Of a DNA stretch of 47,379 nt, positions 1 through 47,379 are shown piece by piece. Origin of the DNA: Burkholderia seminalis DSM 23518. Its GTDB lineage: Bacteria; Pseudomonadota; Gammaproteobacteria; Burkholderiales; Burkholderiaceae. Below the pieces are notes generated by a model. It saw only the letters and a program-made list of their open reading frames with translations, did not search any database and was not told the DNA's origin. Position 1 is the stretch's first letter. Every line of letters starts with the position of its first letter. The stretch is taken from positions 1 through 47,379 of the forward strand of contig NZ_CADFDK010000024.1 of the NCBI RefSeq assembly GCF_902832885.1. The letters are read 5' to 3'. A program made the position numbers and the translations under genes.

Positions 1-227
1 CCCGGCCAAACCCCTATCAGCGATCACCAGCCACCCACCAGGCCCGGTGACAACACCCCCCGGATCATGACTGCGACTGGGGGCGAGAATCATGCCGGGC
101 CTGGCTGGCCAAAGCCCCGACAATCGGGGCGTGAAGATAGTAACGGGGCGCCGGTCGGCCGGTCGGCATATGGCCCCGTCACGCGGAGCGGCGTAGACTG
201 GCAGGGTCGCGTGTCATCGAGGTTCTC
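1..227. other. Intergenic region upstream of the flavin monooxygenase
   Basis: No convincing gene is seen. It contains a perfect inverted repeat GCCCCGA-CAA-TCGGGGC at 114-130 without a T tract, so it is a weak terminator candidate, and a tandem GCCGGTCG-type repeat at 150-167. A GAGG Shine-Dalgarno sequence lies just before the start codon at 228. A short open frame at 67-264 has no ribosome binding site and overlaps the next gene, so it was not called. Confidence 0.5.
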
Positions 228-1874
228 ATGGCTGACACACTGTCCGATATCCCGCCCGTGCTGATCGTCGGCGCGGGGCCGACCGGTCTCGCCGCGGCGA
301 TGAGCCTCGCGCGGGCCCGCGTGCCGGTGCGCATCATCGATCGTCTCGCGGCGCCCGCGCCGTATTCGCGCGCGATCGGCATCCAGGCGCGCACGCTCGA
401 GCTGCTGGAGCAGCATCGCGCGGTCGAACCGTTTCTCGCGCTCGGTCATCGCGCGCATGCGGCCGCGCTGCATGCCGACGGCCGCGAGATCGCGCGGCTC
501 GATTTCGATCCGCTGCAAACGCGCTATCCGTATCTGCTGTTTCTCGATCAGAGCATCACCGAGCGCCTGCTGGCCGAACACCTGGCGCAGCTCGGCGTGA
601 CGGTCGAGCGCGGCGCGACGCTGACCGCGTGCGACGCGGGCGGCACGTTGCTCGACGTGTCGATCCGCCACGCGGACGGCCGCGACGAGTCGTTCGCGCC
701 GTCGTACCTGATCGCGGCGGACGGCGCGCACAGCACGGTCAGGCATCTGCTCGGCCTGGGCTTTGCCGGGCAGGCGTTCGAACAGACGTTCCTGCTTGCC
801 GATTTCGCGGCGATCCCCGACTGGCCGGACGAAGAGATCCACCTGTTCACGTCGTCCGACGGCATGGCCGGCCTGTTTCCGATGGGCGACGGCCGTTACC
901 GGCTCGTGGCCGACCGTCCGCCCGGCAGCGACGCGTCGTCCGATGCGCCGACGCCGACGCTCGCGGAGTGCGACGCGATCGTGCGTCACCGTGCCGGCGT
1001 GTCGATCTCCCCGAGCGATCTCGCGTGGTCGTCCTATTTTCACCTGCATAGCCGGATGGTCGACCGGTTGCGTCACGGCCGCGTCTTTTTCGCGGGCGAC
1101 GCCGCGCACGTCCACAGCCCGGCCGGCGCGCAGGGCATGAACACCGGCATCCAGGAAGCGTTCAATCTCGGCTGGAAGCTTGCGCGCGTGCTGGGCGCCG
1201 GCACGCCCGAGCGGCTGCTCGACACGTACCACGCGGAACGCCATCCGATCGAGCGCGACGTGTTGCGGCAGACCGGATTCGTCACGCAGATGGTCGAAGC
1301 CGAGCGCGGTGCGATGCGGCTGCTGCGCGATCATGTCGTACCGCTGCTGGCGTCGTTCGGGCCGATGCGCGACGCGGTGCGGCGCACGGTCAGCGAGCTC
1401 GGCGTGCAGTACCGGAAAAGTCCGCTCACGCTCGAGCGCGTGCTCGACGGCGGCCCGCGCGCGGGCGAGCGGGCACCCGATGCACTCGTGCATGTGCTCG
1501 ACGGGCCGCTCGGCCGCGCACCGGGGACGGCGCGGTTATACGATCTTCACGATCCGGCGAGCTTCACGCTGTTGCTGCTGGAAGAACCGGCGGATGCCGA
1601 TACCGGCGAGGTGCCGCCGATGCCGGCCGACGCGCGGGCGCTCGTGCAGGGGCTCGAACGGATCATGCCGGAAGCGGTGCGCGCGTGGCGCGTCACCGAT
1701 GCCGCAGGCGATGGCGCCGCCGGCCTGGCGCAGGAATACGGCCGCTCGCGGCCGTCGTTCTACCTGTTGCGGCCCGACGGTTATGTTGCCGTGCGCGGGC
1801 GCACGGCAACCGACGCGAACGCGCTGCTGCGCCACTGCGAAACCTGGTTCGCGGGCATGACGCAGTCCGCGTAG
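228..1874 (+). CDS. FAD-dependent aromatic-ring monooxygenase, PheA/TfdB type
   Basis: A 548-residue flavoprotein predicted to hydroxylate an aromatic or polyketide-like substrate using NAD(P)H and O2 in the cytoplasm. The dinucleotide-binding motif VGAGPTGLAAA lies about residues 10-20, the DG motif in ADGAHSTVRHLLG near 165-178, and the second FAD motif FAGDAAHVHSPAGAQGMN near 287-304. The C-terminal ~150 residues fit the thioredoxin-like domain of PheA/TfdB proteins, giving the usual length of this group. The start is supported by GAGG 6 bases upstream. It converges on fdsD with only 8 bases between the stop codons and no terminator visible there. The substrate cannot be told from sequence, and no pathway genes lie beside it. 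Confidence 0.85.
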   Translation: MADTLSDIPPVLIVGAGPTGLAAAMSLARARVPVRIIDRLAAPAPYSRAIGIQARTLELLEQHRAVEPFLALGHRAHAAALHADGREIARLDFDPLQTRYPYLLFLDQSITERLLAEHLAQLGVTVERGATLTACDAGGTLLDVSIRHADGRDESFAPSYLIAADGAHSTVRHLLGLGFAGQAFEQTFLLADFAAIPDWPDEEIHLFTSSDGMAGLFPMGDGRYRLVADRPPGSDASSDAPTPTLAECDAIVRHRAGVSISPSDLAWSSYFHLHSRMVDRLRHGRVFFAGDAAHVHSPAGAQGMNTGIQEAFNLGWKLARVLGAGTPERLLDTYHAERHPIERDVLRQTGFVTQMVEAERGAMRLLRDHVVPLLASFGPMRDAVRRTVSELGVQYRKSPLTLERVLDGGPRAGERAPDALVHVLDGPLGRAPGTARLYDLHDPASFTLLLLEEPADADTGEVPPMPADARALVQGLERIMPEAVRAWRVTDAAGDGAAGLAQEYGRSRPSFYLLRPDGYVAVRGRTATDANALLRHCETWFAGMTQSA

Positions 1875-1882
1875 CGGTGCGG

Positions 1883-2134
1883 TCAGACGCTCGCGGCGGC
1901 GGGCGCGAGCGAGGCCCGATGCGCGGCGACCGCGTCGCGCACGATCGGTGCCGCGCGTTGCGCGCCTTCGCTCGACGGATCGTCGAGCGCGGCGAGCAAC
2001 GCGCGGCGCATCCGCGGTTCCCAGAAGCGCCGGAGATGGTCGGCGATGCCGGCCAGCGCTTCGTCGCGATCGGGCATCGATTCGAAGAATGCGCCGATCT
2101 GGTTGGCCATGTCGATCAGGTGTCCTTGATCCAT
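1883..2134 (-). CDS. fdsD: Formate dehydrogenase delta subunit FdsD
   Basis: An 83-residue small helical protein. In NAD-dependent molybdenum formate dehydrogenases (FdsGBACD of Cupriavidus and relatives) the delta subunit is small and needed for full activity, probably through assembly or cofactor insertion. The N-terminal part (LIDMANQIGAFFESMPDR, then HLRRFWEPRMRRALL) matches the family pattern of a helix pair with an aromatic, arginine-rich patch. It is the last gene of the minus-strand operon and starts 7 bases after the fdsA stop, so it is almost certainly co-transcribed and translationally coupled. Confidence 0.85.
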   Translation of the reverse strand: MDQGHLIDMANQIGAFFESMPDRDEALAGIADHLRRFWEPRMRRALLAALDDPSSEGAQRAAPIVRDAVAAHRASLAPAAASV

Positions 2135-2141
2135 CGCTGCC

Positions 2142-5093
2142 TCACTTGCCTGTCGTCACGGTGTCGGGCGTGGCCGCGCGGCGCTCGAGCAGGTCGATCT
2201 GCTCCGCGTTGAAACGCGCATACGCACGCTGCCAGTCGGACGGTTGCGCGACCGGCAGCACCTGCACGGCCGTCACCTTGTATTCGGGGCAGTTCGTCGC
2301 CCAGTCGGAACTGTCGGTCGTGATCACGTTCGCGCCCGATTCCGGGAAGTGGAACGTCGTGTATACGACGCCCGGCTGCATGCGCTCCGTCACGAGCGCG
2401 CGCAGCACCGTCTGCCCGGCGCGCGATTCGATGCCGACCCAGTCGTCGGTCCGGATCCCGCGATCCTGGGCGTCGTGCGGATGGATCTCGAGGCGGTCCT
2501 CTTCGTGCCACCGGACATTTTCGGTCCGGCGCGTCTGCGCGCCGACGTTGTATTGCGACAGGATGCGGCCCGTCGTCAGGATCAGCGGATAGCGCTGCGT
2601 GACCTTCTCCGGTGTCGGAATGAACTTGGTGATCACGAACCGGCCCTTGCCGCGCACGAATGCGTCGATGTGCATGGTCGGCGTGCCGTCCGGCGCGTGC
2701 TCGTTGCACGGCCACTGGATGCTGCCGAGCGCGTCGAGCTTCTCGTACGACACGCCCGAGAAGGTCGGCGTGAGCCGCGCGATCTCGTCCATGATTTCCG
2801 ACGGATGCGTGTAGTGCATGTCGTAGCCGAGCGCCTGCGACAGCAGCAGCGTCACTTCCCAGTCCGCGTAGCCCGCGAGCGGCGGCATCACCTTGCGCAC
2901 GCGCGAGATGCGGCGCTCGGCGTTCGTGAACGTGCCGTCCTTCTCGAGGAACGTCGAACCCGGCAGCAGCACGTGCGCATATTTCGCGGTCTCGTTCAGG
3001 AAGATGTCCTGCACGACGATGCATTCCATCGCCGACAGCGCGGCCGCCACGTGCTGCGTGTTCGGGTCCGACTGGACGATGTCCTCGCCCTGGCAGTAGA
3101 GCCCCTTGAAGCTGCCGTCGAGCGCCGCGTCGAACATGTTCGGGATGCGCAGCCCCGGTTCCGGTTGCAGCGTGGCCGACCACGCCTGCTCGAACTGCGC
3201 GCGCACGACCGCGTCGCTGATGTGCCGGTAGCCGGGCAGTTCGTGCGGGAACGAGCCCATGTCGCACGAACCCTGCACGTTGTTCTGGCCGCGCAGCGGA
3301 TTGACGCCGACGCCCTCGCGGCCGATGTTGCCGGTCGCCATCGCGAGGTTCGCGATGCCCATCACCGTCGTCGAGCCTTGCGCGTGTTCGGTGACGCCCA
3401 GCCCGTAATAGATCGCCGCGTTGCCGCCCGTCGCATAGAGGCGCGCGGCTTCGCGCACGCGTTCGGCCGGCACGCCCGTCACGTCGGCGGTGGCCTCCGG
3501 CGAATTCTCGTCGCGCGACACGAATTCGCGCCATTGCTCGAATGCGCGGGTATCGCAGCGTTCGGCGACGAAGGCGTCGGCGACGAGCCCCTCCGTGACG
3601 ATCACGTGCGCGAGCGCGTTGACGATCGCGACGTTGGTGCCGGGGCGCAGTTGCAGGTGGTGCGTGGCCTTCACGTGCGGGCCGTCGACGACGTCGATGC
3701 GGCGCGGGTCGATCACGATCAGCTTCGCGCCTTCGCGCACGCGGCGCTTCATCCGCGAGCCGAACACCGGGTGGCCGTCGGTCGGGTTCGCGCCCATCAC
3801 GACGATCACGTCGGCCTGGCCGACCGAGGCGAACGTCTGCGTGCCGGCCGATTCGCCGAGCGTCGTCTTGAGACCATAGCCGGTCGGCGAATGGCACACG
3901 CGCGCGCAGGTATCGACGTTGTTGTTGCCGAACGCGGCACGCACGAGCTTCTGCACGAGATAGGTTTCCTCGTTCGTGCAGCGCGACGACGTGATGCCGC
4001 CGATCGAGTCACGGCCGTACTTCTGCTGCAGCTTGCGGAATTGCGTAGCCGCATACGTGAGGGCTTCGTCCCAGCTCACTTCGCGCCACGGGTCGGTGAT
4101 CTTCTCGCGGATCATCGGCTTCGTGATGCGGTCCTTGTGCGTCGCGTAGCCCCAGGCGAAACGTCCCTTCACGCACGCGTGGCCTTCGTTGGCGAGGCCG
4201 TTCTTGTGCGGCGTCATGCGCACGACCTGCGTGCCCTTCATCTCGGCCTTGAACGAGCAGCCGACACCGCAGTACGCGCAGGTCGTGACGACCGAGTGTT
4301 CGGCCTGCCCGAGCTGCACGACGGATTTTTCCTGCAGCGTGGCCGTCGGGCATGCGGCGACGCACGCGCCGCACGACACGCATTCCGATGCCATGAACGA
4401 TTCGCTTTCGCCCGCGGCGACACGCGATTCGAAACCGCGCGCGGCGATCGTCAGGGCGAACGTGCCCTGCGTTTCCTCGCATGCGCGGACGCAGCGGTTG
4501 CAGACGATGCACTTCGACGGGTCGTACGTGAAATACGGATTCGATTCGTCCTTGCGGTCCTTCAGGTGATTCGCGCCGTCGAAGCCGTAGCGCACTTCGC
4601 GCAGCCCGACCACGCCCGCCATGTCCTGCAATTCGCAGTCGCCGTTGGCGGGGCAGGTGAGGCAGTCGAGCGGATGGTCGGAGATGTACAGCTCCATCAC
4701 GTTGCGACGCAGCGACTGCAGCCGGTCCGACTGCGTGCGCACCTTCATGCCGGCTTCTGCGGGTGTCGTGCACGACGCCGGATAACCGCGCCGGCCTTCG
4801 ATCTCGACGAGACACAGCCGGCACGAGCCGAACGGCTCGAGCGAATCGGTTGCGCAGAGCTTCGGGACGTTGACGCCGGCCTCGATCGCCGCGCGCATCA
4901 CCGATGTGCCGGCCGGCACCGTCACCGGCTGGCCGTCGATTTCGAGCGTGACGTCGGTGTCGGCATGCCGTTGCGGCGTGCCGTAGTCGGTATCGTCGAA
5001 CGGATCGCGGGCACGCGCCTGAGCGGCGCTCTTGCACGCGCATTGGCCCGAGCCGCAGCCGCCTTGGCGGACGTTGTTCGTGTCGAGGGACAT
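2142..5093 (-). CDS. fdsA: NAD-dependent formate dehydrogenase alpha subunit FdsA
   Basis: Catalytic subunit (983 residues) that oxidises formate to CO2 at a molybdenum bis-MGD centre and passes electrons through iron-sulfur clusters to FdsB. Domains in order: an N-terminal Cys-rich lead (GGCGSGQCAC), a [2Fe-2S] ferredoxin domain about 45-130, a NuoG-like Cys-rich segment (CLTCPANGDC), two 4Fe-4S motifs (CIVCNRCVRAC and CVSCGACVAAC), and the molybdopterin oxidoreductase body from about 270. The Mo-ligating cysteine is expected in CARVCHSPT near residue 395. The start at 5093 was chosen because it gives the family's MSLDTN-like N terminus and follows fdsB by 17 bases; the open frame itself continues upstream into fdsB. 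Confidence 0.96.
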   Translation of the reverse strand: MSLDTNNVRQGGCGSGQCACKSAAQARARDPFDDTDYGTPQRHADTDVTLEIDGQPVTVPAGTSVMRAAIEAGVNVPKLCATDSLEPFGSCRLCLVEIEGRRGYPASCTTPAEAGMKVRTQSDRLQSLRRNVMELYISDHPLDCLTCPANGDCELQDMAGVVGLREVRYGFDGANHLKDRKDESNPYFTYDPSKCIVCNRCVRACEETQGTFALTIAARGFESRVAAGESESFMASECVSCGACVAACPTATLQEKSVVQLGQAEHSVVTTCAYCGVGCSFKAEMKGTQVVRMTPHKNGLANEGHACVKGRFAWGYATHKDRITKPMIREKITDPWREVSWDEALTYAATQFRKLQQKYGRDSIGGITSSRCTNEETYLVQKLVRAAFGNNNVDTCARVCHSPTGYGLKTTLGESAGTQTFASVGQADVIVVMGANPTDGHPVFGSRMKRRVREGAKLIVIDPRRIDVVDGPHVKATHHLQLRPGTNVAIVNALAHVIVTEGLVADAFVAERCDTRAFEQWREFVSRDENSPEATADVTGVPAERVREAARLYATGGNAAIYYGLGVTEHAQGSTTVMGIANLAMATGNIGREGVGVNPLRGQNNVQGSCDMGSFPHELPGYRHISDAVVRAQFEQAWSATLQPEPGLRIPNMFDAALDGSFKGLYCQGEDIVQSDPNTQHVAAALSAMECIVVQDIFLNETAKYAHVLLPGSTFLEKDGTFTNAERRISRVRKVMPPLAGYADWEVTLLLSQALGYDMHYTHPSEIMDEIARLTPTFSGVSYEKLDALGSIQWPCNEHAPDGTPTMHIDAFVRGKGRFVITKFIPTPEKVTQRYPLILTTGRILSQYNVGAQTRRTENVRWHEEDRLEIHPHDAQDRGIRTDDWVGIESRAGQTVLRALVTERMQPGVVYTTFHFPESGANVITTDSSDWATNCPEYKVTAVQVLPVAQPSDWQRAYARFNAEQIDLLERRAATPDTVTTGK

Positions 5094-5110
5094 GCAGGGC
5101 TCCTTCTGGG

Positions 5111-6688
5111 TCAGGCCGCGGCCTTGACCGGACCCGCTGCGGCATCCTTGCCGGCAGCGAGCCCGAAATCTTCGGGGAAATGGTCGAGCGCGGACAGCAC
5201 CGGGTACGGCGTCATGCCGCCCATCGCGCACAGCGAGCCGGCCAGCATCGTGTCGCACAGGTCGCGCAGCAGCGTGACCTGACGCTCCGACGTGTCGCCG
5301 TCGCGGATGCGTGCGATCGTCTCGACACCGCGCGTCGAGCCGATCCGGCACGGCGTGCACTTGCCGCACGATTCGATCGCGCAGAACTTCATCGCGTATT
5401 CGGCCAGTTCGGCGAGGTTCGAGGTGTCGTCGTGCAGCACGATGCCGCCGTGACCGACGACCGCGCCGATCGCCGCATACGCCTCGTAGTCGAGCGGCAC
5501 GTCCCACTGATGGTCGGGCAGGTAGGTGCCGAGCGGGCCGCCGACTTGCGCGGCGCGAGCGGGCCGGCCGCTGGCCGTGCCGCCGCCGAAGTCGAACAGC
5601 AGTTCGCGCAGCGTGACGCCGAACGCGAGTTCGACGAGGCCGCCTTGACGGATATTGCCCGCCAGCTGGAACGGCAGCGTGCCGCGCGAGCGGCCCATCC
5701 CGTAGTCGCGGTAGAACGCCGCGCCGCGCGCGAAGATCACCGGCGCCGTCGCGAGCGTGATCACGTTGTTGATGACGGTCGGCTGGCCGAACAGGCCCGC
5801 GAGCGCCGGCAGCGGCGGCTTCGCGCGCACGACGCCGCGCTTGCCCTCGAGCGATTCGAGCAGCGCGGTTTCCTCGCCGCACACGTACGAGCCCGCGCCT
5901 TTCGCGACGTGCAGCTCGAACGCGTGCGCGGAGCCGAGCACGTGCTCGCCGAGCCAGCCGGCTTCGCGCGCGCGGACGATCGCGGCTTCGAGTGTCGCGA
6001 TCGCGTGCGGGTATTCGCTGCGCACGTAGATGTAGCCGACCGTCGCGCCCGTCGCGATGCCCGCGATGATCATCCCTTCGATCAGGCAGTACGGATCGCA
6101 CTCCATGATCAGGCGGTCGGAGAACGTGCCCGAATCGCCTTCGTCCGCGTTGCAGACGATGTATTTCTGCGCGGCGTGCGCGTGCCGCACGGTGCGCCAC
6201 TTGATGCCGGCCGGGAACGCCGCGCCGCCGCGGCCGCGCAGCCCCGATTCGATCAGCGTCTCGCAGGCGGCGTCGCCGTCGAGCGACAGTGCGTTCTTCA
6301 GGCCGGCGAGTCCTTCGTACCGCAGGTAGTCGTCGATCGACAGCGGGTCGGTCAGGCCGATCCGCGCGAACGTGAGGCGCTGCTGGCGCGCGAGATAGGG
6401 CAGTGCGTCGACGAGGCCGACGCTGCTCGGGTGCGTGCCGCCCTCGAGCCAGTGGGCGTCGAACAGCGCGGGCACGTCGGTGGCCGACAGGTTTGCATAG
6501 CCGACGCGGCCCGCGGCCGTGCCGATCTCGACGAGCGGCTCGAGCCACAGCAGCCCGCGCGAGCCGTTGCGGACCAGTTCGATCGCGACGCCGCGCCGTT
6601 CGGCCTCCGCGACGATCGCGGCGGCGAGCGCGTCCGCGCCGAGCGCCAGCGCGGACGAATCGCGTGGAACGTAGATGCGGGTCGTCAT
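5111..6688 (-). CDS. fdsB: Formate dehydrogenase beta subunit FdsB (NADH/FMN-binding)
   Basis: A 525-residue NuoF-like subunit carrying FMN, a 4Fe-4S cluster and the NAD site, where electrons from formate reduce NAD+. The N-terminal ~120 residues form a thioredoxin-like domain as in fused NuoE/F proteins. The FMN/NAD region includes GRGGAAFPAGIKW near 180, with GAGSYVCGEETALLES following. The 4Fe-4S ligands lie in ESCGKCTPCRIG near 430. The start at 6688 overlaps the fdsG stop as ATGA, typical of coupled translation, and gives a normal family length; longer upstream frames run through fdsG and were rejected. Confidence 0.95.
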   Translation of the reverse strand: MTTRIYVPRDSSALALGADALAAAIVAEAERRGVAIELVRNGSRGLLWLEPLVEIGTAAGRVGYANLSATDVPALFDAHWLEGGTHPSSVGLVDALPYLARQQRLTFARIGLTDPLSIDDYLRYEGLAGLKNALSLDGDAACETLIESGLRGRGGAAFPAGIKWRTVRHAHAAQKYIVCNADEGDSGTFSDRLIMECDPYCLIEGMIIAGIATGATVGYIYVRSEYPHAIATLEAAIVRAREAGWLGEHVLGSAHAFELHVAKGAGSYVCGEETALLESLEGKRGVVRAKPPLPALAGLFGQPTVINNVITLATAPVIFARGAAFYRDYGMGRSRGTLPFQLAGNIRQGGLVELAFGVTLRELLFDFGGGTASGRPARAAQVGGPLGTYLPDHQWDVPLDYEAYAAIGAVVGHGGIVLHDDTSNLAELAEYAMKFCAIESCGKCTPCRIGSTRGVETIARIRDGDTSERQVTLLRDLCDTMLAGSLCAMGGMTPYPVLSALDHFPEDFGLAAGKDAAAGPVKAAA

Positions 6689-7185
6689 GCGGCCTCCTGC
6701 GAGTGGGCGACCGCGTCGGCGAGCAACGCGTCGAATTTCTCCGGCGTGACCTTCGCGTGCAGCACGCCGTTGACCGTCAGCGACGGCGACTGCGCGCACA
6801 ATCCGAGGCAGTACACCGATTCGAGCGCGACGGCGTCCGGCGCGCGCGCAGCGGCGGCATCGCCGTGTGCCGCGTCGAACCGGCAGCCCGTGCGCGCCTC
6901 CGCATGGGCGGCGAGCGTTTCGCCACCCATGCTGCGGCACGCTTCGGCGCGGCACATCTGGATCGTCACGCGCGCGGGCGGCGCGGTGCGGAAGTGATGG
7001 TAGTAAGTCAGTACGCCGTGGACTTCCGCACGCGACAGGTTGAGTGCCTTGGCGAGCGGTGCGACGCAACCCGGCGGCACGTAGCCCGCGTCGTCCTGGA
7101 TCGCGTGCAGGATCGCGACGAGCGACCGGCCGGCGCGCGCATGACGCTCGACGAGCGCGTCGGGCGCAGGGGAATTCGGGGACAT
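6685..7185 (-). CDS. fdsG: Formate dehydrogenase gamma subunit FdsG (NuoE-like)
   Basis: A 166-residue thioredoxin-like [2Fe-2S] protein, homologous to NuoE of complex I, acting with FdsB as the NADH module. Four cluster cysteines are visible in MCRAEACRSMGG (about 91-102) and YCLGLCAQSP (about 128-137), and the helical N-terminal domain contains ILHAIQDDAGYVPPG. It is the first gene of fdsGBAD. The start is preceded on the minus strand by GGAGGA, a strong Shine-Dalgarno sequence. The intergenic region toward the divergent regulator is rich in inverted repeats. Confidence 0.94.
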   Translation of the reverse strand: MSPNSPAPDALVERHARAGRSLVAILHAIQDDAGYVPPGCVAPLAKALNLSRAEVHGVLTYYHHFRTAPPARVTIQMCRAEACRSMGGETLAAHAEARTGCRFDAAHGDAAAARAPDAVALESVYCLGLCAQSPSLTVNGVLHAKVTPEKFDALLADAVAHSQEAA

Positions 7186-7206
7186 CGGTTATGCTCCTCC
7201 AAAATC

Positions 7207-7288
7207 TCATATGCGCTTGCAGTTCATATAGTGCGCATCTCGACTTCGTTCTGATTGATTTTTATCAACCATAAGCGGAACATTCCGC
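7207..7288. promoter_or_regulatory. Divergent fds/regulator control region with nested palindromes
   Basis: Between fdsG (minus) and the divergent regulator (plus). TCATAT occurs twice, 17 bases apart (7207, 7224); ATGCGC at 7211-7216 is inverted as GCGCAT at 7233-7238; TTGAT-TTTT-ATCAA lies at 7255-7268; GCGGAA-CA-TTCCGC at 7275-7288. The region is much richer in A and T than its neighbours. Inference: operator sites for the ModE-like regulator encoded next door and the two divergent promoters. Confidence 0.55.
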
Positions 7289-7316
7289 GGTCGCAATAGG
7301 AAATCGGAGTGCATAA

Positions 7317-8423
7317 TTGATTCGGATCGAATGCGACGCGTATCTGACCGTACGCGACACGGAAGGCCGGTCGGCCAGCCTGTCGGACGTCGCGCCGTTG
7401 CTCGAACTCGTGGCCGACACGGGCAGCATTGCGCAGGCGGCACAGGCCAAGGGGCTGTCGTACCGGCACGCGTGGGGCATGCTCCGCGCGCTGGAAGCGT
7501 GCATCGGCGGCGAGTTGATCGAAACGGCACGCGGCAAGGGCTCGACGCTGTCGGCGCTCGGGCAGGCGGTCGTCGATGCGCAGCGCCTCGCGCGCAGCCG
7601 GCTCGACGGGAATTTGCGCACGCTGGCGGCCGAAGTGGCGAGCGACCTGAACCGGCGGCTCGCGCAGCGCGACGGCGCCGTGCGCATCCATGCGTCGCAC
7701 GGCTACGCGGTCGCGACGCTCGTCTCCGCGCTCGTCGATGCGCAGGCGGCCGTCGACATCAAGTATCGCGAGAGCATCGAGGCCGTACAGGCGCTCTCGC
7801 GCGGCGAATGCGACCTGGCGGGCTTCCATCTGCCGCGCGGCGCGTTCCGCGCGCAGTGCGCGCAGATCTACCGGCCGTGGCTCGACGACACGCGCCACGT
7901 GCTGATCCACCTGACGCGTCGTCAACAGGGGCTGTTCGTGCCGCGTGGCAACCCGAAGCAGGTCCGCGGTCTCGCGGATCTCGCGCGCAACGACATCCGC
8001 TTCGTCAACCGGCAGCCGGGGTCGGGCACGCGCATGTTGCTGGACCTCGCGCTGCGTGCGATCGGCATCGATCCGGAGCGCGTCGACGGCTATGCATCGG
8101 CCGAGCTCACGCATTCGGCGATCGCGGCATTCGTCGCGAGCGGGATGGCCGATCTCGGCTTCGGCGTCGAGCCGGCCGCGCATCATTTCGGGCTCGACTT
8201 CATCCCGGTCGTCGACGAGGACTATTACTTCGCATGCGAACGTGCGCGGCTCGACGCCCGGCCGCTCGCCGGCGTACTGGCGCTGCTGCGCGACGCACGT
8301 TTCGTCGAGCGCGTCGCGCATCTGGACGGCTACGATCCGGCCGCGTGCGGCACGCTGACGGGCATCGCGGCCGGGCTGGCCGGCGACGACGGCGCGCAGG
8401 CGCGGCACGGCAATTCCCGGTAA
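7317..8423 (+). CDS. ModE-like HTH regulator with periplasmic-binding-protein-like effector domain
   Basis: A 368-residue transcription factor. Residues ~20-100 form a ModE/LysR-type winged helix (LLELVADTGSIAQAAQAKGLSYRHAWGML), and ~125-350 resemble the PBP-like sensor domain found behind ModE-type helices in molybdenum-enzyme regulators (RQPGSGTRMLLDLAL; VASGMADLGFGVEPAA). The start is a TTG: GGAG at 7306-7309 is spaced correctly, and no in-frame ATG near the family N terminus exists; the ATG at 7331 is in another frame. It is divergent from fdsG, so control of formate dehydrogenase, perhaps by molybdate or formate, is the obvious inference. It could serve as the functional counterpart of FdsR in Cupriavidus, though its effector is unknown. 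Confidence 0.8.
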   Translation: MIRIECDAYLTVRDTEGRSASLSDVAPLLELVADTGSIAQAAQAKGLSYRHAWGMLRALEACIGGELIETARGKGSTLSALGQAVVDAQRLARSRLDGNLRTLAAEVASDLNRRLAQRDGAVRIHASHGYAVATLVSALVDAQAAVDIKYRESIEAVQALSRGECDLAGFHLPRGAFRAQCAQIYRPWLDDTRHVLIHLTRRQQGLFVPRGNPKQVRGLADLARNDIRFVNRQPGSGTRMLLDLALRAIGIDPERVDGYASAELTHSAIAAFVASGMADLGFGVEPAAHHFGLDFIPVVDEDYYFACERARLDARPLAGVLALLRDARFVERVAHLDGYDPAACGTLTGIAAGLAGDDGAQARHGNSR

Positions 8424-8524
8424 CGGGGACGCGATCGGGTCGCGCTGCAACAGCGGGGGATTTGCGCTACGCTTGGCGCTTGATCAACGTTCCAACAAGC
8501 ACGCCGTTCAGGCGTCATTCCGCC

Positions 8525-8794
8525 ATGAAATTTTCCGTTCCCCACGCCGCGGCAGCGTTGACCGCGGGGCTGCTGGTCGTCGTTTCGCCGTTTGCGTCCG
8601 CGCAGAATTCCCCGGGTGTGCCGGGCGGCATCCTGAGCGAACAGTTTCGTTTGAACGAGCATCCGCAGATGCCGTTCGCGGCGTCGGCGCCATCGCAGAA
8701 ATACCAGGGCGGCAAGAAGTCGGCGTTGCGCCGCAAGGGCGACCTGGGTGACCCGAACGGCTGCAACCTGAAGTGCCCGATGGATACCCAGTAA
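8525..8794 (+). CDS. Small exported protein of unknown function (89 aa)
   Basis: Not recognised. An N-terminal signal peptide is clear: MKF, a hydrophobic stretch to about residue 24 and an ASAQ cleavage site. The mature part is about 63 residues, basic in the middle (YQGGKKSALRRKGDLGD) and ends in NGCNLKCPMDTQ, with two cysteines that could form a disulfide. It stands alone, 101 bases after the regulator, and is followed by a strong hairpin at 8904-8937. A periplasmic location is likely; no function is claimed. Confidence 0.7.
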   Translation: MKFSVPHAAAALTAGLLVVVSPFASAQNSPGVPGGILSEQFRLNEHPQMPFAASAPSQKYQGGKKSALRRKGDLGDPNGCNLKCPMDTQ

Positions 8795-9156
8795 TGCGCT
8801 GACCGGCGCGTTTGTGCCCGGGGTGAGGCGCCGTGCTTTCGCACGACTGCCCATCATCTGACCACCGGGTGGACGAGCGTCGATTCCAGGCCTGATGGTG
8901 GTCGAGCCCCGCAAAGCGTTACCGCTTTGCGGGGCTCGTGCTTTTCGACGGGCCCGCATCCAACGGGGTGCCGGGCGGAGCCGCCGTACGCACGTCTGGC
9001 CATCCCGCTCATTGATCTAGGGTTAACCCGTAATTCAGGAAGGATGTCTTCCAGAAACCTGCCTTATTCTTAAGCATCTGCCTACATAAACTTCGGTTTG
9101 TCAGCGATGAACAAGGTGTTCACCGCGAACACAGACAAATCTGGAGGTAGGTCATC
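8795..9156. other. Intergenic region with terminator and leader of the DUF4148 gene
   Basis: No gene is seen. It holds the terminator at 8904-8945, then from about 9012 an A/T-rich stretch including GGTTAACC, and a likely promoter area near 9060-9095 (TTATTCTTAAG and CATAAA) for the gene at 9157. The promoter hexamers are weak matches, so none is called exactly. Confidence 0.4.
8904..8945 (+). terminator. Rho-independent terminator after the small exported protein
   Basis: A perfect 15-base stem, GAGCCCCGCAAAGCG at 8904-8918 and its complement at 8923-8937, with a TTAC loop, followed by GTGCTTTT. It lies 109 bases after the stop at 8794. Confidence 0.8.
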
Positions 9157-9507
9157 ATGAAGTCGCTCGTTCAAGCCGTCGTCGTTGCCGCTGCGCTCGT
9201 TGCCCCGGTCGTGTCGTTCGCCCAGTCGGGCTCGACGATCACCCGCGCGCAGGTTCGTGCCGAACTGGTCCAGCTCCAGCAGGCCGGTTACAACTCCGCC
9301 CGCGGCGAAGATCCGCATTATCCGGAAGCGATCCAGGCCGCGACGGCCCGGGTTGCAGAGCAGCAGCGTGCGCTGGCGCAAGCGCAAGGCGCCGACGTCA
9401 GCGGCTACGGCGCACAGGCGCAGGGCGCATCGGCATCGGGTTCGCGTGCGATGGGCGTGCGTCCCGCCAGCGCTGAAGAAATGAAGTCGCTGTATCGCGG
9501 CAGTTGA
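9157..9507 (+). CDS. DUF4148 domain secreted protein
   Basis: A 116-residue protein with a signal peptide (MKSLVQAVVVAAALVAPVVS, cleavage after SFA) and a body matching the DUF4148 family common in Burkholderiaceae: TRAQVRAELVQLQQAGYN followed by DPHYPEAIQAA. The C-terminal part is rich in Ala, Gln and Gly. The function of the family is not established; members are small periplasmic proteins often responsive to stress or two-component systems. The start has GGAGG 11 bases upstream. It is monocistronic and is the last chromosomal gene before the ssrA-associated island. Confidence 0.85.
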   Translation: MKSLVQAVVVAAALVAPVVSFAQSGSTITRAQVRAELVQLQQAGYNSARGEDPHYPEAIQAATARVAEQQRALAQAQGADVSGYGAQAQGASASGSRAMGVRPASAEEMKSLYRGS

Positions 9508-9729
9508 GCCGCGCGTCGCCCGGCGCGAACCGGTCGCGACGACGCGTCGTGGCCGGGGCCGCGGTAGCCGGGCTGGCCGCCGTCAGGCGCAGCGAGTGAC
9601 TGCGCGGGGGCGGCCGACCATCCGTCACCTCCTGCCGCCGGAGTACCGGCGGCATTCCGCCCGGCCGCCCGTCCGTCCGTCAGTGGCTGGGCGCTTTTTC
9701 GGCAGGAGAGGGAGGCATGCGTTTCGCCG

Positions 9730-9749
9730 GCAACAAAAAACCCCGCAGA
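9730..9749. repeat. 20-bp direct repeat, left copy (ssrA terminator side)
   Basis: GCAACAAAAAACCCCGCAGA is identical to 17952-17971. Here it forms the T-rich arm of the minus-strand terminator at 9735-9767. It lies outside the degenerate ssrA end copy, so it is probably the original chromosomal ssrA terminator, now separated from the gene by the island. Confidence 0.8.
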
Positions 9750-9767
9750 CTTGCGTCATGCGGGGTT
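9735..9767 (-). terminator. Displaced ssrA-type terminator on the minus strand
   Basis: AACCCCGCA at 9739-9747 pairs with TGCGGGGTT at 9759-9767; read on the minus strand the stem is followed by a run of T. It closely resembles the terminator now directly behind ssrA (17957-17991). No minus-strand gene ends nearby, which fits displacement by insertion. Confidence 0.7.
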
Positions 9768-9784
9768 CGTGCGACGAGCGCGGA

Positions 9785-9805
9785 ATTTGGTGGGGCGGCG
9801 ACAAT
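9785..9805. repeat. Putative distal attachment site: imperfect copy of the ssrA 3' end
   Basis: ATTTGGTGG-GGCGGCG followed by AATC after two differing bases. The intact ssrA 3' end at 18022-18043 reads ATTTGGTGGAGGCGGCG then GGAATC. The two differ by one deletion and two substitutions. The tRNA-like 3' end of ssrA is a well-known integration target, and this copy marks the far end of the island. Confidence 0.65.
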
Positions 9806-9862
9806 CCTATTCGGGTCGCTCCACTTTGTCAGGTAATGATCTGATGCTCGGCGCAGTGAAAA

Positions 9863-9882
9863 AAACCCCCAAAAGAACCCCC
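9863..9882. repeat. Integrase arm-site-like octamer pair, left end
   Basis: AAACCCCC at 9863 and GAACCCCC at 9875, spaced 12 bases. A pair with the same spacing and orientation occurs at 17891-17910 by the integrase gene, identical at 18 of 20 positions. The likely role is arm-type binding by integrase or excisionase. Confidence 0.55.
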
Positions 9883-9958
9883 AGATGACGCCCGTTGGCG
9901 GTCGCCTTGCCAGCGGCGCGGGGCAGCAGCGTGCTTTTGTACGAAAAAACGGCGTTCC

Positions 9959-10072
9959 GATCTACAATCCTTCACCATGGTTGCCGAGCATACGCGACCT
10001 GTAGATCAACCGCGCCTAACCTGATTGACCCACTACGGGCCGCTTAGCGTACAGGCGCGGTTTCGCTTTTTT
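9959..10072 (+). ncRNA. Structured leader or antisense RNA candidate (P1 C4 / P4 CI-like)
   Basis: AACCGCGCCT at 10008-10017 pairs perfectly with AGGCGCGGTT at 10053-10062 and is followed by TCGCTTTTTTGG, as an intrinsic terminator. The 35-base loop contains CCC-ACTAC-GGG and CTAA/TTAG. A second inverted pair, GATCTAC (9959-9965) and GTAGATC (10001-10007), lies just upstream. It sits in front of the island's plus-strand operon, where P4 CI and P1 C4 RNAs act by terminating or silencing downstream transcription. Assignment to those families is from memory of their general form and is uncertain. Confidence 0.45.
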
Positions 10073-10101
10073 GGCTTGTCGAAAAAGGAGGGGGAAGTAG
10101 T

Positions 10102-10905
10102 ATGAAGCGACCGTGGGAGAACGACAGTTGTGCAACGGTCCAAGCTTGCTACGCCGTCTACGCTGTTCCCGTTGCGGCTGCCTTATGGTGCGGCGTACCC
10201 GCTGAGGACGTGAACGAGGAGCTTGGTCGCGCAGTGTCGATTGGTCAGAGCAACGCTCTTAGCAGGGCGATTCTGCGGCATCCATACCTGAAGTGTCTTG
10301 AGCCGCGCATTCGGGCAATACACGCCGCAATCGATTCCGGCATGCTGGCGGCTTGTCGAGAGGACGGAAGGAAGGTCGACGAACACGTCGCCTATGAGCG
10401 TCGTCACGTCCACGGGCTCGCCTTGAAGGAATGGGCCAAGGAAATTGCGCCGTCCGAGCGTCCTGCATTTCTGTTTGATGAGCTTGAACGCGACACCCAC
10501 GCAGGTATCAGCGCTGAAGCGTACCGGACGCTTCAGGCGTCTCACGAAGCAAAAACGCACCAACTTGCCGAAGCGAACGAGCGTCTTCGTGAGGCAAGCG
10601 AACGGATTGCTCTCATCGAGGCCGAACGTAACTCGCTACGCGCGATGGTCGACAATTTCGATGCGCACCCAACGGCATCCGGTGAGCCAAGTGCGCGGGC
10701 CGAAACAACTTTCCTGAACATTATTGGTGCGCTGCTCGCGCTGCTGCTAGGAAAGTCCCCCGCCGGAAAGCCGCACTCGTCGTTTGCAAGTCAGGCGGCG
10801 GTGATTTCCGCGCTGCTTGCTCATCATGAGGGTAAGCCCGGCATATCAGCGCGAACGCTTGAAGAAAAATTCGCAGCGGCGAAAAGGAGCGTGAACGCGT
10901 CCTGA
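10102..10905 (+). CDS. Island protein of unknown function with coiled coil (267 aa)
   Basis: Not recognised with confidence. Residues ~1-135 form a mixed helical domain starting MKRPWENDSCATVQ. Residues ~145-195 are a coiled coil (HEAKTHQLAEANERLREASE). The C-terminal ~60 residues (FLNIIGALLALLLGKS, then SSFASQAAVISALLAHHEG and GISARTLEEKFAAAKR) look like a conserved module that I believe recurs at the end of other mobile-element proteins. The ribosome binding site GGAGGGGG is strong. Base composition is visibly more A/T-rich than the core genome, in line with transfer. It is the first gene behind the structured RNA candidate, so an early regulatory role is possible but unproven. Confidence 0.75.
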   Translation: MKRPWENDSCATVQACYAVYAVPVAAALWCGVPAEDVNEELGRAVSIGQSNALSRAILRHPYLKCLEPRIRAIHAAIDSGMLAACREDGRKVDEHVAYERRHVHGLALKEWAKEIAPSERPAFLFDELERDTHAGISAEAYRTLQASHEAKTHQLAEANERLREASERIALIEAERNSLRAMVDNFDAHPTASGEPSARAETTFLNIIGALLALLLGKSPAGKPHSSFASQAAVISALLAHHEGKPGISARTLEEKFAAAKRSVNAS

Positions 10906-11007
10906 CACATACCGCAACTGCGGCAACGGTCGCCGCAGATGCGGTGCCCGCCGTTCGGCGACTGTCAAGAATGGCCCCATGTTTAACAACTCTTTGCGAG
11001 GTTGAGC

Positions 11008-11292
11008 ATGGTGGCGAAAGAAGTACACCCAGCGCGCGCCGATGGCGCACTTGTTCGAGATATCGGCTCCCTCCCGTTGGACGGCTTCTGCCGTTGGAAC
11101 GAGCTGCGTAACTTTCTGCCCTTCAGCCGCGAAACGTTGCGCAAGCGCGAAATCGAAGGTCGTTTCCCGCGTCGGTTCCGTCTGTCCTTGCGGTGCTCCG
11201 TGTGGTCGAACCGAGAGATTCACCGCTGGTTCGCGGACCCGGTCGGCTATCGCACCGATATCGATGCGGCAACGATGACCGGGGGCCGATAA
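11008..11292 (+). CDS. AlpA-family transcriptional regulator / excisionase-like
   Basis: A 94-residue winged-helix DNA-binding protein of the AlpA (CP4-57) type. The core GFCRWNELRNFLPFSRETLR, then GRFPRRFRLSLRCSVWSNRE and IHRWF, fits the family's helix-turn-helix and Trp-containing strand. AlpA proteins activate integrase or excision in P4-like elements and are standard regulators of Gram-negative phage satellites. ATG at 11008 was chosen over the in-frame TTG at 11002 because GAGG at 10998-11001 is correctly spaced. Its stop overlaps the next start as TAATG, so the genes to 13733 form one operon. Confidence 0.87.
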   Translation: MVAKEVHPARADGALVRDIGSLPLDGFCRWNELRNFLPFSRETLRKREIEGRFPRRFRLSLRCSVWSNREIHRWFADPVGYRTDIDAATMTGGR

Positions 11293-11615
11293 TGAAAAAC
11301 GCCCGACCCAGCAAAGCCGAATCGAGCGCCAAACGTCAAAGCGAGTTTACCGGAACCGCTAACCCCCGTCAGCTTCGCGCATTGACCGTGCTGCAACGCC
11401 GCCCGATGCCGCGTGAGGAATTAGATGGCTACGTGGGGTGCAGCAACGGCCCGGACCTCATCGCGGGCCTGCGCGCAAAGGGACTCGCCTTGCCCTGCGT
11501 GCGCGTCGCTTGCATCGACCGTGATGGTATCGAAGTGCAGCGCGGCGTCTATCACCTCACGACGACCGACCGCCGCAAGGTTGCCCGTTGGCTGAAATCG
11601 CGGGAGGCGGTATGA
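11292..11615 (+). CDS. Small island protein, possible winged helix (107 aa)
   Basis: Function not recognised. The N-terminal ~28 residues are basic and polar and likely disordered. Residues ~30-105 have the pattern of a winged helix used in phage regulators: helix (LRALTVLQRRP), helix (REELDGYVGCSNG), helix (LIAGLRAKGL), then strands up to YHLTTTDRRKVARWL. It is held tightly in the operon, overlapping alpA by one base (TAATG) and the primase gene by four (ATGA), which argues for a real and co-regulated gene. Confidence 0.78.
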   Translation: MKNARPSKAESSAKRQSEFTGTANPRQLRALTVLQRRPMPREELDGYVGCSNGPDLIAGLRAKGLALPCVRVACIDRDGIEVQRGVYHLTTTDRRKVARWLKSREAV

Positions 11616-12415
11616 ACGCGATTGCGTGGAGCAGTTACGGAGCGGGCAATTCCCGCGTGCGCTGCCCCGTTTGCGGTCGCGGCGAGCGCGATAAAACGCT
11701 CGGCGTAACTGTCGACGCGAGCGGCGCGGGCGTCGCGCACTGTTTCCGTTGCGGCTTCACGGAAACGTACCGCCCCGAACGCGGCGTTTGCGGCTCGACG
11801 CATAGCATGGCACGCATTCCGGTCGTTACGCCGTCCGCGAAGCATCGCTCCCTGTCCGATTATGGGCGCGACCTTTGGAGCGCGTGTCGCGCCGTTTCCT
11901 GCGAAGCGCTGGCCTATCTCAACGCTCGGCACTGCCGCATTCCGCCCGCCGATGGCGATTTGCGCTGGCATCCGTCGCTGAAGCATCCGAACGGCTATGC
12001 CGGCCCGGCGCTCGTCGGGCTCGTGACGCACGCGGTAACGCGCGAACCCATGACCTTGCACAAAACATGGATTCGGACCGATGGCCGCAAGGCTGACGTT
12101 GACCCGCCGCGCTTGCTGCTCGGCAGGCATCGCAAACAAGGCGGCGTGATTCGCTTGTGGCCCGATGACGCAGTGTCGACCGGACTCGCCGTCGCGGAAG
12201 GTATCGAAACGGCGCTTTCGCTCGCGCACGGCTACGTGCCGGTTTGGGCCTGCATCGATGCAGGCAACCTGAAGGCACTGCCGGTGCTGGCTGGCATTGA
12301 ATCGCTGACCGTCGCTGCCGACGATGACCCGGCGGGCAAGGCCGCCGCCGCTGCGTGCGCGCAACGCTGGTCCAACGCGGGCCGCGAAGTTGTAGAGGTG
12401 AGCTATGGGGCGTGA
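11612..12415 (+). CDS. Zinc-finger Toprim primase of the island
   Basis: A 267-residue DNA primase-like protein. The N-terminal zinc ribbon has ligands CPVC (about 16-19) and CFRC (about 46-49), as in P4 alpha and T7 gp4 primase ends. The Toprim domain is at ~190-260, with the Glu motif VAEGIETALSLA and the DxD motif AADDDPAGKAAA. It should make primers for island replication with the VapE-type helicase next to it; in P4 the two activities are fused. The start at 11612 overlaps the previous stop (ATGA), and a GGGAGG motif precedes it. It overlaps the helicase gene by 11 bases. Confidence 0.9.
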   Translation: MNAIAWSSYGAGNSRVRCPVCGRGERDKTLGVTVDASGAGVAHCFRCGFTETYRPERGVCGSTHSMARIPVVTPSAKHRSLSDYGRDLWSACRAVSCEALAYLNARHCRIPPADGDLRWHPSLKHPNGYAGPALVGLVTHAVTREPMTLHKTWIRTDGRKADVDPPRLLLGRHRKQGGVIRLWPDDAVSTGLAVAEGIETALSLAHGYVPVWACIDAGNLKALPVLAGIESLTVAADDDPAGKAAAAACAQRWSNAGREVVEVSYGA

Positions 12416-13733
12416 CCTGAACGACCTTGCCGTAAGCGGCGGCGCGGAGGCCGTGCGGCGTGCTATCGCGAGCGGCACGCACATTGCAAAAGCTGAGCCG
12501 GTGCCCGATGGCGCGACGGCCGATTCGCACGTTTCGGCCGCACGCGAAACCGCCCATGCCGGCAAATTCTCGCGCGCGACGATGCATCAACTTCTCGACG
12601 TGTTGGCGGAAGACCCGGCGCTTCGCGGGCTGGTTCGCTACGACGAAATGAAGCGCCGCGTCGTCATCGCGAGTGCGCGCCCGTGGGAGGTCGCGCCGTC
12701 GCCGTACTGGACCGATGCGGACACAACGAACCTGCGCGCGTATATCGAACGCCGCTACATGCTGACGGCGGCGAAGGAACACGCGGTGGACGCGGTACAC
12801 ACGCACGCTGAACGCAACCGCTTTCATCCGCTGCGCGAATGGCTCGACGCGCTCGAATGGGACGGCGTGAAGCGCCTCGACGCGTGGCTTGCGACCTACT
12901 GCGGCGCGGACGATACGCCCTATGTGCGCGAGGTCGGGCGGCGCTTCCTGATTTCAGCGGTTGCGCGCGTATTTCGTCCCGGCTGCAAGGCCGATCACAT
13001 GCTGGTGCTGGAAGGCCCGCAGGGCATCGGCAAGTCGCGCACGGTGCGCGCGCTGGCGGGTGATGAATTTTATTCGGACGCCGTGCCGGACATGGACGAT
13101 GCCCGCCAGACAGGCGAGACGGTCGCGGGCGTGTGGCTGCTCGAAAACAGCGAAATCGTCGGCCTGCGCAAACATGAGGCGAACGCCGTCAAAGCGTTCC
13201 TCAGTCGCAGCGAAGACGCGTTCCGTCCGGCCTACGGGCGCGAGCAGGTCTATCAGCCGCGCCAGTTCGTGATGGTCGGCACGTGCAACCGCGACGGCGA
13301 AGGAACCTATCTCCGCGATGAAACGGGTGGTCGACGCTTCTGGCCCGTACCGGTCAGGGCGTGTGACATCGCCGCGTTGACGGCAGACCGCGCGCAACTG
13401 CTTGCCGAGGCGGTCGCCGCATTCCGCGATGGCGAGGTGTGGTGGATTGAGGATGACGCCATGCGGGCGCAGGCAGCGCACGAGGTGAGCGCGCGCACGG
13501 TGCAAAACCCGTGGCTCGACCATGTTGGCGCGTATCTGGAAAACCGCCCGACCGTCACGGAAGTCAAGACCGCCGATGTTTTCGTTGCCATGACGGGGCG
13601 CACGAGCACAAGCCGTGACGCAACCGAACTGCGCCACATCGCGAACGCCCTGCGTGAATTCGGCTACGTGTCGCGCAGGTTGAACACGGGCAAGGTGTGG
13701 AGCAAGGGTGAATCCAGTGAACCCACCGCGTGA
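12405..13733 (+). CDS. VapE-type replicative helicase/ATPase
   Basis: A 442-residue protein with the virulence-associated protein E domain, a P-loop ATPase common in phages and satellites. Walker A is GPQGIGKSR near 203-211 and Walker B-like acidic residues are in WLLENSEIVG near 245. The motif ETGGRRFWPV, near 306, is characteristic of the family. The N-terminal ~130 residues include FHPLREWLDALEWDGVKRLD, a feature shared by VapE proteins. With the upstream primase it forms the replication module. GAGG lies 6 bases before the ATG. The last ~9 codons carry the first pair of the iterons that follow. Confidence 0.92.
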   Translation: MGRDLNDLAVSGGAEAVRRAIASGTHIAKAEPVPDGATADSHVSAARETAHAGKFSRATMHQLLDVLAEDPALRGLVRYDEMKRRVVIASARPWEVAPSPYWTDADTTNLRAYIERRYMLTAAKEHAVDAVHTHAERNRFHPLREWLDALEWDGVKRLDAWLATYCGADDTPYVREVGRRFLISAVARVFRPGCKADHMLVLEGPQGIGKSRTVRALAGDEFYSDAVPDMDDARQTGETVAGVWLLENSEIVGLRKHEANAVKAFLSRSEDAFRPAYGREQVYQPRQFVMVGTCNRDGEGTYLRDETGGRRFWPVPVRACDIAALTADRAQLLAEAVAAFRDGEVWWIEDDAMRAQAAHEVSARTVQNPWLDHVGAYLENRPTVTEVKTADVFVAMTGRTSTSRDATELRHIANALREFGYVSRRLNTGKVWSKGESSEPTA

Positions 13734-13906
13734 ATCTTTCCGGAGAGTGGGCTCACCGCTGAAACCCGCTACGGATAAGGCTTGTCGAGATCCGGTGAAC
13801 CCAGTGAACCCATATTTCCGTAGCAATACAGAAGAAGAAAGATGCAGCAGGCGCGCGCGCGTGGCGCGTATAGGGAAAAGGCTTCACCGGGTACACCGGG
13901 TACACC
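13707..13906. repeat. Iteron cluster, candidate replication origin of the island
   Basis: Eight 9-bp iterons with consensus GGTGAACCC. Plus strand: 13707 GGTGAATCC, 13716 AGTGAACCC, 13794 GGTGAACCC, 13803 AGTGAACCC. Minus strand: 13749-13757 (GGTGAGCCC), 13880-13888 (GGTGAAGCC), 13889-13897 and 13898-13906 (both GGTGTACCC). Units abut in pairs or triplets without spacers. A more A-rich stretch (13812-13846) lies between the two arms. P4 alpha protein binds short iterons (from memory TGTTCACC, i.e. GGTGAACA) at its origin, so position next to primase and helicase genes and motif both fit an origin. Confidence 0.7.
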
Positions 13907-13938
13907 TGACAACATCACGACTTTCATGAGGTGGCGAA

Positions 13939-14370
13939 ATGCTCGATGCATTGGCAAGCGGCAAGCTGTACGGCAAGCCGGGCGAACGGACCGGCCCGAG
14001 CGGCCGCCCCTTCGTCACGGCAAAAGTGCGCGTACCCGCAGGCGACGGCGAAGCGCTTTTCGTAAACGTGATTGCGTTCTCGGACGGCGCGAAGGCCGCC
14101 CTGTTGGCGCTCGATGACGGCGATTCCGTCGCGCTGGCCGGTACGCTGACCCCGAAGGTTTGGACCGACCGCAACGGCGACGCTAAACCGGCGCTCGATA
14201 TGGTCGCGCATGCGGTTCTGAGTGCCTATCACGTCAAGCGTAAGCGCGCCGCCGTGCAAGGTGCGAACGACGGAGACGAACGCGGGAACAGACGCCCTGC
14301 TACGGACGGTGCCCGACAGGCGGCGGCGCTCTACGGCGGCGACACGTCGGACATGCAGGACGATTTGTAG
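13939..14370 (+). CDS. SSB-like OB-fold protein of the island
   Basis: A 143-residue single-stranded-DNA-binding-like protein. Residues ~1-100 fit an OB fold: strands around KPGERTGPSGRPFVTAKV, FVNVIAFSDGAK, DDGDSVALAGTLTPKVW and DMVAHAVLSAYHV. A polar linker follows and the tail is acidic (DTSDMQDDL), recalling the protein-interaction tip of bacterial SSB, though the usual terminal Pro-Phe is absent. It probably coats or organises DNA during island replication. Its start lies 33 bases after the last iteron, preceded by GAGGTGG. Confidence 0.82.
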   Translation: MLDALASGKLYGKPGERTGPSGRPFVTAKVRVPAGDGEALFVNVIAFSDGAKAALLALDDGDSVALAGTLTPKVWTDRNGDAKPALDMVAHAVLSAYHVKRKRAAVQGANDGDERGNRRPATDGARQAAALYGGDTSDMQDDL

Positions 14371-14428
14371 GCGCGGGGCAGACCGAATCGAACAGGCGTA
14401 TTACCTTTACAAATAGGAGTACGAATTC

Positions 14429-14614
14429 ATGAAAATTTCCGAACCAAAACGGCTTTTGGAACGGTTGCATTTTGACGAGATACGCGGCGAATACAGCATT
14501 TTCATTTGGCCCAGTCCGGGCGGCCAACCGCTGTATCGAGTCATAAAGCCCGGCCCTGTGAAGTACCGCGTCGAAATTCGTCCCGAAGGTTACATCGTGT
14601 TGATCCCGCGCTAA
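14429..14614 (+). CDS. Small island protein of unknown function (61 aa)
   Basis: Not recognised. A good ribosome binding site (AGGAG about 10 bases upstream) and codon use like its neighbours support expression. The sequence alternates charged and aromatic residues (FDEIRGEYSIFIWPSPGG, then VEIRPEGYIVLIPR) and would form a small beta-rich protein without membrane segments. It is followed after 23 bases by the coiled-coil gene. Small accessory genes at this position in satellites often act on the host or on other phages, but nothing in the sequence shows that here. Confidence 0.6.
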   Translation: MKISEPKRLLERLHFDEIRGEYSIFIWPSPGGQPLYRVIKPGPVKYRVEIRPEGYIVLIPR

Positions 14615-14637
14615 CGCGCCTTTTTTGGAGAATCGCT

Positions 14638-15339
14638 ATGAATCCGTTGAAGCGTCCCTTGCCCGAACGCCTCGAAGCCCTTGAAGCGCTCGCAAACGAT
14701 GCCGGTCTCACCGGCGAACTTGAGGCGAAACAGCGCGCCAAGGTTGACGCACGCCGAGCCGAACTGGCGCGCGAGTTAAAAGCTGTGCCGAACCCCGAAC
14801 GCGAACTGGCGGCTGCGACGAAGGAAGCAACTCGCGCGCGCATCGCGCTCGACGCGGCACAAACGGCATTTCGCGACGCCGACCGAGCAGACAAGCAAGC
14901 CACGGCACGGGTTGTCATGATGGAGAGGCAGCACGAAGGCGAGCAGCAGCGCATCTTGACCGAACTCGAACGCACTGCGCCGCCCGAAGTCGGCGAGGCG
15001 CTGGACGACCTATCGGATGCGGATGACCTTCTGCGTGCCGCAGTTCGGACCGACGTATTCACGGAGAAAAACTGGCTGGGCGCTCGCGTCGGCAACGTCA
15101 CGACGAACATGCCCCAAATAAAAGCCGCTCGCGCGAAAATCGCTGAGGCACAACGTAGCGTTCGCGCGCTCGTTCATGACGGGTCAATTTCAAGCGACGA
15201 ACTGGTATCGCGTGCGCGGATGCTCGTAGATGCGGCGCTGGAACCGCTGTTCTCCCTCGTGTCGCGTCAGAAGTGGGAAACTCGCCGTTCGCGGCCGCAC
15301 GGCGACCTGTTGGCCGAAGTCGCGGGCTACGGGGAATAG
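14638..15339 (+). CDS. Coiled-coil island protein of unknown function (233 aa)
   Basis: Not recognised. The protein is almost wholly helical; residues ~10-115 have strong coiled-coil character (LEALEALANDAGL, then EAKQRAKVDARRAELARELK and later VVMMERQHEGEQQRILTELE). A less regular C-terminal part contains VGNVTTNMPQIKAARAKIAE. No signal peptide or membrane segment is present. GGAG with correct spacing precedes ATG 14638. It is the last gene of the plus-strand run before the hairpin array. A structural or phage-interference role is conceivable but unsupported. Confidence 0.7.
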   Translation: MNPLKRPLPERLEALEALANDAGLTGELEAKQRAKVDARRAELARELKAVPNPERELAAATKEATRARIALDAAQTAFRDADRADKQATARVVMMERQHEGEQQRILTELERTAPPEVGEALDDLSDADDLLRAAVRTDVFTEKNWLGARVGNVTTNMPQIKAARAKIAEAQRSVRALVHDGSISSDELVSRARMLVDAALEPLFSLVSRQKWETRRSRPHGDLLAEVAGYGE

Positions 15340-16131
15340 CGGCGTGCATCGGCGGCGCGTGCGTTCTGCGCGCCGCCGTTCGTGCGTTGACTCGTTGATT
15401 CCATTACCGGCTCAATTTTGAGCCGGTCAAAATCATCGCTGATGCTTCGTAGCAGCGCGCAATTTTGCGCTCACGAACTCCGAGTCGATGTAAGCCGTTG
15501 ATTCCATAACGCCCTCAAAATTGAGGCGGCCGAAATCGATCATCGACCCAAGTCCCGTTGATTTCATTGCCAACGCAAAAATGCGTCGGCGAAGTCGGTC
15601 GGCGCGCGCGCAGAAGCGACCGGCATCTGACCGTCGCATTACGGGGAGCTTGGCACGCTGCGCGTGTCCGTGCGCGACGCCGGACGTCCGGCGATGAAGC
15701 CGGCCCGCGCCGGGCGCATTACGCTACGCGATGGCCAATTCTCCGCATGCGCTGACCGTAGCGGGCCGGCTGCAGCATGTCGGCGCGAACGCTGTTGAAC
15801 AGGTCCGACATGCACGCCGCAGGCTCATCGGCGAGCATGTAATCGAGCATCCGAATTACCTTGAACGTCCGGAATCGCGAACGTACAGGCGGCGACCGAA
15901 CCCACCGCGAAGCGAACGGATTGCGGGCGTTTGAGGCCGTCGACGTGCGCGCTGGTAGGGCGAACCTTGACTAACGCGCGCGAGCGGCGCAGCGGCACCA
16001 CCGCAACCGTCCGCGAGGCATCCGCCGTACCCGGTAGGGGGTGCAAATCCCTAGGCCGCGCGGTCCGGTGATCGTGGCGCAACGCGAATTTTTGCAACGT
16101 CAGCACCAAAACCATTTTTCGGGAGCGAATC
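15340..16131. other. Long non-coding stretch between coiled-coil gene and terS
   Basis: About 790 bases with no gene I can support on either strand. The first part holds the hairpin array (15394-15590). From about 15640 to 16130 there are only short frames without ribosome binding sites. A small hairpin TAGGG/CCCTA lies at 16035-16053. As terminase genes usually follow the packaging site in cos-type phages, a cos-like or other packaging signal may lie here, but none is recognisable by eye. Confidence 0.45.
15394..15590. repeat. Array of four hairpins with related flanks and differing stems
   Basis: Hairpins: 15407-15426 CCGGCTCAATTTTGAGCCGG; 15457-15470 GCGCAATTTTGCGC; 15510-15529 CGCC-CTCAA-AA-TTGAG-GCGG; 15573-15586 ACGCA-AAAA-TGCGT. 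Units one, three and four begin with GTTGATT(C/T)CAT at 15394, 15497 and 15557; units one and three end in AAATC and CATCG. Centres lie 47, 56 and 60 bases apart. Stems differ while pairing is kept, which suggests a structural role in DNA or RNA. Confidence 0.65.
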
Positions 16132-16596
16132 ATGCCGCAGAAATCGAACGCCGCGAAGGCGCTTTCCGGCACGTTGCGTGCCGACCGGCTCAAGGGCATC
16201 GCGGCCGACCAATTGACCGTCGCGCCGCCACCGCCCGCTGGCATGTCATCGCGTGCGGCTGCGGAATGGAACCGCGTCGCGCCGCTCGTCGTGAGCTTGG
16301 GTCTATTGAGCGCGTCCGACCTGCGCGCGCTCGAACTGCTGGCCGAAACACTTGCGACCGAGGCGCAATTACGCGAAACGCTGGACCGTGAAGGGTTGAC
16401 GATTGCGACCGGAACCGGCGGAAGCAAGGCGCATCCGGCGCTGCGCGCATTGAGCGACGCACGCGCGCAAGCGGCCCGGCTGCTCGATGCGTTCGGCCTG
16501 AGTCCGCGCGGTCGGCAAGCTATCGACGCGCCGCCACCGGTGCCGGCCGACAATCCCTATGCGGCGTTCGTTAAGCCGACGCGCGGGCCGGGGTAA
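16132..16596 (+). CDS. Phage terminase small subunit, P27 family
   Basis: A 154-residue TerS protein. Family features are the leader with LSGTLRADR, the helix WNRVAPLVVSLGLLSASDLR, then LATEAQLRETLDREGL, and the C-terminal HPALRALSDARAQAARLLDAFGLSPRGR near 105-133. Small terminases select the DNA to be packaged and hand it to the large subunit. No large terminase, portal or capsid gene accompanies it here, so it would have to redirect a helper phage's machinery, or it is a remnant. GGGAG precedes the ATG. It converges on the integrase gene with 9 bases between stops. Confidence 0.9.
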   Translation: MPQKSNAAKALSGTLRADRLKGIAADQLTVAPPPPAGMSSRAAAEWNRVAPLVVSLGLLSASDLRALELLAETLATEAQLRETLDREGLTIATGTGGSKAHPALRALSDARAQAARLLDAFGLSPRGRQAIDAPPPVPADNPYAAFVKPTRGPG

Positions 16597-16605
16597 ATCG
16601 CGCGG

Positions 16606-17847
16606 CTACCGTGTCGCCGCGCTGAACGGGATGACTTCTGCACCCGCCTTGAGTTGGTCGAGGTAGTCTGCCCATTTCTGCATCATTTCGCGACGCTGGG
16701 ACAGGTGCGCGGTGCGGTTGTACGCGCGCCCGAGCGGGTCTTTCACTGCGTGTGCGAGTTGGGCCTCGATGATCGCCGCCGGCACGCTCAGGACTTCATC
16801 AAGGATTGTGCGAGCCATTGCCCGGAAGCCGTGACCGGTCATTGTGTCGCCGTCGTACCCGAGTCGGCGCAACGCGCCGTTGATGGTGTTGTTGGACATC
16901 GGCCGATCCTTTGTGCGTACGCTCGGAAAGAGCAGCCGGCCGTTGCCGGTAAGCGCGTGCAGCTCTCGCAGGATATTTACGGCTTGACTCGATAGCGGGA
17001 CGATATGCGCACCACCGGCCGCCTTGCCTTGTTTCGTGCGTTTCATTCGTTCACCCGGTATTTCCCAGATGCCGCTGTCTAGGTCGACCTCGGCCCACTC
17101 GGCGGCGCGCAACTCGCCGGGGCGCTGGAATAGCAGAGGCGCGACCCGCAAGGCGCACCACACGGGAAGCGTGCCTTGATAGCCGTCAATCGCGCGCAGA
17201 AGCCCGGCGACCTGCTTCGGATCGGTAATGGCCGCCATGTGCGCAGATTGCACGGGCGGAAGTGCGCCCCGTAAATCGGCCGTCACATCGCGCTGGGCGC
17301 GTCCGGTTGCTACGGCATAGCGGCATACTTGGCTGACGTTCGCGTGCAGGCGGTGGGCTGTTTCGAGCGCGCCGCGCTTCTCGACCCGGCGCAGCACATC
17401 GAGCACATCCGGCGGCACGAGGTCGGCAACGGGCTTGCCGCCGATCCACGGGAAGGCATCTACCTCTAGGCGGCGTAGGATGCGGCCCGCGTGGCCATCC
17501 GACCAAGTGGGCGCGTACTTGGCGTGCCACTCACGCGCCACGGCCTCGAAGGAATTTTCTGCATTGAGCCGCTGTGTGCGCTTCTCGGCTTTCTTTGCCG
17601 CTCCCGGATCAATCCCCGCCGCCAGCTTGTCTTTGGCTTCGTCGCGTCGCTTGCGAGCCTCGACGAGCGACACGGCGGGGTAGGTGCCGAGCGCTAAGCT
17701 TTTCTCTTTGCCGGCGAATCGGTACTTGAGCACCCAGCGCTTGCCGCCGGTCGGTTTGATGAGCAGGAACAGTCCGCCGCCATCGAATAGCTTCTGCTGC
17801 TTGTCAGTGGGCTTGGCATTACGGATCGCTACGTCGGTCAGGGCCAT
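16606..17847 (-). CDS. Tyrosine integrase of the ssrA island
   Basis: A 413-residue P4-type site-specific recombinase. The N-terminal DUF4102-like domain begins MALTDVAIRNAKPTDKQQ, with GTYPAVSLVEARKRRDEAK typical near 60. The core-binding domain is about 100-190. Catalytic residues are visible: Arg in QRPGELRAAEW, HxxR in GHGFRAMART, His in AQLAHAV and the nucleophile Tyr in GRAYNRT. The start at 17847 gives the standard N terminus; the open frame continues upstream through ssrA, but that is not coding. It lies directly downstream of ssrA in the same direction, the usual arrangement for ssrA-targeted islands. Confidence 0.94.
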   Translation of the reverse strand: MALTDVAIRNAKPTDKQQKLFDGGGLFLLIKPTGGKRWVLKYRFAGKEKSLALGTYPAVSLVEARKRRDEAKDKLAAGIDPGAAKKAEKRTQRLNAENSFEAVAREWHAKYAPTWSDGHAGRILRRLEVDAFPWIGGKPVADLVPPDVLDVLRRVEKRGALETAHRLHANVSQVCRYAVATGRAQRDVTADLRGALPPVQSAHMAAITDPKQVAGLLRAIDGYQGTLPVWCALRVAPLLFQRPGELRAAEWAEVDLDSGIWEIPGERMKRTKQGKAAGGAHIVPLSSQAVNILRELHALTGNGRLLFPSVRTKDRPMSNNTINGALRRLGYDGDTMTGHGFRAMARTILDEVLSVPAAIIEAQLAHAVKDPLGRAYNRTAHLSQRREMMQKWADYLDQLKAGAEVIPFSAATR

Positions 17848-17862
17848 ATCCGCTCCGGTGCT

Positions 17863-17945
17863 GGGGGTTCCGGGTTGGGGGTTCCGCAAAGAACCCCCGA
17901 AAGAACCCCCGTCGATGTATGGCTGTAGCTGGGGGTTCTTTGCGG
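17863..17945. repeat. Integrase arm-site-like octamers, right end
   Basis: Five copies of the octamer: GGGGGTTC at 17863, 17877 and 17931, and its complement GAACCCCC at 17891 and 17903. CCGCAAAGAACCCCC (17884-17898) and 17931-17945 form a perfect 15-base inverted repeat. With the two copies at the other end there are seven, concentrated where integrase, excisionase and the int promoter should act. Confidence 0.6.
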
Positions 17946-17951
17946 TAGTTT

Positions 17952-17971
17952 GCAACAAAAAACCCCGCAGA
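17952..17971. repeat. 20-bp direct repeat, right copy
   Basis: Identical to 9730-9749. Here it forms the T-tract arm of the terminator now serving ssrA, which the island appears to have brought in to replace the displaced original. Confidence 0.8.
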
Positions 17972-17991
17972 GCAAAGCCCGGCGGGGTTTT
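17957..17991 (-). terminator. Terminator of ssrA (island-supplied)
   Basis: AAAACCCCGC at 17959-17968 pairs with GCGGGGTTTT at 17982-17991; on the minus strand the stem runs into TTTTTT. A further perfect hairpin, GCCAAACGTT-GGA-AACGTTTGGC at 17995-18017, lies between it and the ssrA 3' end. Confidence 0.85.
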
Positions 17992-18024
17992 CTTGCCAAA
18001 CGTTGGAAACGTTTGGCGGGTATT

Positions 18025-18394
18025 TGGTGGAGGCGGCGGGAATCGAACCCGCGTCCAGAAGCGCTCCACGACTAGTTCTACATGTTTAGTCCAGTCTTTT
18101 GATTTAACCGCAGCGACGCGGACGAACACGCTGCACTACGGCGATTCGCTAGATTTTCGACCCTGGCGTCGCGACGCCGACAGGGCTTAACTGACGTAAA
18201 TGACCTCTGGCGGTATTGCTACCGGTCTTGCGACACTAGCCCGTCAGTGAACTAGGCAGAGGACGGCGGCCCTTAGGCTGCCAGTGCGAACGTATCGTCG
18301 TTTGCAGTTACGATTTTCCCATTGATTAACGAGGTGACGGGTCCTCGACATGCCCTAGCCGCTTCACAACCCCTGTCGAAACCAGGTCGCCCCC
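18025..18394 (-). ncRNA. ssrA: tmRNA (ssrA)
   Basis: A one-piece tmRNA of about 370 bases that rescues stalled ribosomes and tags incomplete proteins. The 5' end GGGGGCGACCTGGTTTCGAC pairs with the 3' acceptor strand CGCCTCC followed by ACCA; the T arm GGGTTCGATTCCCG is visible next to it. The tag frame at 18305-18273 encodes ANDDTFALAA and stop, with the resume codon GCA. The encoded 3' end is intact although it serves as the island attachment site. The -10 box lies at 18411-18416, implying a short 5' leader removed by RNase P. Confidence 0.97.
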
Positions 18395-18410
18395 GCGGAT
18401 AAGATCAATC

Positions 18411-18416
18411 ATTATA
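18411..18416 (-). promoter_or_regulatory. -10 box of the ssrA promoter
   Basis: Read on the minus strand this is a perfect TATAAT. It overlaps the gph stop codon (TAA at 18414-18412). No good -35 hexamer is seen 16-18 bases upstream. The tmRNA 5' end lies 17 bases downstream, allowing about a 9-base leader. Confidence 0.7.
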
Positions 18417-19125
18417 GCCCAACATCGCGCAGCAGTTCGCGCAGTTCCTGCGTCGTATCGACGAGATGCTGCGCCTGCCAGTCGGTCGGTGCGACGCCGT
18501 CGCCGCAATAGCCGTACGCGGCCGCGACCGTCGCCATGCCGGCCGCGCTGCCGGCCTGAATGTCGCGCAGGTCGTCGCCGACGTAGACGATGCGCGCGGG
18601 CGCGAGCGTCAACTGGTCGGCCGCGTGCAGCAGCGGGGCCGGGTGCGGCTTCGGGTGCGGCGTTGTGTCGCCCCCGACGATGCAAGCGGCGCGCGGTGCG
18701 AGACCGAGCAGGTCGACGAGTGGCGCCGTGAGCCGCATCGCCTTGTTCGTGACGATCCCCCAGCGCACGCCGCGCGCATCGAGTTCGTCGAGCACGTCGC
18801 CGATGCCGGGGAACAGCACCGTCTGCACGCAGAGATCCGTCGCGTAGTTGGCCAGGAACTCGTCGCGCATCGCTTCGTAGCCGGGCGTGCGCGGATCGAT
18901 GCCGAACGCGCCGCCGAGCAGGCCGCGCGCGCCGGCCGAGGCCAGCGGCCGCAACACGTCGAGCGACGTTTCGGGCAGGCCGCGCTCGCGTTGCATCTTG
19001 TTGACGGCCGCCGCGAGATCGGGCGCCGTGTCGGCGAGCGTGCCGTCGAGGTCGAACAGCACGGCATCGCAGTGCAGCAGGCGCGGTTCGTCGGCTGCCC
19101 GCGCGGTCGAAAGGGGAGTCGTCAT
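18412..19125 (-). CDS. gph: Phosphoglycolate phosphatase, HAD family
   Basis: A 237-residue HAD hydrolase that dephosphorylates 2-phosphoglycolate formed during DNA repair and oxidative metabolism. Motif I is VLFDLDGTLADTAPDL near 23-38, motif II includes IVTNKAM near 125, and motif III/IV is YVGDDLRDIQAGSAAGM near 187. The start at 19125 puts the nucleophile Asp at the usual place after a short variable N terminus, and a GGGGAG site precedes it. It follows ubiG by 13 bases; the same pair is adjacent in many betaproteobacteria. Its stop codon lies inside the ssrA -10 box. Confidence 0.92.
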   Translation of the reverse strand: MTTPLSTARAADEPRLLHCDAVLFDLDGTLADTAPDLAAAVNKMQRERGLPETSLDVLRPLASAGARGLLGGAFGIDPRTPGYEAMRDEFLANYATDLCVQTVLFPGIGDVLDELDARGVRWGIVTNKAMRLTAPLVDLLGLAPRAACIVGGDTTPHPKPHPAPLLHAADQLTLAPARIVYVGDDLRDIQAGSAAGMATVAAAYGYCGDGVAPTDWQAQHLVDTTQELRELLRDVGL

Positions 19126-19138
19126 GCCGGTCGGAAGG

Positions 19139-19837
19139 TCACGCGCCGCGGCGGCACGCGATGAGGTAGTTGATGTCGGTGTCGTTCGACAGCGCGAAGC
19201 GCTTGCCGATCGGGTGATACGTGATGCCCTTGATCTCCACGATGTGCAGATCGGTCGCGCGCACGAAGCCCGCCAGTTCCGACGGACGGATGAAACGCGC
19301 GTAGTCGTGCGTGCCCTTCGGCAGCATCTGCGCGATGTACTCCGCACCGATCACCGCGAACAGGTAGGACTTCAGGTTGCGGTTCAGCGTCGAGAAGAAC
19401 ACCCAGCCGCCCGGCTTCACGAGCGTCGCGCATGCGGCGACGATATCGCCGGGCGACGGCACGTGCTCGAGCATTTCCATGCACGTGACGACGTCGTAGG
19501 TGCCCGGTTCGCGCGCGGCGATCGCTTCGGCGGCGATCGCCTCGTAGTCGACCATGATGCCGCTTTCGAGGCTGTGGAGGTCGGCGACGCCAAGCGCTTC
19601 GGTCGACAGGTCGATGCCCTTCACCTGGGCGCCGAGTCCGGCCATCGATTCGGACAGGATGCCGCCGCCGCAGCCGATGTCGAGCGCGCGTTTGCCGGCC
19701 AGGTGCGCGTGCGCATCGATCCAGCCGAGCCGGACCGGGTTCAGGTCGTGCAGCGGCTTGAATTCGGCATTCGGATCCCACCACCGGTGGGCGAGGTCGC
19801 TGAATTTCTGGAGTTCGTGCGGATCGGCGTTGGTCAT
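19139..19837 (-). CDS. ubiG: Ubiquinone biosynthesis O-methyltransferase UbiG
   Basis: A 232-residue SAM-dependent methyltransferase that carries out both O-methylations of ubiquinone synthesis. The start [20 protein letters not shown] is typical, the SAM-binding motif I is [14 protein letters not shown] near 51-64, and post-I acidic residues (VKGIDLS) follow. The stretch [15 protein letters not shown] near 117 and the C-terminal [17 protein letters not shown] are as in E. coli UbiG. It is the first gene of ubiG-gph on the minus strand, behind the terminator of the OmpA-like gene. Confidence 0.95.
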
Positions 19838-19946
19838 GTCGGCAAACGGGCTACAGGAGGAGGGCGGTGCTGCGGTTCGTCAGACCCGAGTATATAAGAA
19901 GCAGGCGAGCGGCGAAGCGACGAGCGCCCGGACGGGCATCAATGAA

Positions 19947-19970
19947 AAAGCCCCGCCGGAGCGGGGCTTT
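19947..19970 (-). terminator. Terminator of the OmpA-family gene
   Basis: AAAGCCCCGC at 19947-19956 pairs with GCGGGGCTTT at 19961-19970 around CGGA; on the minus strand the stem ends in TTTTTC. It is 22 bases after the stop at 19992. Confidence 0.85.
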
Positions 19971-19991
19971 GAAGCAGTCGAAAACCGCGGC

Positions 19992-20660
19992 TTAGTTTGC
20001 CGGAACGGTCGTCTTCTGCACTTGCTGCGTACCAACCACTTCGACTTCCACGCGGCGGTCCGGTGCGAGGCAGGCGATGAGCTGCTTGCGGTTCTTCTGG
20101 TTGCAGCCAGTCGTAACCGGGTTGCGCTTGCCCTTGCCTTCCGTGTAGATCTTGTTGGCCGGCACACCCTTGCTGACCAGGTACGACTTCACGGCTTGCG
20201 CACGGCGCAGCGACAGACGGTCGTTGTACTTGTCCGAACCGATGCGGTCCGTGTAGCCCGTTGCAACGACGACTTCCGTGTTCATGCCTTCGATCTTCGA
20301 AGCCAGTTCGTCCAGCTTTTGCTTGCCCAGCGGCTTGAGCGTTGCCTTGTCGAAGTCGAACAGTGCGTCGGCTTGATACGTGATCTTCTGGCTCGTGATG
20401 GCCGGAGCGACCGGAGCGACCGGCGGCTGCGGTGCCTGGGCGACCAGTGCGCCATCGCACTTCGCGTTGGCGGTGGCCGGCGTCCAGAACGCATCGCGCC
20501 AGCAGAGCTCGTTCGTGCCGTTCATCCACACCCATTCGCCCGTGCCGTTCACCCAGTTGTCATTGACGGCTTGACGCGACGCCGGCACCGACTGTGCCGA
20601 AGCGGATGCAGCCATAACTGCGGTAGCTGCAATGAACGCGAGCTTTGAAAGTTTATTCAT
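19992..20660 (-). CDS. OmpA-family outer-membrane / peptidoglycan-binding protein
   Basis: A 222-residue exported protein with signal peptide MNKLSKLAFIAATAVMAASA (cleavage after SAQ region). The N-terminal mature part has an unusual Trp-rich segment (NWVNGTGEWVWMNGTNELCW). Residues ~95-215 are the OmpA C-terminal peptidoglycan-binding domain, with LFDFDKATLKPLGKQKLDEL, then GYTDRIGSDKYNDRLSLRRA. There is no beta-barrel of OmpA size, so it tethers the outer membrane to peptidoglycan rather than forming a pore. It is highly expressed in relatives, in line with a strong terminator and GAGGAG ribosome binding site. Confidence 0.9.
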   Translation of the reverse strand: MNKLSKLAFIAATAVMAASASAQSVPASRQAVNDNWVNGTGEWVWMNGTNELCWRDAFWTPATANAKCDGALVAQAPQPPVAPVAPAITSQKITYQADALFDFDKATLKPLGKQKLDELASKIEGMNTEVVVATGYTDRIGSDKYNDRLSLRRAQAVKSYLVSKGVPANKIYTEGKGKRNPVTTGCNQKNRKQLIACLAPDRRVEVEVVGTQQVQKTTVPAN

Positions 20661-21186
20661 ATTTCTCCTCTCGAAATTGAGATTACCGCAGGTTTACTGC
20701 GAGCCTGTTGACGGTGACAAGTCATACATTGCTCGAAGTATAACATTGGTGCGGCACAAAAAACGCGGCACCGCTCTGTGTAGACTTCGAGCAGCGTCTA
20801 ACTTTCAGTGCGTTGGCATTTTGCCATATCGTTCCCTTCCTACGAAAAAAAATCCTCCCCACCCTAAGATCGCTTCAACTTTGTGGTGCATGCGCAACAC
20901 CGCCCTGCCGCAACTTTTAGAGATTGTCAAGAGTGTGTCGGCGAAATTGCGCGAATGTGTGCTGTTGTTTACACGTGTGCGCGAAACACGCGTGACGGGA
21001 TGGCCTGCGACGTCGCGTCGCGTGCGATGTCGGTCGAATCGCCGCTGCCGCGATTTTTGCTATTTATATATAGAGGGGTCGCGAATTGGCGGCTGATGGG
21101 CGCATGTTAGAATCTCGCGTTGCGTTGCGCATGCAGCGCCCACGCGAAAGGCGTTCGCCGTCTTCGCTCCGAAACGATACGGATAC
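20661..21186. other. Divergent control region ompA-like / gyrA
   Basis: About 525 bases without a gene, rich in A and T for this genome. Minus strand: TATACT at 20737-20742 is a -10 candidate for the OmpA-like gene. Plus strand: TTGGCG (21086-21091), a 16-base spacer and TAGAAT (21108-21113) form a fair gyrA promoter; an A/T run around 21059-21075 may be a second. Repeated GTGTG and CACGCGTG motifs at 20930-21000 are unexplained. Confidence 0.55.
21086..21113 (+). promoter_or_regulatory. Candidate gyrA promoter
   Basis: TTGGCG, 16-base spacer, TAGAAT; the start codon lies 74 bases downstream. Both hexamers match the sigma-70 consensus at four or five of six positions. Confidence 0.5.
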
Positions 21187-23790
<2,604 letters not shown>

Positions 23791-23873
23791 AGAACGGATG
23801 AGACTCTGACCGCCGCGGGCGCGAAGCGCCGCGGCCGGCGAGCAACCATTCATATTTCCAAAAGGGAGTGATG

Positions 23874-24473
23874 ATGCAAAAGCAATTCAAGCAACTGGTC
23901 CTGCTGGCCGCACTGGTGCCGACGTTCGCGATGGCGCAAGCGCTGTCGAATTCCGCACCGGCGCCCGCCGCGGCAGCTGCGCCGATCGACGCTGACAAGA
24001 AGGCGGCGATCAAGGATCTGCTCGACGCGATCGACGCGCCGAAGCTCGTGTCGGCAATCGGCAACAGCGCCGAAATGCAGGCCAAGCAACTCGTGCCGGC
24101 GATCCTGTCGGACGCGCTGTCGGAAAACAAGACGCTGAACGACAAGCAGAAGCAGGCTGCCGTTCCGACGCTGCAGAAGAACGCCGTGCCGAAGCTGGTC
24201 GACGGCGCGGGCAAGGTGTTCGGTACGCAGCAGTTCCAGAGCGACGCGATGTCGGCTCAGTACGACGCGTACGCGAAGTACTACAGCACGTCGGAGATCA
24301 AGGATCTGACGACGTTCTACAAGAGCCCGACGGGCCGCAAGTTCATCCAGGTGCAGGATCAGGTCGGTCGCGACGTGGTCAACGGCCTGATGCAGAAGTA
24401 CATGCCGCAAGCGATCCAGGCAACGCGTACGCAGGCTGACAAGGAAGTCGCAGCAGTCAAGCCGGGCAAGTAA
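23874..24473 (+). CDS. DUF2059 secreted protein
   Basis: A 199-residue exported protein of unknown function. Signal peptide MQKQFKQLVLLAALVPTFAM is followed by AQA, then an Ala/Pro-rich linker and a helical DUF2059 domain, with family features YAKYYSTSEIKDLTTFYKSP and GRKFIQVQ near 140-165. Three start codons stand in line (GTG 23868, ATG 23871, ATG 23874); GGGAG at 23864-23868 is best spaced for 23874. It lies between gyrA and serC as in other Burkholderia. Confidence 0.85.
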   Translation: MQKQFKQLVLLAALVPTFAMAQALSNSAPAPAAAAAPIDADKKAAIKDLLDAIDAPKLVSAIGNSAEMQAKQLVPAILSDALSENKTLNDKQKQAAVPTLQKNAVPKLVDGAGKVFGTQQFQSDAMSAQYDAYAKYYSTSEIKDLTTFYKSPTGRKFIQVQDQVGRDVVNGLMQKYMPQAIQATRTQADKEVAAVKPGK

Positions 24474-24509
24474 AGCCGTCCGGGCACGCCCCCGGCCGTT
24501 CGGCCGGGT

Positions 24510-24539
24510 TTGGCGGGAGCCTGACGACAGTGCGATAAT
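24510..24539 (+). promoter_or_regulatory. Candidate serC promoter
   Basis: TTGGCG at 24510-24515, 18-base spacer, GATAAT at 24534-24539. The start codon of serC is 90 bases further on. The -10 box overlaps the left arm of the palindrome at 24538-24569. Confidence 0.5.
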
Positions 24540-24569
24540 GGCCGTTTGCGCGCGAGCGCAAACGGCCAT
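24538..24569. promoter_or_regulatory. 32-bp perfect palindrome at the serC promoter (terminator or operator)
   Basis: ATGGCCGTTTGCGC (24538-24551), loop GCGA, then its exact complement (24556-24569), followed by TTCTTTTC. Read from upstream it would end transcripts of the DUF2059 gene. Because it also covers the expected serC start of transcription, it could instead be an operator. Confidence 0.6.
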
Positions 24570-24628
24570 TTCTTTTCTGGCGCGGTCTGCCGGCGGCGAG
24601 CCGGTCGCGTCCCTCCGAGGTTTTCACG

Positions 24629-25711
24629 ATGCGCGTCTTTAATTTCTCCGCCGGCCCTGCGGCGATGCCCGAGGAAGTGCTGCGGCAAGCGGCCGACGAA
24701 ATGCTCGACTGGCACGGCAGCGGCATGAGCGTGATGGAGATGAGCCATCGCGGCAAGGAGTTCATGTCGATCCACGAGGCCGCGCTGACCGACCTGCGCG
24801 ACCTGCTCGGCGTGCCGGCCAGCCACCGGATCCTGTTCCTGCAGGGGGGCGGCATCGCGGAAAACGCGATCGTGCCGATGAACCTGCTCGGCTCGCGCAA
24901 GACGGCCGACTTCGTCGTGACGGGGTCGTGGTCGCAGAAGTCGTTCAATGAGGCGAAGAAGTTCTGCACGCCGCATCTCGCCGCAACCGGCAAGACGGAA
25001 GACGGCTTCACGCGTGCGCCCGCACGCGCCGAATGGCAGCTGTCGGACGATCCGGCCTACGTGCATCTGTGCACCAACGAGACGATCGACGGCGTCGAGA
25101 CGTTCGAGATTCCCGATCTCGGCGACGTGCCGCTGGTCGCGGACGTCTCGTCGCACATCCTGTCGCGCCCGATGGACGTCGCGAAATACGGCGTGCTGTT
25201 CGGCGGCGCGCAGAAGAACATCGGGATGGCCGGCGTGACGGTCGTGATCGTGCGCGAGGATCTGCTCGATCGCGCGCTGTCGATCTGCCCGTCCGCGTTC
25301 GAGTGGAAGACCGTCGCCGCGAACAACTCGCTGTACAACACGCCGCCCACCTACGCGATCTACATCGCGGGCCTCGTGTTCCAGTGGCTGAAGCGGCAGG
25401 GCGGCCTCGAGGCGATCGAGGCCCGCAACATCGAAAAGGCGAAGCTGCTCTACGACACGATCGATGCGAGCAGCTTCTATCTGAACAAGGTCGAGCCGGC
25501 AGCGCGTTCGCGGATGAACGTGCCGTTTTTCCTGGCCGACGAAACGCGCAATGAAGACTTCCTCGCCGGCGCAAAGGCGCGCGGGCTGCTGCAGCTGAAG
25601 GGCCACAAGTCCGTCGGCGGCATGCGGGCGTCGATCTACAACGCGGTGCCGCTCGAGGGCGTGAAAGCGCTCGTCGAGTACATGAAGGACTTCGAGCAGC
25701 GCGGCGCCTGA
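24629..25711 (+). CDS. serC: Phosphoserine aminotransferase
   Basis: A 360-residue PLP enzyme converting 3-phosphohydroxypyruvate and glutamate to phosphoserine, and acting in pyridoxal phosphate synthesis. The start [18 protein letters not shown] is the family signature. The PLP-binding lysine lies in [12 protein letters not shown] near 194-205, and [17 protein letters not shown] is the conserved C-terminal motif. GAGG precedes the ATG. It heads the block serC-pheA-tyrA-aroA-cmk-rpsA, a long-conserved supra-operon of amino-acid synthesis and translation genes. Confidence 0.97.
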
Positions 25712-25744
25712 CGGCGGCGCTGCTCAAACAGCACGGCAAAACGC

Positions 25745-26827
25745 ATGGACGACGAACTGAATTCCCGCCTGAAACCGCTGCGCGATCGCATCGACGCGAT
25801 CGACGCGCAGCTGATCGCGCTCCTGAACCAGCGCGCCGCGGTGGCGCTGGAGGTGGGCGAGGTCAAGAAGCATTTCAACGCGCCGGTGTTCCGGCCGGAG
25901 CGCGAGCTGCAGGTGATCGCACGGCTGCAGGACATGAGCGCGGGGCCGCTCGCGAGCGAGCACATCAGCGCCATCTGGCGCGAGATCATGGCCGCGAGCC
26001 GCGCGCTCGAGCAGACGATCCACGTCGCATTCCTCGGGCCGGTCGGCACGTACAGCGAACAGGCGATGCTCGAGTATTTCGGCCAGTCGATCGAAGGGCT
26101 GCCGTGCCCGTCGATCGACGAGGTGTTCCGCTCGGTCGAGGCCGGTGCGTCCGCGTTCGGCATCGCGCCGGTCGAGAATTCGACCGAAGGGGCCGTATCG
26201 CGCACGCTCGACCTGCTGCTGCAGACGCAACTGCTGATCAGCGGCGAGCTGGCGCTGCCGATCCACCACAACCTGCTGACGCAAAGCGGCACGCTCGACG
26301 GCGTGAAGCGCGTCTGCGCGCATGCGCAGGCGCTCGCGCAATGCCAGCAGTGGCTCGCGGCGAACGCGCCGCAGCTCGAGCGGCAGGCGGTGGCGAGCAA
26401 TGCCGAGGCCGCCCGCCTCGCGGCGGCCGATCCGACCGTCGCCGCGATCGCGGGCGACCGCGCGGCCGCGCACTACGGCCTGCAGATCGCGTTCTCGCTG
26501 ATCCAGGACGATCCGCACAACCGCACGCGTTTCGTGATCATCGGCAAGCAGCCGGCCGGGCAAAGCGGTCACGACCAGACGTCGCTGATCGTGTCGGTGA
26601 AGAACGAGCCGGGCGCCGTGTTCAAGCTGCTCGAGCCGCTCGCGCGGCACGGCGTGTCGATGACGCGTTTCGAGTCGCGTCCGGCGCGCGTCGGCACCTG
26701 GGAGTACTACTTCTACATCGACATCGAAGGGCACCGCGACGATGCGGCGGTGGCGGCCGCGCTTGCGGAACTCGGCCAGAAGGCCGCGTTCCTGAAGATA
26801 CTCGGTTCGTATCCGCGCGCACGCTGA
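25745..26827 (+). CDS. pheA: Bifunctional chorismate mutase / prephenate dehydratase
   Basis: A 360-residue P-protein of phenylalanine synthesis: chorismate to prephenate to phenylpyruvate. The AroQ-type mutase covers ~1-90 (LKPLRDRIDAIDAQLIALLN). The dehydratase covers ~95-270, with FLGPVGTYSEQAM and PVENSTEGAVSRTLDLL. The ACT regulatory domain is ~280-355, containing EPGAVFKLLEPLA and the phenylalanine-binding ESRP motif, so feedback inhibition is expected. It starts 34 bases after serC and is in the same transcription unit. Confidence 0.97.
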   Translation: MDDELNSRLKPLRDRIDAIDAQLIALLNQRAAVALEVGEVKKHFNAPVFRPERELQVIARLQDMSAGPLASEHISAIWREIMAASRALEQTIHVAFLGPVGTYSEQAMLEYFGQSIEGLPCPSIDEVFRSVEAGASAFGIAPVENSTEGAVSRTLDLLLQTQLLISGELALPIHHNLLTQSGTLDGVKRVCAHAQALAQCQQWLAANAPQLERQAVASNAEAARLAAADPTVAAIAGDRAAAHYGLQIAFSLIQDDPHNRTRFVIIGKQPAGQSGHDQTSLIVSVKNEPGAVFKLLEPLARHGVSMTRFESRPARVGTWEYYFYIDIEGHRDDAAVAAALAELGQKAAFLKILGSYPRAR

Positions 26828-27011
26828 CGCGCTGGTGCGCCGCCCGCTCGCGCGGGCGTGGCGGCCAGGCGGGCAGGGCAGGCCGTTCGGCGCTGCCGAA
26901 GGCGGGTTCGGGCGGCATCCGGCGCTGGTTGCGCCGGGTGCGGGCCCGTGGCCCGGAATCTGGAATTCCGCGTGCGGGGCGTCGTTCCGCACGCGTAACT
27001 TGGCTCTTCTC

Positions 27012-27938
27012 GTGTCAGGCTTTGCATTCAACAAACTGGTCATCTTCGGCGTCGGCCTGATCGGCGGCTCGCTGGCGCGCGCGTTGCGCGAGCGCGCGCC
27101 GGGCGGTGCGGGCGAGGTCGTCGGCGTGGGCCGTTCGCGTCGCTCGGTCGAGCGCGCGCTGACGCTCGGCGTGATCGATCGCGCGGCGGCACTCGACGAC
27201 GATGCGCAGTTGCGCGACGCGCTCGCCGGCGCCGATCTCGTGCTGCTGGCGGCACCGGTCGCGCAGACGGGCCCGTTGCTCGCGCGCATCGCGCCGTGGC
27301 TCGACGATGCGACGATCGTCACCGATGCCGGCAGCACCAAGTCCGACGTCGTCGCGGCCGCGCGCGCGGCGCTCGGCGCGCGGATCGCGCAGTTCGTGCC
27401 GGGGCATCCGATCGCCGGCCGCGAATCGAGCGGCGTCGAGGCCGCGTTGCCGGACCTGTACGTCGGCCGCAACGTCGTGCTGTGCCCGCTGCCGGAGAAC
27501 GCGCCCGAGTCGGTCGCGCGGATCGACGCGATGTGGCGCGCGAGCGGCGCCGACGTGCGCGCGATGAGCACCGAGCAGCACGATCGCGTGTTCGCGTCGA
27601 TCAGCCATCTGCCGCACGTGCTGTCGTTCGCGCTCGTCGAGCAGATTCTCGGCGAGGCCGACGCGGAACTGAAATTCTCGTACGCGGCGGGCGGCTTCCG
27701 CGATTTCACGCGCATCGCGGCGTCGAGCCCGGAGATGTGGCGCGACGTCTGCGTCGCGAACCGCGCGGCGCTGCTCGACGAACTCGACGGCTACACGCGT
27801 GTGCTCGCGCGGCTGCGCGCGGCGATCGACGCCGGCGACGGCGCGGCGCTCGAAGCCGTGTTCACGCGCTCGCGCGCCGCACGCAAGGCATGGCAGGAGC
27901 GCGGCGGCGCGCCCGCTGCCGAACCGGTCAAGAAATAA
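27012..27938 (+). CDS. tyrA: Prephenate dehydrogenase
   Basis: A 308-residue NAD(P)-dependent dehydrogenase of tyrosine synthesis. The Rossmann motif [14 protein letters not shown] is at ~10-23 and the catalytic His is in [10 protein letters not shown] near 130. The start is taken as GTG 27012, which places the Rossmann strand a few residues from the N terminus as in relatives; no clear Shine-Dalgarno sequence is visible, and in-frame TTG 27000 is an alternative. A 184-base gap separates it from pheA; in several related genomes I recall a hisC-type aminotransferase at that point, absent here. Confidence 0.9.
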
Positions 27939-27951
27939 CAGGACGATTCCC

Positions 27952-29256
27952 ATGGACTATCTCGATCTCGGCCCGTACTCCAGCGCATCGGGCACCGTGC
28001 GCCTGCCCGGCTCGAAAAGCATCTCGAACCGCGTGCTGCTGCTTGCGGCGCTGGCCGAAGGCGAAACGACGATCACCAACCTGCTCGACTCCGACGACAC
28101 GCGCGTGATGCTCGACGCGCTCGGCAAGCTCGGCGTGAAGCTCGCGCGCGACGGCGACACCTGTGTCGTCACGGGCACGCGCGGCGCCTTCACCGCGAAG
28201 ACGGCCGACCTGTTCCTCGGCAACGCGGGCACGGCCGTGCGGCCGCTGACCGCGGCGCTCGCGGTGAATGGCGGCGACTATCGCGTGCACGGCGTGCCGC
28301 GCATGCACGAGCGGCCGATCGGCGATCTCGTCGACGGCCTGCGCCAGATCGGCGCGCAGATCGACTACGAGCTGAACGAAGGCTACCCGCCGTTGCGGAT
28401 CAAGCCCGCGACGATCTCGGTCGATGCGCCGATCCGCGTGCGCGGCGACGTGTCGAGCCAGTTCCTCACGGCGCTCCTGATGACGCTGCCGCTCGTGAAG
28501 GCGAAGGACGGCCGGACCGTCGTCGAGGTCGACGGCGAGCTGATCTCGAAGCCGTACATCGACATCACGATCCGGCTGATGGAGCGCTTCGGCGTGACCG
28601 TCGAGCGCGACGGCTGGCAGCGTTTCGTCGTGCCGGCCGGCGTCCGCTACCGCTCGCCGGGGCGGATCATGGTCGAGGGCGACGCGTCGTCCGCATCGTA
28701 CTTCCTCGCGGCCGGCGCGCTCGGCGGCGGCCCGCTGCGCGTCGAGGGCGTGGGGCGCGCGAGCATCCAGGGCGACGTCGGCTTCGCGAACGCGCTGATG
28801 CAGATGGGCGCGAACGTGACGATGGGCGACGACTGGATCGACGTGCGCGGCATCGGCCACGACCACGGCAAGCTCGAACCGATCGACATGGACTTCAACC
28901 TGATTCCCGATGCGGCGATGACCATCGCGGTCGCGGCGCTGTTCGCGAACGGCACGAGCACGCTGCGCAACATCGCGAGCTGGCGCGTGAAGGAGACCGA
29001 CCGCATCGCCGCGATGGCGACCGAGTTGCGCAAGGTCGGCGCGATCGTCGAGGAAGGCCCCGACTATCTCGTCGTCACGCCGCCGGAAAAGCTCACGCCG
29101 AACGCGGCGATCGATACGTACGACGATCACCGGATGGCGATGTGCTTCTCGCTCGTCAGCCTGGGCGGCGTGCCGGTGCGGATCAACGACCCGAAGTGCG
29201 TCGGCAAGACGTTCCCCGACTATTTCGACCGCTTCGCCGCGCTCGCCAAAGCCTGA
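27952..29256 (+). CDS. aroA: EPSP synthase (3-phosphoshikimate 1-carboxyvinyltransferase)
   Basis: A 434-residue shikimate-pathway enzyme joining shikimate 3-phosphate and PEP. Signature motifs are [17 protein letters not shown] near 20, [14 protein letters not shown] near 92 and [12 protein letters not shown] near 122, with the C-terminal [17 protein letters not shown]. It resembles the class I (glyphosate-sensitive) enzymes. The ATG at 27952 has an AGGA motif upstream (27940-27943) and lies 13 bases after tyrA; the longer upstream frame overlaps tyrA and was rejected. Confidence 0.97.
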
Positions 29257-29269
29257 CCCGACTGTACCG

Positions 29270-29956
29270 ATGAAATCGACCCGACCCTTTCACCCGACTC
29301 CCGTCATCACGATCGACGGCCCGACCGCCTCCGGCAAGGGCACCGTTGCCGCGCTCGTCGCCGCGCACCTTGGCTTCCACCTGCTCGACAGCGGCGCGCT
29401 GTACCGGCTCGCCGCGCTCGCGAGCGTGCGCTACGGCATCGCGGCGGAGGACATCGACGCGCTGGTGAAGCTGATCGACGATCTCCACATCACCTTTCGT
29501 GAAGGCTGTGCGCAGCTCGACGGCGTCGACGTGTCGAACGACATCCGCGCCGAAGCGGTCGGCAACCGCGCGTCAGCCATTGCCGTGCACGGGCCCGTGC
29601 GCACCGCGCTCGTCGCGCGCCAGCGCGCGTTCCGCAAGACGCCGGGCCTCGTCGCGGACGGGCGCGACATGGGGACGGTGATCTTCCCGGATGCCGTGCT
29701 GAAGGTGTTCCTGACGGCCAGCGCGGAGGCTCGCGCGACCAGACGGCATAAGCAATTGATGCAAAAAGGTTTTTCTGCTAATATAGATGACTTGCTCCGG
29801 GATCTTCGTGAACGTGACGCGCGCGACAGCAATCGCGCGGCCGCGCCGCTGAAGCCTGCGGCAGATGCCAAGCTGCTCGATACGTCGGCGCTGTCGGTCG
29901 ATGAAGCCGTCGATCAAGTGCTGCAGTGGTACCGGGCGCTCGGCCAGCCCGCCTGA
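29270..29956 (+). CDS. cmk: Cytidylate kinase
   Basis: A 228-residue kinase phosphorylating CMP and dCMP. The P loop is [12 protein letters not shown] near 15-26; substrate-binding features are LDSGALYR and the conserved [13 protein letters not shown] near 137. The lid region carries [10 protein letters not shown]. It is close to the E. coli length (227). An unusual A/T-rich patch inside the gene (29756-29790) contains a near-consensus promoter for rpsA. The cmk-rpsA pair is conserved across Proteobacteria. Confidence 0.96.
29756..29784 (+). promoter_or_regulatory. Internal promoter in cmk, driving rpsA-ihfB
   Basis: TTGATG (29756-29761), a 17-base spacer and TAATAT (29779-29784), each hexamer matching the sigma-70 consensus at four or five of six positions with ideal spacing. 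The stretch is markedly A/T-rich within a GC-rich gene. The rpsA start lies 315 bases downstream. In E. coli rpsA is also transcribed partly from promoters in cmk. Confidence 0.65.
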
Positions 29957-30098
29957 GAAGGCGGGCAGCGGTAGGTGTTCCGCGTCGCAAGCGCGGAGCG
30001 TGTTTCGAACCCTTAACCCCGTGTGGTCATCGATCTGGCCCTTTCAGCCTGCCATTCCGGCCGGCGTGGCACAGCGATCCATGCACAATCAGATTTTT

Positions 30099-31811
30099 AT
30101 GTCCGACCTGCAAACCTCCACCCCGAATACCGAATCCTTTGCGGCTCTGTTCGAAGAGTCGCTGACCCGCCAAGACATGCGCGCCGGCGAAGTGATTTCC
30201 GCCGAAGTCGTGCGCGTCGACCACAACTTCGTGGTCGTCAATGCAGGCCTGAAGTCCGAGGCTTACATTCCGATCGAGGAATTCCTGAACGATCAGGGCG
30301 AGGTTGAGGTGCAGTCGGGCGATTTCGTGTCCGTCGCGATCGACGCACTCGAAAACGGCTACGGCGACACGATCCTGTCGCGCGACAAGGCAAAGCGCCT
30401 TGCATCGTGGCTGTCGCTGGAAAAGGCACTCGACAACAACGAACTCGTCACCGGCACGATCACCGGCAAGGTGAAGGGCGGCATGACCGTGATGGTCAAC
30501 GGCATCCGCGCGTTCCTGCCGGGTTCGCTGGTCGACACGCGTCCGGTCAAGGACACGACCCCGTACGAAGGCAAGACGCTCGAGTTCCGCGTGATCAAGC
30601 TCGATCGCAAGCGTAACAACGTCGTGCTGTCGCGTCGTGCCGTGATCGAAGCAACGCAAGGCGAAGAGCGCGCGAAGCTGCTCGAGACGCTGAAGGAAGG
30701 CGCGATCGTCAACGGCGTGGTCAAGAACATCACCGACTACGGCGCGTTCGTGGACCTCGGCGGCATCGACGGCCTGCTGCACATCACCGACATCGCATGG
30801 CGTCGCGTGCGTCACCCGAGCGAAGTCCTGTCGGTTGGCCAGGAAGTCACCGCGAAGATCCTCAAGTTCGACCAAGAGAAGAACCGCGTCTCGCTGGGCA
30901 TCAAGCAACTGGGCGACGATCCGTGGGAAGGCATCTCGCGCCGTTACCCGTCGGGCACGCGCCTGTTCGGCAAGGTCACGAACATCACCGACTACGGCGC
31001 ATTCGTCGAAGTGGAATCGGGCATCGAAGGCCTCGTCCACGTGTCGGAAATGGACTGGACCAACAAGAACGTTGCGCCGTCGAAGGTTGTCCAGCTGGGC
31101 GACGAAGTCGAAGTCATGGTCCTCGAGATCGACGAAGACCGTCGTCGTATCAGCCTCGGCATGAAGCAGTGCAAGCCGAATCCGTGGGATGACTTCAGCC
31201 GCAACTTCAAGAAGGGCGACAAGATCACGGGCGCAATCAAGTCGATCACCGACTTCGGCGTGTTCATCGGTCTGCCGGGCGGCATCGACGGCCTGGTCCA
31301 CCTGTCGGACCTGTCGTGGAGCGAAGCCGGCGAAGAAGCCGTTCGCAAGTACAAGAAGGGCGACGAAGTCGAAGCCATCGTGCTCGGTATCGACGTCGAG
31401 AAGGAGCGTATTTCGCTCGGCATCAAGCAACTCGAAGGCGACCCGTTCAGCAACTACGTTGCAATGAACGACAAGGGCTCGATCGTCGACGGCGTCGTGA
31501 AGACGGTCGATGCGAAGGGTGCGGTCATCACGCTGACGGGCGACATCGAAGGCTACCTGCGTGCGTCGGAAATCTCGCAGGATCGCGTCGAAGATGCACG
31601 CAACGTGCTGAAGGAAGGCGACAAGGTCAACGCGATGGTGATCAACATCGATCGCAAGTCGCGCGGCATCAACCTGTCGATCAAGGCAAAGGATTCGGCT
31701 GAGCAACAGGAAGCGATCCGCGGCCTGCAGTCGGACACGAGCGCTGCTGCGACCGGTACGACCAACCTCGGCGCGCTGCTGAAGGCGAAGCTCGACGGCC
31801 AGAACCAGTAA
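30099..31811 (+). CDS. rpsA: 30S ribosomal protein S1
   Basis: A 570-residue protein that binds mRNA and brings it to the 30S subunit. Six S1/OB-fold repeats are present; the third to sixth are clearest by the recurrent TDYGAFV or TDFGVFI turns ([56 protein letters not shown]). Length is slightly above E. coli S1 (557). The start [10 protein letters not shown] is that of Burkholderia S1; ATG 30081, six codons upstream in frame, is a less likely alternative. Neither has a strong Shine-Dalgarno sequence, as is usual for rpsA. Confidence 0.97.
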
Positions 31812-31833
31812 GCCTCACGAGGTCTGCTGAAGT

Positions 31834-32157
31834 ATGACCAAATCCGAGTTGGTCGCGCAGCTGGCATTGCGATTTCCGCAACTTGTCCTCAAGGATGCGG
31901 ATTTCGCGGTGAAAACGATGCTCGATGCGATGTCCGATGCCCTGGCGAAAGGGCATCGCATCGAAATTCGGGGTTTCGGCAGCTTCGGCCTCAACCGTCG
32001 CCCGGCGCGCGTCGGACGCAACCCGAAGTCGGGGGAGAAAGTGCAGGTGCCCGAGAAGTTCGTGCCGCACTTCAAGCCTGGCAAGGAATTGCGCGAACGC
32101 GTCGACGGCCGCGCCGGTGAACCGCTGAAGGCTGACGATCCGGACGACGAGCGTTGA
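31834..32157 (+). CDS. ihfB: Integration host factor beta subunit
   Basis: A 107-residue DNA-bending protein acting as a heterodimer with IhfA in recombination, replication and transcription. The core [17 protein letters not shown], then [20 protein letters not shown] with the DNA-intercalating beta arm, is typical. The C-terminal ~12 residues are an acidic extension ([11 protein letters not shown]) beyond the E. coli length of 94. It follows rpsA by 22 bases and ends at a strong terminator. Confidence 0.96.
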
Positions 32158-32202
32158 ACGTCGTTTGGTGTGCCCGGAACCCGTCCGGCGAAGGCTGAAA
32201 AG

Positions 32203-32228
32203 AAAAGCGCCCCTTGGGGCGCTTTTTT
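32203..32228 (+). terminator. Terminator after ihfB
   Basis: AAAAGCGCCCC (32203-32213), TT loop, GGGGCGCTTTT (32216-32226), then more T. Confidence 0.9.
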
Positions 32229-32365
32229 CATTTCCGGCGGCAGCGATGCAACGGCCGGCGCAGGATGTGCGCAGTCGCGGAAACGCTTCCTTTACAATAC
32301 GGGTCGATTCGGTGCGACGAAGGGGAGTCGCGCGCCGCAGCAAACCTCAACAAAGAGAGGGCTTC

Positions 32366-32659
32366 ATGAAGTTTATCGTCTGGCTGATCCGGGTATTGGT
32401 GTTCGTCCTGCTGCTGGTGCTCGCGCTGGCCAATACGCAAACCGCGACGCTGAATTTCGTTGCCGGCTACGCATGGCAAGCGCCGCTGATCCTGATCGGC
32501 CTGGCGTTCTTCGCCGTGGGGCTGCTGGCGGGCCTGTTGTCCGCGCTGCCTTCGATCTTCCGCCTGCGTCTCGAGAACGGGCGCCTGAAGCGCGATCTGC
32601 GCGCGGCGCGTGAAACGCCCGCCGTCATCGATCAGCCGCCGATGCCGCCCGTCATTTAA
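32366..32659 (+). CDS. lapA: LapA family inner-membrane protein (DUF1049)
   Basis: A 97-residue membrane protein with two transmembrane helices, ~4-22 (WLIRVLVFVLLLVLALAN) and ~40-65 (PLILIGLAFFAVGLLAGLLS), and a cytoplasmic basic tail (LENGRLKRDLRAARE). In E. coli LapA pairs with LapB in coordinating lipopolysaccharide assembly with LpxC turnover. GAGAGG sits five bases before the ATG. It is followed after 53 bases by lapB. Confidence 0.9.
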   Translation: MKFIVWLIRVLVFVLLLVLALANTQTATLNFVAGYAWQAPLILIGLAFFAVGLLAGLLSALPSIFRLRLENGRLKRDLRAARETPAVIDQPPMPPVI

Positions 32660-32712
32660 CACGGACGCCGCGCGATCATCGCGCGGTTTTCGTCTCTGCT
32701 TCGATATTTCGC

Positions 32713-33885
32713 ATGGATCTGGATTTCTGGTGGTTGCTCGCGATTCCGGTCGCGTTCGCGCTCGGGTGGGCGGCGTCACGCTATGACCTGAAGAATCTCC
32801 TGTCGGAGAGCGCCAACCTGCCGCGCTCGTATTTCCGCGGCCTGAATTTTCTGTTGAACGAACAACCCGACAAGGCGATCGACGCATTCATCGAGGTCGC
32901 CAAGCTCGATCCCGAGACGGTCGAGCTGCACTTCGCGCTCGGCAACCTGTTTCGCCGCCGCGGCGAGACCGACCGCGCGATCCGCGTGCACCAGAACCTG
33001 CTGAGCCGCACGGACCTGCCGGTCAACGAGCGTGACCACGCGTTGTACGAGCTCGGCCAGGATTTCCTGAAGGCCGGCCTGCTCGATCGCGCCGAGGAGG
33101 CGTTCCACAAGCTCGCCGACGGCGACTATGCGCTCGGCGCGCAGCGGGCGCTGCTGACGATCTACGAGATCGAGAAGGACTGGAACAAGTCGATCGATAC
33201 CGCGAAGCGCATCGAATCGATGAGCGACAAACCGCTCGGCGTCGAAATTGCGCAGTTCCACTGCGAACTCGCGCAGGAAGCGCTGCAGCGCAAGAATGCG
33301 GCCGCGGCAGCCGAACAGTTGCGCCTGGCGCTGACCGTGAACCCGCAGAACGTGCGTGCGACGATCCTGTCGGGCGACGCGGCGGAGGCGGCAGGCGACC
33401 ACGCCGCCGCGATCGGGCACTGGAAGCGTGTCGAAGCGCAGAACCCCGCGTATCTGCCGCTCGTCGCCGACAAGCTGATGAAGGCGTATGTCGCGCTCGG
33501 CAAGAACGGGGAAGGCGCCGAGCTGCTGATGGGGTATGTCGACCGCTATCCGTCGAACGACCTGCTCGACATCGCGTACCAGCATATCGCCGGGTTGCGC
33601 GGCCAGGAAGCGGCGCACACGCTGGCGCGCCTGCAGATGGAGAAGTCACCGAACCTGTCGGGGATGCTGCACCTGCTCGATGCGCAGATCGCGGCGGCCG
33701 ACGAACCGCGCCGTAAGGAACTTGAAATGATGCGTGCGCTGATCAAGCAGCGCACGAAAAATCTGCCACGGTATACGTGCCAGAATTGCGGTTTCCGGGC
33801 ACGGCTTTTCTACTGGCAGTGCCCCGGATGCAGCGGCTGGGAAACCTATGCGCCGCGCCGCGTCGAACCTGCGATGCCGGGCTGA
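32713..33885 (+). CDS. lapB: Lipopolysaccharide assembly protein LapB (YciM)
   Basis: A 390-residue inner-membrane-anchored TPR protein which, in E. coli, brings LpxC to FtsH and couples LPS synthesis to export. One N-terminal membrane helix (FWWLLAIPVAFALGWAASRY) is followed by TPR repeats over ~40-340. The C terminus is a rubredoxin-like metal site with CQNCGFRA and CPGCSGWETY, the family hallmark. Length matches E. coli LapB (389). The ugd-hldA-hldD genes downstream also serve LPS, so this stretch is an envelope cluster. Confidence 0.95.
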   Translation: MDLDFWWLLAIPVAFALGWAASRYDLKNLLSESANLPRSYFRGLNFLLNEQPDKAIDAFIEVAKLDPETVELHFALGNLFRRRGETDRAIRVHQNLLSRTDLPVNERDHALYELGQDFLKAGLLDRAEEAFHKLADGDYALGAQRALLTIYEIEKDWNKSIDTAKRIESMSDKPLGVEIAQFHCELAQEALQRKNAAAAAEQLRLALTVNPQNVRATILSGDAAEAAGDHAAAIGHWKRVEAQNPAYLPLVADKLMKAYVALGKNGEGAELLMGYVDRYPSNDLLDIAYQHIAGLRGQEAAHTLARLQMEKSPNLSGMLHLLDAQIAAADEPRRKELEMMRALIKQRTKNLPRYTCQNCGFRARLFYWQCPGCSGWETYAPRRVEPAMPG

Positions 33886-33975
33886 TCCCGGCACGCGGAG
33901 CCAACGCGCTGCGGTTGCCGCCGGGCTGGCCCCGGCGGCCAAGTTAGTCAATTACCGGGAAGTACCGGAACATCT

Positions 33976-35376
33976 ATGAAAATCACCATCATCGGCACCG
34001 GCTATGTCGGCCTCGTCACGGGCGCCTGCCTCGCGGAGATCGGTCACGACGTCTTCTGTCTCGACGTCGATCCGCGCAAGATCGACATCCTGAACAACGG
34101 CGGCATGCCGATTCACGAACCGGGGCTGCTGGACATCATCGCGCGCAACCGCGCGGCGGGGCGCCTGCGCTTCTCGACCGACATCGAGGCGAGCGTCGCG
34201 CACGGCGAGATCCAGTTCATCGCGGTCGGCACGCCGCCCGACGAGGACGGCTCGGCCGACCTGCAGTACGTGCTCGAGGCCGCACGCAACATCGGCCGCT
34301 ACATGACGGGCTTCAAGGTGATCGTCGACAAGTCGACGGTACCGGTCGGCACCGCGCAGCGCGTGCGCGGCGTGGTCGACGAGGCGCTTGCCGCACGCGG
34401 GCTCGCGGGCAGCGTCGCGCATCGCTTCTCGGTCGTGTCGAATCCGGAGTTCCTCAAGGAAGGCGCCGCGGTCGAGGACTTCATGCGTCCGGACCGGATC
34501 ATCATCGGCGTCGACGACGACGAGACCGGCACGATCGCGCGCGAGAAGATGAAGAAGCTCTACGCGCCGTTCAACCGCAACCACGAGCGCACGATCTACA
34601 TGGACGTGCGCTCGGCCGAATTCGCGAAGTATGCTGCGAACGCGATGCTCGCGACGCGCATCTCGTTCATGAACGAGATGTCGAATCTCGCCGACAAGGT
34701 CGGTGCCGACATCGAGGCCGTGCGCCGCGGGATCGGCTCCGATCCGCGCATCGGCTATCACTTCCTGTACGCCGGCGTCGGCTACGGCGGCTCGTGTTTC
34801 CCGAAGGACGTCCAGGCGCTGATTCGCACCGCCGGCGAGAACGGCCAGCCGCTGCGCATCCTGGAAGCCGTCGAGGCCGCCAACCATGCGCAGAAGGACG
34901 TGCTGATCGGCAAGATCGAGCAACGCTTCGGCGCCGACCTGACGGGCCGCGAGTTCGCGGTGTGGGGCCTCGCGTTCAAGCCGAACACCGACGACATGCG
35001 CGAGGCGCCGAGCCGGCGTCTGATCGCCGCGCTGCTCGAGCGCGGTGCGACCGTGCGCGCGTACGATCCGGTCGCGATCGACGAAGCGCGGCGCGTGTTC
35101 GAGCTCGATTTCGGCCACGATGCCGATGCGCTGGCGCGGCTGCATCTCGTCGACACGCAGGATATCGCCGTGACGGGCGCGGATGCCCTCGTGATCGTGA
35201 CCGAATGGAAGGAATTCCGGAGCCCCGATTTCACGCGCCTGAAGGCCGAACTGAAGGCGCCGGTCATCTTCGACGGCCGCAACCTGTACGAGCCGGACGC
35301 GATGGCCGAGCTGGGCATCGACTACTATGCGATCGGCCGTCCGTATGTCGATCCGCAGTCGTCCTCCCGCGGCTGA
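33976..35376 (+). CDS. ugd: UDP-glucose 6-dehydrogenase
   Basis: A 466-residue NAD enzyme that oxidises UDP-glucose twice to UDP-glucuronate, precursor of 4-amino-4-deoxyarabinose on lipid A and of capsule sugars. The N-terminal Rossmann motif is [19 protein letters not shown] (~3-21). The catalytic Cys274 is in [11 protein letters not shown]. The C-terminal domain contains [17 protein letters not shown]. In Burkholderia this modification underlies intrinsic polymyxin resistance. hldA starts 8 bases after its stop. Confidence 0.96.
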
Positions 35377-35383
35377 CCACACG

Positions 35384-36334
35384 ATGAATACTCTTCACGA
35401 AATCGTATCGGTGCCGCGCGCGCAGCTCGCGCGCTCGCGCGTGCTCGTCGTCGGCGACGTGATGCTCGACCGTTACTGGTTCGGCAACGTCGATCGCATT
35501 TCGCCTGAAGCACCGGTGCCGGTCGTGCACGTGCAGCGTCAGGAGGAGCGGCTCGGCGGCGCGGCCAACGTCGCGCGCAATGCCGTGACGCTCGGCGGCC
35601 AGGCGGGATTGCTGTGCGTCGTCGGGTGCGACGAGCCCGGCGAGCGGATCGTCGAACTGCTCGCCGGCAGCGGCGTGACGCCGCATCTCGAGCGCGACCC
35701 GGCGCTGCCGACCACGATCAAGCTGCGCGTGCTTGCGCGCCAGCAGCAACTGCTGCGCGTCGACTTCGAGGCGATGCCGACGCACGAGGTGCTGCTCGCG
35801 GGGCTCGCGCGCTTCGACGCGCTGCTGCCGCAGCACGACGTCGTGCTGATGTCGGATTACGCGAAAGGCGGCCTGACGCACGTCACGACGATGATCGAGA
35901 AGGCGCGTGCGGCCGGCAAGGCCGTCCTCGTCGACCCGAAGGGCGACGACTGGGCGCGCTATCGCGGCGCGTCGCTGATCACGCCGAACCGCGCGGAGCT
36001 GCGTGAAGTGGTCGGCCAGTGGAAGTCGGAAGACGACCTGCGCGCGCGCGTCGCGAACCTGCGCGCGGAGCTCGACATCGATGCGCTGCTGCTCACGCGC
36101 TCGGAAGAGGGGATGACGCTTTTTTCCGCGACCGGCGAACTGCACGCACCGGCGCTCGCGCGCGAGGTGTTCGACGTGTCGGGCGCGGGGGACACCGTGA
36201 TCGCGACGGTCGCGACGATGCTCGGCGCCGGCGTGCCGCTGGTCGACGCGGTCGTGCTCGCGAATCGCGCGGCAGGCATCGTGGTGGGCAAGCTCGGCAC
36301 GGCCACGGTGGACTACGACGAACTGTTTCACTGA
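35384..36334 (+). CDS. hldA: D-glycero-beta-D-manno-heptose-7-phosphate kinase
   Basis: A 316-residue PfkB/ribokinase-type kinase making heptose 1,7-bisphosphate for the LPS inner core. Features are VVGDVMLDRYWFGNVDRISP near the N terminus, RLGGAANVARNA near 50-61, and the C-terminal DVSGAGDTVIAT near 265 with the catalytic Asp. Only the kinase half of E. coli HldE is present, so the adenylyltransferase (HldC) must be encoded elsewhere. The start at 35384 lies 8 bases after ugd, with no strong ribosome binding site, suggesting coupling. Confidence 0.94.
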   Translation: MNTLHEIVSVPRAQLARSRVLVVGDVMLDRYWFGNVDRISPEAPVPVVHVQRQEERLGGAANVARNAVTLGGQAGLLCVVGCDEPGERIVELLAGSGVTPHLERDPALPTTIKLRVLARQQQLLRVDFEAMPTHEVLLAGLARFDALLPQHDVVLMSDYAKGGLTHVTTMIEKARAAGKAVLVDPKGDDWARYRGASLITPNRAELREVVGQWKSEDDLRARVANLRAELDIDALLLTRSEEGMTLFSATGELHAPALAREVFDVSGAGDTVIATVATMLGAGVPLVDAVVLANRAAGIVVGKLGTATVDYDELFH

Positions 36335-36397
36335 GCGCATTCGGCGGCGCGACGAGCGCGTCGCACGAGTGGCTCGCACTTTTCAGGCAGGACGATC

Positions 36398-37390
36398 ATG
36401 ACCCTCATCGTCACCGGCGCGGCCGGTTTTATCGGCGCGAACATCGTCAAGGCGCTCAACGAGCGCGGCGAATCGCGCATCATCGCGGTCGACAACCTGA
36501 CGCGCGCGGACAAGTTCCGCAATCTCGTCGATTGCGAGATCGACGACTATCTCGACAAGACGGAATTCGTCGAGCGCTTCGCGCGCGGCGATTTCGGCAA
36601 GGTGCGCGCGGTGTTCCACGAAGGCGCCTGTTCGGACACGATGGAAACCGACGGCCGCTACATGATGGACAACAACTTCCGCTACAGCCGCGCGGTGCTC
36701 GATACCTGTCTCGCGCACGGCACGCAGTTCCTGTACGCGTCGTCGGCCGCGATCTACGGCGGCTCGACGCGTTTCGTCGAGGAGCGCGACGTCGAGGCGC
36801 CGCTGAACGTGTACGGCTATTCGAAGTTCCTGTTCGACCAGGTGATCCGCCGCGTGCTGCCGAGCGCGAAGAGCCAGATCGCGGGCTTTCGTTATTTCAA
36901 CGTGTACGGCCCGCGCGAGACGCACAAGGGGCGCATGGCGTCGGTCGCGTTCCACAACTTCAACCAGTTCCGCGCGGAAGGCAAGGTGAAGCTGTTCGGC
37001 GAGTACAACGGTTATGCGCCGGGCGAGCAGACGCGTGACTTCGTGTCGGTCGAGGACGTGACGAAGGTGAACCTGTTCTTCTTCGACCACCCGGAGAAGT
37101 CGGGCATCTTCAACCTCGGCACGGGCCGGGCGCAGCCGTTCAACGATATCGCGTCGACGGTCGTGAACACGCTGCGCGCGCTCGACAACCAGCCGCCGCT
37201 GACGCTCGCGCAGCAGGTCGAGCAGGGGCTGATCGAATACGTGCCGTTCCCCGATGCGCTGCGCGGCAAGTACCAGTGCTTCACGCAGGCCGACCAGACG
37301 AAACTGCGCGCAGCCGGCTACGACGCGCCGTTCCTGACCGTGCAGGAAGGCGTCGACCGCTACGTCCGTTGGCTATCCGGCCAGGTTTAA
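36398..37390 (+). CDS. hldD: ADP-L-glycero-D-manno-heptose 6-epimerase
   Basis: A 330-residue short-chain dehydrogenase-like epimerase, last step in making ADP-L-glycero-D-manno-heptose for the LPS core. The nucleotide-binding motif is [16 protein letters not shown] (~5-20) and the catalytic YxxxK is in [11 protein letters not shown] near 140. A conserved stretch [12 protein letters not shown] follows. AGGACG precedes the ATG. It follows hldA by 63 bases and ends at the terminator at 37423-37447. Confidence 0.96.
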
Positions 37391-37422
37391 ACGCAGGCGT
37401 TGCGTCGCTAGACTGGGTCTCA

Positions 37423-37447
37423 CGGTCGGCAGCCGCCGGCCGTTTTT
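37423..37447 (+). terminator. Terminator after hldD
   Basis: CGGTCGGC (37423-37430) pairs with GCCGGCCG (37435-37442) with one G-T pair, followed by TTTTT. Confidence 0.7.
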
Positions 37448-37464
37448 CTTCGGAGATCCAGCAC

Positions 37465-37818
37465 ATGATCAGGAAATGGTTTGCCGCAGCGGTCATGCTC
37501 GGCGCAGTCGCGTCGGCCTGGGCGGCCGTCGATGTCAATACCGCGAGCGAGGATGCGCTCGTCGGCATCAAGGGCATCGGTCCGGCGCGGGCGAAGGCGA
37601 TCGTCGATGAACGCGGCACGCGCGGTCCGTTCAGGAATGCGGAAGATCTCACCGCGCGCGTGAAAGGCATGGGCGGGCATATCGTCGAGCGGCTTCAGCA
37701 GGAAGGGCTGACGATCGGCGCGGCGGGCGCAGCCGGCGCGGCCGCGGCGCCGCCCGCCGCGGGCAAGCCTGCGGCGGCCAAGCCTGCCGCCGCGCCCGCC
37801 CGCACCGCACAGAAGTAA
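37465..37818 (+). CDS. ComEA-like helix-hairpin-helix protein
   Basis: A 117-residue exported DNA-binding protein. Signal peptide MIRKWFAAAVMLGAVASAWA is followed by a ComEA core (VDVNTASEDALVGIKGIGPA, then ARAKAIVDERGTRGPFRNAEDL) with one helix-hairpin-helix motif, and a low-complexity Ala/Pro/Lys tail. ComEA proteins bind incoming DNA in the periplasm in natural transformation; many short homologues have unproven roles. GGAG precedes the ATG. A strong terminator follows. Confidence 0.88.
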   Translation: MIRKWFAAAVMLGAVASAWAAVDVNTASEDALVGIKGIGPARAKAIVDERGTRGPFRNAEDLTARVKGMGGHIVERLQQEGLTIGAAGAAGAAAAPPAAGKPAAAKPAAAPARTAQK

Positions 37819-37873
37819 CGCATCGCGCGCGACCGGCAACGAGCTCCTTCAGCCGCCGTCGTCATGACGGCTT

Positions 37874-37897
37874 CCCGCGGCATGCCGCGGGTTTTTT
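37874..37897 (+). terminator. Terminator after the ComEA-like gene
   Basis: CCCGCGGC-AT-GCCGCGGG at 37874-37891, then TTTTTT. Confidence 0.92.
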
Positions 37898-38042
37898 GCG
37901 TGGGGGAGCGCGTGCGATACGGGGGGGCGATCACGTGTCGCGCGGCATGCGTATTCCATCGTCGTAATGGGGGTTGCCGGCGCGAGCGGCGGTGCTGGTT
38001 TACAATCGATCGATTGATCGGCCTCGCACTGACGGTATATCC

Positions 38043-38945
38043 ATGGCTTACAAAACTATCGAAGACACGATCGGCAATACGCCGCTCGTGCAACTGGTCC
38101 GCTTGCCGGACGACGAGATTCGCGCGCGCAACAACGTGGTGCTCGCGAAGCTCGAAGGCAACAACCCGGCCGGTTCCGTGAAGGATCGCCCGGCGCTGTC
38201 GATGATCAGCAAGGCCGAGGCACGCGGGCGCATCAAGCCGGGCGATACGCTGATCGAGGCGACCAGCGGCAACACGGGTATCGCGCTCGCGATGGCCGCC
38301 GCGATCCGCGGCTACAAGATGGTGCTGATCATGCCGGAGGACCTGTCGGTCGAGCGTCGCCAGAGCATGGCCGCCTACGGTGCCGAAATCATCCTGACAC
38401 CGGTGAAGGGCGGGATGGAGCTGGCGCGCGATCTCGCGGACGAGATGCAGCGCGAAGGCAAGGGCGTGATCCTCGACCAGTTCGCGAACCCCGACAATCC
38501 CGTTGCGCACTACGAAGCGACGGGGCCGGAGATCTGGCGCGACACCGAAGGGCGCATCACGCACTTCGTGTCGGCCATGGGCACGACGGGCACGATCATG
38601 GGCACGTCGCGCTATCTGAAGGAACAGAACCCGGCGATCGAGATCATCGGCGCGCAGCCGGAAGACGGTTCTCGCATTCCGGGCATCCGCAAGTGGCCGG
38701 AAGCGTACCTGCCGACGATCTTCGATCGCAGCCGCGTCGACCGTGTCGAGAGCGTGAGCCAGGCCGCGTCGGAAACGATGACGCGCCGGCTGGCGGCGGT
38801 CGAAGGCATCTTCGCGGGCATTTCGTCGGGCGGCGCGTGCGAAGTCGCGATGCGCATCGCGCGTCAGGTCGAGAACGCGACGATCGTGTTCATCGTCTGC
38901 GATCGTGGCGACCGCTATCTGTCCACGGGCGTGTTTCCCGCCTGA
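38043..38945 (+). CDS. cysM: Cysteine synthase B
   Basis: A 300-residue PLP enzyme forming cysteine from O-acetylserine and sulfide or thiosulfate. The N terminus is MAYKTIEDTIGNTPLVQL; the PLP lysine lies in EGNNPAGSVKDRPA near 38-51; SGNTGIALA binds the substrate near 78; the phosphate loop is SAMGTTGTIMGTSRY. The CysM type is shown by its close fit to CysM rather than CysK in this loop and by length. A TACAAT -10 box at 38001-38006 lies 37 bases upstream of the start. Confidence 0.94.
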   Translation: MAYKTIEDTIGNTPLVQLVRLPDDEIRARNNVVLAKLEGNNPAGSVKDRPALSMISKAEARGRIKPGDTLIEATSGNTGIALAMAAAIRGYKMVLIMPEDLSVERRQSMAAYGAEIILTPVKGGMELARDLADEMQREGKGVILDQFANPDNPVAHYEATGPEIWRDTEGRITHFVSAMGTTGTIMGTSRYLKEQNPAIEIIGAQPEDGSRIPGIRKWPEAYLPTIFDRSRVDRVESVSQAASETMTRRLAAVEGIFAGISSGGACEVAMRIARQVENATIVFIVCDRGDRYLSTGVFPA

Positions 38946-38979
38946 ACACGGGTTGGCGTGCGCCGCGCGCCAGCCATGT

Positions 38980-39007
38980 AAAAAGCGCCGCTCGTGCGGC
39001 GCTTTTT
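38980..39007. terminator. Bidirectional terminator between cysM and mltB
   Basis: AAAAAGCGCCGC (38980-38991), TCGT loop, GCGGCGCTTTTT (38996-39007); A and T tracts on both sides allow it to serve both convergent genes. Confidence 0.92.
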
Positions 39008-39024
39008 CTTTGGGCGGGCAGATC

Positions 39025-40248
39025 TTACTGCGACTGCGCGTCGTCGTCGGCGGCGGCCGGCTTCAGCGCGCCGCTCGCTTCCATCTGCGCCTTCACGGCT
39101 TCGCCGAGCTGGTACACGGTGAGCGCGTAGAAGAAGCTGCGGTTGTAGCGCGTCAGCACGTAGAAATTCTTGAGCCCGAGCATGTACTCGGTCGCGCGCC
39201 CCGGCGACGGCAGGTCGACCACGGTCACCGGCGTGCCGGCTTCGGTCGTGATGTTGACCGTCGGCTCGTTCAGCGTCATGCCCGCGCGCGTCAGTTGCGA
39301 CAGCGCCCAGTGCGGCTCGGGCTGGCCGTCGGCGGCGGCCTGCGCAATGCCCAGGCTGCCCGTATCGGGCGTGATCTGCCAGACCACCGGCCGGTCGGTT
39401 TCCCAGCCGTGCTGCTTCAGGTAGTTCGCGACGCTGCCGATCGCATCGACAGGACTGCTGCGCAGATCGACGTGACCCGTGCCGTCGAAGTCGACCGCAT
39501 ACTCGCGGATGCTGCTCGGCAGGAACTGCGGGATCCCGATCGCGCCCGTGTACGAGCCGAGCACGGTGGTCGGGTCGAGCTGGTTGTCGCGGGTCCAGAC
39601 CAGGAAGTCCTCGAGGTTCTTGCGGAACGTTGCCTGGCGGCTGTCGCGATTCGGCGTGTCCGGATAATCGAACGTGAGCGTCGTCAGCGCGTCGAGCACG
39701 CGGAAATTGCCCATGTAGCGGCCATAGATCGTCTCGACGCCGATGATGCCGACGATCACCTCGGGCGGCACGCCGAACTGCTCGGACGCGCGCTGCAGCG
39801 TTGCCTGGTTCGCCTTCCAGAACTTCACGCCCGCGTTGATGCGGATCGGCTCGATGAAGCGCGAGCGATAGACGCGCCAGTTCTTGACCGTCGGCGACGG
39901 GGCCGGCTTCACGAGCTTGACGGCCGTCGCCGAGTAGCTGATGCGCGAGAACAGCGCATGCAGGCTCGCGGAGTCGAAGCCGTTGCGGCTCACCATCTCG
40001 TCGATGAAGGCGTCGACCTTGGCGTTGTTCGCATAACGCTGCGGAACAATTTCCTCCTCGAAGGTCTGGCCTTGCGGCAACGGCTGCTGCGGCTGGGCCT
40101 GGGCGACGAGCTTGCCGGCGGGCTTCGCCGGCTGCGTCTGCGCGCCGGCAGGCGCGGTGCCGAGGGCCGCGACGACAGCGGCGGCGACGAGCGGGACGCG
40201 GACACGGGACAGCGCGGAGAGGAGGGCGGCAGGCTTGCTGGAATTCAT
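39025..40248 (-). CDS. mltB: Membrane-bound lytic murein transglycosylase B family
   Basis: A 407-residue peptidoglycan lytic transglycosylase cleaving glycan strands with 1,6-anhydro ends. An N-terminal hydrophobic signal segment is present (LVAAAVVAALGTAPAGA) without a lipobox cysteine, so it is likely periplasmic. The catalytic Glu lies in VGIIGVETIYGRYMG, and SYTGAIGIPQFLPSSIREYA is the family motif near 250. The start at 40248 gives the signal peptide; a longer in-frame extension to 40395 lacks a ribosome binding site. A basic-free, Gln/Pro-rich linker follows the signal. Confidence 0.9.
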   Translation of the reverse strand: MNSSKPAALLSALSRVRVPLVAAAVVAALGTAPAGAQTQPAKPAGKLVAQAQPQQPLPQGQTFEEEIVPQRYANNAKVDAFIDEMVSRNGFDSASLHALFSRISYSATAVKLVKPAPSPTVKNWRVYRSRFIEPIRINAGVKFWKANQATLQRASEQFGVPPEVIVGIIGVETIYGRYMGNFRVLDALTTLTFDYPDTPNRDSRQATFRKNLEDFLVWTRDNQLDPTTVLGSYTGAIGIPQFLPSSIREYAVDFDGTGHVDLRSSPVDAIGSVANYLKQHGWETDRPVVWQITPDTGSLGIAQAAADGQPEPHWALSQLTRAGMTLNEPTVNITTEAGTPVTVVDLPSPGRATEYMLGLKNFYVLTRYNRSFFYALTVYQLGEAVKAQMEASGALKPAAADDDAQSQ

Positions 40249-40417
40249 GTCGAAGCGGGCGGACAGGGCGATTGTGTTCGGCGCAGTATACCCGACGGAT
40301 CCGGCGCGCCGGGGCGTGGCGGGCCCCCGTTGTGGTAAGTTAGCGGCGAATTCGCGGCAGACGATGGACATCATTGATGGAGACCTGCGGCGCACCGAGC
40401 GTCGTGGATGACAGCTT

Positions 40418-41341
40418 ATGGCAACCGCTTTCTATACGCACCCCGACTGCATGCTGCACGAGATGGGGGAATGGCATCCGGAGTGCCCGGCCCGCCTGTC
40501 GGCGATCCAGGATCAACTGATCGCGAGCCGCATCGACGATCTGATCGTGCACGAAACCGCGCCGTTCGCGAGCGAGGTCGCGCTGGGTCGTGTGCATACG
40601 CAGGCGCACATCGATTACATCCGGAGCATGACGCCGGTCGACGGCTACGTCGAGATCGATCCCGATACGCTGATGAATCGCGACACGTGGCGCGCGGCGC
40701 TGCGCGCGGCCGGCGCCGCGATCGCGGCGACCGACGCGGTGATCGAAGGCCGCTATGCGAATGCGTTCTGCGGCGTGCGCCCGCCCGGCCACCACGCGGA
40801 GCCCGCCCGTGCGATGGGCTTCTGCTTCTTCAACAACGTCGCGATCGCCGCGCGGCATGCGCTCGACGTACACGGTCTCGAGCGCGTCGCGATCGTCGAT
40901 TTCGACGTGCACCACGGCAACGGCACCGAGGCGGCGTTCGCGAACGACGAGCGCGTGCTGATGTGCAGCTTCTTTCAGCATCCGCTGTATCCGTTCTCCG
41001 GCGTCGATCACCAGGCGCCGAACATGGTCAACCTGCCGATGCCCGCGCGCAGCAACGGCATGGCGATCCGCGAAGCCGTCGACATGTTCTGGCTGCCGCG
41101 CCTCGACGCATTCAAGCCGCAGATGCTGTTCGTGTCGGCCGGCTTCGACGCGCACCGCGAGGACGACATCGGCAGCCTCGGCCTCGTCGAGGCCGATTTC
41201 GAATGGCTGACCGCGCAGATCGTCGACGTGGCGCGCCGGCATGCGCAGGGCCGCATCGTGAGTTGCCTCGAAGGCGGCTACAACCTGTCCGCGCTCGGGC
41301 GCAGCGTCGTCGCGCATCTGCGCGTGCTGGCCGGCATCTGA
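40418..41341 (+). CDS. Histone-deacetylase-like amidohydrolase
   Basis: A 307-residue zinc hydrolase of the class II HDAC/acetylpolyamine amidohydrolase superfamily. Motifs in order: HPECPARL near 20, RPPGHHAE near 120, DFDVHHGNGTEAAF near 160 (metal ligands), SAGFDAHREDD near 240 and CLEGGYNLSAL near 285. The substrate could be an acetylated polyamine, acetoin-pathway compound or acetyl-lysine; the sequence does not decide. It is divergent from mltB and convergent with the lipase-like gene. Confidence 0.92.
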   Translation: MATAFYTHPDCMLHEMGEWHPECPARLSAIQDQLIASRIDDLIVHETAPFASEVALGRVHTQAHIDYIRSMTPVDGYVEIDPDTLMNRDTWRAALRAAGAAIAATDAVIEGRYANAFCGVRPPGHHAEPARAMGFCFFNNVAIAARHALDVHGLERVAIVDFDVHHGNGTEAAFANDERVLMCSFFQHPLYPFSGVDHQAPNMVNLPMPARSNGMAIREAVDMFWLPRLDAFKPQMLFVSAGFDAHREDDIGSLGLVEADFEWLTAQIVDVARRHAQGRIVSCLEGGYNLSALGRSVVAHLRVLAGI

Positions 41342-41377
41342 TTCCCGACGCCTGACGGGCAGGACGTGCGGGCGCGC

Positions 41378-42298
41378 TCAGCGTGCCGGCACGCGCGCGT
41401 GAATCCACGCGATCAGCGCGTCGATCACGCGGTCGCGATCGAGATCGTTCATCGTTTCGTGGAAACCGCCTTCGTATAGCGTCAGCGTACGATCGGGCGA
41501 GCCGACGCGTGCGCCGAAGGCGCGGCTGCCGTCGGGTTCGGTCAGTTTGTCCTCGGTGCCGTGATAGACGAGTACCGGCACGCGCAGCGCGCCGCGGCCG
41601 CTTTCGATACGCGCCATCGCGTCGAGAATCTCCGCGCCGGTGCGCGCGGGCACCGCGCCGTGATGCACGAGCGGATCGGCGCGATTGGCCGCGACGACGG
41701 CCGGGTCGCGCGACAGCAGCGCCGCATCGATCCTGATCGCCGGGAAGGTCGGCCAGACGCGACTGATGACGCGGCTCACCGCGAGCATCCAGCGCGGCAC
41801 GTCGCGCCCCGGCGCGAGCGCCGGGCTCGACAGCACGAGGCCCGTCAGCACATGGCCGCGGGCCGGCGCACGCTCGATCGCGTAGAGCGCCGCGACCGCG
41901 CCGCCCATGCTGTGTCCCATCAGGAACAGCGGCGCATTGCCGCGGGCGGCTTCGGCGACCAGCGCATCCGCATCGTTCAGGTATCCGTCGAAACGGTCGA
42001 CCCACGCGCGCTGGCCGGGCGACTGGCCGTGCCCGCGCAGATCGATCGCGTGCACGTCGATGCCGGCCGCGTTCAGCCGGCCGGCGAGCGCGGCGTAGCG
42101 ACCCGCGTGTTCGGCGAGGCCGTGCACGAGCGCGATCGTCGCGCGCGGCGGTGCCGTGTCGTCGCCGGCCGGCCAGCGGTACGACGCCAGTTCGAGCCCG
42201 TCCGCGGTACGCAGCCGGCCCATTGTCGGTGCGGGTGGCGACGCGGGCGCGGCGCCGGCGATGGCGGGCGCGGCAGCCGGCGTGGTGGTAGCGGTCAT
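41378..42298 (-). CDS. Alpha/beta hydrolase, monoacylglycerol-lipase-like
   Basis: A 306-residue serine hydrolase. The nucleophile elbow is GHSMGG near 130 (FLMGHSMGGAVAALYAIER), the oxyanion region LVHGLAEHAGRYA near 55, catalytic Asp in VLVYHGTEDKLTEPDGS and His in GGFHETMND. This is the Hydrolase_4/PldB pattern of monoacylglycerol lipases and lysophospholipases. The start at 42298 has AGGGGA upstream on the minus strand; ATG 42340 in frame would add 14 residues without benefit. An Ala/Pro-rich N-terminal ~25 residues precede the domain; no clear signal peptide. Confidence 0.88.
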   Translation of the reverse strand: MTATTTPAAAPAIAGAAPASPPAPTMGRLRTADGLELASYRWPAGDDTAPPRATIALVHGLAEHAGRYAALAGRLNAAGIDVHAIDLRGHGQSPGQRAWVDRFDGYLNDADALVAEAARGNAPLFLMGHSMGGAVAALYAIERAPARGHVLTGLVLSSPALAPGRDVPRWMLAVSRVISRVWPTFPAIRIDAALLSRDPAVVAANRADPLVHHGAVPARTGAEILDAMARIESGRGALRVPVLVYHGTEDKLTEPDGSRAFGARVGSPDRTLTLYEGGFHETMNDLDRDRVIDALIAWIHARVPAR

Positions 42299-42439
42299 CT
42301 GGCGTGTCCCCTGTTGGTTGGCATAGGTGTTCCGGATCATAGTCGCGGCCTTCGCGCGGCGGGCCAGCGGTGCCCCTCTAATTTCGTGTAGTTATGAAAA
42401 GATCGAAATCGATTATTAAGTGGAATGAGGGGTTTGCGG

Positions 42440-42445
42440 TAAAAT
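42440..42445 (+). promoter_or_regulatory. Candidate -10 box for metNIQ
   Basis: TAAAAT in a GCGGTAAAATCGCC context; no clear -35 box is seen. It would give a leader of about 65 bases that contains the hairpin at 42467-42513. Confidence 0.4.
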
Positions 42446-42466
42446 CGCCGGCTATTCCAGATGCAT

Positions 42467-42513
42467 CGGCGGCCGACTGGCGGGCCAACTCGCCGGCCGG
42501 CCGCCGTTTTGTT
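42467..42513 (+). promoter_or_regulatory. Terminator-like hairpin directly before metN (attenuator candidate)
   Basis: CGGCGGCCG (42467-42475) and CGGCCGCCG (42498-42506) form a perfect 9-base stem, followed by TTTTGTTT and, at 42517, the metN ATG. No Shine-Dalgarno sequence is visible between. The loop holds competing GGCGGG/CGCC pairings. Placement suggests attenuation or control of translation start. Confidence 0.5.
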
Positions 42514-42516
42514 TAC

Positions 42517-43551
42517 ATGATCGAATTACGCAATCTTTCGCAGCGTTTTCCCGGGCCGGGCGGCTGGGTCGAGGCGTTGCGCAACGTCAACCTGACGATC
42601 CCGCAGGGCGAGGTGTTCGGCATCATCGGCCGAAGCGGCGCCGGCAAGAGCACGCTCGTGCGCACCATCAACCTGCTCACGCGGCCGACCGAAGGCAGCG
42701 TCGTCGTCGGCGGGCGCGATCTCATGCTGCTGCCGGCGGGCGCGCTGCGCGAGGCGCGCCGCGAGATCGGCATGATCTTCCAGCACTTCAACCTGCTGTC
42801 GTCGCGCACGGTGTTCGACAACGTCGCGCTGCCGCTCGAGCTGGCCGGTGCGAGCCGTGCCGAAATCGAGGCCGCCGTGCTGCCGCTGCTCGACCTCGTC
42901 GGGCTGTCCGCGCAGAAGGACCGCTACCCGTCGCAGATCAGCGGCGGGCAGAAGCAGCGCGTCGGCATTGCCCGCGCGCTCGCGAGCCAGCCGAAGGTGC
43001 TGCTGTCGGACGAAGCGACGTCCGCGCTCGATCCCGAAACCACGCGTTCGATCCTCGATCTGCTGAAGCGCATCAACCGCGAGCTCGGCCTGACGATCGT
43101 GCTGATCACGCACCAGATGGAAGTGATCAAGCAGGTATGCGATCGCGTCGCGGTGCTCGATGCCGGGCGCGTGGTCGAGGAGGGCCGCGTGATCGACGTG
43201 TTCCTGCAGCCGCATCATGAGGTGACGCGCGCGCTGATCGGCGACGTGATCGCGCAGGAACTCCCGCCCGCGCTGAAGGCACGCGTGGCCGAGCGGCTGA
43301 AGACGGGCAGCGGGCACCTGCTGCGGCTCGCGTTCACGGGCTCGGGGGTCGACCAGCCGATCCTGTCGGAGACGATCCGCCGGTACGAACTCGATTTCAA
43401 CATCCTGCACGGTCAGATCGACGAGATCCAGGGGCAGGCATTCGGTTCGCTCGCGGTGCTCGCGGGCGGCGAGCCGGGCAAGGTCGGGCAGGCGCTCGCG
43501 TTCCTGCGCGAGCAAGGGGTGGTGGTAGAGGAGCTTTCGTATGTTGAGTGA
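42517..43551 (+). CDS. metN: Methionine ABC transporter ATP-binding protein MetN
   Basis: A 344-residue ATPase powering methionine import with MetI and MetQ. Walker A is GRSGAGKST near 37, the signature [16 protein letters not shown] near 140 and Walker [14 protein letters not shown] near 162. The C-terminal ~80 residues are the NIL (ACT-like) domain which, in E. coli MetN, binds methionine and inhibits transport. The start [11 protein letters not shown] is standard; an in-frame ATG at 42394 would add 41 residues across the leader hairpin and was rejected. metI begins 11 bases before its stop. Confidence 0.96.
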
Positions 43552-44194
43552 GATGTTCGATATGTTCGTGCAGTCGTTCTGGGAGACGCTGATCATGGTC
43601 GGCATCTCCGGAGCGGTCGGCGCGCTCGTCGGCCTGCCGCTCGGCGTGCTGCTCTACCTGACCGATCGCCAGGGCGTGCTGCAAAACCTCGCGGTGAACC
43701 GCGTGCTCGGCGGCATCGTGAATGCCGTCCGCTCGACGCCGTTCATCATCCTGCTGGTCGCGGTGATTCCGTTCACGCGTCTCGTCACGGGTTCGTCGAT
43801 CGGCACGGCCGCGGCGGTCGTGCCGCTGACGCTCGCGGCCGCGCCGTTCATCGCGCGTCTCGTCGAGACGGCGTTGCGCGAAGTCGACCGCGGGCTGATC
43901 GAGGCCGCGCAATCGATGGGCGCGACCACGTCGCAGATCGTCTTCAAGGTGCTGTTGCCCGAATCGCTGCCGGGCGTCGTCGCGGGCCTGACGATCACGT
44001 TCGTGTCGCTGGTCGGTTACTCGGCGATGGCGGGTGCCATCGGCGGCGGCGGGCTCGGCGATCTCGGGATCCGCTACGGGTACCAGCGCTATCTGCCGGA
44101 AGTGATGTGGACGGTCGTCGCGATCCTGATCGTGTTCGTGCAGATCGTCCAGTCGTTCGGCGACTGGCTCGTGCGCCGGCTGAGCCACAAATAA
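43541..44194 (+). CDS. metI: Methionine ABC transporter permease MetI
   Basis: A 217-residue inner-membrane permease with five predicted helices, the first near 17-40 ([20 protein letters not shown]). The coupling helix [20 protein letters not shown] near 122-141 carries the EAA-type motif that contacts MetN. Its start overlaps metN by 11 bases, and GGTGGTAGAGGAG upstream supplies the ribosome binding site. Length equals that of E. coli MetI (217). Confidence 0.96.
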
Positions 44195-44222
44195 GATCAA
44201 ACCGGTCCGTAAGGGGGACACG

Positions 44223-45017
44223 ATGCAACGACGTTTCATGCTGAAGTTCGCGGCGGCACTGGGTGCGGCCGCACTGTTCGCGGGCGCGCACGCGCAGGCC
44301 GAAACCATCAAGGTGGGCGTGACGGGCGGACCGCACGCGCAGATCATGGAAGTGGTGAAGAAGGTCGCGGCGAAGAGCGGCCTCGATATCCGTATCGTCG
44401 AATTCTCCGATTACGTGCAGCCGAACGCCGCGCTCGCGTCGGGCGACCTCGACGCGAACAGCTACCAGCACGATCCGTATCTGCAGGCGCAGGTGAAGGA
44501 TCGCGGCTACAAGCTGATCAAGGTCGCGGATACCGTGACGTTTCCGATGGGCATCTATTCGAAGCGCGTGAAATCGCTGGCCGAACTGAAGCCGGGCGCG
44601 CGCGTCGCGGTGCCGAACGACCCGACCAACGGCGGCCGCGCGCTGCTGTTGCTGCAGAAGCAGGGGCTGCTGAAGCTGCGCGCGGATGCGGGGCTGAAGG
44701 CGACGCCGCTCGACATCGTCGACAATCCGCGCAAGCTGAAGATCGTCGAGCTCGATGCGGCGCAGATTCCGCGCTCGCTCGGCGACGTCGACGCGGCCGC
44801 GATCAACACCAACTACGCGATGGAAGCGGGGTTGAAACCGAATCAGGATGCGATCGCGATCGAGGGCCCGAACGGCCCTTACGCAAACATTCTCGCGATT
44901 CGCGACGCGGACCGGAACAAGCCGTGGGTCGCGAAACTGATCGCGGCCTATCATTCGGCCGACGTGAAGCAATTCATCGAGGGCAAGTTCGGCGGGGCGG
45001 TCATCGCCGCCTGGTGA
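44223..45017 (+). CDS. metQ: Methionine-binding protein MetQ/NlpA family
   Basis: A 264-residue periplasmic receptor for the MetNI importer. The leader MQRRFMLKFAAALGAAALFA ends in GAHAQA, a type I cleavage site; no lipobox cysteine is present, unlike E. coli MetQ, a lipoprotein. The mature start ETIKVGVTGGPHAQIMEVVK and the motif DLDANSYQHDPYLQAQ are typical, with VPNDPTNGGRALLLLQ near 126 in the ligand hinge. It follows metI by 28 bases and is followed by a terminator. Confidence 0.95.
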   Translation: MQRRFMLKFAAALGAAALFAGAHAQAETIKVGVTGGPHAQIMEVVKKVAAKSGLDIRIVEFSDYVQPNAALASGDLDANSYQHDPYLQAQVKDRGYKLIKVADTVTFPMGIYSKRVKSLAELKPGARVAVPNDPTNGGRALLLLQKQGLLKLRADAGLKATPLDIVDNPRKLKIVELDAAQIPRSLGDVDAAAINTNYAMEAGLKPNQDAIAIEGPNGPYANILAIRDADRNKPWVAKLIAAYHSADVKQFIEGKFGGAVIAAW

Positions 45018-45060
45018 CGGGCGGAGGACGGACGCCCGGCGGGATTAGAGTCGATGATCG

Positions 45061-45089
45061 AAAACCCGGGCTTTGCGTCCGGGTTTTTT
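45061..45089 (+). terminator. Terminator after metQ
   Basis: AAAACCCGG (45061-45069) pairs with CCGGGTTTT (45079-45087), then TT and more T-rich sequence. Confidence 0.88.
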
Positions 45090-45102
45090 CTCTTTTAAAA
45101 TA

Positions 45103-45114
45103 GAACGACCGTTC
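45103..45114. promoter_or_regulatory. TetR-type operator candidate upstream of etfBA
   Basis: GAACG-AC-CGTTC, a perfect 12-base palindrome in an A/T-rich context (TTTTAAAATA before, CTAT after). Its form recalls operators of TetR-family regulators of fatty-acid degradation; no regulator gene is in the window. Confidence 0.45.
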
Positions 45115-45190
45115 GCTATCATTGGCGCGTCGCCAAGAAGCGGTATCCTCGACAGCCACGATGGATGGGTCCGCTTGGCCGCGCAGTCAT

Positions 45191-45214
45191 GAGGCCTCGC
45201 TATAGAATGGCCTC
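45191..45214. promoter_or_regulatory. etfBA promoter region with inverted repeat around the -10 box
   Basis: GAGGCC (45191-45196) and GGCCTC (45209-45214) flank TATAGAAT (45201-45208), a good -10. The start codon is 31 bases downstream. A protein bound to the repeat would cover the -10 box. Confidence 0.45.
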
Positions 45215-45244
45215 TGGTCGTATTCGTAACTTTGGAGCGTGTGC

Positions 45245-45994
45245 ATGAAAATCCTGGTGCCAGTGAAAAGAGTGGTCGATTACAACGTGAAGGTCCGCGT
45301 GAAGTCGGACAACACGGGCGTCGACATCGCGAACGTGAAGATGTCGATGAACCCGTTCGACGAAATCGCCGTTGAAGAAGCCGTGCGCCTGAAGGAAGCG
45401 GGCGTCGCGACCGAAGTGATCGCGGTGTCGGTGGGCGTCACGCAAGCGCAGGAAACGCTGCGCACGGCGCTGGCGATCGGCGCGGATCGCGCGATCCTCG
45501 TCGAATCGAACGACAGCGTCGAGCCGCCGGCCGTCGCGAAGATCCTGAAGGCGCTGGTCGACAAGGAGCAGCCGCAGCTGGTGATCCTCGGCAAGCAGGC
45601 GATCGACGACGATTCGAACCAGACGGGCCAGATGCTGGCCGCGCTGGCCGGCCTGCCGCAAGCGACGTTCGCGTCGAAGGTCACGATCGCGGACGGCAAG
45701 GCAACGGTTGCACGCGAAGTCGACGGCGGCGCGGAAACGCTGTCGCTGACGCTGCCGGCGGTCGTGACGACCGACCTGCGCCTGAACGAGCCGCGTTACG
45801 TGACGCTGCCGAACATCATGAAGGCGAAGAAGAAGCCGCTGGAAACCGTGAAGCCGGAAGACCTCGGTGTGGACGTCGCGCCGCGTCTGAAGACGCTGAA
45901 GGTGGTCGAGCCGCCGAAGCGCGCGGCCGGCGTGAAGGTGCCGGACGTGAAGACGCTGGTCGAGAAGCTGAAGACCGAAGCCAAGGTGCTGTAA
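45245..45994 (+). CDS. etfB: Electron transfer flavoprotein beta subunit
   Basis: A 249-residue AMP-binding subunit of ETF, which takes electrons from acyl-CoA and other dehydrogenases and passes them to ETF-ubiquinone oxidoreductase. Start [23 protein letters not shown]-binding region [20 protein letters not shown] near 118-137; the docking peptide and helix [20 protein letters not shown] near 178-197. GGAG at 45234-45237 supports ATG 45245 over the upstream in-frame GTG. etfA follows after 16 bases. Confidence 0.97.
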
Positions 45995-46010
45995 GAGGGA
46001 GCGGAAAGAA

Positions 46011-46946
46011 ATGACGATTCTGGTGATTGCAGAACACGACAACGCGTCGATCAAGGCCGCGACGCTGAACACGGTGGCGGCGGCAGCGAAGATCGGCGGT
46101 GACATCCACGTGCTGGTCGCGGGCCACAATGCACAAGCAGCGGCTGACGCGGCAGCGAAGATCGCAGGCGTGTCCAAGGTGCTGCTGGCCGACGCGCCGC
46201 AACTGGCCGCGGGCCTGGCGGAAAACGTCGAGGCAACCGCGCTGAACATCGCGAAGGACTACTCGCACATCCTCGCGCCGGCCACCGCGTACGGCAAGAA
46301 CATCGCGCCGCGTATCGCCGCGAAGCTGGACGTCGCGCAGATCTCGGACATCACGGCGGTCGACAGTGCCGACACGTTCGAGCGCCCGATCTACGCGGGC
46401 AACGCGATCGCGACGGTGCAGTCGAGCGACCCGATCAAGGTCATCACGGTGCGTGCGACGGGTTTCGATCCGGTGGCAGCGGAAGGCGGCAGCGCAGCGG
46501 TCGAGAAGATCGAAGCGGCGGCGGATGCCGGCAAGTCGCAGTTCGTGAGCCGTGAAGTGACGAAGCTGGACCGTCCGGAGCTGACGTCGGCGAGCATCAT
46601 CGTGTCGGGCGGCCGCGGTCTGGGCAGCGGCGAGAACTACACGAAGGTGCTGGAGCCGCTGGCCGACAAGCTGTCGGCGGCACTGGGCGCATCGCGCGCG
46701 GCAGTCGACGCCGGCTACGTGCCGAACGACTATCAGGTCGGCCAGACCGGCAAGATCGTCGCCCCGCAGCTGTACATCGCGGTCGGCATCTCGGGTGCGA
46801 TCCAGCATCTGGCCGGCATGAAGGATTCGAAGGTGATCGTCGCGATCAACAAGGATCCGGAAGCGCCGATCTTCAGCGTGGCCGACTACGGCCTCGTCGG
46901 CGATCTGTTCTCGCTGGTGCCGGAGCTCGTGAGCGAGCTCGGCTGA
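46011..46946 (+). CDS. etfA: Electron transfer flavoprotein alpha subunit
   Basis: A 311-residue FAD-binding partner of EtfB. The N-terminal domain begins [20 protein letters not shown]. The C-terminal FAD domain holds [13 protein letters not shown] near 197-209, [19 protein letters not shown] near 230-248 and the ETF alpha signature [16 protein letters not shown], then [35 protein letters not shown] sequence precedes the ATG. With the acyl-CoA dehydrogenase downstream it forms a fatty-acid oxidation set. Confidence 0.97.
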
Positions 46947-46980
46947 CGCGGCGTGACGCTTCAGCGTTAAGCACACGGGA

Positions 46981-47009
46981 AAAGGGGCGCGCCGAGCGCC
47001 CCTTTTTTT
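46981..47009 (+). terminator. Terminator after etfA
   Basis: AAAGGGGCGC (46981-46990), GCCGA loop, GCGCCCCTTT (46996-47005), followed by TTTT. Confidence 0.92.
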
Positions 47010-47044
47010 ACGCCATCGACAAAAGAGAGAAGAGGAGACGCGCC

Positions 47045-47379
47045 ATGAGTTATGTCGCCCCCGTCAAGGACATGCTGTTCGTGCTGAAGGAACTCGCGGG
47101 CATCGACGCCGTCGCGCAGTTGCCGGGCTTCGAGGATGCCGGTTACGACACGGCGCAGGCCGTGCTCGAGGAGTCCGCGAAATTCTGCGGCGAGGTGCTG
47201 GCGCCGCTGAACGTCGAGGGCGACCGCCACCCGAGCAGCTGGAAGGACGGTGTGGTGAGCGCGACGCCGGGCTTCGGCGACGCGTTTCGCCAGTTCGTCG
47301 AAGGCGGCTGGCAGGGGCTGCAGCATCCGGCCGAGTACGATGGCCAGGGGCTGCCGAAGCTGATCGCGACGCCGTGCAT
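47045..47379 (+). CDS. Acyl-CoA dehydrogenase, N-terminal part (runs off the window)
   Basis: The first ~111 residues of an acyl-CoA dehydrogenase, beginning MSYVAPVKDMLFVLKELAGI and containing AVLEESAKFCGEVLAPLNVE and the FAD-domain start GGWQGLQHPAEYDGQGLPKL. The N-terminal extension before the usual helical domain is typical of the long, ~600-residue group. It would pass electrons to EtfBA encoded just upstream. AAGAGGAG precedes the ATG. The rest of the gene lies beyond the window. Confidence 0.9.
   Translation, partial: MSYVAPVKDMLFVLKELAGIDAVAQLPGFEDAGYDTAQAVLEESAKFCGEVLAPLNVEGDRHPSSWKDGVVSATPGFGDAFRQFVEGGWQGLQHPAEYDGQGLPKLIATPC

Follow-up and report, generated by a model that had tools for sequence, protein, structure and literature searches.

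A putative helper-dependent satellite at ssrA of Burkholderia seminalis with a lone P27/HK97-type small terminase gene and a cos-like site

Packaging in described satellites

Satellites with a described cos site, in the sections of the literature considered here, use the terminase or the small terminase (TerS) of a helper, or encode a complete terminase. Where a lone TerS has a described site there, the island is of the pac type, and for Gram-negative islands with terS the packaging site is not given. Pac SaPIs such as SaPIbov1 have a lone terS that works with the helper TerL, while cos SaPIs such as SaPIbov5 have a phage-type cos (PMC5052747), and as far as that source was available the two strategies are kept apart, as terS with pac or as cos beside a terS reduced to its 3' part.

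In E. coli PICIs, Rpp redirects the helper TerS to PICI cos sites (PMC6739421, PMC10690885). Some PICIs have capsid-morphogenesis homologues, and some Gram-negative PICIs carry a terS homologue (PMC6092414). The helper terminase packages P4-like satellites at cos, and their defence hotspot adjoins cos (PMC10690885, PMC9122126); in P4 itself the P2 terminase acts at the cos sites. PICMI integrate at fis and, in the part of PMC10803314 considered, are without a packaging-redirecting gene such as terS.

The element at ssrA and its genes

We identified an element of 8,237 bp, counting one core copy, at the 3' end of ssrA in Burkholderia seminalis DSM 23518; the window, meaning the whole stretch of DNA analysed, covers 47,379 nucleotides (Table 1). 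This length follows from two 9-bp copies of the att core, ATTTGGTGG. The tag peptide of the intact tmRNA is ANDDTFALAA. We checked the 11 other genomes whose flanks match best: the site is uninterrupted (...GCGGAATTTGGTGGAGGCGGCGGGAATCG...) in 9 and interrupted in two (G049 and G043). At the loci L089 and L088, the tmRNA was found further off. The ends, the tmRNA and the uninterrupted sites in relatives agree with the compact island of about 8.2 kb at ssrA described in the initial annotation, and the coordinates imply, as proposed there, that int and the plus-strand operon would diverge from the attachment site in an excised circle.

Table 1. Features of the element and its target site (positions in the window)
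Feature	Position	Strand	Basis or remark
Left att core	9785..9793	.	9-bp repeat with 18022-18030; host side to left
orf1, 267 aa, coiled-coil-like	10102..10905	+	only a sub-threshold coiled-coil match
alpA regulator/excisionase	11002..11292	+	Phage_AlpA E 2e-5
orf3 (start inferred)	11292..11615	+	common to L017, L087
Toprim primase (DUF7146 + Toprim_3)	11588..12415	+	Pfam/PHROGs; Toprim_3 E 2.4e-14, DUF7146 E 4.2e-17
VapE-type helicase	12405..13733	+	VapE-like_dom E 1.8e-71; phrog_256 8e-100
Possible replication origin around vapE stop	13708..13823	.	inferred from repeats
ssb-like gene	13939..14370	+	SSB E 4.3e-7
orf7, 61 aa	14429..14614	+	conserved in L015, L016, L087
orf8, helical coiled-coil protein, marker of satellite group	14638..15339	+	model pLDDT 83
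Cargo slot, no convincing gene in window copy	15340..16021	.	
cos-like site, best-scoring part 16033-16093	16022..16110	+	
terS, P27/HK97-type small terminase, without TerL	16132..16596	+	
ssrA-specific tyrosine integrase	16606..17847	-	
Right att core, at tmRNA 3' end	18022..18030	.	repeat with 9785-9793
ssrA (tmRNA), intact host gene, integration target	18025..18394	-	

We scanned 10 of the 84 listed ORFs against Pfam and PHROGs, the rest being short, overlapping or outside the element. The matches bear out the integrase, AlpA, Toprim primase, VapE, SSB-like protein and P27 TerS that had been read from the sequence, and for alpA, vapE, terS and int the match covers nearly the whole domain. 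The orf8 start was corrected to the tabulated position, and the integrase probably starts at 17847 rather than at 18129. No usable family was found for orf1, orf3 or orf7, and a fold search with orf8 returned nothing at E <= 0.001. VapE matched 983 phage records, every one at less than 60% identity, indicating that it has no close phage source.

TerL, portal, capsid, tail and lysis families were absent from the 10 ORFs, and tblastn with three TerL and one capsid protein against the whole 47-kb window gave no match at E <= 1e-3, so the absence of these genes noted in the initial annotation stands. P4-like satellites have the P2-helper genes psu and delta alongside sid; Psu, Sid and Delta had no Pfam match at E <= 0.01 in the same ORFs. 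Homologues of ccm, cpmAB and ppi were not recognised among the element ORFs scanned. The element resembles cf-PICIs as a satellite encoding a small terminase, but their TerL, HNH, portal, protease and major capsid protein (PMC10690885, in part) were not found among its 10 scanned ORFs. It also differs from PICMI in lying at ssrA and in having terS.

In its gene plan the element agrees with Gram-negative PICIs, being a small island with int, AlpA and primase/replication genes. Like EcCICFT073 and PmCI172, it is in the range of 10 kb, with int, AlpA and a primase-helicase (PMC6092414; sizes from PMC10803314), and has repeats 3' of the replication gene. These are GTGAAYCCA repeats at 13708, 13717, 13795 and 13804, with inverted TGGGCTCAC at 13748, recorded without a control for chance, and they may mark a replication origin such as the iteron-bearing one that Gram-negative PICIs have immediately 3' of that gene; no clear AT-rich stretch lies between the repeats (13708-13823). 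Unlike PICIs, which are transcribed in one direction and occupy sites never used by prophages, the element has, in the window copy, an int that opposes the operon, and integrases 83-88% identical to it occur, also at ssrA, in L088 and L092, which are elements with virion or baseplate genes.

Relatives of terS and the cos-like site

The TerS sequence matches PF05119 (Terminase_4/P27; 72.2 bits, cut-off 24.7, E 4.8e-20) and NCBIfam TIGR01558 (55.1 bits, above the cut-off of 45.6), and when four genes were compared, terS proved to be under the strongest constraint (dN/dS 0.06-0.14). A search of the phage collection for close relatives gave only the protein of Gordonia phage Mcklovin (38%; two records of one phage). 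We found no match in the plasmid collection or by PDB sequence search, one scan of viral contigs confirmed no relative, and genome contigs gave a single locus, in B. lata R-18110, which is the same place as L017 in genome G019.

The three closest terS relatives (L015, L016 and L017; 91-96% to the element terS) lie in bounded islands of 8.4-8.7 kb at tRNA-Arg that end at terS, bringing the size range with the element to 8.2-8.7 kb. Their integrases, which are co-directional with terS, and their replication genes differ from those of the element, and all three have genes for defence-like ATPases of 497-586 aa in the slot before terS. The initial annotation had held that TerL, portal and capsid genes following terS in close relatives would make this copy a simple deletion. 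None of the three intact relatives has TerL or the queried capsid protein, portal being judged from ORF reading only, and simple prophage deletion is ruled out, as the relatives share the end point at terS with no TerL match.

In a census of 398 genomes, 49 had P27 places, 57 in total, and we read 41 loci (the window, L015-L017, L020-L022, L073-L086 and L142-L161). TerL was present in 25 and had no tblastn match in 16 (the window, L015-L017, L022, L078, L079, L083, L147, L152-L156, L159 and L160), using TerL queries from L020, SfV and L074, in part L020 alone, so that other TerL families could escape; L020 and L074 are themselves among the 41. L160 is not informative on the absence of TerL, as its contig end adjoins terS. 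The lone-terS plan was also found in the satellite-like loci L022, L078, L079 and L083. For a resident helper in the host genome we searched two types, and found neither a PF03354 TerL nor a second P27 TerS.

At 40-100 bp upstream of terS we additionally identified a candidate cos-like site, absent from the initial annotation, which by sequence is akin to the cos sites of phages with a P27 terminase. Its sequence relatives are phage cos regions, including both ends of the SfV record and SfII. The phages SfV, SfII and HK97 and the Burkholderiaceae prophages L020, L021 and L073 likewise have a P27/HK97-type TerS (26-31% identical to that of the element in the three prophages), and for all but HK97 a cos region is recorded immediately before terS, like the cos-like site of the element; unlike it, they have TerL and structural genes, and SfII also an annotated HNH gene. 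A model built without the element's site finds that site and no other in the host genome (E <= 0.1). Against this, an HMM of phage sites only, which excluded L074, is too weak to detect it. Blastn of the site alone gave nine weak matches among phage records, in phages of other hosts. L074, a P27 locus that has TerL and belongs to another group, shows no recognisable site of this type, and no cos match was found near terS in the lone-terS locus L083. In alignment A4, the L080 row is without its 3' part. The sister satellite L087 has no terS but has retained the cos, in a more phage-like form.

A possible packaging mechanism and its alternatives

We consider it probable that the element is a helper-dependent, PICI-like cos satellite whose own TerS and cos-like site recruit a helper TerL. 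The integrase and AlpA would excise the element from ssrA, and the primase, VapE and SSB would replicate it. On infection or induction by a cos phage of the HK97/SfV type, the P27 TerS would bind the element's cos-like site and bring the helper TerL to cut the satellite DNA and package it into helper proheads. The initial annotation had likened TerS to the redirecting TerS of staphylococcal islands; the purifying selection on terS and the cos-like site upstream support a packaging role, but the mechanism is more likely of the cos type (HK97/SfV group) than the headful pac of those islands. Its suggestion that such a use of TerS would be new has to be narrowed, as there is precedent for a lone terS in Gram-negative phage-inducible islands (PMC6092414, in part).

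The element could instead be what remains, static or decaying, of a larger cos prophage or capsid-forming island whose TerL, portal, capsid and tail genes are gone. Decay of lone terS loci is seen at tRNA-Arg in G005, where terS has a stop, and in G040, where only a terS fragment is left, and in L156 a gene for a prohead protease (Peptidase_S78, E 1.3e-11) comes after a lone terS. We nevertheless judge a remnant to be quite improbable, given the three relatives with other integrases and the same end point, the constraint on terS, the near-complete domains and the constant sizes. About as improbable is a role of the conserved site as promoter, operator or terminator at the last operon, that of cargo and terS, rather than as cos. 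As a promoter would, it precedes genes, namely terS, the cargo gene of L016, in L022 the operon of methylase and terS, and in L087 a gene of 145 aa, and a terminator scan flags 16072-16087, although the region total of 11 compares with 11.5 expected in shuffles. However, an otherwise uninformative promoter scan gave no sigma-70-like match at the site, and its relatives are phage cos regions; one site could serve both uses.

TerS might also act mainly in interference, protecting the host by titrating or misdirecting the helper TerL as a decoy, rather than in packaging of the satellite. The defence-like ATPases in the islands' slot fit this, and satellite interference commonly acts on packaging (PMC5052747, PMC6739421, each in part). 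The cos-like site is, however, kept upstream of terS, and in L087 even without terS, so packaging fits better; we regard a mainly interfering TerS as unlikely, although the two roles are not exclusive.

Within the cos satellite reading, we tentatively suggest a matched pair, in which the element's TerS would go with a cos that has moved away from the helper's in its TerS-binding box, while TerS-less sisters such as L087 would retain a box of the helper type and depend on the helper TerS. The element differs from E. coli PICIs in having its own HK97-type TerS with a diverged cos-like site, and from SaPIs in having terS and a cos-like site side by side. With P4-like satellites it would share cos-type packaging, and its group has defence-like genes beside the cos-like site.

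If true, the pairing of a lone HK97-type TerS and a cos-like site in one element would offer a small system for the choice of DNA by a cos TerS, and would let one ask how far a cos TerS works with a foreign TerL. The loci point to a Burkholderia satellite group with a defence-gene slot beside cos, like the P4 hotspot, and a matched pair, if real, would place both routes, by borrowed or by own TerS, in one gene pool.

Boundaries and gene content of the ssrA element

We identified an element of 8,237 bp in the genome of DSM 23518 (G000; 7.97 Mb in 55 contigs), which starts at the 3' end of the tmRNA gene ssrA and extends to position 9785, with a G+C content of 63.0% against 68.5% and 65.9% in its flanks. 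Dips to 57-61% G+C were also noted in two stretches outside it. Among 11 other genomes, chosen by best matches to the left flank, this flank was directly joined to ssrA in nine and interrupted in two (G049 and G043). From left to right, the element contains orf1, alpA, orf3, a Toprim primase gene, vapE, ssb, orf7, orf8, an intergenic gap of approximately 790 bp, terS and an integrase gene convergent to terS. The length, att cores and family matches bear out the initial annotation, which had proposed an ssrA element with integrase, AlpA, primase, VapE, SSB and P27 TerS. Its reported lack of large terminase (TerL), portal, capsid, tail and lysis genes was likewise upheld, with none of these families in the 10 ORFs scanned, and no match to the window in tblastn searches that used three TerL proteins and a single capsid protein as queries.

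Positions of features in the window
Feature	Sequence	Position	Strand
att core, left	ATTTGGTGG	9785-9793	
att core, right	ATTTGGTGG	18022-18030	
ssrA (tmRNA gene)		18025-18394	minus
Three palindromic repeats behind orf8	CGTTGATTCCATTACCGGCTCAATTTTGAGCCGGT type	15393-15597	
cos-like site		16022-16110	
Shared non-coding stretch		16033-16093	
terS		16132-16596	plus
G+C dips outside element		20001-21000; 30001-32000	

Other elements (L088 to L093) also have an integrase beside ssrA, with 83-88% identity to the one in the window; three of them (L089, L090 and L092) are approximately 12-16 kb, judged by att-like sites. Virion and lysin-type genes are present in L088, and a baseplate hub gene in L092.

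Relatives of TerS and their islands

We identified TerS in 12 of 65 genus genomes, the window's own included. Close copies of terS occur in G008 (96%), G012 (93%) and G019 (91%), and decayed ones in G005 (stop codon) and G040 (fragment). The six distant TerS share 28-32% identity; five belong to prophage loci in which terS is followed by TerL (L020, L021 and L084-L086), and the sixth (L022, in G045) to a satellite-like locus without a TerL match, which contains a DUF3987 protein, a ParB/N6-methylase and its own P27 terS.

The initial annotation had pointed to close relatives as the place to look for structural genes after terS; in all three (L015, L016 and L017, of 8,439, 8,699 and 8,495 bp), terS is the last gene of the island. 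It adjoins a tRNA-Arg gene, repeats of which (approximately 50-60 bp) form the island borders. The decayed copies (L018 and L019) lie beside the same tRNA-Arg, as traces of lost islands. The integrases of the three islands differ in kind from that of the window, which gives no match there, and in place of VapE, L015 and L016 have DUF3987 and L017 has an AAA_25 protein. All three have orf8 and terS in common, and orf7 and ssb only partly.

A second island in G012 (L087, at tRNA-Val) is 8,420 bp long if a 12-bp repeat, with copies at 4246 and 12666, marks its ends, as is likely. It contains alpA, orf3, primase and AAA_25 genes, then ssb, orf7 and orf8. A 145-aa gene follows, and after it a convergent integrase that shares 66% identity with the window's; no P27 terS is present. 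As G012 holds members both with (L016) and without terS, TerS could be shared.

The slot between orf8 and terS contains AAA_15/AAA_21 ATPase genes of 586 aa (L015), 497 aa (L016) and 556 aa (L017), and no convincing gene in the window. Their PADLOC matches include AriA (2e-31) and Old (1.4e-28) in L017 and ATPase-Toprim_I-B (3.2e-43) in L016, although the ATPase models of PADLOC cross-match widely (103 to 142 families per slot gene) and do not name one system. An AIPR gene adjoins terS in L083, a lone-terS locus. A defence hotspot beside cos is reported for P4 satellites (PMC9122126).

A cos-like site upstream of terS

A short non-coding stretch is common to the window, L087 (80% identity over 61 bp) and L015; in L016 the site precedes the cargo gene, which separates it from terS. 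Upstream of terS, P27 prophages contain, in the same order, a G-run, an AAnTCT-type stretch, a GACCG-type stretch and mostly ATTTTT. The record of the temperate cos phage SfV starts and finishes inside this region, which is joined in SfII. For SfI, of the same group, a 10-nt cos gap, TGCCCGCCCC, was located experimentally (PMC3636060), and the SfIV cos is reported as identical (PMC3851460). A 25-bp stretch among the window's palindromic repeats is 96% identical in L079 (approximately 10921-10945 of the locus), a lone-terS locus from another genus.

A phage-only HMM, built from 12 prophages, SfV and SfII, gave 14 matches at E <= 10 in 17 sequences (692,590 nt). These were at the expected place in L079 (1.7e-4) and L087 (2.1e-4), and more weakly at the site in L022 (0.24), L078 (a lone-terS locus; 0.99), L015 (2.1) and L017 (3.6); eight lay elsewhere (best E 0.44), and none in the window. 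In searches of single elements, the expected place ranked first in L015, L017, L087, L078 and L079, and the top match in L022 fell in a clear cos-like site that precedes the methylase-terS operon there. For the window, the site came second (E 1); that of L016 was outside the top five.

We additionally compared mean Smith-Waterman scores against 14 phage sites in eight elements, with sites chosen beforehand except in L022, where the choice followed the single-element HMM search. The site, which had a slight edge because the highest of its scores at seven offsets was taken, was unequalled in six of the eight, including the window (z 5.9; 0/1,602 other positions as good); 7/1,708 positions were as good in L016 and 8/1,664 in L017.

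R1, a sequence-only model trained on 10 prophages, L087, L079 and L022, was run with strict filters on 65 whole genomes; at E <= 0.1 it gave 18 matches, spread over 16 genomes. They comprised six training members, one held-out prophage (G030, 2.1e-23), all four held-out satellites at the expected site (G008 4.3e-7, G000 5.4e-4, G019 0.0023, and the G012 tRNA-Arg island 0.0029), and seven in G038, G052, G063, G036, G022 and G025 (two). The window site was the sole match in G000 at this threshold. Three matches (G038:C101:34337, G052:C3:440710 and G025:C436:88990; E 7e-4 to 3e-3) are possibly other satellites, or chance. Since L087, used in training, belongs to the same gene pool as the window, what R1 shows is a specific, shared site. 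The link to phage cos rests on the phage-only HMM for L087, L079 and L022, and on Smith-Waterman scores for the window.

TerS was assigned to P27 by Pfam, PHROGs and NCBIfam, and the best structural neighbours of its predicted model (pLDDT 73) are HK97 TerS. In HK97, TerS causes the motor to stall at cos, and the HNH protein GP74 promotes cleavage (PMC9410871); the minimal DNA-binding site lies 15-29 bp downstream of cos, according to a review citing Chechik 2023 (PMC7617512). A CCCGCGAAA-type box is common to the aligned phage sites at about this position; it is kept in L087 (without TerS) and L022, reads AAGCGAAA in L079, and differs in the window, L015, L016, L017 and L078. Identity to prophage TerS is 26-31% for window-type TerS, and 34-40% in one set of loci and 27-44% in another for L022-type TerS. 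In this small sample, the divergent TerS and box fit a TerS/site pair that may have shifted away from the helper's, with L078, which has an L022-type TerS yet a differing box, as an exception.

Place among satellites and proposed cycle

PMC6092414 sets the features of Gram-negative phage-inducible chromosomal islands (PICIs), with terS present in some. Because two of these features, a single transcription direction and an att site unused by prophages, fail here, we consider the element PICI-like, not a PICI. The packaging strategies listed in PMC10690885 are cos with helper terminase (P4 and some SaPIs), TerS with pac (other SaPIs), Rpp with cos (proteobacterial PICIs) and a whole terminase (capsid-forming PICIs); that list has no lone HK97-type TerS adjacent to a cos of its own. 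In literature searches on Burkholderia satellites and on PICIs with terS, cos and HK97, mostly at the level of search listings and limited to openly available papers other than preprints, no description of this arrangement came up.

The observations cover anatomy, conservation and similarity. In the most likely cycle, helper infection or induction would increase AlpA and integrase, and the element would then exit ssrA and replicate, starting at an origin close to vapE; its TerS would mark concatemers at the element's own cos for the helper TerL. Neither a PF03354 TerL nor a second P27 TerS occurs in G000, which means that any P27-type helper would need to enter from elsewhere. The constant size of five members (8.2-8.7 kb) suggests a packaging limit, which may reflect capsids of small size or the packaging of several copies into a full-size one.
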